A stretch of DNA of 64,000 nucleotides from Cellulomonas sp. KRMCY2 (lineage in GTDB: Bacteria > Actinomycetota > Actinomycetes > Actinomycetales > Cellulomonadaceae), in assembly GCF_000526515.1 (NCBI RefSeq), contig NZ_JAGF01000001.1, positions 62,001-126,000 of the forward strand, written 5' to 3'. Position 1 is the first letter of the stretch. The number at the start of each line of letters is the position of its first letter. Shown here in pieces: positions 1 through 64,000 of the stretch. A model generated the notes under the pieces. It worked only from the letters and a program-made list of their open reading frames with translations. It had not been told where the DNA came from and ran no database searches. The translations under genes and the position numbers were made by a program.

Positions 1-1630
1 CCGGACCGAACCTGCTGCCGACACCGAACCTGACCAGACGGTCCTTGATCGGGCCCTTCATCTCCGCGAAGACCAGACTGATCCCGGCGCGGTCGAGGTG
101 GTCGTCGAGCTCGACGAGATCATCGATCGCCGTGGTGTCGACCCCGGTGATGGGCTCTGCGGCGACGACCACCCACCGCACCGGTCCGGGTGCCTCCGCG
201 ACGAGCCGGCGGACGTGGGCGTCGAACACGTCACCGTTGGCGAAGAACAGCGGAGCGTCGAAGCGGGCGATCACCAGACCGGGGATGCGCCGGCCCTCGG
301 GATGCCGACTCAGGTCGTGGTACCCGGGCACGTCCTCGATGCTGACCAGCTCCGTGCGGTACGGGTCCCACGCCTGCCGCACGAATGCCATCAACGACAG
401 GCCGATCGCCACGACGATGCCCTGGAGCACCCCGATGAAGGCGACTCCGAGGAAGGCCGCGATGAGCAGCGCGGTCTCGATGCGGCTCATCCGCGCGAGG
501 CGCACCAGGGTCGTGACGTCCACCATCGAGGCAGCGGCGACGATGACGACGGCGGCGAGCGTGCTGGACGGCAGGTAGGCGGGTAGACCGGGTGCCAGGG
601 CCATGAACGCGACCAGCAGCGCTGCCGCCACGACCCCGACCAGCTGGGTGCGTGCCCCGGCCTGGACGGCCACGGGCGTCCGCGACGCGCTGCCGGACAC
701 CGGGAATCCGCCGAGCAGCCCGCTCGCAGCGTTCGCGACACCCAGAGCACCCATCTCCTGGTTGCCGTCGGCGGTGTAACCGTGACGGCTCGCCAGGGCC
801 CGGGAGAGGACGCTGGTGTCCGCGAAGGCGATGAGGGCGATCCCTGCGGCAGGCCCCAGGAGGTCCATGACATCGCTCAGCTGCAGTCCCGACAGGGCCG
901 GCGCCGGGAGCCCCGGGGGCAGGGCGCCGACCACCGGAAGCCTTCCCCCGAGGCCGAGGACGGCCGTCGCGGTCGCTGATCCGACGACCGCCAGCACGAC
1001 CCCCGGCAGCGTCGAGCGGAGCAGCCTCGGAACGACGATCGCGCCCAACGAGCCGATGCCGATCACCACGGCCGCGCCGTTGGCCTCGCCGTCGGCCAGG
1101 CCACGGATCGTCTGCCCGAGGTAGTCCCACACCGAGCCTCCCCGGACGGAGATCCCCAGCAGCTTGGGCAGCTGGGCGGCGATCACGACCAGCGCGATGC
1201 CGTTGAGGTAGCCGACCCGGATGGGTTTGGAGAGCAGTCGGGTGACGAAACCGAGCCGGAGCGCCCGACCGGCCATCAGGATCAGGCCCATGAGCAGGGC
1301 CAGCATCCCGGCCAGCGACACGGCGCGTCCGGAGCTGCCGAGGGCCAGCGGCAGGACGGCCGCGGCGATCATGGGTGCCAGCGACGAGTCCGGTCCCAGC
1401 ACCAGGACCCGTGACGGCCCGAAGACCGCGTAGGCGAGCAGCGGCACGATCGTCGCGTACAGACCCGTGACAGGAGGCAACCCGGCGGCCTCGGCATAGG
1501 CCATCCCGGCCGGGATCAGCAGCGCCACGAGGACGGCCCCCGCGGTCAGATCGGGCCGGAGCCACGACCTCTCGTAGCGTCGGGCCACACCGACGCCGGG
1601 GAAGATCGTCTCGACCCGTCCGCGGCCCAT
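1..1630 (-). CDS. SulP family anion transporter with STAS domain (3' end beyond window)
   Basis: Reading leftward from an ATG at 1630, the frame is open to the window edge (543 codons), so the C-terminus is missing. About 440 residues form a run of hydrophobic helices typical of SulP permeases, including an early segment resembling the family signature (PAGMAYAEAAGLPPVTGLYA). A cytoplasmic STAS-like domain follows, with a conserved strand VVVAAEPITGVDTTAIDDL near the cut end. SulP proteins carry sulfate, bicarbonate or other anions across the plasma membrane, with STAS as regulatory domain; the substrate cannot be told here. It is transcribed divergently from the methylglyoxal synthase gene across about 120 bp. 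The long open frame at 231-1889 on the same strand is a GC-rich shadow. Confidence 0.88.
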   Translation of the reverse strand, partial: MGRGRVETIFPGVGVARRYERSWLRPDLTAGAVLVALLIPAGMAYAEAAGLPPVTGLYATIVPLLAYAVFGPSRVLVLGPDSSLAPMIAAAVLPLALGSSGRAVSLAGMLALLMGLILMAGRALRLGFVTRLLSKPIRVGYLNGIALVVIAAQLPKLLGISVRGGSVWDYLGQTIRGLADGEANGAAVVIGIGSLGAIVVPRLLRSTLPGVVLAVVGSATATAVLGLGGRLPVVGALPPGLPAPALSGLQLSDVMDLLGPAAGIALIAFADTSVLSRALASRHGYTADGNQEMGALGVANAASGLLGGFPVSGSASRTPVAVQAGARTQLVGVVAAALLVAFMALAPGLPAYLPSSTLAAVVIVAAASMVDVTTLVRLARMSRIETALLIAAFLGVAFIGVLQGIVVAIGLSLMAFVRQAWDPYRTELVSIEDVPGYHDLSRHPEGRRIPGLVIARFDAPLFFANGDVFDAHVRRLVAEAPGPVRWVVVAAEPITGVDTTAIDDLVELDDHLDRAGISLVFAEMKGPIKDRLVRFGVGSRFGP

Positions 1631-1749
1631 CGTGCCAGCGTAGGCCGCGGCTTTCCGAACCGGTGGCGACCCGTGCATGATGGGCACGTCGCTCCGGCGA
1701 CGTGCCCTCCGTCGACGCTGCCGGCAACCCGTAGAGCTCGGAGGCAGTC

Positions 1750-2259
1750 ATGGCATCGATCAGCGCCTCGAACCCCGCTCCACCCGTCTCGGACGCCGCT
1801 GCCCTGACGCCGCGGACGACCCCTCGGCACATCGCACTCGTCGCGCACGACAACATGAAGGTCGATCTGCTCCGGTGGGCCGAGTACAACCGCGGGACGT
1901 TGGCCCAGCACGTGCTCTACGCGACCGGCACCACCGGGACGATGCTCGAGTACGAGCTCGGGCTGAAGGTCCATCGGTTCCTGTCCGGACCCGTGGGCGG
2001 TGACCAGCAGATCGGCGCGCGGATCGCCGAGGGCCTCATCACCATGCTGATCTTCTTCTGGGATCCGCTCGAACCCCAGCCCCACGACCCCGACGTCAAG
2101 GCGCTGCTGCGCATCGGCACCGTCTGGAACGTGCCGATGGCGTGCAACGTCGCGTCGGCCGACCTCATGATCTCCAGCCCGCTCCTCGCGAGCGCGTACG
2201 AGGGCCAGCGGCCGGACCACGGCCCCCGCACCTGGGACGGGACGGTCCCGACCGCCTGA
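1750..2259 (+). CDS. mgsA: methylglyoxal synthase
   Basis: The 169-residue protein matches methylglyoxal synthase almost end to end (E. coli enzyme 152 residues). It converts dihydroxyacetone phosphate to methylglyoxal and phosphate in the cytosol, a bypass used when sugar phosphates build up. Visible motifs are the N-terminal ALVAHDNMK, the phosphate-binding [26 protein letters not shown] carrying the catalytic aspartate (D85, equivalent to E. coli D71), and [20 protein letters not shown]. The first 25 or so residues are an extra Pro/Ala/Thr-rich extension. The ATG has a GGAGGC ribosome site 5 nt upstream. It is a single gene, divergent from the SulP gene. Confidence 0.95.
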
Positions 2260-2359
2260 CCAGGCGCATCCCGTCCTGCCGAATCAGGCCACCGCTGCCG
2301 CCGCAGAGGTCGATGATTGTCCGTGTGACCGGAACCCGACCGACGGAGCGCGCAGTCCC

Positions 2360-3040
2360 ATGACCCAACGCGAGACGATCTTGCGGGTCCTGCGACTCGC
2401 AACCCACCCGCTGGACGACGACGAGCTGGCGAGACGGACCGAGATCAGCCCGCGACAGACCGTGAACCAGGTCTGCCGGTTGCTTGAGAGCGAGGGCTTT
2501 CTCGCGCGCGTGATGGGTCCGAACGGGAAGATCGTGAACTCCCTCGGACTGGCGCACCGGCACCAGCCCGCGACTCCCGCCCCGGCACCGGCTGCCACCG
2601 CAGCACCGGCACTCCCGGGGATGTCGGCGGAGCAGCGGACTGCCGAGCGGTACATGCTCGACACGCTCGGGGAGCGGCTCGGCCTGGCGCTCGATCCGTG
2701 CCGCCTCCACCTTGACGACGGCCTGCGGGTCGAGGTCGACGGGACGGACGTCGACCGTACTGTCCTCGTCGAGTGCTGGGCGCATCACGGCCCGGCGACG
2801 TCCGCCCAGAAGCACAAGCTGATGAACGACGCGCTCAAGCTCTACTGGATCGGGGCGACGCTGCCCAACGATCCGCGGCTCATCCTCTGCCTCAGCGATG
2901 CGGCCGCGGTGAGTCACCTCAAGGGTGGCTCGTGGCAGGGCCAGGCGCTGCATGACCTGGGCATCGACGTGGAGGTGGTCTCCCTGCCGGACGCCGTCGA
3001 CGGCGCGGTGATCGCCGCCCGAGCACGGTCATCCCGCTGA
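2360..3040 (+). CDS. winged-helix domain protein of unknown function
   Basis: The 226-residue protein has an N-terminal winged-helix-like segment (residues 1-55: ETILRVLRLATHPLDDDELA, then RQTVNQVCRLLESEGFLAR), an Ala/Pro linker (about 70-90) and a C-terminal alpha/beta domain (100-226) with EVDGTDVDRTVLVECWAHHG. The C-terminal block resembles small nuclease-like or DUF domains attached to HTH modules, but I do not recognise a named family. It starts 100 bp after mgsA on the same strand and may be a separate transcription unit. The function is unknown; a DNA-binding role is inferred from the N-terminus only. Confidence 0.8.
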   Translation: MTQRETILRVLRLATHPLDDDELARRTEISPRQTVNQVCRLLESEGFLARVMGPNGKIVNSLGLAHRHQPATPAPAPAATAAPALPGMSAEQRTAERYMLDTLGERLGLALDPCRLHLDDGLRVEVDGTDVDRTVLVECWAHHGPATSAQKHKLMNDALKLYWIGATLPNDPRLILCLSDAAAVSHLKGGSWQGQALHDLGIDVEVVSLPDAVDGAVIAARARSSR

Positions 3041-3065
3041 GCATGCCGACGGCAGCCAGGCTGAG

Positions 3066-3740
3066 CTAGCCCTTCTCGAGGAGCTCGCGGCGCAGGAAGG
3101 CGACCGTCCGGTCGAAGGCGAGCCCGGCCGCCGCCGGGACGTAGGCGTCGCGCGACGGCTCGGCGAACCAGTGACCCGTGCCCGGATAGCGATGCAGCCC
3201 GACCTCGCGGCCAGCCGTGCGGAGCGTCGAGTCGAGGGCCGTGACGCCCTCCTCCGGCTCGTACTCGTCGTTCTCGGCGAAGTGACCGAGGACCGGCGTC
3301 CGGGCCTGGCTCAGGGTCGGGCCCTGCATCGTGCCGTAGTAGACGACCGAGGCGACGACCTCGGGCCGGCGGGCGGGGAGCCAGAGGGCCCACGGCGCGC
3401 CCATCGAGAAGCCGATCGCCGCCACCCTGGCCGTCGGATCACCGATCGCGGCGACCAGGGCGTCGACCGACGCGAGGACGAAGGCGTCGGCCACGTCCTC
3501 CTCGAGCGACTCGGAGAGCCGTTCAGCCTCCTCGATCGTCGTCGCCAGGCGACCCTCGAACAGGTCCGGAGCGGCGACGGCGAACCCGGCGTCAGCGAGC
3601 CGATCGGCATACGCGACGACGTCGTCGTTCAGGCCCCACCACGCGTGCAGGACGACGACGCCGGCCGGAGGCGTCCCGCGCTGGGGCGACAGGTGGAGCG
3701 ACGTCGTCCGGTCACCGATGGTGAGGGTCTCTCGTGTCAT
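3066..3740 (-). CDS. dienelactone hydrolase family protein
   Basis: This 224-residue cytosolic alpha/beta hydrolase has the dienelactone hydrolase pattern: an early VVVLHAWWGLND oxyanion region, the nucleophile elbow GFSMGAPWA (S112), an acid in HFAENDEYEPEEG and a catalytic histidine in YPGTGHWFAEPSRDAY. Classical dienelactone hydrolases use cysteine at the nucleophile position, so the serine here fits the broader DLH-like esterase group. The substrate cannot be read from the sequence. It converges with the preceding winged-helix gene; the two stops are about 25 bp apart. Confidence 0.9.
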   Translation of the reverse strand: MTRETLTIGDRTTSLHLSPQRGTPPAGVVVLHAWWGLNDDVVAYADRLADAGFAVAAPDLFEGRLATTIEEAERLSESLEEDVADAFVLASVDALVAAIGDPTARVAAIGFSMGAPWALWLPARRPEVVASVVYYGTMQGPTLSQARTPVLGHFAENDEYEPEEGVTALDSTLRTAGREVGLHRYPGTGHWFAEPSRDAYVPAAAGLAFDRTVAFLRRELLEKG

Positions 3741-3894
3741 CGGCCGAGGCTAGCGCGGGCCCCCGACAGGGCGCCAAGGCTCCGACGATCACGGTGCGGT
3801 CGTGTCAGTGGCCCACCCGACAATCGAGTTCTGACGCGCGATCGCCGCCGGCACGGGCACCGCAGCCGAGGGAAGAGCCGAGGGAGAAGGACAC

Positions 3895-4116
3895 ATGCAC
3901 CCAGAGATCGGAATGATCATCTACCACGAGAGGCTCCGCGAGATCGAGCAGGAGCACCACGTCCGCCAGGCCGCGCGCGAGCGGGCCGCCGGCACCCCTT
4001 CCCCCGCTCGGGATGCCCGACGCGTCGTTCCCCGCCGCACGTGGCACGGTCTGACCCTGCGGTCCCGGACCGTGGCCGAGCACGGTGGCCCGGCGGTGCA
4101 GTGCCCGCAGGCCTGA
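3895..4116 (+). CDS. small hypothetical protein (73 aa)
   Basis: A short frame starts at ATG 3895 behind a clear GGAGAAGGA ribosome site about 5 nt upstream. The first 30 residues (MHPEIGMIIYHERLREIEQE and on) are charged and helical; the rest is Arg-rich and low in complexity. I do not recognise a family. Only the good ribosome site and the amphipathic N-terminus support it as a real gene, and the C-terminal half could be noise. Confidence 0.5.
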   Translation: MHPEIGMIIYHERLREIEQEHHVRQAARERAAGTPSPARDARRVVPRRTWHGLTLRSRTVAEHGGPAVQCPQA

Positions 4117-4170
4117 CTCGCGGCCGGAGCGGGCGCGCCGTGCCTGCGCGACCCGCCGGACACCGCCGAC

Positions 4171-5082
4171 TCAGGCCGATCGACCCCGCCGTCGGTCGCC
4201 GTCCGACGTCGCAAGGGCCATCAGCCGACCGCGGAGCACGCCACCCAGGTGCTGGACGCGGAAGCTGTCCCACTGGACGTCCGGATCGGGTTCGAGGTGC
4301 GCGACGACGATTCCGGTGAGCACGAACGCCGGCGTCGACCACTCCGCGAACCGGCTCGAACCGAAGGCCCGGAGGGTCCGCGTCTCGCTGACGAGATCGG
4401 GGTCGGCCAGCGCGGCGACGACCATCCCGGTCATGGTCGCGCCGACCGCGCGGGCCACCAGCTCGAACCCGTCCCGACCGGTCAGGGGCGGCGCGATCCG
4501 GTAGCCCAGCAGCCCGGCCGTCTCGGCGAAGACCGCGGCCCGGCCCGCGGTGAAACGGCGCTCGGTCTCGCTGAGCGCCGCGCCGACAGCACCCCGCAGC
4601 TCGCCGTCGGGCAGGCCGAGGAACGTCGCCCGGAGGGCGATGTAGGTACGGAAGTGCACCGAGGTCGAGATCCGCTCGAGATCCGACTGGGATGCGGTCC
4701 GCAACAGCTCGACGCCGAAGTCACGACGACCGGCCTCGGTGTGCAGCTCGGTCGCGCGGTCCGCCAGGAGGTCGCTCACCGCGTCCGCCAGCGGCAGGCT
4801 GACCTCGCCCAGGTCGTTGCCCCGGGCCAGCTCGAGCAGCAGGTCGCTCAGGAACAGGTCCTTGTACGGCCAGCGCCGGTACGCCGACGTCCTGGAGACC
4901 CCCGCCGCACGGATCACCTCCTCGAGGCTGAGGTGCTCGAGGCTGACGCTCATCCCCCGCTCGCCCATCAGGCTCAGGGCCGCGTCGAGCATCCTGCGCT
5001 CCGTCTCGGCGTCACTCAGCCTGCCCCGGCGCCGGGCGCCGGTCGGTGACCGACGGACGGGCGATTGACTGACCTCCGGCAT
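4171..5082 (-). CDS. TetR family transcriptional regulator
   Basis: The 303-residue protein has a basic N-terminal tail and a TetR helix-turn-helix at about residues 22-75 (RRMLDAALSLMGERG, then EEVIRAAGVSRTSAYRRWPY). It is longer than the usual 200 or so residues because of an extended ligand-binding half. The start at 5082 is chosen because a GGAAGG ribosome site lies just upstream and the HTH follows directly; the frame is open further upstream but without support. It is divergent from the deazaflavin-type oxidoreductase at 5186 over about 100 bp, a layout typical of a TetR repressor controlling itself and its neighbour. That regulatory link is inferred. Confidence 0.9.
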   Translation of the reverse strand: MPEVSQSPVRRSPTGARRRGRLSDAETERRMLDAALSLMGERGMSVSLEHLSLEEVIRAAGVSRTSAYRRWPYKDLFLSDLLLELARGNDLGEVSLPLADAVSDLLADRATELHTEAGRRDFGVELLRTASQSDLERISTSVHFRTYIALRATFLGLPDGELRGAVGAALSETERRFTAGRAAVFAETAGLLGYRIAPPLTGRDGFELVARAVGATMTGMVVAALADPDLVSETRTLRAFGSSRFAEWSTPAFVLTGIVVAHLEPDPDVQWDSFRVQHLGGVLRGRLMALATSDGDRRRGRSA

Positions 5083-5185
5083 CCGGCTACCTTCCGAGGA
5101 GACACGGTGTTCCAAGTACCAAACTATCCGTGGCGACCGTAGCACCGCGACCCGGGCGCCCGTCCGAGAGGACGTGGGGACGCGG

Positions 5186-5692
5186 ATGACTGCGGACCCG
5201 GCGCACCGGCGAGACCGCGTCCTGCGGCACCCGGGCGCGACCCTGGCGCGCTGGATGTACCGCGGGGGGCACCCCAACCGCCTCGCCCGGCTGATGAACC
5301 GGAGCGCCGAGCGCCAGTACTCCGCCGGGCTCCTGTCACCTCGCCGCGCGGTCACCCTGGAGGTGCGCGGGAGGGTCAGCGGCCGGACCATCTCCTTCCC
5401 CGTGGTGGTTGCCGACCACGACGGGCAGCAGTACCTCGTCTCCATGCTCGGCGAGGACGTCAACTGGGTGCGCAACGTCCGCGCGGCCGACGGGGAGGCG
5501 GTCATCCGTCGCGGTCGACGGCGGCCCGTCCGGCTCGACGAGGTGCCACCGGCCGACCGCGCCCCGATCCTTCGCCGCTATCTCGCACTGGCTCCTGGTG
5601 GCCGGCCGCACATCCCGGTCGACCGGCACGCCCCGCTCGGCGACTTCGAACGCGTCGCCGGCTCCTACCCCGTCTTCCGGATCGTCGGCTGA
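5186..5692 (+). CDS. nitroreductase/deazaflavin-type (F420) oxidoreductase family protein
   Basis: The protein has 168 residues from ATG 5186. Members of this actinobacterial family fold as a small split beta-barrel and often bind F420. The core strand pattern TLEVRGRVSGRTISFPVVVA, then YLVSMLGEDVNWVRNVRAA and a C-terminal PVFRIVG agree with the Ddn-like family. I prefer ATG 5186 over GTG 5174 because the purine-rich TGGGGA sits about 5 nt before it, whereas the GTG has its GAGAGGA directly against it. The substrate is unknown. It is divergent from, and probably regulated by, the TetR gene at 4171-5082. Confidence 0.85.
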   Translation: MTADPAHRRDRVLRHPGATLARWMYRGGHPNRLARLMNRSAERQYSAGLLSPRRAVTLEVRGRVSGRTISFPVVVADHDGQQYLVSMLGEDVNWVRNVRAADGEAVIRRGRRRPVRLDEVPPADRAPILRRYLALAPGGRPHIPVDRHAPLGDFERVAGSYPVFRIVG

Positions 5693-5839
5693 CCCCGGAC
5701 CCTCGCTCGACGACCGCGCACACCCCGACCATGCGCGTGAGCGCGACGGCTCAGGCGTCGTCCAGAGCGGACTCCCCCGCGTTCCAGGTCGCAGCGTCGT
5801 CGACCAGGACCCGCCGGCTGAGCCGCTCGTCCGGCAGCG

Positions 5840-6661
5840 TCACCGTGGAGGTGCACCGAGCGGAAGCACGGCAGTCCGCTCGTGGATTCGAGCGGTCTGC
5901 TCGCGCTGGACGACCGAGTCCGGGTCGCGCAGCGTCCCGCCGGCGCGCGCCAGGGCCTCGGTGGCACCCACCAGCGACGCATACAGCGGCGGGCAGGTGG
6001 GACAGGCGGCCAGATGCCGCTCGACCCTCTCGACGTCGGGCTGCGGGAGCACGCCGTCCAGGTAGTCGCCGACCAGGATGCGCGCGTCCCAGCACCGCAT
6101 CGGTACTCCTCGTCCGGCCCGGGTCCGCTCAGCCCCGCGGGCCAAGGCGGTCACGAGCATCATCCGACCGCGACGCAGCCGTTGCTTGGCGGCGGGAAGG
6201 CTCACGTCGGCGATCTCAGCAATCTCGGCGACCGTCAGGCCCTCGGCATCGTGAAGCACCACCGCGGCGCGGTAGGCCACCGGCAGGCGGATCAGCGAGT
6301 CCTCGAGCTCGGCACGGGTCTCGGCCCGGGACACGACCTCGACGGCATCCACCGTCCAGGTGTCCTCGCGCCAGCGGGCCTCGACCAGCTCCCCGATGTC
6401 GTCGACGGGCAGCTCGCGCCTGCGACGGGTCTGGTCGACCGCCAGGTTGTGGGCGATCCGGTGCAGCCACGTCGCAAGGCTCGAGTCGCCGCGGAAGGTG
6501 GCCGCACGCTCGAGGGCACGCGCCAGGACCTCCTGGGTGAGGTCCTCGGCCTGGTGCTGGTCACGCGTGAGGGTCATCGCGAACCGCATCAGGCCGGGGA
6601 CGAGGCCCGGAAGGTCAGCAGCAAGCTCCGCTGTCTCCACCCGTCCGACGGTAGTGGTCAC
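5840..6661 (-). CDS. ECF sigma factor fused to a C-terminal zinc anti-sigma (ZAS-like) domain
   Basis: The 273-residue protein has ECF sigma region 2 at about residues 20-90 (DLTQEVLARALERA, then SLATWLHRIAHNLAVDQTRR) and region 4 at about 120-175 (LPVAYRAAVVLHDAEGLTVA, then LPAAKQRLRRGRMML). From M188 it continues in the same frame into a zf-HC2-like module: RCWDARILVGDYLDG and VERHLAACPTC with H216, C220 and C223. Anti-sigma factors of this type are normally separate proteins encoded directly downstream. No shift or stop separates the two parts here. The GTG start overlaps the stop of the frameshifted DUF2892 gene by 4 nt, so the two are translationally coupled. Redox or metal-controlled autoinhibition is an inference. 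Confidence 0.88.
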   Translation of the reverse strand: MTTTVGRVETAELAADLPGLVPGLMRFAMTLTRDQHQAEDLTQEVLARALERAATFRGDSSLATWLHRIAHNLAVDQTRRRRELPVDDIGELVEARWREDTWTVDAVEVVSRAETRAELEDSLIRLPVAYRAAVVLHDAEGLTVAEIAEIADVSLPAAKQRLRRGRMMLVTALARGAERTRAGRGVPMRCWDARILVGDYLDGVLPQPDVERVERHLAACPTCPPLYASLVGATEALARAGGTLRDPDSVVQREQTARIHERTAVLPLGAPPR

Positions 6662-6872
6662 CGGCGGGGTTCGGCGGCCCTGACAGTCGAGATGCCGAAC
6701 AGGCGGTACAGCGGGCAGAAGCCGACCGCCGCCGTTGCAGCCATGACCACGGCGAGAACGATCAGGAGAATCCCGAGGATGCTGCCCAGGCCGAGGGCGA
6801 AGGCGCCGACCAGTGCCGCGGCGCGATGATCAGACGGATGATCCGGTCGGTCGTGCTCACGTTGGTGGTCAT
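6658..6872 (-). pseudogene. DUF2892 (YgaP-like) small membrane protein, frameshifted
   Basis: ATG 6872 has a strong AGGAGGAA ribosome site and opens with MTTNVSTTDRIIRLIIA, the typical DUF2892 start. That frame loses sense after about 17 residues. A second frame on the same strand supplies the expected remainder: ALVGAFALGLGSILG, a hydrophobic stretch, and the signature GFCPLYRLFGIST, ending at 6658. One missing G near 6820-6825 (read on the minus strand GCGCCGCGG where GCGGCCGCGG would restore the frame) explains it. It is either a recent inactivation or a sequencing error. Intact homologues are 60-70 residue two-helix membrane proteins, often next to rhodanese or redox genes. It ends in a 4-nt overlap with the sigma factor gene. 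Confidence 0.75.
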
Positions 6873-6999
6873 GGTTCCTCCTGTGGTCCCTGTGCCGACT
6901 CCCGACACCCCCCATGGTCGCAGGGATACACGGCACCGAGGTGCTCGTCGCGCCATGAACCCGCGCGGCGAGCTCCGGCGTCCTCGGACGCGACGGTCG

Positions 7000-7278
7000 T
7001 CAGGTGGCCGCCGCGACGAAGGTTCCCTCCGGGGTAGGTGAGACCCGCCACACGCGCACGTCCTTGCCACCGTCCGGCGCCTTCTGATGGAAGCGGACGG
7101 CGCCGTCGTCGTCGTCCACGAAACCGTCGCCGCTCACCACGTGTCGACCGGTCGGACCATCGAGCACGAACTGCCGCTCTCCCACGAAGTCCTCGAGGTC
7201 ACCGGGCACACGGCCCTCGACCTCGAGCACCGTGTACGGCACTCCTGAGATCACCATCTCCGGCGTCGAGCTCGTCAT
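7000..7278 (-). CDS. hypothetical protein (92 aa)
   Basis: The 92-residue acidic protein starts at ATG 7278 after a GCAGGGG stretch. It looks like a small beta-rich fold: PYTVLEVEGRVPGDLEDFVG, RQFVLDGPTGRHVVSG and VRFHQKAPDGGKDVRVWRV, with no signal peptide or membrane segment. I do not recognise a family. It lies upstream of the DUF2892/sigma pair on the same strand with about 130 bp between. The 171 bp on its other side (7279-7449) show nothing I can name. Confidence 0.7.
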   Translation of the reverse strand: MTSSTPEMVISGVPYTVLEVEGRVPGDLEDFVGERQFVLDGPTGRHVVSGDGFVDDDDGAVRFHQKAPDGGKDVRVWRVSPTPEGTFVAAAT

Positions 7279-7449
7279 GGCATCCCCTGCTCGTCGTGCG
7301 CGTCGCGGCCGCCGACGCGCACCGCTCCCTCAGCATCCAGCCACTTGATGTGAGTGTCCAGAGACCTGGCACGGCCCGCCGGGTCGACGCACGACGGGCT
7401 GCTCACGGCCCTCGTACCACGGTGGTCCCCGGGGCGTCCCGGGTCTGGC

Positions 7450-8505
7450 TCACGGGTGCACGAGGATCTTCACCGCTGTGTCGTTGCGGTTGATGAGCGT
7501 GTCGAGTCCCTCGTCGACGACGTCGCCGAGGTCGATCCGCCCGGTGATGAACGGCTTGAGGTCCACCTTGCCCTCCTGGACGAGCCGGATGGTCTCCGGG
7601 TGGTCGTTGACGTAGGCGATCGTGCCGCGGAGGTCGATCTCCTTGAGCACGATCTTCTGCATGTCGATCATCGCTGGGTGACCCCAGATCGAGACGTTCA
7701 CCACGACGCCGCCCGGCTTGACCGCGTCGATCAGCTGGTCCAGCACCGCGTTCACTGAGCTGCACTCGAAGCAGACGTCGGCGCCGCGCCCGTCGGTCAG
7801 CTCGAGGACCCGGGCCTGCAGGTCCTCCTGACTGGGGTCGATCACGTGGTCGGCCACTCCGGTGTCGAGCGCCTTGGCCTTCCGCGCGTCGCTCAGCTCG
7901 GACACCAGCACCGTCAGGCCCTTGGCCCGGAGAACAGCCGCCGTGAGCAGGCCGATCGGCCCGGCCCCGCCGATCAGAGCGACGTCGCCGGCCTGGGCGC
8001 CGGACCGCACGAAGGCGTGGTGTCCGACCGCGAGCGGCTCGAGCAGGGCGGCCTCGTCGAGCGGGATGTCACCGATCGGGTGCACCCAGCGGCGCTCGAC
8101 GACGACCTTCTCGCTGAGCCCGCCCCCGCCACCCGACAGTCCGATGAAGCCCATCGACCGGCACAGGTTGTAGCTCCCGGCCTGACACATGTCGCACGCG
8201 CTGCAGACGAAGTACGGCTCGACGACGACGTTCTGACCGACCTCGAGGTCGGTGACACCCTCGCCGAGGGCGCTGATCGTGCCGGAGAACTCGTGCCCCA
8301 TCGTCACCGGCTCCTGCTCACCCGAGAGCGGGTGCGGGTGGCCCTTCGCCGGGATGAAGATCGGTCCCTCGAGGAACTCGTGCAGGTCGCTGCCGCAGAT
8401 TCCGCACCACGCGACATCGATCGCCACGGCGCCCGGCCGGAGGGCGGGCTCCGGGATCTCGTCGATCGTGATGTTGCGTTGGCCGTGGAACCGGGCTGCT
8501 CTCAT
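7450..8505 (-). CDS. zinc-dependent 2,3-butanediol dehydrogenase-like alcohol dehydrogenase
   Basis: The 351-residue medium-chain dehydrogenase has catalytic zinc ligands in CGICGSDLHEF and GHEFSG, structural zinc cysteines in CSACDMCQAGSYNLC, and the nucleotide-binding stretch IGGAGPIGLLTAAVLRAKG. The insertion before GHEFSG (EGPIFIPAKGHPHPLSGEQE) is characteristic of (R,R)-butanediol dehydrogenases, which interconvert acetoin and 2,3-butanediol with NAD(H). Sorbitol/threonine dehydrogenase relatives are the alternative. It stands alone, divergent from the EAL-HDOD gene over about 200 bp. Confidence 0.9.
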   Translation of the reverse strand: MRAARFHGQRNITIDEIPEPALRPGAVAIDVAWCGICGSDLHEFLEGPIFIPAKGHPHPLSGEQEPVTMGHEFSGTISALGEGVTDLEVGQNVVVEPYFVCSACDMCQAGSYNLCRSMGFIGLSGGGGGLSEKVVVERRWVHPIGDIPLDEAALLEPLAVGHHAFVRSGAQAGDVALIGGAGPIGLLTAAVLRAKGLTVLVSELSDARKAKALDTGVADHVIDPSQEDLQARVLELTDGRGADVCFECSSVNAVLDQLIDAVKPGGVVVNVSIWGHPAMIDMQKIVLKEIDLRGTIAYVNDHPETIRLVQEGKVDLKPFITGRIDLGDVVDEGLDTLINRNDTAVKILVHP

Positions 8506-8709
8506 CGTTCCGTCATCTCCGTCGCTCGTGGAAACCAGTTCTCATCGACAGTACGCCGGGCACTGTCGACGTCCGGGTGAACCACGTGACCGGACAGCGG
8601 ACGCGGGCCCGGTCGGTCGGGCCCCGGGTCAGCGCCACCGACGCACTGGTGGCACCGACGCAGCTGCCGCGGCGCCCTGCTAGTCCTCATCCCCGGACGC
8701 TGCTGACCG

Positions 8710-9990
8710 ATGGGACTCATGCTGCTGAGCGATGGGAGTGACGTGGAGCGAACGGGATCATCGCCGCGCCCCTCGGCCGGGTGGGTGCACGTGGGTCGTC
8801 AGCCGATCTACGACACCTCGCTCGACGTCATGGGTCATGAGCTGCTCTTCCGGGCCGAGGAGTCGAGCCAGGAGGCCGGCCCCGGCATGGGCGACGCCGC
8901 CACCACGACAGTCATCCTCAACACGTTCACCGCCTTCGGGCTCGACCAGCTGGTCGGCGACCGGTTGGCGTTCGTCAACGTCACGCGACCGTTCATCCTC
9001 GGCACCATGCCCATGCCGTTCTCGCCGTCGGTCGTCGTCCTCGAGGTCGTCGAGAACGTGGCCATCGACGCGGAGGTCCACGCCGGCGTCCTGCAGCTCG
9101 CGGCCGACGGGTTCGCCTTCGCGCTGGACGACTTCCTCTGGGACCAGCACGACCGGGTGCCGCTTCTCCCGTACGCCTCGTACGTCAAGGTCGACATCAG
9201 CCAGGTCGCGCCCGACGAGCTGGGACCGACGGTCGCCCGCCTGGGTGCCTACGACGCTCTGCTCGTCGCTGAACGCGTGGAGACTGCCGAGGACCTGCGG
9301 ATGTGCCAGGACCTGGGATTCGACCTCTTCCAGGGCTACTACCTGCTGCGTCCGGAGACCCTCTCGGCCGTCACCCTGAACCCTGAGCACCTGGCCTGCA
9401 TCAAGCTGTTGCAGAAGCTCGCGGACCCGGCGATGACCGTCGAGGGCATCGAGCTGCTGGTGCAGCGGGACGCCGCGCTCACCTACCGGGTCCTGCATGC
9501 TGCGAATGCGGCCGCCACCGGCCTGCGCCGCAGGCTGACGTCCGTCCGTGACGCCCTGGTCATGCTCGGCACCCAGCGGCTGCGGGCCTGGGTGATCCTC
9601 CTGGTCGCCGCAGACGCGGGCGGAGGCAGCCCCGAACAGCTGACCGCCGCCGTCGTCCGCGCCCGGACCTGCGAGATCCTCGCCCCCACGCTCCGACTGA
9701 GCGCCGACGTGGCGTTCACCGCGGGACTGCTCAGCCGCCTGGACGTCGTCCTCGGGGTCCCGCTCCCCGACGTCCTGGGCAGCCTGTCCCTGTCCGACGA
9801 GCTGGGCGACGCCCTCCTGCGCTCGTCCGGACCGCTCGGGGACCTGCTCACCGCCGTACGGTCCTACGAGGCCGGGTCCACGTCCCCGGCGATCCCGTCC
9901 ACACCGGACCTGACCGACGCCTACCTCGCCGCCGTCGCGTGGGCGACACGAGCCCTGGCCGACCTCCAGGATCCCCAGCCGGTCCACTGA
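8710..9990 (+). CDS. EAL and HDOD domain signalling protein (YuxH-like)
   Basis: The 426-residue protein pairs a degenerate EAL domain with an HDOD domain. The N-terminal half (25-220) begins HVGRQPIYDTSLDVMGHELLF, the usual opening of the YuxH group, and includes LALDDF-like FALDDFLW and VKVDISQVAP. The EAL signature itself reads ELLFRAE, so phosphodiesterase activity is doubtful. The HDOD half (about 225-420) contains LVQRDAALTYRVLHAANAAA and ALVMLGTQRLRAWVILL. Such proteins act as c-di-GMP-linked or protein-interaction regulators. The start is uncertain: ATG 8710 has no clear ribosome site, while GTG 8743 sits 5 nt after GGGAG and would give 415 residues. Confidence 0.88.
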   Translation: MGLMLLSDGSDVERTGSSPRPSAGWVHVGRQPIYDTSLDVMGHELLFRAEESSQEAGPGMGDAATTTVILNTFTAFGLDQLVGDRLAFVNVTRPFILGTMPMPFSPSVVVLEVVENVAIDAEVHAGVLQLAADGFAFALDDFLWDQHDRVPLLPYASYVKVDISQVAPDELGPTVARLGAYDALLVAERVETAEDLRMCQDLGFDLFQGYYLLRPETLSAVTLNPEHLACIKLLQKLADPAMTVEGIELLVQRDAALTYRVLHAANAAATGLRRRLTSVRDALVMLGTQRLRAWVILLVAADAGGGSPEQLTAAVVRARTCEILAPTLRLSADVAFTAGLLSRLDVVLGVPLPDVLGSLSLSDELGDALLRSSGPLGDLLTAVRSYEAGSTSPAIPSTPDLTDAYLAAVAWATRALADLQDPQPVH

Positions 9991-10057
9991 GGACCGGTCG
10001 GCCGCGGACGCTCCGCATCGCGTGGCACCGGTCTGCGGTCAGGACCCCGGGCTGCGG

Positions 10058-12274
10058 TCAGGACCCCGAGCTGCGCAGGTAGTGCGCCGCCGCGTCGGGC
10101 GACAACGGCCGGCTGAGGTAGAAGCCCTGCGCCTGGTCGCACCCCGCCCGCGTGACGAGGTCGAGCTGCTCGCTGGTCTCGACGCCCTCCACCACCGTCG
10201 TCGCACCGATGGCCCGTGCCAGGTCGACGATGAACGCGAACATCGCCGCGTCCTCGGGCAGCCGGCTGGTGAACGACCGGTCGATCTTCAGGATGTCGAC
10301 AGGCAGGTCACGCAGGTACGCCAGCGAGCTGTACCCGGTGCCGAAGTCGTCGATCGCCAGCCTCACCCCGAGGTCACGCAGCTCGCCGAGCCGTCCCAGG
10401 CTGTGCTCGACGTCGACCATCAGCACGCTCTCGGTGATCTCCAGCTGGAGGGCCGAGGCCGGCAGACCCACGTCGTCCAGCACGGCCCCGACGAGGTCGA
10501 GGCACCCCGTGCCCGCCAGCTGGAGGGCCGAGAGGTTCACCGCCACGGTCAGCGGCCGCCCGGTCTCCGCCCGCCATCGCAGGATCGTGGTGCAGGCCGT
10601 GCGCAGCACCTGCTCACCGAGGGAGTGGATCAGTCCGAGCTCCTCGGCCAGTGGGATGAAGATCGCGGGGGCCACGTCGCCGTACCCCGGCCGGCTCCAC
10701 CGCGCCAGGGCCTCCACGCCGACGACGTCCCGCGATCGGCCACCCGGACCGAGCCGCGGGCCGTCCAGGCGCAGGACCGGCTGGTAGGCCACGGTGATCT
10801 CGCCCCCCTCGACGGCGCGACGCAGGGCGCCGTGGAACTCGAACCGCTCGCTCGCGCTGCTGCGCAGCCGCGGGTCGAAGACCGCCACCTGGTCACGCCC
10901 GGCGTCCTTCGCCTGGTACATCGCGACGTCGGCGTCGCGCAGCAGACCGGCGGCATCGATGTCGCCGACCTCGCCGACCATCACTCCCACCGACATCGTC
11001 GAGACGATGAGCCGGTCGCCGACCCGCATCGGCTCGCGCAGGGCCGCGCAGACCTGCTCTCCGACGGCCCTTGCCGCCTCGACGTCGGCGATCTCGGTGC
11101 ACAGGAGGGCGAACTCGTCCCCGCCGAGCCGCGCCACCGTGTCGCCCCTGCGGATCACTCCGGCCAGCCGCTCGGCCACCACGCGCAGCAGGTCGTCCCC
11201 GGCTGCGTGGCCGAGCGAGTCGTTGACGACCTTGAACCGGTCGACGTCGCAGAACAGGACCGCGACCAGCTCCCGGTCGCGCGCGGCGTGCGCCAGGGCG
11301 ACCCCGAGCCGGTCGCTGAAGAGCACCCGGTTGGGCAGGCCCGTCAGGGCGTCGTGCGTCGTCGAGTGGGCCAGAGCACGCGCAGCCTGACGCCGCTCGG
11401 AGATCTCGGTGACGACCCCGCCGACGCCGAGGAGCGTGCCGCCGACGCGCACCGGGAAGTAGCTCGACGTCCACACCCGATCACCGGAGGTCAGCTCGAC
11501 GTCCTGGACCGGGGTGCCCGACCGGAGCACCCGTCGCAGATTGAGCGCCAGTGCCGGCACGCCGGTCGGGATGTCGGCCGCGAGCTGACCGAGGTGCAGC
11601 GCAGCCGGCAGCCCGGAGAGCCCGGCGAGGGCCGTGTTGAGCCTGCGGTACCTCAGGTCGACGTCCCAGAACCCCAGGCCCACCGGCGTGGCCTCGGTGT
11701 AGGTGTCGAGCAGTGCGAGCGCTCTGTCCCGGTCCCCGACGGCGTCCCGGTAGGCGGTGGCCGCCGTGTGCACGAACACCGCGATGCCTGCGAGCGAGAC
11801 CGCACGCAGGAGGGCGACCGGGAGCGGGCCGTCGGACGCCCCGAGGGGCACGAGGGTGAGGTAGGCGACCGGGACGACGACCGCGACCAGGCGGCTGACC
11901 TGGCGTGGCAGGACCAGCGGGTACACCGCGACGATCACGAAGTACCACAGCAGGAAGTAGCCGCTGCCCTCCTGGCGCAGGGCCATCAGGACGTAGCCGA
12001 GCACGAGGACAGCACCCGCGCGGGCGGCGACCGCCCACGATCCGCGCCAGCCGAGCAGGCCCGCCACGCCCAGCACGACGAGCAGGGCCGCCGCCCCGGT
12101 GATGGGTGAGACGGATCGGCCGTCGGCCACGACCTGGACGGCGAGCCCGTGCCCGGCGAGCGCCAGGCCGGTCAGCGGTTCGAGGACCTGCAGGCGCAAC
12201 GGAACGCTCGCGCGGCGTGGGTCATCCCCCTCTGCCGGGCGCCAAGAACCGCCCCCTGCCTGCTCCGCGGACAT
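10058..12274 (-). CDS. membrane-bound GGDEF-EAL (c-di-GMP cyclase/phosphodiesterase) protein with PAS-like sensor
   Basis: The 738-residue protein has about six hydrophobic segments in residues 30-185 (for example ALLVVLGVAGLLGW and GYFLLWYFVIVAVYPLVLP), a PAS-like region (about 205-310), a GGDEF domain with intact signature RLGGDEFALL (GGDEF at 384-388) and an EAL domain with GVEALARW (EAL at 521-523). Downstream catalytic stretches are also present: VNLSALQL, LEITESVLM, IDDFGTGYSSL, LKIDRSF and VEGVET. Both signatures look intact, so either synthesis or breakdown of c-di-GMP at the membrane is possible. It converges with the EAL-HDOD gene with only 67 bp between stops. Confidence 0.93.
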   Translation of the reverse strand: MSAEQAGGGSWRPAEGDDPRRASVPLRLQVLEPLTGLALAGHGLAVQVVADGRSVSPITGAAALLVVLGVAGLLGWRGSWAVAARAGAVLVLGYVLMALRQEGSGYFLLWYFVIVAVYPLVLPRQVSRLVAVVVPVAYLTLVPLGASDGPLPVALLRAVSLAGIAVFVHTAATAYRDAVGDRDRALALLDTYTEATPVGLGFWDVDLRYRRLNTALAGLSGLPAALHLGQLAADIPTGVPALALNLRRVLRSGTPVQDVELTSGDRVWTSSYFPVRVGGTLLGVGGVVTEISERRQAARALAHSTTHDALTGLPNRVLFSDRLGVALAHAARDRELVAVLFCDVDRFKVVNDSLGHAAGDDLLRVVAERLAGVIRRGDTVARLGGDEFALLCTEIADVEAARAVGEQVCAALREPMRVGDRLIVSTMSVGVMVGEVGDIDAAGLLRDADVAMYQAKDAGRDQVAVFDPRLRSSASERFEFHGALRRAVEGGEITVAYQPVLRLDGPRLGPGGRSRDVVGVEALARWSRPGYGDVAPAIFIPLAEELGLIHSLGEQVLRTACTTILRWRAETGRPLTVAVNLSALQLAGTGCLDLVGAVLDDVGLPASALQLEITESVLMVDVEHSLGRLGELRDLGVRLAIDDFGTGYSSLAYLRDLPVDILKIDRSFTSRLPEDAAMFAFIVDLARAIGATTVVEGVETSEQLDLVTRAGCDQAQGFYLSRPLSPDAAAHYLRSSGS

Positions 12275-12403
12275 GGCGAGAGGCTACTCGGGGCTCTGAC
12301 GTGGTGGCCCGGTCACCCGAGCACCGTGACGGACGTCGACGTTGCACCTCGTCGGACCATGGCCGACCGGGCAGAAGGCCCGCCCGCAGATCGGCACCCC
12401 GTG

Positions 12404-13444
12404 TCAGCCACCGGACGTCGCCGGGACCAGGATTCCGCGGCCGCGCAGCCGCCCCGCCTCGAGGTCGTCCATCGCATCGTTGACCGCGTCGAGCGGATAG
12501 GTGTGCGTGAGCATCTCGACCCGGCCGTCGGCGGCGAGAGCCATCAGCTCGACGAGGTCGTTGTAGCTGCCGACGAGGTTGCCGATCACGTTGCGCTCGG
12601 TCGAGATCACGTCGATCGTCGGGACGTCCACGGTCCCGCCGTACCCGATCACGAAGTCGCTACCTGCGCGTCGCGTCATCGTCCACGCGTCACGTTCGGC
12701 CCCGCGCTCCCCGACGAAGTCGAGCACGACCTCGGCCCCCTTGCCGTCGGTCAGCTCGAGCACCCGGTCGACGTGCGAGCCGTCCACCACGACGGTCTCG
12801 TCCGCACCCCAGCCACGCGCGAGGGCCAGCGCCTCCTCGTTCCGGTCGAGCACCACGATCCGCGTGGCGCTCATCGCCCGCAGGCACTGGATCCCGAGGT
12901 GACCGAGGCCACCGGCTCCGGTCACGACGCACGTGCTGCCCGGATGCAGCAGCGGTAGAGCCTTCTTGACCGCGTGGTACGCGGTGAGTCCGGCATCGGC
13001 CAGTGCGGCGACCGCCGCGGGTTCGACACCAGGACGCAGCTTGACCACCGAACGCGCGGACGTCTTGATCAGCTCGGCCATGCCGCCGTCCGAGTCGATG
13101 CCCGGGAACGCCTGCGCCTCGCAGTGCACGTCGTCCCCGGCCCGGCACGCCCGGCAGAAGCCGCAGGTCACCAGCGGGTGCAGGATCACCGCGTCGCCGG
13201 GCTTCAGGTGCTCGACCGCCGAGCCGACGGCGTGCACCCAGCCCGCATTCTCGTGCCCGAGCGTGTACGGCAGCGCCACGTTGCTCTTGGGCGCCCACTG
13301 CCCCTCGACGATGTGCAGGTCGGTGCGGCACAGACCGGCGCCGCCGACCCTGACCACCACGTCGAGGGGGTGGGTGACCACGGGCTCCGCGACGTCCTCG
13401 ACCACAGGTCGCACCTCGTACCGATGCAGCCGAACCGCCTTCAT
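12404..13444 (-). CDS. NAD(P)-dependent zinc alcohol dehydrogenase
   Basis: The 346-residue medium-chain dehydrogenase starts at ATG 13444, placed by a perfect AGGAGG ribosome site 5-6 nt upstream; the frame is open further upstream without support. Catalytic zinc is bound by LCRTDLHIVEG and GHENAG, structural zinc by CGFCRACRAGDDVHC, and the coenzyme by TGAGGLGHLGIQCLRA. It resembles the broad-range aryl/alkyl alcohol dehydrogenases of actinobacteria. The substrate is not readable. It is divergent from the NTF2-like gene at 13611. Confidence 0.9.
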   Translation of the reverse strand: MKAVRLHRYEVRPVVEDVAEPVVTHPLDVVVRVGGAGLCRTDLHIVEGQWAPKSNVALPYTLGHENAGWVHAVGSAVEHLKPGDAVILHPLVTCGFCRACRAGDDVHCEAQAFPGIDSDGGMAELIKTSARSVVKLRPGVEPAAVAALADAGLTAYHAVKKALPLLHPGSTCVVTGAGGLGHLGIQCLRAMSATRIVVLDRNEEALALARGWGADETVVVDGSHVDRVLELTDGKGAEVVLDFVGERGAERDAWTMTRRAGSDFVIGYGGTVDVPTIDVISTERNVIGNLVGSYNDLVELMALAADGRVEMLTHTYPLDAVNDAMDDLEAGRLRGRGILVPATSGG

Positions 13445-13610
13445 GACGCCTCCTGACACCTGGACCGCCTCATCGCCGTCCGTGCTTCGGACCCTACCCA
13501 ATCCCCGGTGCCGACTCGCGTGGACAGGCGCCGCAGAACGAGCACACTGGGGACGACCGGCAGCTCGCCTGTCGGGCTCCGATCCCGGATCGTCGATCGA
13601 AGGGAACACC

Positions 13611-13958
13611 ATGACCACCACAAGGACCCCCGAAGAGGTCTTCGCGCACCACGGTCAGACTCTGGGCGCCGAAGACCTCGAGGGCATCATCTCCGACTAC
13701 GCGGACGACGCGATCCTCATCGTCCAGGCGAAGGTGTACCGCGGCAAGGACGGCGCCCGCCAGGTCTTCACCCAGCTGCTCAGCGATGTCCCGCAGGCGC
13801 AGTGGGAGCTCGAGACCGCTTTCGCCGACGACGTGCTCTACCTGGGCTGGAAGGCGGCCGGCGGCGGCCGCAAGGTCGACAACGGCGTCGACACGTTCAT
13901 CTTCGCCGACGGCATGATCCGGGTGCAGACGGTCGTGTACACCGTCCAGCCCGTTTGA
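13611..13958 (+). CDS. NTF2-like/SnoaL-type fold protein
   Basis: The 115-residue protein has the cone-shaped NTF2-like pattern: an N-terminal helix TPEEVFAHHGQTLGAEDLEG, the YADDAILIVQAKVYRGKDGA turn typical of SnoaL-like stress-associated proteins, and a C-terminal strand pair ending IRVQTVVYTVQPV. ATG 13611 follows GAAGGGA by 5 nt. Members range from small-molecule isomerases to plain binding proteins, so no reaction is claimed. Only a few bases separate its stop from the GGDEF remnant. Confidence 0.85.
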   Translation: MTTTRTPEEVFAHHGQTLGAEDLEGIISDYADDAILIVQAKVYRGKDGARQVFTQLLSDVPQAQWELETAFADDVLYLGWKAAGGGRKVDNGVDTFIFADGMIRVQTVVYTVQPV

Positions 13959-14139
13959 GACCCGCAGCAGCGCGGCCGGTCCCGTCGGGGTCACGATCAG
14001 CGCGGGCGCCGCGAGCCTGGCGAACGACGCCCTGGGTGAGGCGAAGGCGACCGGCCGCGACGCCGTCGTCGTTGCGCGCCCGATGGACCGCACCTTGGCG
14101 GTCTCGACCTCGAGTGCTGTGGCCCGCTCCGCCTGGTGA
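13959..14139 (+). pseudogene. fossil C-terminus of a GGDEF domain
   Basis: Just after the NTF2-like stop, one plus-strand frame reads SAAGPVGVTISAGAASLAND, then ALGEAKATGRDAVVVARP, and stops at 14137-14139. This matches the last strands and helix of a GGDEF domain (usual pattern VTxSxGxA ... ADxALYxAKxxGRxxV) but lacks the 10-15 residues between them, and has no start codon or upstream catalytic half. It therefore looks like the leftover 3' end of a diguanylate cyclase gene. The intact PAS-GGDEF gene on the opposite strand begins its 3' end only 20 bp further on. Confidence 0.6.
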
Positions 14140-14144
14140 GGCGG
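14129..14144. terminator. GC hairpin between convergent units
   Basis: CCGCCT-GGTG-AGGCGG forms a 6-bp stem with a 4-nt loop, lying between the plus-strand GGDEF remnant and the 3' end of the minus-strand PAS-GGDEF gene. There is no T-run, as is usual in high-GC actinobacteria. Confidence 0.4.
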
Positions 14145-14160
14145 GCAGTGCCCCGCGGGG

Positions 14161-15573
14161 TCACTCCTCGTGTCGGAGGAATCGGCTGCCACCCGCGGAC
14201 TTCGCCCGGTACATCGCCTGGTCGGCGTTGTGCAGGAGCGTGTCGGTGGTGTCCGCCGGCCCGGCCAGCGTGCCGCCGATGCTCGCGCCGACGCGGACCG
14301 CCCGGTCCCGGACCCGGACCGGTTCGACGAGAGCCTCGAGCAGCCGGTCGGCGAGCTCCGGGAGGCGTCCTGTCCAGGCACCCTCGACGAGCATCGCGAA
14401 CTCGTCACCCCCGAGTCGCGCGAGCATGCACTCGTCGGGAGCGGCGGAAGCCAGGCGCCCGGCCACGATCGCGAGCACGTCGTCGCCCGAGCCGTGTCCC
14501 AGCGTGTCGTTGACGGTCTTGAACCCGTCGAGGTCGATGAAGAGCATCGCCACCGGCGATCCGTCCTCACGCGAGGCGGCCAGTGCCTGGTCGACGCGCT
14601 CACGGAAGTGGGCCCGGTTCACCAGTCCGGTCAGCGGGTCGAGGATCGCCTGCTGAGCGAGCGCCTCCTCCAGCACCTTCTCGTAGGTGACGTCGAGGAG
14701 GACGCCGTTGAGCACGCTGCCGCCGCCACGTCCGGCTCTCGCGACCGCCACGTCATGGACCCACACGATGTGGCCGTCCCGGTGGCGCAGCCGGTAGGTG
14801 ACGCCGTGCGGCGGGTTCTCGGACGGGTCGATCCGCTCCTCGGCCGCGAGCGCCTCCGCGCGGTCCTCGTCGACGATGCGGTCGAACCACAGGCCCTCGA
14901 CGGCAGTCCACTCCTCCACGGTGAAGCCGAGCAGCTGCTCGATCTGCGGGCTCACGTAGTGCCAACGTCCCGCGGCGCCCACCTCGGCCGTGTAGACGAC
15001 CGCCGGCACGCGCTCGACCAGGAGCCGGTAGTGCGCCTCCGCAGCGCGCAGCTGCTCCTCGAGCGTCTTGCGGTCGCTGATGTCCTGCGTCATGCCGATG
15101 GCGTATTCCGGGCGCCCGCTGCCGTCCCGCACCAGCGAGACGGTGAGATAGGTCCACAGGTGCGTGCCGTCCTTGCGCACGAAGCGCTTCTCCAGGCCGA
15201 ACCGCTCGATCTCCCCGGCCGTGAGCCGCGCGAAGAGGCGCATGTTCTCCGGGTTGTCGGCCGGGTGGGAGAACTCGCTGAAGGGCATCCGCGCGAACTC
15301 CTCGGCGGTGTAGCCCAGGAGCCGGCGCAGGGTCTGGTTGGTCAGCGGGGTGCGTCCCTCGAGGTCGACGATCCCGATGCCCAGCGGGGCGAGCTCGATG
15401 ATCGCCTCGAGCTGGGCGAGGCGCTCCGCCTGCACCCGGACGACCTCGGCGTGGTCGGCGTGCTCGTCGGCGGGGGTGCGCTCGTCGGCGGGGGCGTGCT
15501 CGGCGTCCGTGGGCACGCCGAGGACCGCGGGGTCTCCGCTGCGCCCGTCGTCCGTTGCGCCCATGGTTCGCAC
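14161..15573 (-). CDS. PAS-PAS-GGDEF diguanylate cyclase
   Basis: The 470-residue soluble sensor has two PAS domains at about 55-170 (ELAPLGIGIVDLEGRTPLTN, LRRLLGYTAEEF) and 180-300 (VPAVVYTAEVG, HYVSPQIEQLLGFTVEEW, then DGHIVWVHDVAV), followed by a GGDEF domain with intact ARLGGDEFAML (GGDEF at 388-392). There is no membrane segment. It should make c-di-GMP in the cytosol in response to a ligand or redox state sensed by PAS. The first 50 residues are acidic with repeated PADE motifs. The start could be GTG 15573 (GAGG 4 nt upstream) or ATG 15564. It is divergent from the acyl-CoA dehydrogenase over 170 bp. Confidence 0.92.
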   Translation of the reverse strand: MRTMGATDDGRSGDPAVLGVPTDAEHAPADERTPADEHADHAEVVRVQAERLAQLEAIIELAPLGIGIVDLEGRTPLTNQTLRRLLGYTAEEFARMPFSEFSHPADNPENMRLFARLTAGEIERFGLEKRFVRKDGTHLWTYLTVSLVRDGSGRPEYAIGMTQDISDRKTLEEQLRAAEAHYRLLVERVPAVVYTAEVGAAGRWHYVSPQIEQLLGFTVEEWTAVEGLWFDRIVDEDRAEALAAEERIDPSENPPHGVTYRLRHRDGHIVWVHDVAVARAGRGGGSVLNGVLLDVTYEKVLEEALAQQAILDPLTGLVNRAHFRERVDQALAASREDGSPVAMLFIDLDGFKTVNDTLGHGSGDDVLAIVAGRLASAAPDECMLARLGGDEFAMLVEGAWTGRLPELADRLLEALVEPVRVRDRAVRVGASIGGTLAGPADTTDTLLHNADQAMYRAKSAGGSRFLRHEE

Positions 15574-15743
15574 ATCACCTCGGCGATCTCGCGGCAGCCT
15601 GGTCCCTCCCGCGTCGTACGGTGTCTATCGACATCTCGACGACGGGCCTGAACACCCGGCAGCGGGTGAGGCTCATCACCCCTGAGTAGCATCGAAGGGA
15701 GCGGCCCGCCCGTTCTGCGCAGGGCCTGCCGGGAGGGGTTCTG

Positions 15744-17681
15744 ATGGGCAGCAGCACCGTGCACCAGCCCGCGACGTCGGGCGAGCGCAAGGCCCGGGAG
15801 GTCGCCGAGGCGGCCAGGGAGACCGAGTGGAGCCGGCCCAGCTTCGCCAAGGGGCTGTACCTCGGTGAGTTCGACCTCTCGCTCATCCATCCGTATCCGC
15901 TGCCGGACCCTGACGAGGTCGCCCGCGGCGACGCGTTCCTCAGGACGCTCGGCGACTACTGCCGGACGCTCGACGGCAGCCGGATCGAGCGCGAGGACCA
16001 CATCCCCGACGAGTACCTCGCCGGTCTGCGCGAGCTCGGCGCCTTCGGCATGAAGATCCCGCGCCGGTACGGCGGGCTCGGGCTCTCGCTCGTCCACTAC
16101 GGCAGGGCCCTCATGCTGGTCAGCACGGCGCACCCGAGCCTCGGCGCGCTGCTCTCCGCGCACCAGTCGATCGGCGTGCCCGAGCCGGTGCGCATGTTCG
16201 GCACCGAGGAGCAGAAGCAGGAGTACCTGCCCCGGTGCGCGCAGGGCGCCATCTCGGCCTTCCTGCTGACCGAGCCCGACGTCGGCTCCGACCCGGCGCG
16301 GATGGGTTCGACCGCGACGCCCGCGGCCGACGGCGACGCCTACCTCCTCGACGGCGTGAAGCTCTGGACGACGAACGGCCCCATCGCCGAGCTGCTGGTG
16401 GTCATGGCCACCGTGCCCCCGCACGACGGCGGTCGGGGCGGGATCACCGCCTTCGTCGTCGAGGCGGACGCGCCGGGGATCACGGTCGAGAACCGCAACG
16501 CCTTCATGGGCCTCAAGGGCATGGAGAACGGCGTCACCCACTTCCACCAGGTCCGGGTGCCGGCCGCGAACCGGATCGGCCGGGAGGGGCAAGGGCTCAA
16601 GATCGCACTGACGACGCTCAACACCGGGCGACTGTCGATCCCGGCGATCTGCGCGGGCGGCTCCAAGTGGGCGCTGACGATCGCGCGCCAGTGGTCGACC
16701 GAACGGGTCCAGTGGGGCCGGCCCGTCGGCGAGCACGAGGCGGTCGGCACGAAGGTCGCGTTCATCGCCGCGACGACGTTCGCCCTGGAGTCCGTGTTCG
16801 AGCTCTCGGCAGCCCTGGCGGACGCCGGGCAGAAGGACGTCCGGATCGAGGCCGCGCTGGCCAAGCTCTGGTCGAGCGAGATGGCCTACCGGGTCGCCGA
16901 CGAGCTCGTGCAGATCCGGGGCGGTCGCGGCTACGAGACGGCCGACTCGCTCGCCGCCCGTGGTGAGCGTGCGGTGCCCGCCGAGCAGCTCCTGCGGGAC
17001 ATGCGGATCAACCGCATCTTCGAGGGGTCGTCCGAGATCATGCGACTCCTCATCGCGCGCGAGGCGGTCGACGCGCACCTGGCGGCCGCCGGTGAGCTCG
17101 CCTCCCGGGACGCCGACCTCCGCGCCAAGGCGAGGGCGGCGGCCCACGCCAGCGGCTTCTACGCCCGGTGGCTGCCGAAGCTCGCCGTCGGCAAGGGCGC
17201 ACGGCCCGGGGCGTACGGCGAGCTCGGGCGGCTGGCGCGCCACGTCCGCTACGTCGAGCGGTCCTCGCGGACCCTGGCCCGCCGTACGTTCTACGCGATG
17301 GCCCGCTGGCAGGCGGGTCTGGACCGCAAGCAGGTGCTCCTCGGCCGCATCGTCGACATCGGCGCCGAGCTCTTCGCGATGTCAGCGGTCTGCGCGCGTG
17401 CCGAGTCCCTGCGAGCGCAGAACCCTGCCGACGGCAGCTCCGCCGTCCGGCTCGCCGACGTCTTCTGCGAGCAGTCCCGGCACCGGGTGGACGAGCTCTT
17501 CCGACAGCTCCGGAACAACACCGACCGGCCGGACCGCGCCCTGGCCAGGGCCGTGCTCAAGGGTGACGTGCGTTGGCTGGAGGACGGCGTCATCGACGCC
17601 TCCGAGGGCACCGGGCCGTGGATCTCCGCCCCGTCGCCCGGCCCGTCGACGAGGGCGAACGTCCGCCGCCGGTACCGCTGA
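15744..17681 (+). CDS. acyl-CoA dehydrogenase (long/very-long-chain type)
   Basis: The 645-residue FAD enzyme carries out the first step of fatty acid beta-oxidation. It shows the acyl-CoA dehydrogenase signatures AFLLTEPDVGSDPARM and QIRGGRGYETADSLA, the substrate loop FMGLKGMENGVTHFHQVRVP, and FEGSSEIMRLLIA (residues 426-432), where the family places its catalytic glutamate (E427). The C-terminal extension of about 180 residues after the core is like that of VLCAD-type enzymes. ATG 15744 follows GGGAGGGG. Its last 300 bp are overlapped on the other strand by the open frame of the P-type ATPase. Confidence 0.92.
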   Translation: MGSSTVHQPATSGERKAREVAEAARETEWSRPSFAKGLYLGEFDLSLIHPYPLPDPDEVARGDAFLRTLGDYCRTLDGSRIEREDHIPDEYLAGLRELGAFGMKIPRRYGGLGLSLVHYGRALMLVSTAHPSLGALLSAHQSIGVPEPVRMFGTEEQKQEYLPRCAQGAISAFLLTEPDVGSDPARMGSTATPAADGDAYLLDGVKLWTTNGPIAELLVVMATVPPHDGGRGGITAFVVEADAPGITVENRNAFMGLKGMENGVTHFHQVRVPAANRIGREGQGLKIALTTLNTGRLSIPAICAGGSKWALTIARQWSTERVQWGRPVGEHEAVGTKVAFIAATTFALESVFELSAALADAGQKDVRIEAALAKLWSSEMAYRVADELVQIRGGRGYETADSLAARGERAVPAEQLLRDMRINRIFEGSSEIMRLLIAREAVDAHLAAAGELASRDADLRAKARAAAHASGFYARWLPKLAVGKGARPGAYGELGRLARHVRYVERSSRTLARRTFYAMARWQAGLDRKQVLLGRIVDIGAELFAMSAVCARAESLRAQNPADGSSAVRLADVFCEQSRHRVDELFRQLRNNTDRPDRALARAVLKGDVRWLEDGVIDASEGTGPWISAPSPGPSTRANVRRRYR

Positions 17682-19589
17682 CACCTGCGCGTCGGTCGCC
17701 GCCCGGACCTGCCGGCGGCGCAGCAGTCGCATGGCATTGATGATCACGACGAGCACCGAGACCTCGTGGACGAGCATCCCGGCGGACATCGTCACACCAC
17801 CGCCGAGCACCCCGGCCAGCAGCAGGCCGACCGTGACCAGCGCGACGACGATGTTCTGGCGCATCGTGCGGACGGTGCGCCGGGCCAGGGCGATCGCCTG
17901 CGGGAGCTTGAGCAGGTCGTCACCCATGAGGGCGATGTCGGCGGTCTCGATCGCCACCCCGCTGCCGGCCGCACCCATCGCGACCCCGATGTCCGCGGTC
18001 GCGAGGGCCGGGGCGTCGTTGACGCCGTCGCCGACCATCGCCACGGTGTGGCCCTGGGCCTGCAGCTCGCGCACCGCGTCGAGCTTGTCCTCGGGCAGCA
18101 GACCGGCGCGGACCTCGTCGACGCCCACCTGGGCGCCGACCGCGCCGGCGATCGCCGCGGTGTCGCCGGTGAGCATGACGACCCTGCGCACACCGGCCGC
18201 GTGCAGGTTCGCCACCATCGCTGCGGCGTCGGGCCGGATCGAGTCGGCGACCGCGACCACGCCGGCCACCCGCCCGTCGATGGCGACGACCATCGGGGTG
18301 CGGCCGGTCGCAGCGAGCCGCTCGACCGTGCCGGCCGGAGCCGTGGTGTCGGTGATGCCCTCGGCGGTCAGCAGGGTCAGGTTCCCCACCACGATCCGGT
18401 GACCGTCCACGACGGCCACGATCCCCTTGCCCGGCACCGGCTCGGTCGCATCGGGCACACCCGCGACGGGCAGCCCCTCGGCCCGGGCCGCCTGCACGAT
18501 CGGCCGGGCCAGGGGGTGCTCGGAGCCTGCCTCGGCGCGCGCCGCCCACATCAGCACGTCGCCGCGGGTCAGTGTCGGGTCGAGCACGACGACGTCGGTC
18601 AGCACCGGACGCCCCTTCGTGAGGGTGCCGGTCTTGTCGAGCGCGACAGCGGTGATCCTCGCCGAGGTCTCGAGGAACTCCCCGCCCTTGATCAGGATGC
18701 CGTCCCGTGCGCCGCGACCGATGCCGGCCACGACCGCGACCGGGATGGAGATGACCAGCGCCCCGGGGCAGCCGATGACCAGCAGGGTCAGGGCGAGGAC
18801 CACGTCCCCGGTGACCAGGCCCACGACCAGGGCCAGCACGATGATTGCCGGGGTGTACCAGGCGGAGAACCGGTCCATGATGGCCTGCGTCGCGGCCTTG
18901 GCGTCCTGGGCCTCCTCGACCCGGTGGATGATGCGGGCGAGCGTCGTGTCGGCACCCACACCGGTCGCCTCGACCTGGAGGAACCCGCCGCGCGAGATCG
19001 TGCCGGCGAAGACCCGGTCGCCGGCCAGCTTCTCCACCGGGATCGACTCACCGGTGATCGACGCCTCGTCCAGCGCGCCGGTACCCCCGGTCACCGCGCC
19101 GTCGACCGGGACCTTCGCGCCGTTCTTGACCAGCACGGTCTCCCCGAGCAGCACCGATGCCGCCGGGATCTCGACCTGGTGACCGTCGCGCAGCACGATC
19201 GCCACGTCCGGGGCGACGGCGATCAGCTCGGCCAACGCGGAGCGGGTCTTGTTCAGCGTGGCGTTCTCCAGGGCGTGACCCACCGCGAAGAGGAAGGTCA
19301 CGGCCGCTGCTTCCCAGTACTGGCCGATGACCAGGGCGCCGATCGTCGCGACCGAGACGAGCAGGTCGATCCCGACGACCCTGACCGCGAGCCCACGTGC
19401 GGCCTTGACCACGATCGGCGCACCGGCGACCACGGCTGCCGAGGTCATCAGGACCTCGGCAGCGGAGTCGACCCCTGGGAAGCGGGCGACGACGAAGGAC
19501 GCCAGGATCAGCACCCCGGAGACGGCCGGAACACGCCACCGGCCGTGCAACCACTGATGGAACCTGGCCCTGTCGATCGTCCCCGGCAT
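17382..19589 (-). CDS. heavy-metal P-type (P1B) ATPase with a CPG motif
   Basis: The 735-residue membrane pump has helices in residues 20-110, an A-domain TGES (ASITGESIPVEK), a metal-site helix reading VIGCPGALVIS (C274-P275-G276 where CPC is usual), phosphorylation site DKTGTLTKG (D318), nucleotide-binding HP (SEHPLA) and GDGVNDAPALA. It lacks its own N-terminal metal-binding domain; the 80-residue HMA protein overlapping its start by one base supplies that. The recognisable family ends near INAMRLLRRR (about 17.71 kb), yet no stop occurs until 17382, giving a tail of about 105 residues antisense to the acyl-CoA dehydrogenase. The metal (Cu, Zn, Cd or Co) cannot be fixed from the sequence. 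Confidence 0.9.
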   Translation of the reverse strand: MPGTIDRARFHQWLHGRWRVPAVSGVLILASFVVARFPGVDSAAEVLMTSAAVVAGAPIVVKAARGLAVRVVGIDLLVSVATIGALVIGQYWEAAAVTFLFAVGHALENATLNKTRSALAELIAVAPDVAIVLRDGHQVEIPAASVLLGETVLVKNGAKVPVDGAVTGGTGALDEASITGESIPVEKLAGDRVFAGTISRGGFLQVEATGVGADTTLARIIHRVEEAQDAKAATQAIMDRFSAWYTPAIIVLALVVGLVTGDVVLALTLLVIGCPGALVISIPVAVVAGIGRGARDGILIKGGEFLETSARITAVALDKTGTLTKGRPVLTDVVVLDPTLTRGDVLMWAARAEAGSEHPLARPIVQAARAEGLPVAGVPDATEPVPGKGIVAVVDGHRIVVGNLTLLTAEGITDTTAPAGTVERLAATGRTPMVVAIDGRVAGVVAVADSIRPDAAAMVANLHAAGVRRVVMLTGDTAAIAGAVGAQVGVDEVRAGLLPEDKLDAVRELQAQGHTVAMVGDGVNDAPALATADIGVAMGAAGSGVAIETADIALMGDDLLKLPQAIALARRTVRTMRQNIVVALVTVGLLLAGVLGGGVTMSAGMLVHEVSVLVVIINAMRLLRRRQVRAATDAQVSAVPAADVRPRRRAGRRGGDPRPGALGGVDDAVLQPTHVTLEHGPGQGAVRPVGVVPELSEELVHPVPGLLAEDVGEPDGGAAVGRVLRSQGLGTRADR

Positions 19590-19831
19590 CAGAAGGCCGT
19601 CGCGTGGGCGGTGTAGCCCGCCTTGGCCACCTCGGCGACGAGCCGGTCGACGCCGGCGACGCCCGGGTCGTGGTCGACCTCGATCCGGGACGAGGCGAAC
19701 TGGACCCGGACCGCGCTGACACCGGGCAGGGCACCGACCCGCTTCTCGATCTTGGCGACGCACGAGGGGCAGGTGAAGCCCTCGGCACGCAGGGTGGTGT
19801 GGGTCGTGGCCGTGGGAGCGGTGGTGCTCAT
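19589..19831 (-). CDS. heavy-metal-associated (HMA) metallochaperone
   Basis: The 80-residue protein has the ferredoxin-like HMA fold; its metal site is GFTCPSCVAKIEKRVGALPG (two cysteines in a CPSC arrangement where copper chaperones usually have CxxC in MTCxxC). The C-terminal part DRLVAEVAKAGYTAH matches the end of CopZ-like domains. Its TGA overlaps the ATG of the P-type ATPase (TGATG), so the two are translationally coupled and the small protein most likely delivers metal to the pump. Confidence 0.9.
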   Translation of the reverse strand: MSTTAPTATTHTTLRAEGFTCPSCVAKIEKRVGALPGVSAVRVQFASSRIEVDHDPGVAGVDRLVAEVAKAGYTAHATAF

Positions 19832-19905
19832 GATCGTCCTGTCGTCGGTCCGGTCACCCGCTGGGGTGCTGAGGCCGACGTTAGGTACCCGCCCCTGCCG
19901 CGACC

Positions 19906-19917
19906 ATGACGCGCGTC
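19906..19917. promoter_or_regulatory. 12-bp palindrome in the divergent HMA/rlmC region
   Basis: TGACGCGCGTCA is a perfect palindrome 75 bp before the HMA start and about 90 bp before rlmC. It is a candidate operator for a metal-responsive or other dimeric regulator, but no regulator gene is adjacent and CG-rich palindromes can arise by chance in this base composition. Confidence 0.25.
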
Positions 19918-20004
19918 AATCAACCGCGGATCGCAGTGTCCTGGTCGCCCCGGGTCGACCCGGGGCGGGATGGCGGTGCTCACCTGCGACGTAGAGTCCC
20001 ACCC

Positions 20005-21129
20005 ATGCAGTGCCCCCACTTCGATGCGGCGCGGTGCCGTTCGTGCACCCTCCTCGGCCGGCCCTACGCCGAGCAGCTCGCCGCCAAGGCCGGGCACTGC
20101 GCCGACGTGCTCGGCGAGCGTGCGGACCTGCAGTGGATCTCGCCGGCGGCGAGCCGGGAGTCAGGCTTCCGCAACAAGGCGAAGATGGTGGTCGGCGGCA
20201 CCGCGCAGCGCCCCACGTTGGGCATCCTCGACGCCGAGGGCACGGGCGTCGACCTGAGCGACTGCGGTCTGTACCCCCCGAGTCTCCAGGCCTGCTTCCC
20301 GGTGCTGGCCGCGTTCGTCGGGCAGGCCGACCTCACGCCCTACGACGTCTCGCGGCGTTCCGGTGAGCTCAAGTACCTGCTCGTCACCGAGTCGCCCGAC
20401 GCCGAGCTCATGCTGCGCTTCGTCCTGCGGTCGCAGGAGCCGGTGGCGCGGATCCGCAAGCACCTGCCCGCGCTGCTGCGGGCGCTGCCCCAGCTGGTCG
20501 TGGTGTCCGTCAACCTCCTGCCCGAGCACAAGGCCGTCGTGGAGGGCGATCGCGAGATCCTGCTGACCGACGAGGCGACGCTGCGCATGAGCGTCAACGG
20601 CATCGACCTCTACCTGCGACCGCAGAGCTTCTTCCAGACGAACACCGAGGTCGCCGCCGCCCTGTACCGCCAGGCCCGGGACTGGGTCGACGAGCGCGGG
20701 CCCGCGTCGCTCTGGGACCTCTACTGCGGCGTCGGCGGGTTCGCCCTGCACTGCGCCGACCCGGCACGGGACGTGACAGGTATCGAGGTCAGCGGCGAGG
20801 CGGTCGCCAGCGCCGACCTGAGCAGGCATCAGGCCGGCCTGGGCCGCGTGCGCTTCCAGGTCGGCGACGCCACGGCGTTCGCCGTCGGTGCGGCGTCGGC
20901 GCCTGAGCTCGTCATCGTCAACCCGCCACGACGCGGTATCGGCGACCGGCTGGGCCGCTGGCTCGAGTCGTCGTCCGTCCAGCAGGTGATCTACTCCAGC
21001 TGCAACGCCGAGTCGCTGGCGCGTGATCTCCTGGCCATGCCGTCCCTGCGACCGCGGCGGGCGCAGCTCCTCGACATGTTCCCGCAGACGTCGCACTACG
21101 AGGTGCTCGTGCTGCTGGAGCGGGCGTAG
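20005..21129 (+). CDS. rlmC: 23S rRNA (uracil-C5)-methyltransferase, RlmC/RumB type
   Basis: The 374-residue protein starts with the iron-sulfur cluster cysteines CPHFDAARCRSC (C3, C11, C14) and has the SAM site LWDLYCGVGGFALHCA, the IVNPPRRGIG motif and the catalytic cysteine in IYSSCNAESLARDL. Lacking an N-terminal TRAM domain, it fits RlmC (23S U747 in E. coli) better than RlmD. It methylates ribosomal RNA in the cytosol. ATG 20005 puts the first cysteine at residue 3, as in homologues. Confidence 0.9.
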   Translation: MQCPHFDAARCRSCTLLGRPYAEQLAAKAGHCADVLGERADLQWISPAASRESGFRNKAKMVVGGTAQRPTLGILDAEGTGVDLSDCGLYPPSLQACFPVLAAFVGQADLTPYDVSRRSGELKYLLVTESPDAELMLRFVLRSQEPVARIRKHLPALLRALPQLVVVSVNLLPEHKAVVEGDREILLTDEATLRMSVNGIDLYLRPQSFFQTNTEVAAALYRQARDWVDERGPASLWDLYCGVGGFALHCADPARDVTGIEVSGEAVASADLSRHQAGLGRVRFQVGDATAFAVGAASAPELVIVNPPRRGIGDRLGRWLESSSVQQVIYSSCNAESLARDLLAMPSLRPRRAQLLDMFPQTSHYEVLVLLERA

Positions 21130-21225
21130 CGTCCGGCGAACGACCCGGACGGCAACCCTACCGGCGTGCTCCCGGCTGTCGTATCGTGCGACCTACACGT
21201 TCAACGGCAAGGGAGCCCTGACGCG

Positions 21226-21369
21226 ATGCGACAGTTCGAGCTGGTCCTCGTCGTGCTGATCGTCCTTGGGACGGCAGTGGTGGCGGTTGCGGCCTGGGCT
21301 GCGATCCAGGCGGTCCGCAAGCACCGGGACGCCACGGCCGAGGTGAGCGAGCTTCACCACCTCGGCTAG
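21226..21369 (+). CDS. small single-span membrane protein (47 aa)
   Basis: The frame from ATG 21226 encodes MRQFELVLVVLIVLGTAVVA, a continuing hydrophobic helix and a charged tail (RKHRDATAEVSELHHLG). A GGGAG about 10 nt upstream could serve as ribosome site. There is no known family; it is supported by the clear membrane segment with positive inside-type flank. Confidence 0.5.
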   Translation: MRQFELVLVVLIVLGTAVVAVAAWAAIQAVRKHRDATAEVSELHHLG

Positions 21370-21470
21370 GACACAACCCATGCGTCGAGCCGCAGCCCGC
21401 GCACGTGTCTTTCACGATCATCAACGGGAAGCCATGCTCACGTTGAATCCGCTCGAAAAGAATGTCGGGC

Positions 21471-22484
21471 TCAGCGGAACTCGTCGGCGTCCCCGGGGAC
21501 GAGCCTGGAGTCCGCCTTGATGTGCGCGATGAGCTCGTCGACCTGGGCGTACGCCACAGCGGTGTACGTGTCCGCGGCGCCGTAGTAGATCGCGATCCGG
21601 CCGGTCGGGGCGTCGACCAGGACAGAGCACGGGAACGCGACGTTCGGCACGAAGCCGTTGGTCTCGTAGTCCTTCTCCGGGGTGAGCAGGTAGTTGTACG
21701 TGCGATGCAGCACCCGGTCCGGGTTCTCGAGGTCGAGCAGCACGGCGCCATAGCTGTAGACGTAGCCGTTACAGGTGTTCGTCACACCGTGGTAGAAGAG
21801 CAGCCATCCCTCGTCCGTCTCGATCGGCGGGGCACCTGCACCGATCTTGAGCGCCTGCCACCAGGTGTCGCCGGTGCTCATCACCCGACGGTGACGACCC
21901 CAGTGCACGAGGTCCGGGCTCTGCGAGATGAAGATGTCCCCGAAGGCCGTGTGACCGGCGTCGGACGGTCGGGTCAGGAGCACGAACTTGCCGTCGATCT
22001 TTCGCGGGAAGAGCACGCCGTTGCGGTTGTACGGCGTGCAGATGTTCTCCATCCGCACGAACGTGACGAAGTCCGTGGTGCTGGCCAGGCCCAGGGCCGG
22101 GCCGCCGAAGTCGGTGCACCAGGTCACGTAGTAGGTGTCCTCGATCTTCACCACGCGCGGGTCGTAGGCGTAGTTCGGCTGGTAGTCCGCACCGGGCTCG
22201 TCGACGAAGTGGATCTCCTCGTTCTCGAACTCCCAGTCCAGGGCGTTCTGCGAGCGGCCGACGTGCAGCAGCGGCTTGCCGTCCCGGTGGTCCGCACGGA
22301 AGACGCCGATGAAGCCCTCGCCCCATGGCACGACAGCGCTGTTGAACACGCGCGCCATCTTCGGTGTGGGGTTCCACCCGATGATCGGGTTGCGGTCATC
22401 GCGCCACAGGGGCCCGACGCAGTCCGCGGGCTTGTCCTGCCACGGCATGGTGGGGAGCGCGCCCCCGATGATGTGCGTCGCCAT
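21471..22484 (-). CDS. GH130 glycoside phosphorylase (beta-mannoside type)
   Basis: The 337-residue five-bladed propeller enzyme lies in family GH130, which uses phosphate to break beta-mannosidic bonds, releasing mannose 1-phosphate. Visible motifs: NPIIGWNPTPKMARVFNSAV, HVGRSQNALDWEF, the proton-donor aspartate in AYDPRVVKIED (D108), NGVLFPRKIDGKFVLLTRP and the phosphate-site block WWQALKIGAGAPPIET with LLFYHGV. Retention of that block argues for a phosphorylase rather than a GH130 hydrolase. The exact substrate (mannobiose, mannosylglucose, mannooligosaccharides) is open. It is divergent from mannose-6-phosphate isomerase at 22699, consistent with mannoside use. It has no signal peptide, so it is intracellular. 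Confidence 0.88.
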   Translation of the reverse strand: MATHIIGGALPTMPWQDKPADCVGPLWRDDRNPIIGWNPTPKMARVFNSAVVPWGEGFIGVFRADHRDGKPLLHVGRSQNALDWEFENEEIHFVDEPGADYQPNYAYDPRVVKIEDTYYVTWCTDFGGPALGLASTTDFVTFVRMENICTPYNRNGVLFPRKIDGKFVLLTRPSDAGHTAFGDIFISQSPDLVHWGRHRRVMSTGDTWWQALKIGAGAPPIETDEGWLLFYHGVTNTCNGYVYSYGAVLLDLENPDRVLHRTYNYLLTPEKDYETNGFVPNVAFPCSVLVDAPTGRIAIYYGAADTYTAVAYAQVDELIAHIKADSRLVPGDADEFR

Positions 22485-22525
22485 GGGGCGGCCTTCTCCT
22501 TCGAATGAGTGGTGACCGAGTCATG

Positions 22526-22550
22526 CGGGCGGCTCGAGTCTCGCCGCCCG
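22526..22550. promoter_or_regulatory. 8-bp inverted repeat in the leader of the GH130 gene
   Basis: CGGGCGGC and GCCGCCCG flank a 9-nt spacer, 42-66 bp upstream of the GH130 start and on the far side of the divergent manA-like gene. It could be an operator or a leader hairpin; nothing decides between them. Confidence 0.25.
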
Positions 22551-22698
22551 CGTCGGCGCCGCCAGTGTAGACACAGAACATCGCGTCAGGAGGGGTTTCT
22601 TCGGCCGATGGACAAAGTCGTGTCTCGCCGGCCCGGTCGGGACCTGCGGGGGCCCGCGTCGGGTCGCTCCGGGCGACGAGCGCCCTAGGATCGTTGCC

Positions 22699-23667
22699 GT
22701 GCACCTACCCCCACCCCTCCGGCTGCGCCCCGTGTTCAAGGAGCGGCTGTGGGCCGGCCACGCGATGGCCTCGGCCTTCGGGTATGACATCCCCGGCGCC
22801 GACGTGGGCGAGTGCTGGGGCGTGAGCGCGCGACCGGACAGCGAGTCGATCGTCGTCGGCGGCCCGCACGACGCGCAGACCCTGCTCTCCGTGTGGGAGA
22901 AGGACCGGTCTTTCTTCGGGGACGACCCGCGGCCCACCTTCCCGTTGCTTGTGAAGTTCCTCGACACCGCGGACTGGCTCTCGGTCCAGGTCCATCCCGA
23001 TGACGCCGAGGCGCTGCAGCTCGAGGGCGTCCCGCTGGGGAAGAGCGAGTGCTGGTACGTCGTCGCCGCCGTCCCCGACGCCGAGCTCATCCTCGGTCAC
23101 CGCGCCCGGGACTCCGACGAGCTGGCCCGCATGATCGACGTCGGCCAGTGGGACGACCTGCTGCTCCGGCGCCGGGTCAGGCCGGGCGACTTCGTCTACA
23201 TCCCGAGCGGGACCATCCACGCCGTCGGACCGGGCCTGCTCATCTGCGAGGTCCAGCAGAACTGCGACACGACCTACCGGGTGTACGACTTCGACCGTCG
23301 GGATCGTGACGGCAGAGCACGGGACCTGCACCTGCAGAAGTCCAAGCAGGTCAGCGTGGTCCCCTTCGACCCGGCGAGCACCGACACCGCTCGGTCGCCC
23401 GAGCGGGTGCCGGGCGGGCACCGGACAGAGCTCGTGCGAGGCGAGCACTTCGAGGTCGACCGGCACGAGGTCGACGGACCGGGGTACACGGTCGAGTTCC
23501 CGACCTACGAGCTGGTCACAGTGGTCGACGGCGAGGGTCGCCTGAGCTACGCCGACCACGACGTGCACCTGGCTGCGGGCGACCACCTCATCGTGCCGGC
23601 CGGCGTCGGTCCCGTGCGCGTGTCCGGCAACGTCACGGTGATCAGCAGCCGCCCGACGCCGGTCTGA
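22699..23667 (+). CDS. manA: mannose-6-phosphate isomerase, class I
   Basis: The 322-residue cupin-type enzyme interconverts mannose 6-phosphate and fructose 6-phosphate. Zinc-site motifs are LSVQVHPDD, GKSECWYV and YIPSGTIHAVGPGLLICEVQ, followed by TYRVYDFDR. It is of the short bacterial class I form (about 320 residues, as in Bacillus). GTG 22699 is the likely start, with AGGA 9-12 nt upstream. Its placement opposite a GH130 phosphorylase suggests the pair channels mannose 1-phosphate, via a phosphomannomutase encoded elsewhere, into glycolysis. Confidence 0.92.
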   Translation: MHLPPPLRLRPVFKERLWAGHAMASAFGYDIPGADVGECWGVSARPDSESIVVGGPHDAQTLLSVWEKDRSFFGDDPRPTFPLLVKFLDTADWLSVQVHPDDAEALQLEGVPLGKSECWYVVAAVPDAELILGHRARDSDELARMIDVGQWDDLLLRRRVRPGDFVYIPSGTIHAVGPGLLICEVQQNCDTTYRVYDFDRRDRDGRARDLHLQKSKQVSVVPFDPASTDTARSPERVPGGHRTELVRGEHFEVDRHEVDGPGYTVEFPTYELVTVVDGEGRLSYADHDVHLAAGDHLIVPAGVGPVRVSGNVTVISSRPTPV

Positions 23668-23669
23668 CC

Positions 23670-23690
23670 CGGTCCTTGGCGCGAGGACCG
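23670..23690 (+). terminator. hairpin after the mannose-6-phosphate isomerase gene
   Basis: CGGTCCT and AGGACCG form a 7-bp stem around a 7-nt loop, 3 nt after the stop codon. There is no T-run. Confidence 0.5.
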
Positions 23691-23819
23691 ATCAAGGGAC
23701 CTCATTCCCGCTCGATGGTCACACCATTGCGAACGCCAGATCTCGCACCCGTGCAATTCCCCGGGTGAACGGGGAGCGTCTGCTGCACGGATTGGTGCCA
23801 CCTGGCCTGAGACCGGACC

Positions 23820-24206
23820 TCAGACGTTTCGGATGCTCACCGGGACGTGGAACGGTTCGGATTCCAGCACATCCCGCACCGCGTCGCTCATCGACTTGCT
23901 CGGCACGAGGATGAGGATCTCGCTCCCACTATCAGCCGCCTCACCGCAGGACGTCGGTATGACCGTGACATCCCCCAGGGCCTCCAGTCGCTCCACGAGA
24001 GCGGCTTGGTCGTGCAGGGCCCGCTCGACCTCAGCCAGGGACGGCCGTTCGCTGCAGGCGACGCCCGACGGGACATCGCCTGCTTGCGGCTGCCCTACGA
24101 ACTTGACGTAGAGGAAGAAGCCTGCGAACGCGAAAGTGATCACGGCAATCGCCGTAGCTGCCCACAAGAGCGCTGCTCGCCTGGAGCGGGATTCAGTAGG
24201 TGCCAT
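23820..24206 (-). CDS. hypothetical membrane-anchored protein (128 aa)
   Basis: The protein has a short basic N-terminus (APTESRSRRAA), one membrane helix (LLWAATAIAVITFAFAGFFLY) and an outside domain of about 90 residues with two cysteines (VACSERP and IPTSCGEAADSG) that could form a disulfide. I do not recognise a family. Local base composition is lower in GC than its surroundings. Confidence 0.65.
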   Translation of the reverse strand: MAPTESRSRRAALLWAATAIAVITFAFAGFFLYVKFVGQPQAGDVPSGVACSERPSLAEVERALHDQAALVERLEALGDVTVIPTSCGEAADSGSEILILVPSKSMSDAVRDVLESEPFHVPVSIRNV

Positions 24207-24407
24207 GCCACCACTACGTAGTTGCCCCGGTTCGAGTACGGCCAGGTGTAGCCAAAGATCTCTGGGTTGGGCTCACGGTACTGCATCCATCCGATGGTCG
24301 TCCCCGTCGCGCAACCCTGGTTCCTCCCCGCACGCATGCCTGTTGGTCGGGTGGAAGTCCCCTCATCTGCGAAGAGCCGACAAAGGGACGGAATACGGAG
24401 TCCCGTC

Positions 24408-24746
24408 TCATGACGGCGTGCGATCGGACCACCGTCGCACGTCTTCCGCGGCAATAGCGCGTCCGTCGCGAAGAATGAAGCACCACGCGAGAAGCGGAAT
24501 GTCGAAGAATGCGCCGAGGACAGCGCCGGTGACAACGAAGAGCCGGCCACCCACCGATTCGTGACGGGTCCGGAACAACCCGACGATCGAGGATCCGAGG
24601 GCCAACGGCGCGAGACCGATCCAGCGACAACACGAATCCAGCGACCGCCGAGCCGGAGGTTCGCTGCCTCCGTGGACGGTGTGGACGGTGCGGTCGGAGC
24701 GGATGGCTCCGCACCAACCGCCGGTGAGTCGACCTACCGCCCGCAT
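24408..24746 (-). CDS. hypothetical small membrane protein, start uncertain
   Basis: The C-terminal 70 residues of this 112-residue frame look like a real two-helix membrane protein: WIGLAPLALGSSIVGLFRTR, then GGRLFVVTGAVLGAFFDIPL and LAWCFILRDGR, a spacing reminiscent of DUF4190-like proteins (helix, short RxR loop, helix). The first 35-40 residues look like noise, so the true start may be internal or the 5' end may be lost. It lies in the atypical patch before the AbiEi-like gene. Confidence 0.45.
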   Translation of the reverse strand: MRAVGRLTGGWCGAIRSDRTVHTVHGGSEPPARRSLDSCCRWIGLAPLALGSSIVGLFRTRHESVGGRLFVVTGAVLGAFFDIPLLAWCFILRDGRAIAAEDVRRWSDRTPS

Positions 24747-24851
24747 CCGCCGGGCCGGCCTGCTGCGTTCGCACGGGCGCCCCGCGTCCGCCGACGGTCC
24801 CGACCGTGGCAGGACCCTCGTGAGCGCGTCGCTTGCGCAGACAGAAGCCTG

Positions 24852-24887
24852 TGTTCATTATTGGCAGCATGTTCATTTTTGGTGAAC
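24852..24887 (+). promoter_or_regulatory. direct and inverted repeats before the AbiEi-like gene
   Basis: Two 13-bp direct repeats, TGTTCATTATTGG (24852-24864) and TGTTCATTTTTGG (24870-24882), are 18 bp apart and differ at one base. The second also forms an inverted repeat GTTCA-N7-TGAAC (24871-24887). The array ends 7 bp before the ATG at 24895, where it would cover the promoter or ribosome site. AbiEi antitoxins are known to repress their own operon by binding repeats in the promoter, so this is a likely self-operator. Confidence 0.5.
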
Positions 24888-24894
24888 GCTCCAG

Positions 24895-33164: not shown

Positions 33165-34597
33165 GGCGAACCTGCTGCCGGCAGGTACCGGTCGAGGAAG
33201 GCCGCCGGAACCATGGTCAGCTCCTGCCGGGGAAGTGCGGCGAGCGCAGCCCATGCGCGGTCGAGGGAGTCGGCGAGCGGCCGGAGCTCGTCGGCTCCCT
33301 GGTCGAACAGGTCCCGCTCGACCAGCTCGCGGCACGCGATGTACCGGCGGTCCGTCTCGCTCAGGGCGGAGAACCCGACCAGCTCACCGAGCTCGGCGGC
33401 CTGGCGGGCCCGGGCCAGGGCGGCGAGCACCTGCGCCGCGACGTCCAGGTGGTCCTCCCGGGTCCGTCCGCCGCCCGCACCGCTGCGCATCAGGCGGGAC
33501 AGCGAGGACAGCACGTCCACCGGGGGGTACACGCCACGGGCCTCCACCTCGGGCGACAGCACGACCTGTCCCTCCGTGATGTACCCCGTGAGGTCGGGGA
33601 CCGGGTGCGTGATGTCACCGGCCGGCATCGTCAGGACCGGGACGATCGTGACGGAGCCCTCGCGGCCGCGGACCCGACCGCAGCGTTCGTACAGGCTCGC
33701 AAGGTCGCTGTACAGGTAGCCCGGGTACCCCCGCCGCGCGGGGATCTCGCGCCGGGCCGCGGAGACCTCGCGCACGGCCTCGGCGTAGCTCGTCATGTCC
33801 GACATCACGACCAGGACGTCGTGCCCCGCCTGGAACGCGAGGTGCTCGGCGACGCACAGCGCGATCCGGGGTGTCAGGATCCGTTCGATCACCGGGTCGT
33901 CGGCCGCGTTGAGCAGCAGCACGAGCTCCCCCGCCGCCGACCGCTCCTCCAGACGATCCCGGACGTAGGCGATGTCCGCGTGGGTCAGGCCCATGCCGGC
34001 GAACACCACCCGGAACGTGGCTCCCCGGGCGGTGGCCTGCGCTGCGATCTGGGTCGCGAGCGTCAGGTGCGGCAGGCCCGGGACCGAGAAGATGGGCAGC
34101 TTCTGCCCGCGCACCAGTGTGGCCAGGGTGTCGATGACCGAGACGCCGGTGAGCACCGGGTCCCGCGGGGGCTCCCGCATGACGGGGTTCAGCGGCCAGC
34201 CGTTGACCGGCACGACAGCGGTGCCCGTGATCGGTGGTCCCCCGTCCAGCGGCTCCCCGCGCCCGTTGCACACCCGGCCGTACCAGCCGGGGCCGACGGA
34301 CACGTGCAGCGGCCGCCCCTCGAAGCGCACGCCGATCGCGCCCGGCTGCATCCCGTCGGTCCCCTCGAAGACCTGCAGCGTGACCAGGTCGCGGTCGACC
34401 TCCAGCACCAGCCCGTGACGCTCCTGCCCGTTCGGCAGGTCCACCGTGGCGAACTCGTCCCACCCCACGCCGTCGACGCCGCCGAGCACCAGCAGCGGGC
34501 CGCGCAGCTCGCGGACGTCGGTGTGGGAGACCCAGCCGAGCCGCCCGGGCGTCGGGACTCCCGGCTCGTCGGCCGACCTCGTCCGGACGTCGCTCAC
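33161..34597 (-). CDS. V/A-type ATPase subunit B
   Basis: The 478-residue non-catalytic nucleotide-subunit homologue has the expected landmarks: GPLLVLGGVDGVGWDE and NGRGEPLDGGPPITG, VLTGVSVIDTLATLVRGQKL, IFSVPGLPHLTLATQIAAQA where the P-loop would be (no GKT, as in B subunits), MSDMTSYAEAVREVSAARRE and the RRGYPGYLYSDLASLYERCG block. The start is GTG 34597, overlapping the stop of subunit A (GTGA). It forms the hexameric head with A. Confidence 0.95.
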   Translation of the reverse strand: MSDVRTRSADEPGVPTPGRLGWVSHTDVRELRGPLLVLGGVDGVGWDEFATVDLPNGQERHGLVLEVDRDLVTLQVFEGTDGMQPGAIGVRFEGRPLHVSVGPGWYGRVCNGRGEPLDGGPPITGTAVVPVNGWPLNPVMREPPRDPVLTGVSVIDTLATLVRGQKLPIFSVPGLPHLTLATQIAAQATARGATFRVVFAGMGLTHADIAYVRDRLEERSAAGELVLLLNAADDPVIERILTPRIALCVAEHLAFQAGHDVLVVMSDMTSYAEAVREVSAARREIPARRGYPGYLYSDLASLYERCGRVRGREGSVTIVPVLTMPAGDITHPVPDLTGYITEGQVVLSPEVEARGVYPPVDVLSSLSRLMRSGAGGGRTREDHLDVAAQVLAALARARQAAELGELVGFSALSETDRRYIACRELVERDLFDQGADELRPLADSLDRAWAALAALPRQELTMVPAAFLDRYLPAAGSP

Positions 34598-36333
34598 GTC
34601 AGCTCCTCCAGCTCGCGCAGGACGGACCGGCACCGGTCGGCCACACCTGCCGCATCCTGCGGACCGATCTCCTCGCGCGCACGCACGACCCGCGTGAGAT
34701 CCATCTCCTCGATCGTCGTGGCGGCCACCCCCCGGTCCACCAGCCGCCGGCAGGCGTCCACGACCTCCAGGACGAGGTCGAGCAGGGCGGCGCCCTTCTC
34801 CGCCGAGCAGAAGCCGTCGTTGGCACTCAGCGCGCTCTGCTGCAGCACGCCGTCGCGCAGCAGGCGCCCGCCGAGCAGCACCATGCGCTCCGGTCCGGGC
34901 AGCGAGCCGGTACCGATGACCTCAGCCAGCTCACCGAGGCGGTCCGCCTCGGCCAGCAGGGCTGCGGCGCGGGCCCGCCGCTCGGTCCAGCCCTCGTTCC
35001 CGTGCACGGCGTGCCACTGGCCGACCGCCGCCAGGTCCCGCGCGAAGGAACCCCGCCAGCTGACCGCCGGGTAGTGGCGCGAGTAGGCCAGGTCACGGTC
35101 GAGCACCCACCACGACCGGACGAACCGCTGCGTCCCGGTGGTGACCGGCTCGCTCAGGTCGCCCCCGGGCGGCGACACGGCGCCGACGACTGTCGTCGAG
35201 GCGACCCGGCCGCCGAGGGTCCGCACCCGGCCGGCGCGCTCGTAGAAGGCGGCCAGCTCCGAGGCGAGGTCGGCCGGGTAGCCCTCCTCGGCGGGGAGGT
35301 CGCCGTTGCGGTTCGCGAACTCGCGCAGCGCCTCGGCCCAGCGGGACGTGGAGTCCGCGATGACGACGACGTCGTACCCCATGTCTCGGTAGAACTCGGC
35401 GGCCGTGATGCCGCTGTGGATGCTCGTCTCGCGAGCCATCATGGGCATGTTCGAGGTGTTCGCGATGATGATCGTGCGGTCGATCAGCCGACCGCCGGTC
35501 CGGGGGTCCGGCAGCCGCGTCAGCTCGTCGAGGACCTCGGCCATCTCGTTGCCGCGCTCGCCGCAGCCGACGTAGACGATCACGTCCGCGTCGCTCCACT
35601 TGGCGATCTGCTGCAGCAGCAGGGTCTTGCCCGTGCCGAAGCCGCCGGGCACCGCGGCCGCCGCACCGCGCGCCACGGGGTACAGCAGGTCCAGCACCCG
35701 CTGGCCGGTGTGCAGCGGCACGACGTCGGTCAGGCGCTCCTGGAACGGGCGCGGGCGACGCACCGGCCACCGTTCGGACAGCCGCACGACGGCCCCGTCG
35801 CCGATCCGCGCGACGACGTCGAGCGCCCCGGTCTCGCCCTCCGGTGCCAGCCACACCAGCTCGCCCCGCACGCCCCAGGGCACGAGCACCCGGTGCTCCA
35901 CCGACCCGGCCCCCGGCACGGTGCCCAGGACGTCGCCCGCCACGACGAGCTCACCGGCCGAGGCGGTCGGCACGAAGGTCCAGCGGCGCGCCGTCGTGTG
36001 GTCCTCGACGGCCCCCGACCGGTCCGGGGTCAGCCACAGCGGTGCGACGGACAGGGGCCGCAGCAGTCCGTCGAAGACCTGACCGAGCAGGCCGGGGCCC
36101 AGCAGGCCCGAGAGCTGGTCGCCGGTGGCCACGGCGGTGTCGCCCGGCCGAAGTCCTCCGGTGTACTCGTAGGCCTGCAGCGTGACGCGTCCGCCGGCGA
36201 TCCCGACCACCTCGGCGTGGACAGCCAGGGGGCCGAGCGCGACGACCTCGAGCATCGAGGCATCGGGCAGGCCCTGGACCTCGACGAGCGGGCCGTTGAC
36301 CAGGCGCACGGTCCCGGCGCGCCCCTGGGTCAC
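34594..36333 (-). CDS. V/A-type ATPase catalytic subunit A
   Basis: The 579-residue catalytic subunit has an N-terminal barrel (VRLVNGPLVEVQGLPDASML), the A-specific bulge domain (about 110-190), Walker A GGFGTGKT (230-237), CGERGNEMAEVLDEL, NTSNMPMMARE, the Walker B-like VVVIADSTSRWAEALRE and GYPADLASELAAFYERAGRV. Key residues are present, so the enzyme should hydrolyse or make ATP. The start GTG 36333 overlaps the subunit E stop by 4 nt. This large A form with the bulge excludes an F-type beta subunit. Confidence 0.96.
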   Translation of the reverse strand: MTQGRAGTVRLVNGPLVEVQGLPDASMLEVVALGPLAVHAEVVGIAGGRVTLQAYEYTGGLRPGDTAVATGDQLSGLLGPGLLGQVFDGLLRPLSVAPLWLTPDRSGAVEDHTTARRWTFVPTASAGELVVAGDVLGTVPGAGSVEHRVLVPWGVRGELVWLAPEGETGALDVVARIGDGAVVRLSERWPVRRPRPFQERLTDVVPLHTGQRVLDLLYPVARGAAAAVPGGFGTGKTLLLQQIAKWSDADVIVYVGCGERGNEMAEVLDELTRLPDPRTGGRLIDRTIIIANTSNMPMMARETSIHSGITAAEFYRDMGYDVVVIADSTSRWAEALREFANRNGDLPAEEGYPADLASELAAFYERAGRVRTLGGRVASTTVVGAVSPPGGDLSEPVTTGTQRFVRSWWVLDRDLAYSRHYPAVSWRGSFARDLAAVGQWHAVHGNEGWTERRARAAALLAEADRLGELAEVIGTGSLPGPERMVLLGGRLLRDGVLQQSALSANDGFCSAEKGAALLDLVLEVVDACRRLVDRGVAATTIEEMDLTRVVRAREEIGPQDAAGVADRCRSVLRELEELT

Positions 36334-36854
36334 GGCGCCCACAGTCGCTCGACCTCCTGCTGCCGCGCGTCGAGCGCCTGAGCGGCGAGGACCGGGAGGG
36401 ACAGGTCCAGCCGCCGCGAACCGCGCTCGGCCACCACCCCGCCGTCCACGCTCTGCACCACTGTGGCGTCCGCGCCGAGGACCGCGCGAGCGTGCGCGGT
36501 AAGCCGGTCGACGAGATCCGGGTAGCGCGGGTCGGTCAGCAGCGCTGTCGCCGCGTGCGCGACGTCCCGCCGCAGCGCCAGGCGCAGCGCCTCCTGCTGG
36601 GCGAGGACCGACTCGCCGGCCCTGCGTCGCACCTGCGCCGAGCGCAGCGCGGCAGCGGACCGGGCCTCGGCCGCTCCCTGCGCCGCTGCGTCCCGCCGGA
36701 TCCGCTCGGCCTCCTCGCGGGCCGCCGCAACCACCGCAGCGACCTCGTCGACCGCCGCGGCCCCGAGCTCCGCCGCCGCCTCCTCCGCCGTGTCGCGCAG
36801 CCACCGGCGGACGGGTTCGAGGGCCGGTGCGGACCCGGAAGGGAGCCCGGTCAT
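36330..36854 (-). CDS. V/A-type ATPase subunit E (peripheral stalk)
   Basis: The 174-residue protein has an Ala/Glu/Arg-rich N-terminal helix suited to a coiled coil (AAAREEAERIRRDAAAQGAA) and a C-terminal globular part with LLTDPRYPDLVDRL and DGGVVAERGSRRLDLSL, like the E subunit head that binds the top of the A3B3 ring. Operon position and pattern support the call; sequence identity in E subunits is always low. Confidence 0.8.
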   Translation of the reverse strand: MTGLPSGSAPALEPVRRWLRDTAEEAAAELGAAAVDEVAAVVAAAREEAERIRRDAAAQGAAEARSAAALRSAQVRRRAGESVLAQQEALRLALRRDVAHAATALLTDPRYPDLVDRLTAHARAVLGADATVVQSVDGGVVAERGSRRLDLSLPVLAAQALDARQQEVERLWAP

Positions 36855-37080
36855 GACGGCAGCACCACAGTCATCGGCGAGCGCGGGTCCGTCGTCGCCT
36901 CGCCCAGCGCAGCCGCCGCCCGCGGCGTCAGGACCACGACGCCGACGGCGGACGGCAGCGAGCTCCAGGCGAGGCGGACCGCGTCGGCCGTCTCGGCCGC
37001 GACCAGGAGCACCCCGGCCAGGGGGTAGCCCTCGAGCAGCGCGCGCTCCCCCACGGCGGCGACGGTCAGCGGCGTCGGCA

Positions 37081-37081
<1 letters not shown>
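36851..37081 (-). CDS. V/A-type ATPase subunit F, short
   Basis: The 76-residue protein opens with LTVAAVGERALLEGYPLAGV, the start of subunit F (typical: VIGDxxxxxGFxLAG), and contains GVVVLTPRAAAALGEA. Usual F subunits have about 100 residues, and the C-terminal helix that contacts D appears reduced. ATG 37081 overlaps the K stop by one base (TGATG) and its stop overlaps the E start. Confidence 0.7.
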
Positions 37082-38862
<1,781 letters not shown>

Positions 38863-38876
<14 letters not shown>

Positions 38877-39786
38877 CGAGGACCTCGCTCGATCCGGCGC
38901 CGACCGCGGCGGCGGCAAGCGCTGCGCGCACCCGCCACGCGTCGACGTCGAGCACGGCGATCGCACCGAGCACGATCGAGGGCCCTGGACGTGGGCCGTG
39001 CAGCAGTCCATGGGCATCGGACTCGACCCGGGCACGCAGGGCGGCCTCCGCTCGCCAGAGCCGGCTCGCGTCCTCGACCCCGTCCAGCGCCGGACGCACC
39101 GACGACGGCAGCGCGGCACGGAAGGCTGCGAGGTCACGGGTCTCCTCCCAGGTGCGGCCCAGGAGAGGTCGAGCCACCTCCCGCAGCCGGACCGACGGGA
39201 CGACCCGCTCGACCAGGAGCGACCGGCCGACGGTCAGGGCACTCGCGGCCGCCGTCCACCTCCGGGCCTCGGGCGCGGCACCGGCCACGGTGCGCAGCCA
39301 CACGAGGGTCAGGACGTCCGGCAGGGTCGTGCTGCCCTCGGCCCCGGGATCGCCCCAGGCCGACCTGCGCACGGCGGCGACGAGGTCCTCGACCGACGAG
39401 GCCGTCCGCAGGCGCGGCCAGGCCGTCGCGAGCGCACCGAGCTCGAAGTCGGCCGGCGTCGGGTGACCGTCGAGCCGACGGGCCAGCGCCAGGATGTTGT
39501 CGCGCTCGAAGCCGCCGGCCACCGCTCGGAGCAGGCGCGTGCCACCGGCCGACAACCAGCCGGCCAGGACGCGCAGCTGCCACAGCACCGTCTCCCGGGT
39601 CGCCCGCTGCGCATCGGCGAGCGTGGTGCACCCGGCCAGCCGTCCGGCGTGGACCGAGTCCGCGAGCAGGGCGAGCGCCGACCCGAGGCTGGGCTGGGCG
39701 GCGATCTCGCGAGCCGCACCGGCACCGACCCGACGGCGCGCCATCGAGCGTGCCCTGACGGACGCTCCCACCCAGTCAGCGTTCAT
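38863..39786 (-). CDS. V/A-type ATPase subunit C (AC39-like adaptor)
   Basis: The 307-residue helical protein matches the funnel-shaped C subunit that links the rotor stalk to the c-ring: VGASVRARSMARRRVGAGAA at the start, and LLRAVAGGFERDNILALARR, where the family has a conserved D/E-N-I motif. Later parts keep the three-fold helical repeat (RTASSVEDLVAAVRRSAWG). ATG 39786 is used, with AGGGGG 11 nt upstream; GTG 39798 leaves no room for a ribosome site. It lies 15 bp after the stalk subunit. Confidence 0.85.
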
Positions 39787-39801
39787 GCTCGCCGGCACCC
39801 C

Positions 39802-40227
39802 CTACCGCGTCGACTGCCCGGTGAGCAGGTCCGCGACGACCTCGCGGACGAGGACCGGGATCCGGGCGGCGCCGACAGCCGCCAGCTCCGCCGCGCGGGC
39901 AGCTGCCTCCTGCTGCGCCTCGGTGTCCCGGTCGGCTGCGTCCTGCTGCACCTGGGCCGCCGCGCGCGCCCGCTCGACACCGGCGTCGAGCCGCGCCTGC
40001 GCGAGCAGGGCCGACGCCTGCTCACGTGCTGCGGAGACGGTGCTCTCGGCGGCCGCCCGCGCGTCCGCGACGAGCTGCTCGCAGGAGATGACGTCATCCG
40101 CCAGAGCGGCGAACACGGGTGCCAGCTCGCCGGCAGGACCCTGGCGGTCGACGGCGGGGACGCCCACGGCCGCAGGCCCCGGTGCCCCGGCTGGGCGGAA
40201 CCGGTCGAGGATGCTGAGCAACGCCAT
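39802..40227 (-). CDS. V/A-type ATPase peripheral stalk subunit (G/H-like)
   Basis: The 141-residue protein has a Pro/Gly-rich first 40 residues and then a long Ala/Glu/Arg coiled coil (LVADARAAAESTVSAAREQA, LDAGVERARAAAQVQQDAAD), the partner needed to form the E-G stalk dimer. Its place at the head of the structural genes is standard. ATG 40227 has GGAGGCGTCCG directly before it, identical to the leader of the STAS gene. Confidence 0.75.
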   Translation of the reverse strand: MALLSILDRFRPAGAPGPAAVGVPAVDRQGPAGELAPVFAALADDVISCEQLVADARAAAESTVSAAREQASALLAQARLDAGVERARAAAQVQQDAADRDTEAQQEAAARAAELAAVGAARIPVLVREVVADLLTGQSTR

Positions 40228-40292
40228 CGGACGCCTCCGCTCTCGCACTCTCGAGTCTACGAGCGGGCACCCGGCCTCGGCAGCCCGTTCGG

Positions 40293-40658
40293 CTACTCGC
40301 CGAGCACGACGGAGTGCGCACCGGCTGACGCGAGGCACGCCCGGGACTCGGCGTCCGCGTTGACGCACAGCAGGCAGCCCCCGTGCAGCTCGAGCCGGCG
40401 CGCGGCCTCGTCGATCACGGCCCCGGCCCGCGGGCTGCGCAGCCGCGCGGCCTCCAGGTCGAGGACCACGAGGGACGCGCTCCCCGACAGGGCGTCCATG
40501 AGCGCGTACAGCCGACCGACGTCGGCCCGGCCGAACGAGCCGGCCGGCCGGACCGTCGCGGTGAGCCACGGCACGTCGACCTGGTCGAGCGGGTGAGCGC
40601 TCGCGGACCGGGCAGGGCTCGCGGCTACGGCAGGGCTCGCGGCCAGGGCAGTGCTCAT
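40293..40658 (-). CDS. STAS domain protein heading the V-ATPase operon
   Basis: The 121-residue protein has a 20-residue Ala/Ser-rich lead, then a STAS fold: VPWLTATVRPAGSFGRADVG, ALMDALSGSASLVVLDLEAA and RLRSPRAGAVIDEAARRLEL. The central VVLDLEAARLRSPRAG matches the anti-anti-sigma phosphoacceptor loop, with S in the LRSPR turn as candidate site. Two cysteines lie near the end (GGCLLCVN). ATG 40658 follows AAGGAGGCGTCCG. It is 65 bp upstream of the stalk subunit gene and probably co-transcribed, an odd companion for an ATPase. Confidence 0.75.
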   Translation of the reverse strand: MSTALAASPAVAASPARSASAHPLDQVDVPWLTATVRPAGSFGRADVGRLYALMDALSGSASLVVLDLEAARLRSPRAGAVIDEAARRLELHGGCLLCVNADAESRACLASAGAHSVVLGE

Positions 40659-40804
40659 CGGACGCCTCCTTCGGGCCGGCGCGGTGCCGACCCGAGACCC
40701 ACCGTCGCCCGCCAACCTGGACCCTGGCTGAGCGGATGCCGGACACACCCTGTGACCCGCTCGCGGCCGCCGGATGGGGCACGATGGCGGGCGAGGAGGT
40801 GGCG

Positions 40805-41722
40805 ATGACCGGCACGACGATGCATGACGACGAGCGCGACATCGACGCCGGGCTCGTCCGCCGGCTGCTCGCCGCACAGCTCCCCCAGTGGGCGGGTCTG
40901 CCCCTGACGCCGGTCCGCTCGGCCGGCACCGACAACGCCATGTTCCGGCTCGGCGACGACATGGCCGTGCGCCTGCCGCGGGTCCCCTGGGCCGTCGAGC
41001 AGGTGGCGAAGGAGCAGACGTGGTTGCCGCGGCTCGCACCGCTCCTCCCGTTGGCCGTGCCGGAGCTGCTCGGCACCGGCGCGCCCGGTGCGGGGTACGA
41101 CTGGCCGTGGTCCGTGTACCGGTGGCTCGACGGCGTGGACGCCACCGTCGAACCGGTCGCCGACCTGCACCGCGCAGCCGACGAGCTGGGAGGCTTCGTC
41201 GCAGCCCTGCGTCGGGTCGACCCGACCGGTGGTCCACCGCCCGGCGAGCACAACTCCGGACGAGGGGTCCCGCTCGCGGCGCGCGACACGGCGACGCGGG
41301 CGGCCATCACCTCCCTGGTGGGCATGATCGACACCGACGCGGCGACCGCGGCCTGGGAGGCGGCCCTGCGCGCACCGGTCTGGGACGGGCCTCCGGCCTG
41401 GATCCACGGGGACCTGCACGCCGCCAACCTCCTGGTACGCCAGGGCGAGCTGAGCGCTGTCATCGACTTCGGCTGCCTCGGCGTGGGTGATCCGGCCGGC
41501 GACGTGTCGGCCGCCTGGGTGTTCTGCTCCGCCGGGACCCGCGACACGTTCCGGGCCGCCGCACAGCCGGACGACGCGATGTGGGCACGCGGCCGCGGCT
41601 GGGCGCTCTCCCCGGCACTCATCGCGCTGCCCTACTACCGGACCAGCAACCCCGTCCTTGCCGGCATCGCACGACGGGCGATCGACGAGGTGCTCGCCGA
41701 CCGGGAGCACGCGGCCGGCTGA
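40805..41722 (+). CDS. aminoglycoside phosphotransferase family (APH) kinase
   Basis: The 305-residue cytosolic kinase of the APH/choline kinase fold has an N-lobe VRSAGTDNAMFRLGDDMAVR, the Brenner-type catalytic loop WIHGDLHAANLLV and metal-binding VIDFGCLGVGDPAGDVSAAW. Such genes are common in actinobacteria and are mostly small-molecule kinases of unknown substrate, so drug resistance should not be assumed. ATG 40805 follows GAGGAGG by 5-6 nt. It is divergent from the STAS/V-ATPase operon over 146 bp. Confidence 0.88.
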   Translation: MTGTTMHDDERDIDAGLVRRLLAAQLPQWAGLPLTPVRSAGTDNAMFRLGDDMAVRLPRVPWAVEQVAKEQTWLPRLAPLLPLAVPELLGTGAPGAGYDWPWSVYRWLDGVDATVEPVADLHRAADELGGFVAALRRVDPTGGPPPGEHNSGRGVPLAARDTATRAAITSLVGMIDTDAATAAWEAALRAPVWDGPPAWIHGDLHAANLLVRQGELSAVIDFGCLGVGDPAGDVSAAWVFCSAGTRDTFRAAAQPDDAMWARGRGWALSPALIALPYYRTSNPVLAGIARRAIDEVLADREHAAG

Positions 41723-41789
41723 CGCCCGGGGGCACGACGAGGCGGACGGGGACGGCGCCGACCGAGCCGGTCCGTGTGACGATGACCGC

Positions 41790-42674
41790 GTGAGTCCACT
41801 CTCCCAGCCGAGGGCTGCCGTCGCCCGCGCCCTGCTCACCCGGGTCGCGGGGCCTGAGGCCGACGCGACCCGGGCGCGCATCCACCACACGCCCGGGCCG
41901 CGCCGGTTCGACCCCCGCAGTCCCATCGGGCGCGTGCACGGCGACGCGTCGATGTTCGTCGGGGGCGTGCGGGCCCTGCTCCTGCAGTCGCTGCACCCGC
42001 AGGTGATGACCGCCGTCGCGGACCACTCGCGGTACCGCGCCGACCCGTGGGGCCGCCTGCAGAACACGGCCACCTTCGTCGCGACGACGACCTTCGGGAC
42101 CGACGAGGCCGCGGCACGTGCGGTCGCCATCGTCCAGGCTGTGCACCGCCGCGTGGTCGGCACCACGCCCGACGGTCTGCCGTACGACGCGTCCGACCCG
42201 CACCAGCTGGCGTGGGTGCACGTCTCCGAGGCGGAGAGCTTCCTGCTCGCGCACCAGCGCTTCGGTCGGCGACCCCTGGACCGGGCCGGCTGCGACGAGT
42301 ACGTGGCACAGACCGCCGTCGTCGCGCGGGCGCTGGGGGCGCAGGACCCGCCCGTGACCCTCGCGCAGCTGCGGGCACAGCTCGCCGCGTTCCGCCCCGA
42401 GCTCAGGGGGACCGAGGCGGCCCGCGGTGTCGCGCAGTTCCTGCTGCACGACCCGCCGCTGCCCTGGCCCGCTCGGCCCGCGTACGGCCTGATCACCTCG
42501 GCCGGGCTCGCCCTGCTGCCACCGTGGGCACGACTCGAGCTCGGGCTCCGGGCGCACCCCGCCCTCGACCGGGCGCGGGTGCTCGGCGGCCGGTCGGTCA
42601 CCGCGACGATCCGGTGGGCGCTCGACCCGGTCGACCCTGTGCGCACCGGCCCCGGCGTGGCGAGCCGCGACTGA
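41790..42674 (+). CDS. oxygenase MpaB family protein (DUF2236)
   Basis: The 294-residue helical protein has the family landmarks PIGRVHGDASMFVGGVRALL, LQSLHPQVMTAVADHSRYRA, GRLQNTATFVATTTFG, HQLAWVHVSEAESFLLAHQR and, near the C-terminus, LPPWARLELGL. The conserved histidines and the ER/latex-clearing-like fold suggest heme binding. Relatives include MpaB and rubber oxygenase-like proteins; the substrate is unknown. It begins 68 bp after the APH gene. Confidence 0.85.
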   Translation: MSPLSQPRAAVARALLTRVAGPEADATRARIHHTPGPRRFDPRSPIGRVHGDASMFVGGVRALLLQSLHPQVMTAVADHSRYRADPWGRLQNTATFVATTTFGTDEAAARAVAIVQAVHRRVVGTTPDGLPYDASDPHQLAWVHVSEAESFLLAHQRFGRRPLDRAGCDEYVAQTAVVARALGAQDPPVTLAQLRAQLAAFRPELRGTEAARGVAQFLLHDPPLPWPARPAYGLITSAGLALLPPWARLELGLRAHPALDRARVLGGRSVTATIRWALDPVDPVRTGPGVASRD

Positions 42675-42752
42675 CGCGACCGGGGCCGACCACGTCACTC
42701 GGACGCGTGAACCACGCCGAAGCCTGGCTCGCCCGTGAGCCGCCGGGTTGTG

Positions 42753-42766
42753 ATGCGCTTAAGGTG
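42753..42766 (+). promoter_or_regulatory. candidate LacI operator before the regulator gene
   Basis: ATGCGCTTAAGGTG is identical to the 14 bp at 44019-44032 in front of the transport operon. It lies 22 bp before the LacI start codon (42789) and so would overlap its promoter or leader, fitting autoregulation. Confidence 0.6.
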
Positions 42767-42788
42767 GCACTGTCGAAGGGAGGTGACC

Positions 42789-43910
42789 GTGCCGAAGCGT
42801 CCAACCGTCTACGACGTGGCCCAAGCGGCGGGCGTCTCGATCGCCACTGTCTCGTTCGCCTTCCGTCAGCCCGAACGGGTGCGCGCTAGCACCCGGGAGA
42901 CGGTCCTCGCGGCCGCCCGTGCGCTGAACTACGTGCCCAGCGCCAACGCACGTGGGCTGGCCGACGGACGCACCGGCGCGCTCGGCCTGTACTCCTTCGA
43001 CATGTTCCTCGAAGCGGTCGAGACCGGGGGCGCGAGGCCCGTGAGCGAGGACCCCGGGCCGTTCTTCGGTGCGGACGCGTCCGAACGGGCGTTCGCCGAC
43101 GATGCGGACGCCGAGGACTTCCGGGTGTTCCCGCTCTACGTGGACGAGGTCCAGCGCGGCTTCGAGCTCGAGTGCGCGCGACGCGGCCGCGCGCTGCTGA
43201 TCGGCAGGGGCACGGCCACCGACAGGGCCGGGATCATCGACATCGCGAGCCGGGTCGACGGTCTGGCGGTGTTCCCGGGCGCGAGGTCCGCCGAGCTCAT
43301 CGCCCAGGTGTCGCGTCGGCTGCCCGTCGTCGCGTTCGCGATGCCGTTCGGTCAGGGCGAGCTGCACCACGTGCAGGTCGACAACGCGGGTGGCACCGAG
43401 GCGCTGACCGAGCACCTCGTGACAGTGCACGGCATCACCGACATCGCGTTCGTCGGGGCGCCGGAGATGCCCGACTACGCGGAACGGTTCACCGGCATGT
43501 GTCGCGCCCTCACGCGACTCGGCCTGCCTGCCCCGGACGCCGTCCTCGACCCGACGGCCCTGGTCGACGACAACCCGTTCGCCGTGATCCGGACCCTTGC
43601 CGCATCGGGTCGGCTGCCGCGTGCCCTGGTGTGCGCGAGCGACCAGCACGCGCTCGACCTCATCGAGGTCCTGAGGTCGCTCGGGGTCGACGTCCCGGGC
43701 CAGGTGGCGGTGACCGGGTTCGACGGTGTCGTCGCCGGCCGCCTGTCCGACCCACCCCTGACCACCGTGCGGCAGCCGATGGAGGCGATGGGCCGGCTGG
43801 CCGTCGACATCCTGATGGAGTCCCTCGCGAAGCGGGGGGCTGCAGCGCTCGACCGGACCCTCCCGGTGCGGATGGTCGTCCGTCGCAGCTGCGGCTGCCC
43901 GTCCGCCTGA
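42789..43910 (+). CDS. LacI family transcriptional regulator of the beta-glucan locus
   Basis: The 373-residue regulator has the LacI HTH at residues 5-27 (TVYDVAQAAGVSIATVSFAF), a hinge helix (PSANARGLADGRTGALGL) and a periplasmic-binding-protein-like core with LPRALVCASDQHALDLIEVL, VAVTGFDGVVAGRL and TTVRQPMEAMGRLAVDIL. A 30-residue acidic insertion (about 95-125) sits in the first core lobe. GTG 42789 is chosen because AAGGGAGG lies 6 nt upstream. It precedes the binding-protein operon, and shared CTTAAG operator sites support it as local repressor. The inducer is probably a sophoro-oligosaccharide (inference). Confidence 0.92.
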   Translation: MPKRPTVYDVAQAAGVSIATVSFAFRQPERVRASTRETVLAAARALNYVPSANARGLADGRTGALGLYSFDMFLEAVETGGARPVSEDPGPFFGADASERAFADDADAEDFRVFPLYVDEVQRGFELECARRGRALLIGRGTATDRAGIIDIASRVDGLAVFPGARSAELIAQVSRRLPVVAFAMPFGQGELHHVQVDNAGGTEALTEHLVTVHGITDIAFVGAPEMPDYAERFTGMCRALTRLGLPAPDAVLDPTALVDDNPFAVIRTLAASGRLPRALVCASDQHALDLIEVLRSLGVDVPGQVAVTGFDGVVAGRLSDPPLTTVRQPMEAMGRLAVDILMESLAKRGAAALDRTLPVRMVVRRSCGCPSA

Positions 43911-43980
43911 CCGAGCACCCGCGGCCTGACCGGGCACCCACGGCCTGACCGGGCACCCACGGCCTGACCGGCCACCCGTC
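43905..43980 (+). repeat. four tandem 19-bp repeats after the LacI gene
   Basis: The consensus GCCTGACCGGGCACCCACG is repeated at 43905, 43924, 43943 and 43962; copies two and three are identical, the outer two differ at two to five positions. The stop codon of the regulator lies in the first copy. The array sits directly before the operator cluster. Confidence 0.9.
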
Positions 43981-44018
43981 CGCACCTCCCGCACCGCTCG
44001 GCTTGCGACCTTGAGTCT

Positions 44019-44059
44019 ATGCGCTTAAGGTGCCCCTTAAGGGTCGCTTAAGCGCATAG
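44019..44059 (+). promoter_or_regulatory. triple CTTAAG operator cluster of the beta-glucan operon
   Basis: Three CTTAAG cores at 44024-44029, 44036-44041 and 44047-44052 are 12 and 11 bp apart, about one helix turn each. The middle core is a 10-bp palindrome CCCTTAAGGG, the third CGCTTAAGCG. The outer arms are a perfect 13-bp inverted repeat (44017-44029 CTATGCGCTTAAG and 44047-44059). The cluster lies 55 bp before the binding-protein start, and a TTGAGT at 44011 could be part of the covered promoter. LacI-family operators are palindromes of this size. Confidence 0.75.
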
Positions 44060-44114
44060 ATCGCTGGCGAGGACGGCCAACGGTGGTCGTCGTACTCAAC
44101 GGGGAGGACCAACC

Positions 44115-45374
44115 ATGAACAGAACCATGCGCATCGGCGGGGCCACGATCGCGATCGCCGCGCTCGGGCTCACGGGCTGTGGACGCGGGGACGCCGGCGA
44201 CGGCGGCGGCACCGAGGAGCCGGCCGCAGCCGTGAGCGAGGGCGCCGCGACCGGCAGCGTCGAGGTGTGGGCGATGGGGACCGAGGGCGAGAAGCTGGGC
44301 GACTTCGCCGCGGCCTTCGTCGCGGAGAACCCCGACGTGGAGATCAACGTCACGGCCATCCCCTGGGATGCTGCCCACGACAAGATCGCCACCGCGATCG
44401 CCGGCGGTCAGACGCCGGACGTCTCGATGATCGGCACCACCTGGATGGGCGAGTTCGCCGCGACCGGCGCGTTCGACCCCACACCCGATCTCATCGACAG
44501 CTCGCAGTTCTTCGAGGGCGCCTGGGGCAGCACCGACGTGGGTGGCACGCACTACGGCGTGCCGTGGTACGTCGAGACCCGCGTCCTGTACTACCGCACG
44601 GACCTCGTGCCCGAGCCGCCGACCGACTGGGACGGCCTGACGGCCATGGCGCAGGACATGCAGGCCGCCGGCGCCGAGTGGGGCATCAACCTGCAGCCCG
44701 GTCAGACCGGCGCCTGGCAGACCTTCATGCCGTTCGCCTGGCAGGCCGGCGCGCAGATGACCAACGAGGACGCCACCGAGTTCACGATCGACTCCCCCGA
44801 GTTCGTCGAGGCGCTCACGAAGTACCAGTCCTTCTTCACCGACGGCCTGGCACCCACCGAGCTGCCGCAGGGCTCGCTCGAGCCCGGCTTCATGGCCGGC
44901 ACCATCGGCTCCTTCGTCTCCGGCCCCTGGCACGTCGGCATCCTCGAGGAGACCGACCCGGCCGGGATGGCGAACGTCGGCCTCGCCCCGCTGCCTGCCG
45001 GAGCCAAGGAGGCGTCGTTCATCGGTGGCGCCAACCTCGCCGTCTTCAAGGACGCCGAGAACCGCGACGCGGCCTGGAAGTTCGTCGAGTGGCTGAGCCG
45101 GCCCGAGGTGCAGGTCGAGTGGTTCACGACAGTCACCGACCTGCCGTCGGTCGCCTCCGCGTGGGACGACCCGGCCATCGCCGACGACGAGTACCTCAGC
45201 GTGTTCGGCAAGCAGCTCGAGACAGCCGTCGCGCCGCCCTCGATCCCGACCTGGGAGGAGGTCGCGAGCGTGATCGACACCGAGCTGGAGCGGCTGACCA
45301 AGTCCGGCGCCGACCCGCAGGAGGTCGCCACCACCATCCAGGAGCAGGCAGCGGCCATCGGTACTGGTCTCTGA
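44115..45374 (+). CDS. ABC transporter sugar-binding lipoprotein
   Basis: The 419-residue cluster-B-type solute-binding protein has signal peptide and lipobox LGLTGC (C22), a Gly/Glu linker, then VEVWAMGTEGEKLGDFAAAF, IPWDAAHDKIATAIAGGQTP, DVSMIGTTWMGEFAATGAFD and the hinge GVPWYVETRVLYYRTDLV. Trp/Tyr-rich stretches suit sugar stacking. By context it should capture beta-1,2-gluco-oligosaccharides made by the secreted enzyme encoded downstream. It is the first gene of the operon, followed directly by two permeases. Confidence 0.92.
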   Translation: MNRTMRIGGATIAIAALGLTGCGRGDAGDGGGTEEPAAAVSEGAATGSVEVWAMGTEGEKLGDFAAAFVAENPDVEINVTAIPWDAAHDKIATAIAGGQTPDVSMIGTTWMGEFAATGAFDPTPDLIDSSQFFEGAWGSTDVGGTHYGVPWYVETRVLYYRTDLVPEPPTDWDGLTAMAQDMQAAGAEWGINLQPGQTGAWQTFMPFAWQAGAQMTNEDATEFTIDSPEFVEALTKYQSFFTDGLAPTELPQGSLEPGFMAGTIGSFVSGPWHVGILEETDPAGMANVGLAPLPAGAKEASFIGGANLAVFKDAENRDAAWKFVEWLSRPEVQVEWFTTVTDLPSVASAWDDPAIADDEYLSVFGKQLETAVAPPSIPTWEEVASVIDTELERLTKSGADPQEVATTIQEQAAAIGTGL

Positions 45375-45375
45375 G

Positions 45376-46389
45376 ATGTCCGCGGACACCGTCGTCCGGC
45401 CCGAGGCTGCTGCCCCGGGCCGGGCGGGGCCCCCGAAGACCCGCCGGCACGCTCCGCTCTACTGGCGCCACACCCGGGCGGCGTGGGGCTTCGCACTGCC
45501 CTTCGTGCTGCTCTTCACGGCGTTCACGGCGGGTCCGGTGCTCATGTCGCTCGCGATGGCCGTCACCGACCTCCGGAGCAAGGACCTGCGCAACCCGTTC
45601 GCGGTGAACTTCGTCGGCATGGAGAACTTCGTCGCGGTCTTCCAGGACCCGATCTTCCGCAAGGCCGCCGTGAACACCGCGTACTTCGTCCTGGTGGGCG
45701 TGCCGCTGACCCTCGGGCTCTCGCTCGGGATCGCCGTCGTGCTCAACTCGGGCATCACCCGCCTGAAGACCCTCTTCCGGGTCGGCTACTACATGCCCGT
45801 CGTGACCAGCATCGTCGCCGTCGCCGTCGTCTGGCGCTTCCTGCTGCACCCGGACAGCGGCCTCATCAACGAGGTGCTCCGCCTCGTCGGCATCGAGGGC
45901 CCCAACTGGCTCGGCAGCACCACCTGGGCCATGCCGTCGATGATCGCGATGGCGACCTGGCGGTCGATCGGCACGCTCATCATCATCTTCCTGGCCGGCC
46001 TGCAGGGCGTACCGACCTCGCTGCACGAGGCCGCCGCCCTCGACGGCGCAGGCGCCTGGCAGCGCTTCCGCTTCATCACGCTGCCGACCATGCGTCCGAC
46101 GCTGCTCTTCGGCGCCGTGATCACCGGCATCGGCTACGTGCAGTTCTTCGAGGAGCCCTTCGTCATGACGCAGGGCGGGCCGCTCAACAGCACGCTCTCC
46201 GTCGCGTTCCACACGTACAACCAGTTCGGCTTCGGCAACTACGGGTACGCGGCCGCGATGAGCTACGTGCTCTTCCTCGCCGTCGTCGTGCTGGCGCTCG
46301 TGCAGTTCCGACTGCTCGGTGACCGGGACACGCCCAAGCGCCGTCGACGCAAGCCGACGCCCGCCGCCAGTCAGGAGATCGGACGATGA
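45376..46389 (+). CDS. ABC sugar permease (MalF/UgpA type)
   Basis: The 337-residue membrane protein has six helices; N-terminal SADTVVRPEAAAPGRAG tail, then RAAWGFALPFVLLFTAFTAG, and the cytosolic EAA loop SLHEAAALDGAGAWQRFRFI for contact with an ATPase. It starts 1 nt after the binding-protein stop and overlaps the next permease by 4 nt (ATGA). No ATPase gene is present in the locus; a shared MsiK-type ATPase encoded elsewhere is expected, as is common in actinobacteria. Confidence 0.93.
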   Translation: MSADTVVRPEAAAPGRAGPPKTRRHAPLYWRHTRAAWGFALPFVLLFTAFTAGPVLMSLAMAVTDLRSKDLRNPFAVNFVGMENFVAVFQDPIFRKAAVNTAYFVLVGVPLTLGLSLGIAVVLNSGITRLKTLFRVGYYMPVVTSIVAVAVVWRFLLHPDSGLINEVLRLVGIEGPNWLGSTTWAMPSMIAMATWRSIGTLIIIFLAGLQGVPTSLHEAAALDGAGAWQRFRFITLPTMRPTLLFGAVITGIGYVQFFEEPFVMTQGGPLNSTLSVAFHTYNQFGFGNYGYAAAMSYVLFLAVVVLALVQFRLLGDRDTPKRRRRKPTPAASQEIGR

Positions 46390-47288
46390 GCACACACACC
46401 GACCACGTGTCCCTGCCCCCCGCCGAGCCGGCGGGCCCCCGGCAGCGCCGGACCAAGGAGCACCCTCTGGGTGAGGCGCGCCCGAACCTGTTCGCCTACC
46501 TGTTCCTCGGGCTCGGCCTGATCATCGTGATGAGCCCCTTCGTGTGGATGGCGCTCAGCTCGGTCAAGGGCGAGGGCGAGATCCGCCGGGTGCCCCCGAC
46601 CTGGTGGCCCGAGGCGCCGACGCTCGACAACTTCCGCGAGCTCTTCGACCGCCTCGACTTCCCGCAGTTCTTCACGAACTCGACCCTCGTGGCGGTCGTC
46701 GTGACGCTCGGCAACCTCGTGTTCTGCTCGATGCTCGGCTACGTCCTTGCCAAGTTCGACTTCGCGGGCAAGACGCTGCTCTTCCGGCTCGTGCTGGGCA
46801 CGCTGATGATCCCCGGGATGGTCACCCTGGTGCCGCTGTTCGTGCTCGTCGCGAACATGGGCCTGGTCAACACGTACGGGGGCCTCATCCTGCCGTTCCT
46901 GGCCGCCCCGTTCGGGGTGTTCCTCATGCGGCAGTTCTTCCTCGCCATGCCGGACGAGCTGATCGACGCCGCGCGCGTCGACGGTGCGAGCGAGGCCCGC
47001 ATCTTCGTCCAGGTCGTCATGCCCCTGGCCAAGCCCGCCCTGGCGACCCTCGCGATCCTCACCTTCCTGGGGTCGTGGAACAACTTCCTGTGGCCGCTGG
47101 TCGTGGCCACCACCGAGGACAAGTACACGCTGCCCGTGGCGCTGGCTCTCTACAGCACCGGGCAGAACCAGACCGACTACGGCCTGCTGCTCGCCGGTGC
47201 CGTGGTCGTCGTCGTACCCGTGCTCATCGTCTTCCTGCTCCTGCAGCGCTACTTCGTGCAGGGCGTCGCGATGACGGGCATCAAGTGA
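46386..47288 (+). CDS. ABC sugar permease (MalG/UgpE type)
   Basis: The 300-residue second permease has NLFAYLFLGLGLIIVMSPFV at the first helix, the EAA loop ELIDAARVDGASEARIFVQV and a C-terminal LLQRYFVQGVAMTGIK ending, which is the classical MalG-like end. Its stop overlaps the GH94 start (TGATG). Confidence 0.93.
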   Translation: MSTHTDHVSLPPAEPAGPRQRRTKEHPLGEARPNLFAYLFLGLGLIIVMSPFVWMALSSVKGEGEIRRVPPTWWPEAPTLDNFRELFDRLDFPQFFTNSTLVAVVVTLGNLVFCSMLGYVLAKFDFAGKTLLFRLVLGTLMIPGMVTLVPLFVLVANMGLVNTYGGLILPFLAAPFGVFLMRQFFLAMPDELIDAARVDGASEARIFVQVVMPLAKPALATLAILTFLGSWNNFLWPLVVATTEDKYTLPVALALYSTGQNQTDYGLLLAGAVVVVVPVLIVFLLLQRYFVQGVAMTGIK

Positions 47289-50200
47289 TGGCTGCGGCCG
47301 ACGGACCGCCGTGGGTGCTGCAGGGGGCAGCGGCGTCCCAGGGGGCAGGTGGTCTGCGTGCCGTCGTCGTCGACGGCGGAGCACTCGCGAGCCTCGGGAC
47401 GGCCGGGCTCGAGCTCGTCCAGCACGCGGCCTCGGCCTTCGAGCCCGGTCAGCTGCAGCTGTGGGTCCGCGACCGCGCCACCGCGCGCACCTGGCCGATG
47501 CTCGGGGCGGGCTCCGGCTCGCGGGTCGGGCCCCCGGACGGCCCGGGCGGCGCGCTCGTCGTGCACGGGCAGGCGGACGATGCCGACGGCCGGCTCGCCT
47601 GGCGGGCGACCCTGACCCTCAGCGCCGACCGGCCCGCGTGGGCGTGGCACGTCGAGGTCACCAACGAGGGGGCGGGTACGCGTGAGGTGGACCTCGTCCA
47701 CACGCACGACGTCGCCCTCGCCGCACCGGGTGCCCTGCGGGCCAACGAGCTCTACGTCAGCCAGTACCTCGACGTCACGCCGCTGCACGGCGAGGGGTTC
47801 GGCACGGCCCTGGCCGTGCGGCAGAACCTCGCTCAGGCCGGGCTGCACCCGTGGTGCGTCCTGGCCGCCGGCTCCCCGGTGGTCGCCTGGGCCAGCGACG
47901 CGCTCGACGTCCACGGCTGGTCCGCCCGGGCCGGCCGACCACCCGAAGGACTGGCGCAGGACCTCCCGTCCCGACGGCGCCAGCACGAGCACACCCTGGT
48001 CGCGCTGCAGACCGGTCGGGTCCACCTGCGTCCCGGTCAGTCGCTGCGGACGTCGTTCGCCGGGCTCCTGGTCGACGACCACCAGGCCGCGACGTCCGAC
48101 GCCGACCTGCCCCGGGTCGCCGAGGCGCTCGAGCTCGCCCGGGCGACAGCGCCCTGGCCCGAGTCCGGTGCGACCACGGGCGCGCCGCCGGTCGCCGGCA
48201 CGCCCGGCACGCCCGCACCGGCCGGAGGATACGACCGCGGCCGGGAGCTGCCGGTCCGACCGCTCACCGAGGACGAGCTGCACGACCGGTGGCCGGCTCC
48301 GTGGCGCGCGGTCGAGCGCGACGACGACGGCACGCTCCTGTCGTTCTTCACCGACGACGACCTGCACGTGGTCACCCGTGCCAAGGAGCTCGGCTCGCTC
48401 CGACCGCACGGCACGATCCTGCGCACGGGTGACACCGCCACCCCGGACCCGTGCGCGCTGACGGTCACCGCCTGGATGACCGGGTCGCCGTTGTCCTACC
48501 TGACCCGCGGGCACGCGTCGAACCATCCCGTGCTCACGACGGTCCGGGGCTACCTCGGGCTGCACCGCGCCTACGGCCTGCGCGTGCTCGTCGAGGTCGA
48601 CGGCGGCTGGCGGCTGCTCGACCTGCCGTCCGCCTTCGCGATGACGCCGGACTCGGCGCGGTGGGTCTACGCCGTCGAGCCCGACGGGAGCGACCCGGTC
48701 GGCGTGCTCGAGATCACCACCCACGCACCGGCGGACGACCACCGGATCGACCTGTCGGTACGGGTCACGTCGGGTCCCGCCCGGCGCATCCTGCTGGCCC
48801 TGCACCTGGCCGCCGCTGCCGACCCCCTGCCCGCCCCGCCGGACGCCGTCGGGGCCGAGCAGCGCGCGGACGGCGTCGTCGTGCGGCTGGACGCCGGTGG
48901 CGACGACCCCGGCCGCGAGCTCGTCCTGGAGTCGCAGGACGTCGAGACGCTCGGCGACGACCGGCTGCTGTTCGACGACGGCACCCGGCGCAGCTCCACG
49001 GTCGTCACGCTGGTCAGCCGGACCACGACGGCTGTCACCGCCCGGCTCCGGGTCGAGACGGCCGACGACGGCGCAGCGCTGCCGTCTGCCGGTCCCTACC
49101 ACTGCGCTCGGCGGGAACCGACCGGCCCGACCGTGGGCGCAGCCTGGTGGACCGACGTCACCCGGCTCCGGGTCACCGCCGGCGACGAGGTCGAGCCGCT
49201 CGCCGTGAGCCTGCCCTGGCTGGTCCACGACGCCTTCGTGCACTTCCTGGCCCCTCGGGGTCTCGAGCAGTTCACCGGTGGTGCCTGGGGCACCCGTGAC
49301 GTGGCCCAGGGTCCGCTCGAGCTGCTCCTGGCCCTCGACCGGCTGCCGGATGCCCGTGACCTGCTGCTCAGGCTGTTCGCGGCGCAGAACACCGACGGCA
49401 CCTGGCCGCAGGCGTTCGGCTTCCTGCCCGGCGACGAGCACTTCCGCCTCGAGCCACCGCACGGCGACGTCCTGCACTGGCCCGTCCTGGCCGTCGGCCG
49501 GTTCCTCCAGGCGGCCGGTGACGCCTCCCTGCTCGAGGAGCCCGTGCACTGGTACACCCCGGCCGGCGAGCCGGAGGTGCCTGTCTCGACCGTGCGCACC
49601 CACCTGGAGCGCGCGCTCGACCAGGCCCGCGCCGACGTCCTGCCCGGCACCCGGCTGGTGGCCTACGGCCACGGCGACTGGAACGACTCGCTGCAGCCCG
49701 CCGACCCCGCGATGGCCCGGACGATGACCAGCGCGTGGACCGTGACGCTGCACCACCAGGCGCTGCGCACGCTCGCTGACGGCCTGCAGACCGTCAGCGG
49801 CTACGGCGACCTCGTGGTCGAGCTGCGCGACGAGGCAGCCGGGATCGCCGCGGACCTGCACCGGTACCTCGTGGTCGACGGCGAGCTCGCCGGCTACGCC
49901 CAGCTCGACCGCCCGGACGCCGACCGGGAGGTCGCCGTCCGGCGCCTGCTCGTCCACCCCCGGGACACCGAGACCGGCCTGCGCCACGGGTCGCTGCAGA
50001 TGATCCACGCGCTCGGCGACGGCCTGTTCGACCCGGACCAGGCAGCGCACCACGTCGCCCTGGTGCGCGAGCACCTCATGGGGGTCGACGGCGTGCGGCT
50101 GTTCGACCGGCCACCGGCGTACCACGGCGGGACGATGCGGCACTTCCAGCGCGCGGAGACGGCGACCTTCGTGGGTCGCGAGATCGGCCTGATGTACGTC

Positions 50201-50773
50201 CACGCGCACCTGCGCTGGTGCGAGGCGATGGCGCACTGGGGCGACGCGGAGGCACTGTGGCTGGGGCTGCAGCAGGCGCTCGCCCCGGCCGCCGCCCAGG
50301 TGGTCCCCGGTGCTCGCCGCCGCCAGGCGAACGCCTACCCGTCCAGCTCCGACGCCGCAGTCCTGGACCGCGAGGACTTCGCCCTGCGGTACGACGAGGT
50401 GCTCACCGGGGCGACCGGTCTCGAGGGTGGCTGGCGCATCTACTCGTCCGGTCCGGGCGTGCTCCTGCGGATCATCACCCAGTCCCTGCTCGGGGTCCGG
50501 CGCCGCGGGACGACAGTCCTGCTCGACCCCGTCCTGCCGGCCCGCTTCGACGGCCTGACGGCTGACGTCCCGCTCGACGGCGGCGTGCTCCGGGTGCGCT
50601 ACCTGGTCGGGCACCGTGGGCACGGGCCGACCGAGGTGCGCCTGGCCGGCCGAGCCCTGCCCGCGACGCGGGCGGAGAACCCGTACCGCCCGGGCGGCCT
50701 CGTGGTCGACCTCGGCGACCTCGCCGAGGCGCTGCGCCCGGGTGGTCCCGAGCTGGAGGTCCACCTGCCGTGA
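47288..50773 (+). CDS. GH94 glycoside phosphorylase, probable 1,2-beta-oligoglucan phosphorylase
   Basis: The 1161-residue cytosolic enzyme has a beta-sandwich N-terminal half (LYVSQYLDVTPLHGEGF, LAQAGLHPWCVLAAGS) and an (alpha/alpha)6 catalytic half with FTGGAWGTRDVAQGPLELLL, DGTWPQAFGFLPGDEHFRLE and YGHGDWNDSLQPADP, where D797 is the expected proton donor (GH94 DWND motif). Length and layout match the 1,100-residue SOGP group (Listeria Lin1839 type) rather than cellobiose phosphorylases (about 800). It would split sophoro-oligosaccharides with phosphate to glucose 1-phosphate and a shorter chain. The neighbouring GH3, transporter and secreted glucanase support this. Confidence 0.82.
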   Translation: MAAADGPPWVLQGAAASQGAGGLRAVVVDGGALASLGTAGLELVQHAASAFEPGQLQLWVRDRATARTWPMLGAGSGSRVGPPDGPGGALVVHGQADDADGRLAWRATLTLSADRPAWAWHVEVTNEGAGTREVDLVHTHDVALAAPGALRANELYVSQYLDVTPLHGEGFGTALAVRQNLAQAGLHPWCVLAAGSPVVAWASDALDVHGWSARAGRPPEGLAQDLPSRRRQHEHTLVALQTGRVHLRPGQSLRTSFAGLLVDDHQAATSDADLPRVAEALELARATAPWPESGATTGAPPVAGTPGTPAPAGGYDRGRELPVRPLTEDELHDRWPAPWRAVERDDDGTLLSFFTDDDLHVVTRAKELGSLRPHGTILRTGDTATPDPCALTVTAWMTGSPLSYLTRGHASNHPVLTTVRGYLGLHRAYGLRVLVEVDGGWRLLDLPSAFAMTPDSARWVYAVEPDGSDPVGVLEITTHAPADDHRIDLSVRVTSGPARRILLALHLAAAADPLPAPPDAVGAEQRADGVVVRLDAGGDDPGRELVLESQDVETLGDDRLLFDDGTRRSSTVVTLVSRTTTAVTARLRVETADDGAALPSAGPYHCARREPTGPTVGAAWWTDVTRLRVTAGDEVEPLAVSLPWLVHDAFVHFLAPRGLEQFTGGAWGTRDVAQGPLELLLALDRLPDARDLLLRLFAAQNTDGTWPQAFGFLPGDEHFRLEPPHGDVLHWPVLAVGRFLQAAGDASLLEEPVHWYTPAGEPEVPVSTVRTHLERALDQARADVLPGTRLVAYGHGDWNDSLQPADPAMARTMTSAWTVTLHHQALRTLADGLQTVSGYGDLVVELRDEAAGIAADLHRYLVVDGELAGYAQLDRPDADREVAVRRLLVHPRDTETGLRHGSLQMIHALGDGLFDPDQAAHHVALVREHLMGVDGVRLFDRPPAYHGGTMRHFQRAETATFVGREIGLMYVHAHLRWCEAMAHWGDAEALWLGLQQALAPAAAQVVPGARRRQANAYPSSSDAAVLDREDFALRYDEVLTGATGLEGGWRIYSSGPGVLLRIITQSLLGVRRRGTTVLLDPVLPARFDGLTADVPLDGGVLRVRYLVGHRGHGPTEVRLAGRALPATRAENPYRPGGLVVDLGDLAEALRPGGPELEVHLP

Positions 50774-52968
50774 GCGACCGACAGTGGACGGCCGCCGACC
50801 GCCCGGTCGCCGAACGCGTCAGCGCGCTGCTCGGGGCGATGACCCTCGAGGAGAAGGTCGGCCAGCTGCACCAGGTCGTCAACCCGGACCCCGTGCGCGA
50901 CGCCACGGCCCTGGCCGCCGGTTCCTTCGGCTCCTGCATCGTGGCCAGCGGCGAGCACGCCGGCAACGTGCGGGATGCCGGCGCCCAGGCGCACGGCGTC
51001 AACGCGCTGCAGCGGGCCGCCGTCGAGACGTCGCGCCTGGGCATCCCGCTGCTGGTCGCGCGGGACGTGATCCACGGTCACCGGACGGTCTTCCCCATCC
51101 CGCTCGGGCAGGCGGCCTCGTTCGACGCGGACCTGGTCCGGCGGTGCGCGCGGGCCGCGGCACGCGAGGCCAGCGCGGACGGCGTGCGCTGGACGTTCGC
51201 CCCCATGGTCGACATCGCGCACGACCCGCGGTGGGGTCGGGTGGCCGAGAGCTGGGGCGAGGACCCGTGGCTGTCCGCACACCTGGGCGCGGCCGCCGTC
51301 GAGGGGTTCCAGGGTGGCCCTGGCGGGGCGGGGCTCGCCGAACCGGACAGCCTGGCCGCGTGCGCCAAGCACTACGTGGGCTACGGCCTCGTCCAGGGCG
51401 GCCGGGACTACGCCGAGGTCGACGTCGGCCTGTTGACCCTGCACAACCGCCACCTGCGCCCCTTCGCGGCAGCCGTCGACGCGGGTGTCGCCACGGTGAT
51501 GACCGCCTTCCACACGCTCGACGGGACGCCGATGACGGCGCACGCAGGGCTCGTGCGCGGGCACCTCAAGGCCGACCTCGGCTTCGCGGGCGTCGTGGTC
51601 AGCGACTGGGACGCCGTCGGGGAGCTCGTCCTGCACGGCGTCGCCGCGGACACCCGGGAGGCGGCCGCCCTCGCCCTCCTCGCCGGGGTCGACGTCGACA
51701 TGGTCACCGGGGCGTACCGGGCCCACCTGGCCGGACTGGTCCAGGACGGCCGGCTGACCCAGGGGCTCGTGGACGACGCCGTCGCTCGGGTGCTGACGGT
51801 CAAGCTCAGGCTCGGGCTCTTCGAGGACCCGTACACCGACCCGGCTCGTGCCGCGACCGTCCAGCTCACCCCCGACCACCGCGCTCTGGCACGCGAGGCG
51901 GCGGCCGGCGCGACGGTGCTGCTGCGCAACGACGGCGTGCTGCCGCTCGTCGTGGGCCCGGGCGGAGCACGCCACCTGCACGTGACCGGACCGCTCGCCA
52001 CGGCACGCGCCGAGCTGTTCGGCACCTGGACCCTCGACGGACGCCCCGAGGACGCCGTCACGATCGCCGACGCCGTGCGCGAACGCTTCGCCGGCGACGG
52101 GACGACGGTGACCGTCGACGACTGCCGCTTCCTCGACGAGACGCTCGTCGCGGCACGCGTCGCCGACGTCGTGGTGGCCTGCGTCGGCGAGCACCCGATG
52201 CGCAGCGGTGAGGCGAACTCGGTGACCTCGGTGGACCTGCCACCTGGCCAGCTCGAGGCCCTCGAGGCGCTCGCCCGGGTGAGTCGCCGCCTGGTCGTCG
52301 TGGTCCTGTCGGGGCGCCCGCTGGCCCTGGAGCGCCTCGAGCACGTCGGCGCGGCGCTCCTGCTCGTCTTCCACCCCGGTGTCGAGGGCGGCCACGGCAT
52401 CGTGGACGTGCTGGCCGGGGACGTGCCGCCGCGCGGCCGGCTGCCGGTGACGCTGCCACGGTCGACCGGACAGGTCCCCCTGCACCACGACCACCTGCCG
52501 ACCGGCCGGCCCCTCGACCCGGCCGGCCCGGTCGGGCGCTACCGCGACCACCGGGACACCCCGCTGCACCCGTTCGGCTTCGGGGCCGGCTACTCGGAGG
52601 TGACCTACGGCCCGGTCGGGCTCTCGTCGCCGACGCTCGCGCCAGGAGGAACCTTGCAGGTCAGCGCCCGGGTCGCGAACGTCGGGGCGCGACCGGTCGC
52701 CGAGACGACCCAGCTGTACGTGCACGACCTCGTGGCACGGGTCTCCCGACCGGTGAGCGAGCTGGTGGGCGTCCGACGGGTCGAGCTGGCCCCGGGCGAG
52801 GCCCAGGACGTCACGTTCGACCTCGACGCAGGAGATCTCGCCTACCTCGACGCGCACGGCCGGCCGTGCAGCGAGCCGGGGACCTTCACGATCCGGATCG
52901 CCCCGCACGCCGGCGGCGGCACCACCACCTCCTTCGAGCTGCTCGCGGGAGGTGCGGAGAGCACCTGA
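50770..52968 (+). CDS. GH3 beta-glucosidase
   Basis: The 732-residue intracellular enzyme has a TIM-barrel with DVIHGHRTVFPIPLGQAASF, AKHYVGYGLVQGGRDYAEVD and nucleophile GVVVSDWDAVGEL (D279), the C-terminal sandwich with PLALERLEHVGAALLLVFHP and GRLPVTLPRS, and a fibronectin-III-like end (TTQLYVHDLVARVSRPVSEL). It has no signal peptide. The start GTG 50770 overlaps the GH94 stop. The pairing GH94-GH3 mirrors the Listeria beta-1,2-oligoglucan genes; here it should release glucose from sophorose and short oligomers. Confidence 0.92.
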   Translation: MSDRQWTAADRPVAERVSALLGAMTLEEKVGQLHQVVNPDPVRDATALAAGSFGSCIVASGEHAGNVRDAGAQAHGVNALQRAAVETSRLGIPLLVARDVIHGHRTVFPIPLGQAASFDADLVRRCARAAAREASADGVRWTFAPMVDIAHDPRWGRVAESWGEDPWLSAHLGAAAVEGFQGGPGGAGLAEPDSLAACAKHYVGYGLVQGGRDYAEVDVGLLTLHNRHLRPFAAAVDAGVATVMTAFHTLDGTPMTAHAGLVRGHLKADLGFAGVVVSDWDAVGELVLHGVAADTREAAALALLAGVDVDMVTGAYRAHLAGLVQDGRLTQGLVDDAVARVLTVKLRLGLFEDPYTDPARAATVQLTPDHRALAREAAAGATVLLRNDGVLPLVVGPGGARHLHVTGPLATARAELFGTWTLDGRPEDAVTIADAVRERFAGDGTTVTVDDCRFLDETLVAARVADVVVACVGEHPMRSGEANSVTSVDLPPGQLEALEALARVSRRLVVVVLSGRPLALERLEHVGAALLLVFHPGVEGGHGIVDVLAGDVPPRGRLPVTLPRSTGQVPLHHDHLPTGRPLDPAGPVGRYRDHRDTPLHPFGFGAGYSEVTYGPVGLSSPTLAPGGTLQVSARVANVGARPVAETTQLYVHDLVARVSRPVSELVGVRRVELAPGEAQDVTFDLDAGDLAYLDAHGRPCSEPGTFTIRIAPHAGGGTTTSFELLAGGAEST

Positions 52969-53011
52969 CACGGACCGATCGACCGATGACGTTCGACGAA
53001 GGGACACCCCC

Positions 53012-54565
53012 ATGACCAGACCCCGGCGTTCCCGCATGACGGCACTGGCCGTCGCTGCGCTGGCCTGCACCGCACTCATCGCCCCGTCGGCCCCGGCCGT
53101 CGCCGGACGTGGAGGCGGAGGCGGGCACCATGACGACCGCGCGACGCTCCTCAAGTACGCCACGGACACCTGGGCCTCGTTCGACGCCATGGTGGATCCC
53201 GCCACCGGGCTGCCCGCCGACAACGTCTCGGGCGACCTCGACCCGGCGAGCCGGAGCGGCTACACCTCGCCCACCAACATCGGCGCCTACCTGTGGAGCA
53301 CCGTCGTCGCCCGCGACCTCGGCATCATCACGCGCAGGGACGCGCGCGACCGCATGACGCAGACCCTCGGGACCGTCGCCGCCCTCGAGCGGCACGAGGA
53401 CTCCGGGATGTTCTACAACTGGTACGACGAGGGGACAGGCGCCAAGCTCACCACCTGGCCCACCGACGGGAGCACCGTCTACCCGTTCCTGTCCAGCGTC
53501 GACAACGCGTGGCTGGCGACCGCCCTCGTGCTCGTGGGCAACGCCGAGCCCCGGCTCCGCGACGAGGCCGAGGCCATCCGCTCGACCATGGACTTCGGCT
53601 TCTACTACGACCCGCAGGTGCGCCAGCTGCGTGGCGGGTTCTGGGACCAGCAGCCCGCCGACGGGGCGGCCGTGCTCGACAACTATCGGGATCGCGGACC
53701 GGACGTCTGGTACACCGGCCACCACTACGGGACCCTGAACACCGAGCCCCGGATGGCCAGCTACCTCGGCATCGCGTGGGGGCAGATCCCGCCCGAGCAC
53801 TACTTCGCGATGTTCCGGACCTTCCCGGACGCCTGCGACTGGAGCTGGCCCGAGCAGCGGCCGGTCGGCCAGTGGGAGGAGTACCTCGGGGTGCCCGTGT
53901 TCGAGGGCGCCTACCGCTACCGCGACATGCAGATCGTGCCGACCTGGGGCGGCAGCATGTTCGAGGCGCTGATGGTGGACCTCTTCGTCCCGGAGGCCGA
54001 GTGGGGCCCGCGCAGCTGGGGCGTCAACCACCCGCTGACGGTCCGGGCCCAGATCGAGCACGGCATGGATGAGGCCGGCTACGGCTACTGGGGCTTCTCC
54101 CCGGCGAGCAACCCGGACGGCGGCTACCGCGAGTACGGCGTCGACGCGATCGGGATGGAGCCCAACGGCTACACCTCCGACCAGGAGCGCACCGTCGTCG
54201 ACCCGGGCTGGGACGACCCGGCGTGCACCCGTGCGCCGAGCACGCCCGCTGCCTACGGGGAAGGCGTCGTCACGCCGCACGCCTCCTTCCTCGCCCTGCC
54301 GTACGCGCACGACGACGCGCTCGCCAACCTGGACAAGATGGACACCGAGCTCGGCGCGTACGGACCGGGTGGCTTCTACGACTCGGTCGAGGTCAGCAGC
54401 GGCACGGTCGCGGAGCGGTACCTGTCCCTCGACCAGGGCATGGTGATGGCGGCCATCGGCAACGAGCTGCGCCACGACGCGGTCCAGCGGTACGTCATCC
54501 GCGGCCCGATCCAGCAGGTGATCAAGCCGCTGCTGGGCATCGAGGAGTTCAACGCCGCCGGGTGA
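53012..54565 (+). CDS. secreted PF10091/GH144-like enzyme, probable endo-beta-1,2-glucanase
   Basis: The 517-residue protein has a signal peptide (RRSRMTALAVAALACTALIA, cleavage near APAVAG) and an (alpha/alpha)6-type domain with the PF10091 pattern: TSPTNIGAYLWSTVVARDLG, YNWYDEGTGAKLTTWPTDGS, SVDNAWLATALVLVG, VPTWGGSMFEALMVDLFVPE, GYGYWGFSPASNPDGGYREY and GVVTPHASFLALPYAHDDAL. In the GH144 endo-beta-1,2-glucanases this fold cuts linear beta-1,2-glucan. Relatives have been split into further families, so a profile search is needed to name the family. It is the last gene of the operon, 43 bp after GH3 and followed by a strong hairpin; it should feed the importer. Confidence 0.78.
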   Translation: MTRPRRSRMTALAVAALACTALIAPSAPAVAGRGGGGGHHDDRATLLKYATDTWASFDAMVDPATGLPADNVSGDLDPASRSGYTSPTNIGAYLWSTVVARDLGIITRRDARDRMTQTLGTVAALERHEDSGMFYNWYDEGTGAKLTTWPTDGSTVYPFLSSVDNAWLATALVLVGNAEPRLRDEAEAIRSTMDFGFYYDPQVRQLRGGFWDQQPADGAAVLDNYRDRGPDVWYTGHHYGTLNTEPRMASYLGIAWGQIPPEHYFAMFRTFPDACDWSWPEQRPVGQWEEYLGVPVFEGAYRYRDMQIVPTWGGSMFEALMVDLFVPEAEWGPRSWGVNHPLTVRAQIEHGMDEAGYGYWGFSPASNPDGGYREYGVDAIGMEPNGYTSDQERTVVDPGWDDPACTRAPSTPAAYGEGVVTPHASFLALPYAHDDALANLDKMDTELGAYGPGGFYDSVEVSSGTVAERYLSLDQGMVMAAIGNELRHDAVQRYVIRGPIQQVIKPLLGIEEFNAAG

Positions 54566-54599
54566 TCGGCGGCTGACCGGCACGGCACCGGCAGGTGAC

Positions 54600-54644
54600 C
54601 CGCGGGGCCGGGTGCGACGCGATGCGCTGCACCCGGCCCCGCGG
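54600..54644 (+). terminator. 16-bp perfect hairpin ending the beta-glucan operon
   Basis: CCGCGGGGCCGGGTGC (54600-54615) pairs perfectly with GCACCCGGCCCCGCGG (54629-54644) around a 13-nt loop, 34 bp after the glucanase stop and 86 bp before the converging phosphoesterase stop. It can act in both directions. Confidence 0.8.
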
Positions 54645-54730
54645 CTGCGTCCGCCGTCCCCGGTCGCGCGACGTCGTCCGCAGCCCGGTCGCCGAGATCG
54701 ACGGCACCGCCCGCTGACGGCCGCCCGGTC

Positions 54731-56671
54731 TCAGGGGCCGGCCGGCGGCACCGCGAGGAGATCGTCCAGCCGCAGGGTGATCGGCGTGTTCGTCGCCGAG
54801 GTCGACAGGTAGCTGTTGATCCCGATCGAGCCGGCCACCTGGAACGCCGCGGTCGCATCGGTCGTCGATGCCTGCCAGGTGCTCGGCTCGGGCTGACCGG
54901 CCTTCCACACCCGGGCGCGGAGCGTCGTCGGGTTCGTCCCGCTGACCTGCATCCGGACGCGGATCGTATCCCCGGGGCCGTACGTCAGCCCGGCCAGGAC
55001 GGCGCTCGGGACCAGTGTCGTCTCGGTGCTGCCGGTCTTGCGCGCAAGCGCGAGGGCGACCGAGCCGTCGGCCCGCAGCCGGACGTTGGCCCGGTACTCG
55101 CCCACTCCGGCCACGCGGCGGCCGCCCACCCACAGATAGAGGCCGCCGCCGGTGGGGACCTTGTCGATGGTCAGGGCGAAGGTCAGGTCCGTGGCGGACG
55201 ACGAGACCGCCGGCAGCGAGACGTCCGGCCCGGAGCCCGGGGTCGGCAGCCGGATGATCCCCTTGCCGTCCGTGACGGCGTAGTTGGAGGCGCTGCCCGT
55301 GGCGCGCCAGGCGCCACCGGTCTCGGCGGTGCCCAGTCCCGTGGCCACGGTGCGGCTGAACGTGTCGGCGGCGAAGGGCACCGGGCCCGACGCGGTGGGC
55401 GTCACGGTGCGCGTGGTGCTGGCCGAGGCGCCGTCGTCGTCGATCACGGTGAGAGTCACGGTGTAGGTGCCGCCGGTCGCGTACTGGTGCGTCGCCGTGA
55501 CGCCGGAACCGGTGGTGCCGTCACCGAAGTCCCAGCCGTAGGACGCGATCGTGCCGTCCGGATCGCTCGACCCGGACGCGTCGACGGCGCAGTCGAGCTG
55601 GGTGCACGACGTTGTGAGAGCCGCCGAGGGCGGGATGTTCTGGGGTGGTCCGCCGGCACCGATCGTGAAGGCGTCGGTGAAGGTCCCACCGGATGCACGA
55701 ACGAATTCGGCCGACAGCGAGGTCGCCGTGACCTGCACGTCCAGCACCCCCCAGGTGGCCGTGTCCAGTCCTGAAGCCGCCGCGAAGTACGGCGCGTCGG
55801 GGTCCGCGGGGAAGACCGGGCGCTGGTCGATACCCCCCGTCCCTACGGTGGCGAAGACCGTGCCGGCACCCTTGGCCAGCTCGGTGTCGGCGTCGGCTAT
55901 GCAGTCCGGGTCCGCGACTCCAGGCACCAGCGCGGCGCACCCGGCGCCCTGTGCAAGCTGCTTGGTCCGCTGGTACAGGTGCTCGTGACCGCTCAGCACC
56001 AGGTCGACCTTCTTGGCCACGAGGAGGTTGAGCAGGTCGGCACCCGAGTCGCACCCGTACTGCCCGATCGACAGGCACGGCTTGTGCATCCCGACAACGA
56101 CCCACGGGATGGCCGCGGCCCGCGCACCGTCGATCGCTGCAGCCGTCCAGGTGTACCGCGAGCTCCCGGCGGTGTACTGGTAGGTCCCGTCCGGGAAGTC
56201 CAGGCCCGGCGAGACCATGACGAAGCGCACCAGCGGATCGGTTGCCGGAACGTCGACGTACCACTGCCGGCCGTAGGTCCCCACGAGTCCGGGGAGCTGG
56301 TTCGGCAGGCAGGCCGAGAAGTCGTTGATGTTGCCGTTGATCCCGTCCGACTCGTGGTTCCCCGCCACCAGCTCGAACGCGGAGCCGGCTCCCACGTACC
56401 CGGTGACGAGGTCGCACCAGGCCTGCTCGGTGCCGGTCGCGGCGTACGAGAGGTCACCGAGCGCGAGGTTGAGGTCGGGGTCGATCTGGCCGATGGTGCC
56501 GAGCACGGCTCTGGCGTTCGGGTTGCTGGCGTAGTCGCCCGCCGCGGTGAAGCGGAGCGTCGCCTCCCCGGCGACCGCCTGCGGGACCGGGGCTCCTGCC
56601 GCGAGCCCCGTCAGGACCAGCGCACTGGCGGCGGCTCCTGCGGTCACGATGCGTGCGATGTGCCGAACCAT
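54731..56671 (-). CDS. secreted metallophosphoesterase with PKD and C-terminal sandwich domain
   Basis: The 646-residue exported protein has a signal peptide (VRHIARIVTAGAAASALVLT, ending near AVAGEA), a calcineurin-like phosphoesterase domain with all metal motifs (AAGDYAS, LALGDLSYA, VAGNHES, VVGMHKP, SGHEHLYQR), a PKD domain (about 355-435: SGSSDPDGTIASYGWDFGDG) and a C-terminal jelly-roll-like domain (about 445-640: LYLWVGGRRVAGVGEYRANV) that may bind a polysaccharide. It resembles purple-acid-phosphatase-like secreted enzymes of actinobacteria. ATG 56671 follows GGGGAGG. Its stop converges on the beta-glucan operon terminator. Confidence 0.88.
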   Translation of the reverse strand: MVRHIARIVTAGAAASALVLTGLAAGAPVPQAVAGEATLRFTAAGDYASNPNARAVLGTIGQIDPDLNLALGDLSYAATGTEQAWCDLVTGYVGAGSAFELVAGNHESDGINGNINDFSACLPNQLPGLVGTYGRQWYVDVPATDPLVRFVMVSPGLDFPDGTYQYTAGSSRYTWTAAAIDGARAAAIPWVVVGMHKPCLSIGQYGCDSGADLLNLLVAKKVDLVLSGHEHLYQRTKQLAQGAGCAALVPGVADPDCIADADTELAKGAGTVFATVGTGGIDQRPVFPADPDAPYFAAASGLDTATWGVLDVQVTATSLSAEFVRASGGTFTDAFTIGAGGPPQNIPPSAALTTSCTQLDCAVDASGSSDPDGTIASYGWDFGDGTTGSGVTATHQYATGGTYTVTLTVIDDDGASASTTRTVTPTASGPVPFAADTFSRTVATGLGTAETGGAWRATGSASNYAVTDGKGIIRLPTPGSGPDVSLPAVSSSATDLTFALTIDKVPTGGGLYLWVGGRRVAGVGEYRANVRLRADGSVALALARKTGSTETTLVPSAVLAGLTYGPGDTIRVRMQVSGTNPTTLRARVWKAGQPEPSTWQASTTDATAAFQVAGSIGINSYLSTSATNTPITLRLDDLLAVPPAGP

Positions 56672-56816
56672 GTGGACCTCCCCGGTCGCGGCCGACGCCG
56701 TCTCTCCGTGGTACCCCATATCAGGACAAAAGGGAACAGCTGGCGTCGGCCGAATCCTGGGACCGGTGCCACCGGAGGTGACACGATGGGCACCCGAGAA
56801 GAGGGCCGGTGACGCG

Positions 56817-57803
56817 ATGACGACGAGCACGAGCCACGCTGCAGCGCCCTCGGCGAACACCCTGGGCGACGACGTCCTGGTGGTGAAGAACCTCGTCCGC
56901 CGGTACGGCGACCTCACCGCCGTCGACGGCGTCTCCTTCCGCATCGCCCCCGGCGAGACGTACGGACTGCTCGGACCCAACGGCGCCGGCAAGACCACGA
57001 CGATCTCCGTCGTCGCCGGGCTGATCGCCGCCGACGAGGGCACCGTGACAGTCGTCGGACGGCCGATGGGACCGCGCCAGGTGGCGGTCAAGGCGCACGT
57101 CGGACTGGTCCCGCAGGAGCTCGCGATCTACCCGGAGCTCTCCGGCCGGGAGAACCTGATGTTCTTCGGGCGCCTGCAGGGGCTGCGCGGGAAGGACCTG
57201 GGTGGCCGGGTCGCCGAGGTGCTCGACCTGATCGGCCTCGCCGACCGCGCGAAGGACGCCACCAAGGAGTACTCCGGCGGCATGAAGCGCCGGCTCAACA
57301 TCGGCATCGGGCTGCTGCACCGCCCGACCCTGCTGATCCTCGACGAGCCGACCGTCGGTGTCGACCCGCAGTCACGCAACGCCATCCTCGAGTCGGTCGA
57401 GGCGCTGTCGGTCGAGGGCATGGCCGTGCTCTACACCACGCACTACATAGAAGAGGCCGAGCGGCTCTGCGACCGCATCGGCATCATCGACGCCGGACGT
57501 CTGCAGGCCGAGGGCACCCGCGCCGAGCTCATCCGCCTGACCGGCGAGGTCGACCGGATCCACCTGCAGGGCTCGGGCCAGGTCGTGGCGGCGGCCGAGG
57601 CCATCCGGGCGCTGCCGGCCGTCGACCAGGTCGACGCCGACCGCCGCACCCTGGCCCTGACCGTGCGGGACGCACCGACGGCGGTGGCCGGGATCGTCAC
57701 GGCCGCCACAGCGGCGGGCATGACGCTGTCCGACGTCGAGATCACCCGCCCGAACCTGGAGTCGGTCTTCCTGCAGCTCACCGGCAAGGCCCTGCGGGAC
57801 TGA
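56817..57803 (+). CDS. ABC-2 type exporter ATPase
   Basis: The 328-residue ATPase has Walker A GPNGAGKT (53-60), Q-loop LVPQELAIYPELSGRENLMF, signature YSGGMKRRLNIGIGLL and Walker B TLLILDEPTVGVDP. The roughly 90-residue C-terminal tail is typical of drug/antibiotic and lipid exporters (DrrA/NatA type). It is the first gene of a three-gene exporter operon. ATG 56817 places the usual DDVLVVKNLVRRYG close to the N-terminus. Confidence 0.93.
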   Translation: MTTSTSHAAAPSANTLGDDVLVVKNLVRRYGDLTAVDGVSFRIAPGETYGLLGPNGAGKTTTISVVAGLIAADEGTVTVVGRPMGPRQVAVKAHVGLVPQELAIYPELSGRENLMFFGRLQGLRGKDLGGRVAEVLDLIGLADRAKDATKEYSGGMKRRLNIGIGLLHRPTLLILDEPTVGVDPQSRNAILESVEALSVEGMAVLYTTHYIEEAERLCDRIGIIDAGRLQAEGTRAELIRLTGEVDRIHLQGSGQVVAAAEAIRALPAVDQVDADRRTLALTVRDAPTAVAGIVTAATAAGMTLSDVEITRPNLESVFLQLTGKALRD

Positions 57804-57805
57804 CG

Positions 57806-58972
57806 ATGCGCCCGCTGTGGATCATGACCGCGTCCGACCTGCGGCAGCACGTCCGCGACAGGTCCGTCGTCATCTTCGCGCTCATCGTGCCGCTCGCCCT
57901 GATGCTCGTCTTCAACGTGACGTTCGTCGGCTCGCAGGACGTCGAGCTCGACGAGATCACCGTCGCCTGGAGCGCGCCGGCCGACGACGAGCTCGCGGCC
58001 CACGTCCTCGACGCCGCCCTGGGCCTGGACGCGATCTTCGTCCGGAGCATGCCGATGGTCGCAGGCGAGGTCCGCGCCGCGGTGGAGTCCGGCGAGGCGG
58101 CGCTCGGCGTCGTCGTCCCCGAGGGCTTCACGGCTGCGGTCACCAGCGGCGAGGCCGTCGTCGTCGAGGTCGTCCAGGGCGAGGACGGCGGCATCGAGAC
58201 CGCCGTCGTCATCTCGGTCATGCAGAGCGTCCTCGACCAGCTCGCCGCCGGGACGGTGGCCGCCACGGCCGGCGCACAGCTCGGTCTGCCGGCTGAGCAG
58301 CTCGCCGCGATCGCGCAGACGGCGGCCACCGCCGGACCCGCGATCACCCTCACCGAAGGACGCGCCTCCGCGGAACAGCTCAGCGGCTCCGCGTCGCTGG
58401 TGGCCGGGCAGGCGGCGCTCTTCCTGCTCTTCACCGCAGGCTTCGGCGTCCTCGGCCTGGTCGCAGAGCGCGAGCAGGGGACGCTGGCACGGCTGCGGTC
58501 GATGCCGATGCGGCGCGGCCTGGTCGTCGCCGCCAAGGGTCTGGGCAGCTACATCCTCGGCGTCGTCGCCACGACCGTCCTGCTGGTGGTCGGCAGCCGG
58601 CTCTTCGACGTCTCCTTCGGTTCGCCGGCCGCGGTGGCCGTGCTCGTGCTGTGCGTCGTGGCCAGTGCCGTCTCGTTGATGTTCGTCATCGCGCGGGTGG
58701 CCCGGACGGCGGAGCAGGCCAGCATCGTCCAGTCCATCCTGGCCCTGGTCCTCGGCATGGCCGGCGGCTCCTTCTTCCCGATCACCGGCTCGGGGCTGGC
58801 CGGCCTGCTGCTCGACCTCAACCCGATCGCGGCGTTCCTCCGGGGCCTCGGCATCACCTACGGCGGCGGCGGCCTGGGCGCCATCGGCACGCCGGTGCTC
58901 ATCATGCTGGGCTTCGCGGTGGTCTGCGGGGCGGCATCCCGGCTCGTGCCCGATCGGGGAGGCGACCGATGA
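57806..58972 (+). CDS. ABC-2 type exporter permease
   Basis: The 388-residue permease has an N-terminal helix RSVVIFALIVPLALMLVFNV, a large outside domain (about 45-185) and a group of five helices (FLLFTAGFGVLGLVAEREQG, SYILGVVATTVLLVVGSRLF, AVAVLVLCVVASAVSLMFVI and on). It begins 2 nt after the ATPase and overlaps the second permease by 4 nt (ATGA), so the three act together. The substrate is unknown. Confidence 0.9.
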   Translation: MRPLWIMTASDLRQHVRDRSVVIFALIVPLALMLVFNVTFVGSQDVELDEITVAWSAPADDELAAHVLDAALGLDAIFVRSMPMVAGEVRAAVESGEAALGVVVPEGFTAAVTSGEAVVVEVVQGEDGGIETAVVISVMQSVLDQLAAGTVAATAGAQLGLPAEQLAAIAQTAATAGPAITLTEGRASAEQLSGSASLVAGQAALFLLFTAGFGVLGLVAEREQGTLARLRSMPMRRGLVVAAKGLGSYILGVVATTVLLVVGSRLFDVSFGSPAAVAVLVLCVVASAVSLMFVIARVARTAEQASIVQSILALVLGMAGGSFFPITGSGLAGLLLDLNPIAAFLRGLGITYGGGGLGAIGTPVLIMLGFAVVCGAASRLVPDRGGDR

Positions 58973-60129
58973 GGGCCGTGCTCGCCATCGCGGCCGTCGA
59001 GCTGCGCCGCTTCCTCAAGGACCGGTCCAACATCTTCTTCACCTTCATCTTCCCGCTGCTGCTGGTGCTGCTCATCGGCTCGCAGTTCGGCGGCAGCAGC
59101 CGGGGACAGGTGGCTGTCGCCGGGCCGGACAGCGCCCTGCGCACCGCTGTCACGACCGCGCTGGTGGCCGACGGCCTCGACGTGACCGGCACCGACGAGG
59201 GCGGGGTCCGTGAGCAGGTGGCCCGAGGGCGCTCGGACGTGGGCATCCTCATCCCGGTCGACGCCGCCGCGGCCTTCGAGGACCACACGGACCTCCGGCT
59301 CGACGTGATCCCGAGCTCGCAGGCCGGCTCGCAGGCCGTCGCTCAGCGGGTGCGCACGGCTCTGGGCGGTGTGGTCACCGAGCAGGGGCAGCTGGCTGCC
59401 CTCGCCGCCGCCGGTGTCGAGGAGAGCCCCGCGCGCAGCGCCCTGCTCGCCGCAGCCGGGTCCGCGACGCCCCCGCGGCTCGCGGTCGCGGACGTCGACG
59501 AGGTCTCGCAGGAGTTCGCCGGGCTCGGCCAGTTCGGCGTCAGCGCCGCACCGCAGCTCCTGCTGTTCGTCTTCCTCATCTCGCTGGCCGGCTCGGAGAG
59601 CCTCATCCGGGCCCGACGCTCGGGGGTCATGAGCCGCACGCTCGCCGCACCGGTCTCGACCACGCAGGCCATCGCCGGGCAGGGGCTCGGCCGGCTGGCG
59701 ATCGCCACCTTCCAGGGCGGCTACATCATGGCGGCCACCGCCCTGCTCTTCGACGTGGACTGGGGCAACCTGGCCCTGTCGCTGCTGGTCATGGTCGTCT
59801 TCGCGCTCGTGGCGGCCGGCGCAGCGATGGTCGTCGGCTCCGTGATGGACAACGACAGCGCCGCGGTCGGGGTGGGCATCGGCCTCGGTCTGGTCCTGGC
59901 CGCCCTGGGCGGCAGCATGCTCCCGCTCGAGCTCTTCCCCGACAGCCTGCGCACCATCGCCCACGTCACCCCGCACGCCTGGGCCTACGAGGCGTTCGCC
60001 GAGATCCAGCGGCACGAGGCCACGCTCGCCGACATCCTGCCCCAGCTCGGCGTGCTCGCCGGGTACGCCTCGGTGCTGCTCCTCGCCGGGGCGTGGCTGC
60101 TCCGCCGCAGTCTCGCCCGGGCGATCTGA
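58969..60129 (+). CDS. ABC-2 type exporter permease, second subunit
   Basis: The 386-residue protein has the same layout as its upstream partner: SNIFFTFIFPLLLVLLIGSQ, an outside domain (about 45-200) and helices PQLLLFVFLISLAGSESLIR, FQGGYIMAATALLFDV and GVGIGLGLVLAALGGSMLP, ending with TPHAWAYEAFAEI, a common ABC-2 motif. The two permeases probably form a heterodimer. Confidence 0.9.
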   Translation: MRAVLAIAAVELRRFLKDRSNIFFTFIFPLLLVLLIGSQFGGSSRGQVAVAGPDSALRTAVTTALVADGLDVTGTDEGGVREQVARGRSDVGILIPVDAAAAFEDHTDLRLDVIPSSQAGSQAVAQRVRTALGGVVTEQGQLAALAAAGVEESPARSALLAAAGSATPPRLAVADVDEVSQEFAGLGQFGVSAAPQLLLFVFLISLAGSESLIRARRSGVMSRTLAAPVSTTQAIAGQGLGRLAIATFQGGYIMAATALLFDVDWGNLALSLLVMVVFALVAAGAAMVVGSVMDNDSAAVGVGIGLGLVLAALGGSMLPLELFPDSLRTIAHVTPHAWAYEAFAEIQRHEATLADILPQLGVLAGYASVLLLAGAWLLRRSLARAI

Positions 60130-60130
60130 A

Positions 60131-60152
60131 CCGGCCGCCCTGAACCGGCCGG
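60131..60152. terminator. hairpin between converging exporter and NYN genes
   Basis: CCGGCC (60131-60136) and GGCCGG (60147-60152) can pair around a 10-nt loop in the 24 bp between the two stops. The stem is short, and a repeated CTGAACCGGCCG sequence underlies it. Confidence 0.4.
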
Positions 60153-60153
60153 C

Positions 60154-61449
60154 CTACCGCTTGAGCAGTCCCCCGCCGACCCAGGCGCGGATCGCGGCGA
60201 CGTCCTGCGGGCTGAGCTCCATCCGGGCACCGCGGCACAGCCCGATGACGTTGTCGGCCCAGGTCTCGGCGACCTTCTTCGCGGTGGGCTTGGCGTTCAG
60301 GTCCAGCCCGGCGTAGAGGATCCCGGCGATGACCGTGTTGACCGAGCCACGGCCGATCGGCGCACCCGCGGCCTGGCAGGCGTCCCGCACACGCTTCGCG
60401 GTGACCGGCCGGTCGAACGGGACGGTGTTGACGTCCTGCGCCAGCGCGGTGAGCAGGATGCCGTAGCGCTCGGTCGGCAGGTTCGGGATGTCGGTGACGT
60501 CCACCACCTGACGCTGCAGAGGCGGCAGGGCGACATCGCCGACGTTCGGGAGGTCGGCCTCGCTGAACCGCTTCGGGTCCCACACGAACCCCGGCGCGGG
60601 ACGCGTCGCGGCTCCCAGCTCGGGGACCACGCGGGCCAGCCACGGGAAGAAGCTCCCCATGCCCTCCCAGCCCGACGTGATGACCGACGGGTCGGCCCGC
60701 TGGGCGGCCTGTGCCACCACGCCACCGGTCATCGGCCGATCAGCCGTCCGCACCAGCCGGAGCACTGCCTTGCGCGCCTGGCCGCTCGGGGTCGCGGCGG
60801 GTGCCTTGGCCGGTGCGCTCGGCGCCTGGGCCCGGGACGTCGCACGCCGCGGCTCGACGACCGCCGCTGCGGGCTCGGGCGGCACCGCCGTCTCCTCCAG
60901 CGCCGGCTCGGGGTGCTTGACCAGCTCGGCGAGCTCGTCCGCGGTGACGACGGTGTCCGCCACGGCACGGTAGGCGCTCGCGGCCGGCCCGGCGGTGACG
61001 ATCGTGACCCGCCGGTCGGCAGCCCGGAACCGGAGCGCGAGGGGCGTGAAGTCGGCATCGGCCGAGAGGATCACGAACTCGTCGTACCGGGTCTCCGCAC
61101 TCAGGGCGTCCACGGCGTCGAGCACCAGGTTGATGTCGGCGCTGCTCTTGCCCTGCTGGGTCAACGACGGGCAGTCGACGACGCTGAAGCCGGCGCGCGT
61201 GAAGTTCGGCCGGAACTGCGAGAAGGCCGACGGGTTGAGGTAGCAGGCACGGACGAGGAACCGCCGGGAGAACTCACCGTCGGCGTCGTTGCCGGTCTCC
61301 AGGCCGGCGAGCCAGTGCGCCGGGGTGCCGGCGAACGCCTCGGCGGCCGCCGGGTCGAGCCGCTGCAGACCGATGTACACGTTGTCGAAGTCCACGAACA
61401 GGGCACATCGCAGGCGGCGAACCGGTTCGGTGCTGTCGATCATCGTCAT
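60154..61449 (-). CDS. NYN/PIN-like nuclease domain protein with C-terminal OST-HTH-like domains
   Basis: The 431-residue protein has an N-terminal NYN domain (about 10-170) with acidic residues in ALFVDFDNVYIGLQRL (D20, D22), SSADINLVLDAVDAL and FVILSADADFTPLALRF, as expected for a PIN-like metal-dependent RNase. A Pro/Ala linker (about 190-235) leads to a C-terminal helical region (ARKAVLRLVRTADRPMTGGV, VITSGWEGMGSFFPWLARVV) resembling OST-HTH/LOTUS RNA-binding modules, with a further helical repeat at the end. It probably acts in RNA turnover. ATG 61449 follows AGGGGAGGA. Confidence 0.82.
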   Translation of the reverse strand: MTMIDSTEPVRRLRCALFVDFDNVYIGLQRLDPAAAEAFAGTPAHWLAGLETGNDADGEFSRRFLVRACYLNPSAFSQFRPNFTRAGFSVVDCPSLTQQGKSSADINLVLDAVDALSAETRYDEFVILSADADFTPLALRFRAADRRVTIVTAGPAASAYRAVADTVVTADELAELVKHPEPALEETAVPPEPAAAVVEPRRATSRAQAPSAPAKAPAATPSGQARKAVLRLVRTADRPMTGGVVAQAAQRADPSVITSGWEGMGSFFPWLARVVPELGAATRPAPGFVWDPKRFSEADLPNVGDVALPPLQRQVVDVTDIPNLPTERYGILLTALAQDVNTVPFDRPVTAKRVRDACQAAGAPIGRGSVNTVIAGILYAGLDLNAKPTAKKVAETWADNVIGLCRGARMELSPQDVAAIRAWVGGGLLKR

Positions 61450-61497
61450 GACCGCATCCTCCCCTGTCCGCACCGGGGACGCACACCATCGGCGCCC

Positions 61498-61563
61498 GGC
61501 AGGTCATCGGCAGGTCGTCGGCCCGTCGTCGGCAGGTCATCGGCAGGTCGTCGGCAGGTCATC
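61498..61563. repeat. six tandem 11-bp repeats between the NYN and nucleotidyltransferase genes
   Basis: Units of GGCAGGTCATC or GGCAGGTCGTC run from 61498 to 61563; the third copy reads GGCCCGTCGTC. The A/G position alternates in most copies. The array fills the divergent promoter region between the NYN start (61449) and the nucleotidyltransferase start (61629). Confidence 0.9.
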
Positions 61564-61628
61564 GGTACGGCCGGGGATAGGTTCGGACCTGCGCCCCCGA
61601 CGGGCGACCTGGCACCGAGGAGACCCGC

Positions 61629-62402
61629 ATGGACCGCACCGCCCTGCTGCTCACGCGCCTCGACGAGATCGGCAGCGCCCTGGAGCGCAGCGGCCACGGC
61701 GTGGCCCTGCTCGCGCTCGGCTCGGTGGGCGTCGAGCTCGACCGGCTGGACGAGTACTCCGACCTCGACTTCTTCGCCGTGGTCGAACCCGGCACCAAGC
61801 AGCGCTACATCGACGACCTCGACTGGCTGACCGCCGTCGGCCCGGTCGCGTACTCGTTCCAGAACACTCCCGACGGCCACAAGCTGCTCTTCGCCGACGG
61901 GGTGTTCTGCGAGTTCGCGGTGTTCGAGCCCGCGGAGCTCGAGAAGATCGCGTTCGCGCCCGGACGGGTGGTCTGGGCACGGGCCGACGTCGACCCGACG
62001 CTCCTGCAGCCGACCGCGACCCGGCAGCCGCCGGCCCTCGACGTCCGATGGCAGCTCGGGGAGGCGCTGACCAACCTCCACATCGGGCTCGGGCGCTTCC
62101 GGCGCGGCGAGAAGCTCTCCGCGGCCCGCTTCGTCCAGGGCCTCGCCGTCGACCGCGTCCTGGAGCTGGCGGGCGCGATCGAGCCCGAGGTGCCCGCGCA
62201 CCGTGACCCGTTCATGAGCGATCGTCGGGTCGAGCAGAGACTGCCCGGGCTGGCGGCGCACCTGCCGACCTTCGTCCAGGGCTACGAGCGCACCCCGGAG
62301 TCGGCGGAGGCCATCCTGGTCTTCCTCGATGCGCACTTCGACGTCGACCCCCGGATGAGGGCCGCCATCCTCGAGCTCTGCGAGCCGGCCCCCGGCCGAT
62401 GA
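61629..62402 (+). CDS. nucleotidyltransferase domain protein
   Basis: The 257-residue protein has the pol-beta-type nucleotidyltransferase start: LLALGSVGVELDRLDEYSDL followed by DFF, i.e. G-S ... D-x-D, with a third acid in GVFCEFAVFEPAEL. The C-terminal half is helical (LGEALTNLHIGLGRFRRGEK). Relatives include aminoglycoside adenylyltransferases, but most actinobacterial members have no known substrate. ATG 61629 is preceded by GAGGAGA. Confidence 0.8.
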   Translation: MDRTALLLTRLDEIGSALERSGHGVALLALGSVGVELDRLDEYSDLDFFAVVEPGTKQRYIDDLDWLTAVGPVAYSFQNTPDGHKLLFADGVFCEFAVFEPAELEKIAFAPGRVVWARADVDPTLLQPTATRQPPALDVRWQLGEALTNLHIGLGRFRRGEKLSAARFVQGLAVDRVLELAGAIEPEVPAHRDPFMSDRRVEQRLPGLAAHLPTFVQGYERTPESAEAILVFLDAHFDVDPRMRAAILELCEPAPGR

Positions 62403-62421
62403 GCACTGTCGCTGCGGGCGA

Positions 62422-63759
62422 TCAGCGCACGTACCGCAGCCGCCCCCGCCGGCCCGTGCACTCGTCGCCGACCCGCATCGGCTCGACCGCACCGGCATCG
62501 CGCAGCGGGACCAGCGCGGCGACCACGCGGTCGCGGAGCGTGAACGGGTCGAGGGTGTTCACGTTGATCTTCGTCCCGCCCTCGAACCCGGCGAGGGTCG
62601 ACACCCGCCACTTGAGCACGATGTGCCAGGGCATCGGCACGTCGACGTCGGGCGGACGGTGCTGCCACTCCTCGTTCGTCGGCACGGCCGTGCCGGTCGC
62701 CGCGTGCAGGGCGTGCAGCAGGTCGGACACCGCGCGCACCTCGTCGTCGGTGTGCTCCCACGGCAGGTGCCGATCGCTCGTCGAGTAGACCTCCAGCGAG
62801 GGGTAGCGGTGCCCGACGCCGGCCACGGCGACCGCGCGCTCGTTCTCGGCGACGACCAGCCGGTTCGCGACGGCGTGGTCGACGACGAGGTTGAACACCC
62901 CCGGCCGGCTGCGCTCCCGGGCCAGGATCTGCTCACCTCGAGGGCCGTGCTCGTCGATCGCCACCAGCTGCTTGTGCAGGTGGTCGAACGATGCGCCGGC
63001 CGGCCGGAGCCAGTTCTGGAAGACCGCGACGTACCGCGCGTACGGCTGGGCGGCGTACAGCTCGGCCGCCGCCTGGGCCGTGAAGGCGACGTACCGATGG
63101 TGCTCGTCGGGGGTGAGCGTGCCCGAGCCGGCGAGCTCGTCGTCGTAGACCGCCCCGTCGACGAAGTGCCGTCGGGCCACCACGACGTCGTGCGTGCCGG
63201 CGAACAGGTCGACACCCCGCTCGAGCCGGGTCTCCTCGGGCGTCGCGGCCCACTCCTGCTCGGTCAGGCCGTCGGCGGGCAACCGCCGACGGAGGATGGC
63301 CAGCACGTGGTCGCGGCCCTGCGGCGTCGCGGTGTAGGCCGTGGCCCGCGCGACCAGCTCCGCCGGGACCTGGTAGCCGTGGTTGGCGCGCCAGTAGCCC
63401 GGAGCGAGGATCTCGAAGAGGTTGGGGATGCGCCGGAGCTCCGCGACAGTGCCCTTGAGCTGCTCGGCGGGCACGTCCCGCAGCACCGTCGGCGCACCGT
63501 CCGCGCCCAGGACGAGGCGCGCCTTCTCGGGCGGGACGTCCAGCGGGCGGTCCGGGCAGAACGCGCAGTACCTGTCGCGTGCGCGGCCGAGCAGGTTGCG
63601 CTCCCCGGCCGGCGCCGCGAAGGGCCGGTGCGCGCGGCCGGGCACCGTCCAGACGACCGTCCCGGTCAGCGGCGAGACCTGCTTGATCGTGCCGTCCGGC
63701 AGCCGCACGAGCGCAGCGGGTGCCACGTCGGGGACGTCCGGGACGCCGAGGTGCTCCAC
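62422..63759 (-). CDS. DUF4921 family protein (GalT/HIT-like fold)
   Basis: The 445-residue protein matches the DUF4921 family related to galactose-1-phosphate uridylyltransferases. It has a zinc-type CAFCPDRP near residue 65, NLFEILAPGYWRANHGYQVP, and a HIT-like histidine segment RPAGASFDHLHKQLVAID, then MPWHIVLKWRVSTLAGFEGG. The canonical HPH of GalT is replaced by FDHLHKQ. The reaction is unknown. It converges with the nucleotidyltransferase gene, stops 19 bp apart. Confidence 0.85.
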   Translation of the reverse strand: MEHLGVPDVPDVAPAALVRLPDGTIKQVSPLTGTVVWTVPGRAHRPFAAPAGERNLLGRARDRYCAFCPDRPLDVPPEKARLVLGADGAPTVLRDVPAEQLKGTVAELRRIPNLFEILAPGYWRANHGYQVPAELVARATAYTATPQGRDHVLAILRRRLPADGLTEQEWAATPEETRLERGVDLFAGTHDVVVARRHFVDGAVYDDELAGSGTLTPDEHHRYVAFTAQAAAELYAAQPYARYVAVFQNWLRPAGASFDHLHKQLVAIDEHGPRGEQILARERSRPGVFNLVVDHAVANRLVVAENERAVAVAGVGHRYPSLEVYSTSDRHLPWEHTDDEVRAVSDLLHALHAATGTAVPTNEEWQHRPPDVDVPMPWHIVLKWRVSTLAGFEGGTKINVNTLDPFTLRDRVVAALVPLRDAGAVEPMRVGDECTGRRGRLRYVR

Positions 63760-63825
63760 CCGCCCACCCTAGGAGATCGGCGGCACGGCGGCGGGGAGCC
63801 CGTCGCCGGGTCGGCCGCCGGCCGG

Positions 63826-64000
63826 TCAGGTGTCACTGAGCTCGCGCGGCAGGGCCAGGACGTCGACGAGAGCACCGTTGCGCCACACGGTGACCTCCAT
63901 CCGACGGCCGATCGCGCCCTCGACCATCAGCCGCTGGATCTGCGTGGTCGACGCGACGGTCCGGCCGTCGACGGCCACCACGACGTCGCCGCGCCGCAGA
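63826..64000 (-). CDS. C-terminal PDZ domain of an HtrA-like serine protease (5' part beyond window)
   Basis: The frame open from the window edge to the stop at 63826 gives 58 residues: LRRGDVVVAVDGRTVASTTQ, IQRLMVEGAIGRRMEVTVWR, NGALVDVLALPRELSDT. This is the second half of a PDZ domain (G-D-V-x3-DG motif), as found at the end of trypsin-like HtrA/DegP proteases or site-2 proteases. The catalytic part is outside the window, so the protease call is inferred. Confidence 0.7.
   Translation of the reverse strand, partial: LRRGDVVVAVDGRTVASTTQIQRLMVEGAIGRRMEVTVWRNGALVDVLALPRELSDT

Follow-up and report, generated by a model that had tools for sequence, protein, structure and literature searches.

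A predicted beta-1,2-glucan utilization locus with GH193, SOGP-type GH94 and GH3 enzymes in Cellulomonas sp. KRMCY2

The window, the 64,000-nt stretch of Cellulomonas sp. KRMCY2 DNA that was analyzed, has a locus that very probably serves beta-1,2-glucan utilization, in which a glucanase, an importer, a 1,2-beta-oligoglucan phosphorylase (SOGP) and a GH3 beta-glucosidase would act under a LacI regulator. Beta-1,2-glucan is a bacterial polymer with roles in symbiosis and virulence. The seven genes claimed in an earlier note on this DNA are all present on the + strand (positions 42789–54565), and each has the expected domains in a Pfam/NCBIfam profile scan. Sequence relationships lend strong support to the beta-1,2-glucan reading: for three of the proteins the nearest characterized or solved relatives, Lin1841, LpSOGP and SkSGL, have been studied on beta-1,2-glucans. 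A profile search of the genome found one PF10091 protein and one SOGP_2nd protein, both at this locus.

Gene layout, importer and control regions

The LacI-family regulator gene (42789–43910, 373 aa from GTG 42789) is 204 bp upstream of the binding-protein gene. From there to the PF10091 gene the intergenic gaps are 1, -4, -1, -4 and 43 bp. The regulator displays PF00356 (2e-14) and PF13377 (1.6e-28) when translated from 42735 and scanned with Pfam. Upstream start candidates are 42735, 42750, 42753 and 42783. The gene had previously been started at 42753, but this position falls on an operator-like site around GATGCGCTTAAGG (42752–42765, 5' of the LacI start), so that GTG 42789, located 3' of GGGAGGTGA, is the likelier start.

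An inverted operator-like pair, CTATGCGCTTAAG-17 nt-CTTAAGCGCATAG (positions 44017–44059), is found 5' of the importer-enzyme operon. The 8-mer GCGCTTAA is common to this pair and to the site at 42752–42765; on both strands of the 64-kb window it occurs three times, always within the locus. The 12-base sequence TTAAGCGCATAG, with one mismatch or less, is present at two places in the 4.5-Mb genome, both at 44017–44059, and by this measure no wider LacI regulon is seen; the search excluded the site 5' of LacI, which differs by more than one mismatch. The 8-mer TTAAGCGC is upstream of the binding-protein gene in all six relatives examined, and the stem at the inverted pair has a z of -5.4. The pair probably represents LacI binding sites. 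LacI had been placed in the same transcript as the importer and enzyme genes; its transcript is probably separate from the six-gene run.

A hairpin is located 3' of the last gene (54568–54658, + strand). It is strong, as the earlier note had it (-71.4 kcal/mol, z -5.0), but it is not a canonical terminator, having no T-run, and a terminator scan of 42600–55000, a range that includes the hairpin, gave 0 sites. A scan of the same range for sigma-70-like promoters found none, and Rfam showed zero RNA elements at gathering score in 40000–57000.

The sugar-binding lipoprotein (44115–45374, 419 aa) has an LTGC lipobox, as judged by eye, and a PF01547 domain (3e-42). Its best match of solved structure is Lin1841 (5ysb), with an E value of 4.9e-69; the next is at 3.3e-61. 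By nearest solved relative it is a Lin1841-like subunit, predicted to bind sophoro-oligosaccharides. The two ABC permeases (45376–46389 and 46386–47288) have PF00528 at 4.7e-15 and 9.3e-23. No ATPase gene lies at the locus, as claimed, and import was proposed to borrow one from outside. A survey limited, among ABC ATPases, to the MalK type (PF17912) found one in the genome. Its gene adjoins otsA/otsB-like and DUF4032 genes, and no permease is among the three neighboring genes scanned. A single MalK-type ATPase situated away from permeases supports such borrowing.

The predicted phosphorylase, beta-glucosidase and secreted enzyme

The gene at 47288–50773 encodes 1161 aa with SOGP_N (3.4e-44) and SOGP_2nd (3.1e-31) domains by Pfam. 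The Pfam GH94 catalytic-domain model gives no match at 0.001, and GH94_b-supersand is at 22.8 bits, just below the 23-bit cut-off. The alignment to LpSOGP (5h3z) extends over residues 66–1140 with an E value of 2.3e-135, and cellobiose phosphorylases match weakly (7e-5 to 8e-4). Of 16 LpSOGP active-site residues, comprising the acid and those of subsite -1, the phosphate site and subsites +1/+2, 15 are identical. The catalytic acid is D800 (D760 in LpSOGP), and the sole difference is a Thr at the position of G623. R955, R964, Q661, Y1052, N153 and Y156 are maintained; in LpSOGP the equivalent residues make contacts at the +1/+2 subsites or shape them. No signal peptide is seen by eye. The SOGP layout ascribed to this protein is thus borne out, and it is of the GH94 SOGP type with a predicted phosphorylase activity.

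The GH3 protein (50770–52968, 732 aa) has PF00933 (1.5e-70) and PF01915 (3.5e-39) and belongs to the JMB19063/BglX/Lin1840 group. Its matches of solved structure include JMB19063 (3u48) at rank 1 (E 6.1e-152) and Lin1840 (4zoa) at rank 11 (E 2.7e-138), and its score of 582 is under the NCBIfam BglX cut-off of 666. The nucleophile Asp, the acid/base Glu and the +1 Arg are present (SDW from 278, SGEA from 479 and TGRP from 578), as read by eye from the JMB19063 alignment and not from a direct Lin1840 alignment; the reference for the +1 Arg is Arg572, which is Arg587 in JMB19063. Inspection by eye showed no signal peptide. The GH3 cannot fix the linkage, because Lin1840 is about as active on laminaribiose as on sophorose (PMC4757417, as available).

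The last gene (53012–54565) encodes 517 aa with a PF10091 domain (2.4e-13) and, as judged by eye, a predicted N-terminal Sec-type signal. An alignment over 482 aa gives 58.5% identity to the Sanguibacter keddieii enzyme SkSGL, the founding member of GH193. The SkSGL sequence used is a reading frame in genome G019, on which the published absolute numbering is not reproduced, the start in the paper coming from its own sequenced DNA; the D-E spacing in this frame is 86, the same as between residues 160 and 246 of SkSGL. Residues D164, E245, F317 and P364 do not vary across the 28 aligned sequences. D164 and E245 match the candidate base Asp (D160) and the general acid Glu (E246) of SkSGL, and F317 aligns by eye with the Phe of the EeSGL1 sequence WDGAYF. 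Y372 and Y387 are also both invariant, and only a superposition would distinguish which is the counterpart of the clan Tyr (Y367 in XcSGL; the Phe is F286).

In a tree of these enzymes, the starred set of 81 rows includes both SkSGL and the window enzyme, with two distant rows apart; the tree holds no rows from GH144, GH162, GH189, GH192 or GH194. The AlphaFold model (mean pLDDT 83.9) has the beta-1,2-glucanase clan fold, and the top 20 rows from Foldseek comprise beta-1,2-glucanases, cyclic glucan synthases and PF10091 "putative glucoamylases". No SkSGL chain is in the VIA-align structure list; the available part of the SkSGL paper uses a predicted structure (PMC12102758). The secreted enzyme had been called GH144-like, and a profile search against GH144 and GH162 was proposed. 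A profile search gave CpSGL at 9e-6, compared with 3e-37 for GH189 domains, and no TfSGL row at E values up to 1. GH144 or GH162 membership was therefore rejected, and the enzyme is placed with GH193, its glucanase activity being predicted. Its nearest relative is a characterized beta-1,2-glucanase and not one of the uncharacterized glucoamylase-like PF10091 proteins. The earlier note had made its reading depend on the GH94 and this enzyme; by sequence the one is LpSOGP-like and the other is nearest to SkSGL, and neither result goes against it.

Related loci and alternative readings

Gene neighborhoods were compared for the best 80 of at least 574 confirmed candidates, and since these are the best-scoring ones the loci lean towards the window sequence. 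The binding protein and both permeases are near GH193 in 58 of the 80. Among these loci the inner enzymes are GH39 (the commonest, proteins of roughly 600 aa), GH1, or SOGP with GH3; the last type comprises the clade of the window and one distant case and occupies two positions in the GH193 tree. Neighbors were called by tblastn bit-score thresholds, the queries being the proteins of the window itself plus one GH1 and two GH39, and weak matches were scored as absent, e.g., the importer of L090. Several loci stop at contig ends, so that a missing neighbor there is weak evidence. The incomplete L040 was left out of the tree. L054, with GH39 4.4 kb away, and L080, L100, L102 and L103, with GH1 at 2.9, 2.9, 5.6 and 10.6 kb, are unlabeled in it, and L038 is labeled SOGP+GH3 though its incomplete contig shows GH3 only.

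In 200 genomes of the family, GH193 is present in 60, SOGP in 45 and both in 34, leaving 11 with SOGP without GH193 and 26 with the reverse. The Fisher value for co-occurrence is 3.7e-13, which ignores shared ancestry, and the two surveys behind the counts used different E-value limits (1e-10 and 1e-30). These SOGP prevalence figures are for the family level; within the genus, both proteins are in the same 6 of 19 genomes.

These data bear on whether the seven genes belong together. By chance, an unrelated glucanase gene could have come to lie downstream of a sophoro-oligosaccharide operon of the Listeria type (LacI to GH3). The 43-bp gap before the GH193 gene is the longest in the run, and G141, a genome of the family that is absent from the GH193 carriers, has importer genes along with SOGP and GH3 matches that are in pieces. 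However, all six close relatives that span the stretch from binding protein to GH193 keep its gene order (LacI was seen in five), and the commoner arrangements among the 80 loci have GH193 directly after permease 2 or after GH1. Such placement implies that importer and GH193 belong together and that SOGP+GH3 is the variable part; it suggests a fixed core of importer and glucanase with exchanged inner enzymes. Chance adjacency is accordingly most improbable.

It is very unlikely, if marginally less so, that the substrate is a different beta-glucan, either laminarin-type beta-1,3 or cello-oligomers, and that both the GH94 and the secreted enzyme have shifted in specificity. The behavior of Lin1840-type GH3 enzymes on laminaribiose and the generic names of the top GH3 matches would permit it, but the retained LpSOGP residues, including the six named above for the +1/+2 subsites, and the weak cellobiose phosphorylase matches do not favor it. 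SkSGL, moreover, was inactive on the 12 other polysaccharides tested (PMC12102758, Table 1). The least probable alternative is that the secreted protein is a GH189-like transglycosylase that cyclizes or reshapes beta-1,2-glucan. GH189 domains provide its closest solved sequences (E 3e-37 and 3e-32) and the closest solved folds to its model, the latter being cyclization domains at Z 45 and 40, not a hydrolase. Yet the position of the TiCGS nucleophile, E1442 (PMC10834661, in the text available), corresponds by eye on the printed alignment to the invariant P364, SkSGL is an inverting hydrolase (PMC12102758, available part), and the surrounding genes look catabolic. On this basis the GH189 assignment was rejected.

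Proposed pathway and comparison with known systems

For the preferred reading, beta-1,2-glucan utilization, we infer activities, secretion, direction of sugar flow, inducer, operator function and transcript. The secreted GH193 endo-beta-1,2-glucanase would cut the polymer to sophoro-oligosaccharides outside the cell. These would be captured by the lipoprotein and taken up through the two permeases, with energy from a shared MalK/MsiK-type ATPase whose gene lies outside the locus. Once in the cytoplasm, the oligomers would be converted by the SOGP and phosphate to glucose 1-phosphate until sophorose remains, which the GH3 enzyme would hydrolyze to glucose. The LacI repressor may control the six-gene operon via the inverted pair and its own gene via the site at 42752, and imported sugar would release it. 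A phosphorylase conserves bond energy. The locus may represent a compact route from polymer to glucose 1-phosphate in an actinobacterial genus, which would put the new GH193 family and such an enzyme in one pathway.

The comparison of loci also points to the large GH39 group as the best lead, and a link of GH39 to the GH193/importer core was not found in the open-licence papers listed. The chances are about even that a conserved GH193 and Lin1841-type importer is joined to GH1, SOGP+GH3 or GH39 back ends across Actinomycetota and Chloroflexota, with the GH39 proteins forming a new glycosidase class whose substrates are beta-1,2-gluco-oligosaccharides.

A locus of this kind is already known, since a cluster of GH193, importer and GH1 genes is published for Streptomyces griseus (PMC12369401), and the novelty is smaller than the earlier note claimed. 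The combination of GH193, importer, SOGP and GH3 was not found described in the open-licence papers listed; the single parts are all known. The S. griseus cluster (SGR_2422–2427) is likewise actinobacterial and has a Lin1841-like binding protein, transporter genes and GH193, but its beta-glucosidase is a GH1 (SGR_2426), and the available text names no SOGP or GH3. SkSGL shares the D-E pair of the window enzyme but has its own C-terminal Ig-like domain (PMC12102758, available part), and the SOGP homologue of S. keddieii is far from it in the genome. LpSOGP of Lachnoclostridium phytofermentans resembles the window phosphorylase in its SOGP domains and active site, apart from G623. As the earlier note stated, SOGP, GH3 and the binding protein are known together in Listeria: the lin1838–lin1843 cluster of Listeria innocua has LacI, SOGP (Lin1839), GH3 (Lin1840), the sophoro-oligosaccharide-binding Lin1841 and transporter genes. 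In the available parts of its descriptions no secreted polymer-cutting enzyme is named (PMC3960220, PMC4757417), whereas the locus in the window is actinobacterial and adds GH193.

Gene content and predicted intracellular enzymes

Domain searches place seven genes on the + strand of the window: a LacI regulator (positions 42789–43910), a sugar-binding lipoprotein (44115–45374), two ABC permeases (45376–46389 and 46386–47288), a GH94 protein of 1161 aa (47288–50773), a GH3 protein (50770–52968) and a secreted PF10091 protein (53012–54565). This is the gene set described in the earlier note, and its interpretation as a beta-1,2-glucan utilisation locus appears largely right as judged from sequence. 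From the binding protein gene to the PF10091 gene, adjacent genes overlap by at most 4 bp or are 1 to 43 bp apart; the gap between LacI and the binding protein gene is 204 bp. A 19-bp tandem repeat (43905–43977; 3.8 copies, 94% match) covers the LacI stop and the intergenic start. The source genome is one contig of 4.5 Mb, and a genome search found one PF10091 protein and one SOGP_2nd protein, both at this locus. Among the matches listed, the three best named relatives by PF10091 protein are Actinotalea species.

The GH94 protein matches the Lachnoclostridium phytofermentans SOGP (LpSOGP) with an E value of 2.3e-135 over residues 66–1140. E values against cellobiose phosphorylases are between 7e-5 and 8e-4, and the Pfam GH94 catalytic-domain model has no match at 0.001. 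From a residue list in an excerpt of PMC5309861, 15 of 16 LpSOGP residues are identical in the window protein. The acid D760 is D800, R907, R916, Q621 and Y1004 are all kept, and the G623 position is Thr. Among those kept are the residues of subsites +1/+2 that the same excerpt holds responsible for sophoro specificity. The GH3 protein groups with JMB19063, BglX and Lin1840 of Listeria innocua and retains the +1 arginine; it is weak evidence on linkage because Lin1840 does not discriminate sophorose from laminaribiose (PMC4757417, in excerpt).

The best solved match of the lipoprotein is the L. innocua binding protein Lin1841 (E 4.9e-69). A genome search found one PF17912 (MalK-type) ATPase, at approximately 677.9–679.0 kb, which adjoins trehalose-synthesis-domain genes and a DUF4032 gene, with no permease among the three neighbours scanned. 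It fits a shared MsiK-like ATPase, in keeping with the earlier proposal that import borrows one.

The secreted enzyme

Pfam reports just PF10091 'putative glucoamylase' and DUF3131 in the secreted protein. Among solved structures, the nearest by sequence are the cyclisation domains of cyclic beta-1,2-glucan synthases; PF10091 structures come next, with EeSGL1 and, weakly, CpSGL among them. Families GH192, GH193 and GH194 are defined in PMC12102758, where GH193 is represented by SkSGL from Sanguibacter keddieii, whose nearness to GH189 is also discussed there. The window enzyme and SkSGL share 58.5% identity across 482 residues. Three residues of the window enzyme, D164, E245 and P364, are the same in every one of 28 aligned sequences; by eye, P364 occupies the position of the GH189 nucleophile E1442. 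An AlphaFold model (mean pLDDT 83.9) has TiCGS as its top VIA-align rank (Z 45.0), and each of its 20 best Foldseek rows is a beta-1,2-glucanase, a cyclic glucan synthase or a PF10091 'putative glucoamylase'. On this evidence the protein is assigned to GH193, an endo-beta-1,2-glucanase family, and that activity is inferred for it. Thus the PF10091 part of the earlier description holds, and its GH144-like part gives way to GH193.

In the SkSGL gene product the conserved Asp and Glu are 86 residues apart, as are D160 and E246 in PMC12102758. The published absolute numbering is not matched by the reading frame in the S. keddieii genome; according to the excerpt, the count begins at a start based on the authors' own sequenced DNA. 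The SkSGL gene has no importer or SOGP match within the 18 kb examined. GH193-like proteins at L115 and L116 (genomes G013 and G090) are 35–36% identical to that of the window, form a separate deep branch and may represent a second subgroup; in G013 an SOGP gene is about 11 kb away.

Operator-like sites and transcript

At 44017–44059, CTTAAGCGCATAG is present as two inverted copies around a 17-base spacer. A whole-genome search allowing at most one mismatch finds the 12-mer TTAAGCGCATAG nowhere else. The 8-mer GCGCTTAA/TTAAGCGC has three occurrences in the window, all at this locus, and one in 1.40 Mb of control loci (L041–L111); TTAAGCGC is upstream of the binding protein gene in six of six relatives examined. 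This rarity and conservation point to a locus-specific LacI and a likely promoter between the LacI and binding protein genes, where no sigma-70-like promoter was found. The single transcript proposed earlier is better described as a six-gene unit alongside a LacI gene that would regulate itself. The terminal hairpin (54568–54658, downstream of the last gene) is strong, as had been noted, and is without a T-run.

GH193 neighbourhoods and known systems

Among 200 family genomes, GH193 relatives are present in 60 (E ≤1e-10) and SOGP in 45 (E ≤1e-30); 34 have both, 26 GH193 alone and 11 SOGP alone. In the genus of the window the same 6 of 19 genomes carry both. A class-wide draw has GH193 in 44 of 394 genomes (E ≤1e-30). 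Genome G141, of the same family, is absent from the GH193 carriers; its locus (L120:4634–12577) has a window-like binding protein, permeases and SOGP, with GH3 matches in several pieces, which may reflect partial decay of the locus or an error in sequencing.

Neighbours were counted in the sequence around 80 named GH193 loci, the best 80 of at least 574, in overlapping classes. The binding protein and both permeases are present in 58, GH39 in 36, GH1 in 19, SOGP in 9 and GH3 in 8; 12 have none of importer, GH39, GH1, SOGP or GH3 above thresholds. Mapped onto a tree of GH193, the SOGP+GH3 label takes two changes (shuffled mean 8.5), GH1 two (13.5) and GH39 three (18.9). From these counts and label changes, importer and GH193 thus look like a core with exchangeable inner enzymes. 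Six of the 80 loci, the same six relatives that have TTAAGCGC upstream of the binding protein gene, share the gene order of the window between binding protein and GH193, five with LacI upstream. In L112, a Dermatophilaceae MAG, GH193 is first, then SOGP and GH3. Two Cellulosimicrobium funkei loci have GH193, GH1 and SOGP matches and opposite-strand importer genes, none more than about 11 kb from the others, and so both inner routes, GH1 and SOGP.

The GH39-like (PF01229) partner is about 600 aa and mostly just downstream of GH193; loci bearing it include a Chloroflexi MAG. Examples are L078:11476–13269, L091:11470–13344 and L051:11484–13313. A Pfam check in three loci gives 6e-81, 1.4e-86 and 3.9e-77; all three proteins have the motif FEVWNE, and no signal peptide is seen by eye. 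A partial literature search found no published link of GH39 to beta-1,2-glucan and, with an excerpt of PMC11842490 included, no published association of GH39 with GH193 and no description of SOGP and GH193 in one cluster.

The Listeria cluster, as excerpted from PMC3960220, has LacI, SOGP, GH3, a binding protein and transporter genes, of which the earlier note named SOGP, GH3 and the binding protein; the window shares all of these and also has GH193. The S. griseus cluster (PMC12369401, in excerpt) shares with the window a Lin1841-like importer and GH193, but has GH1. The window locus joins both gene sets.
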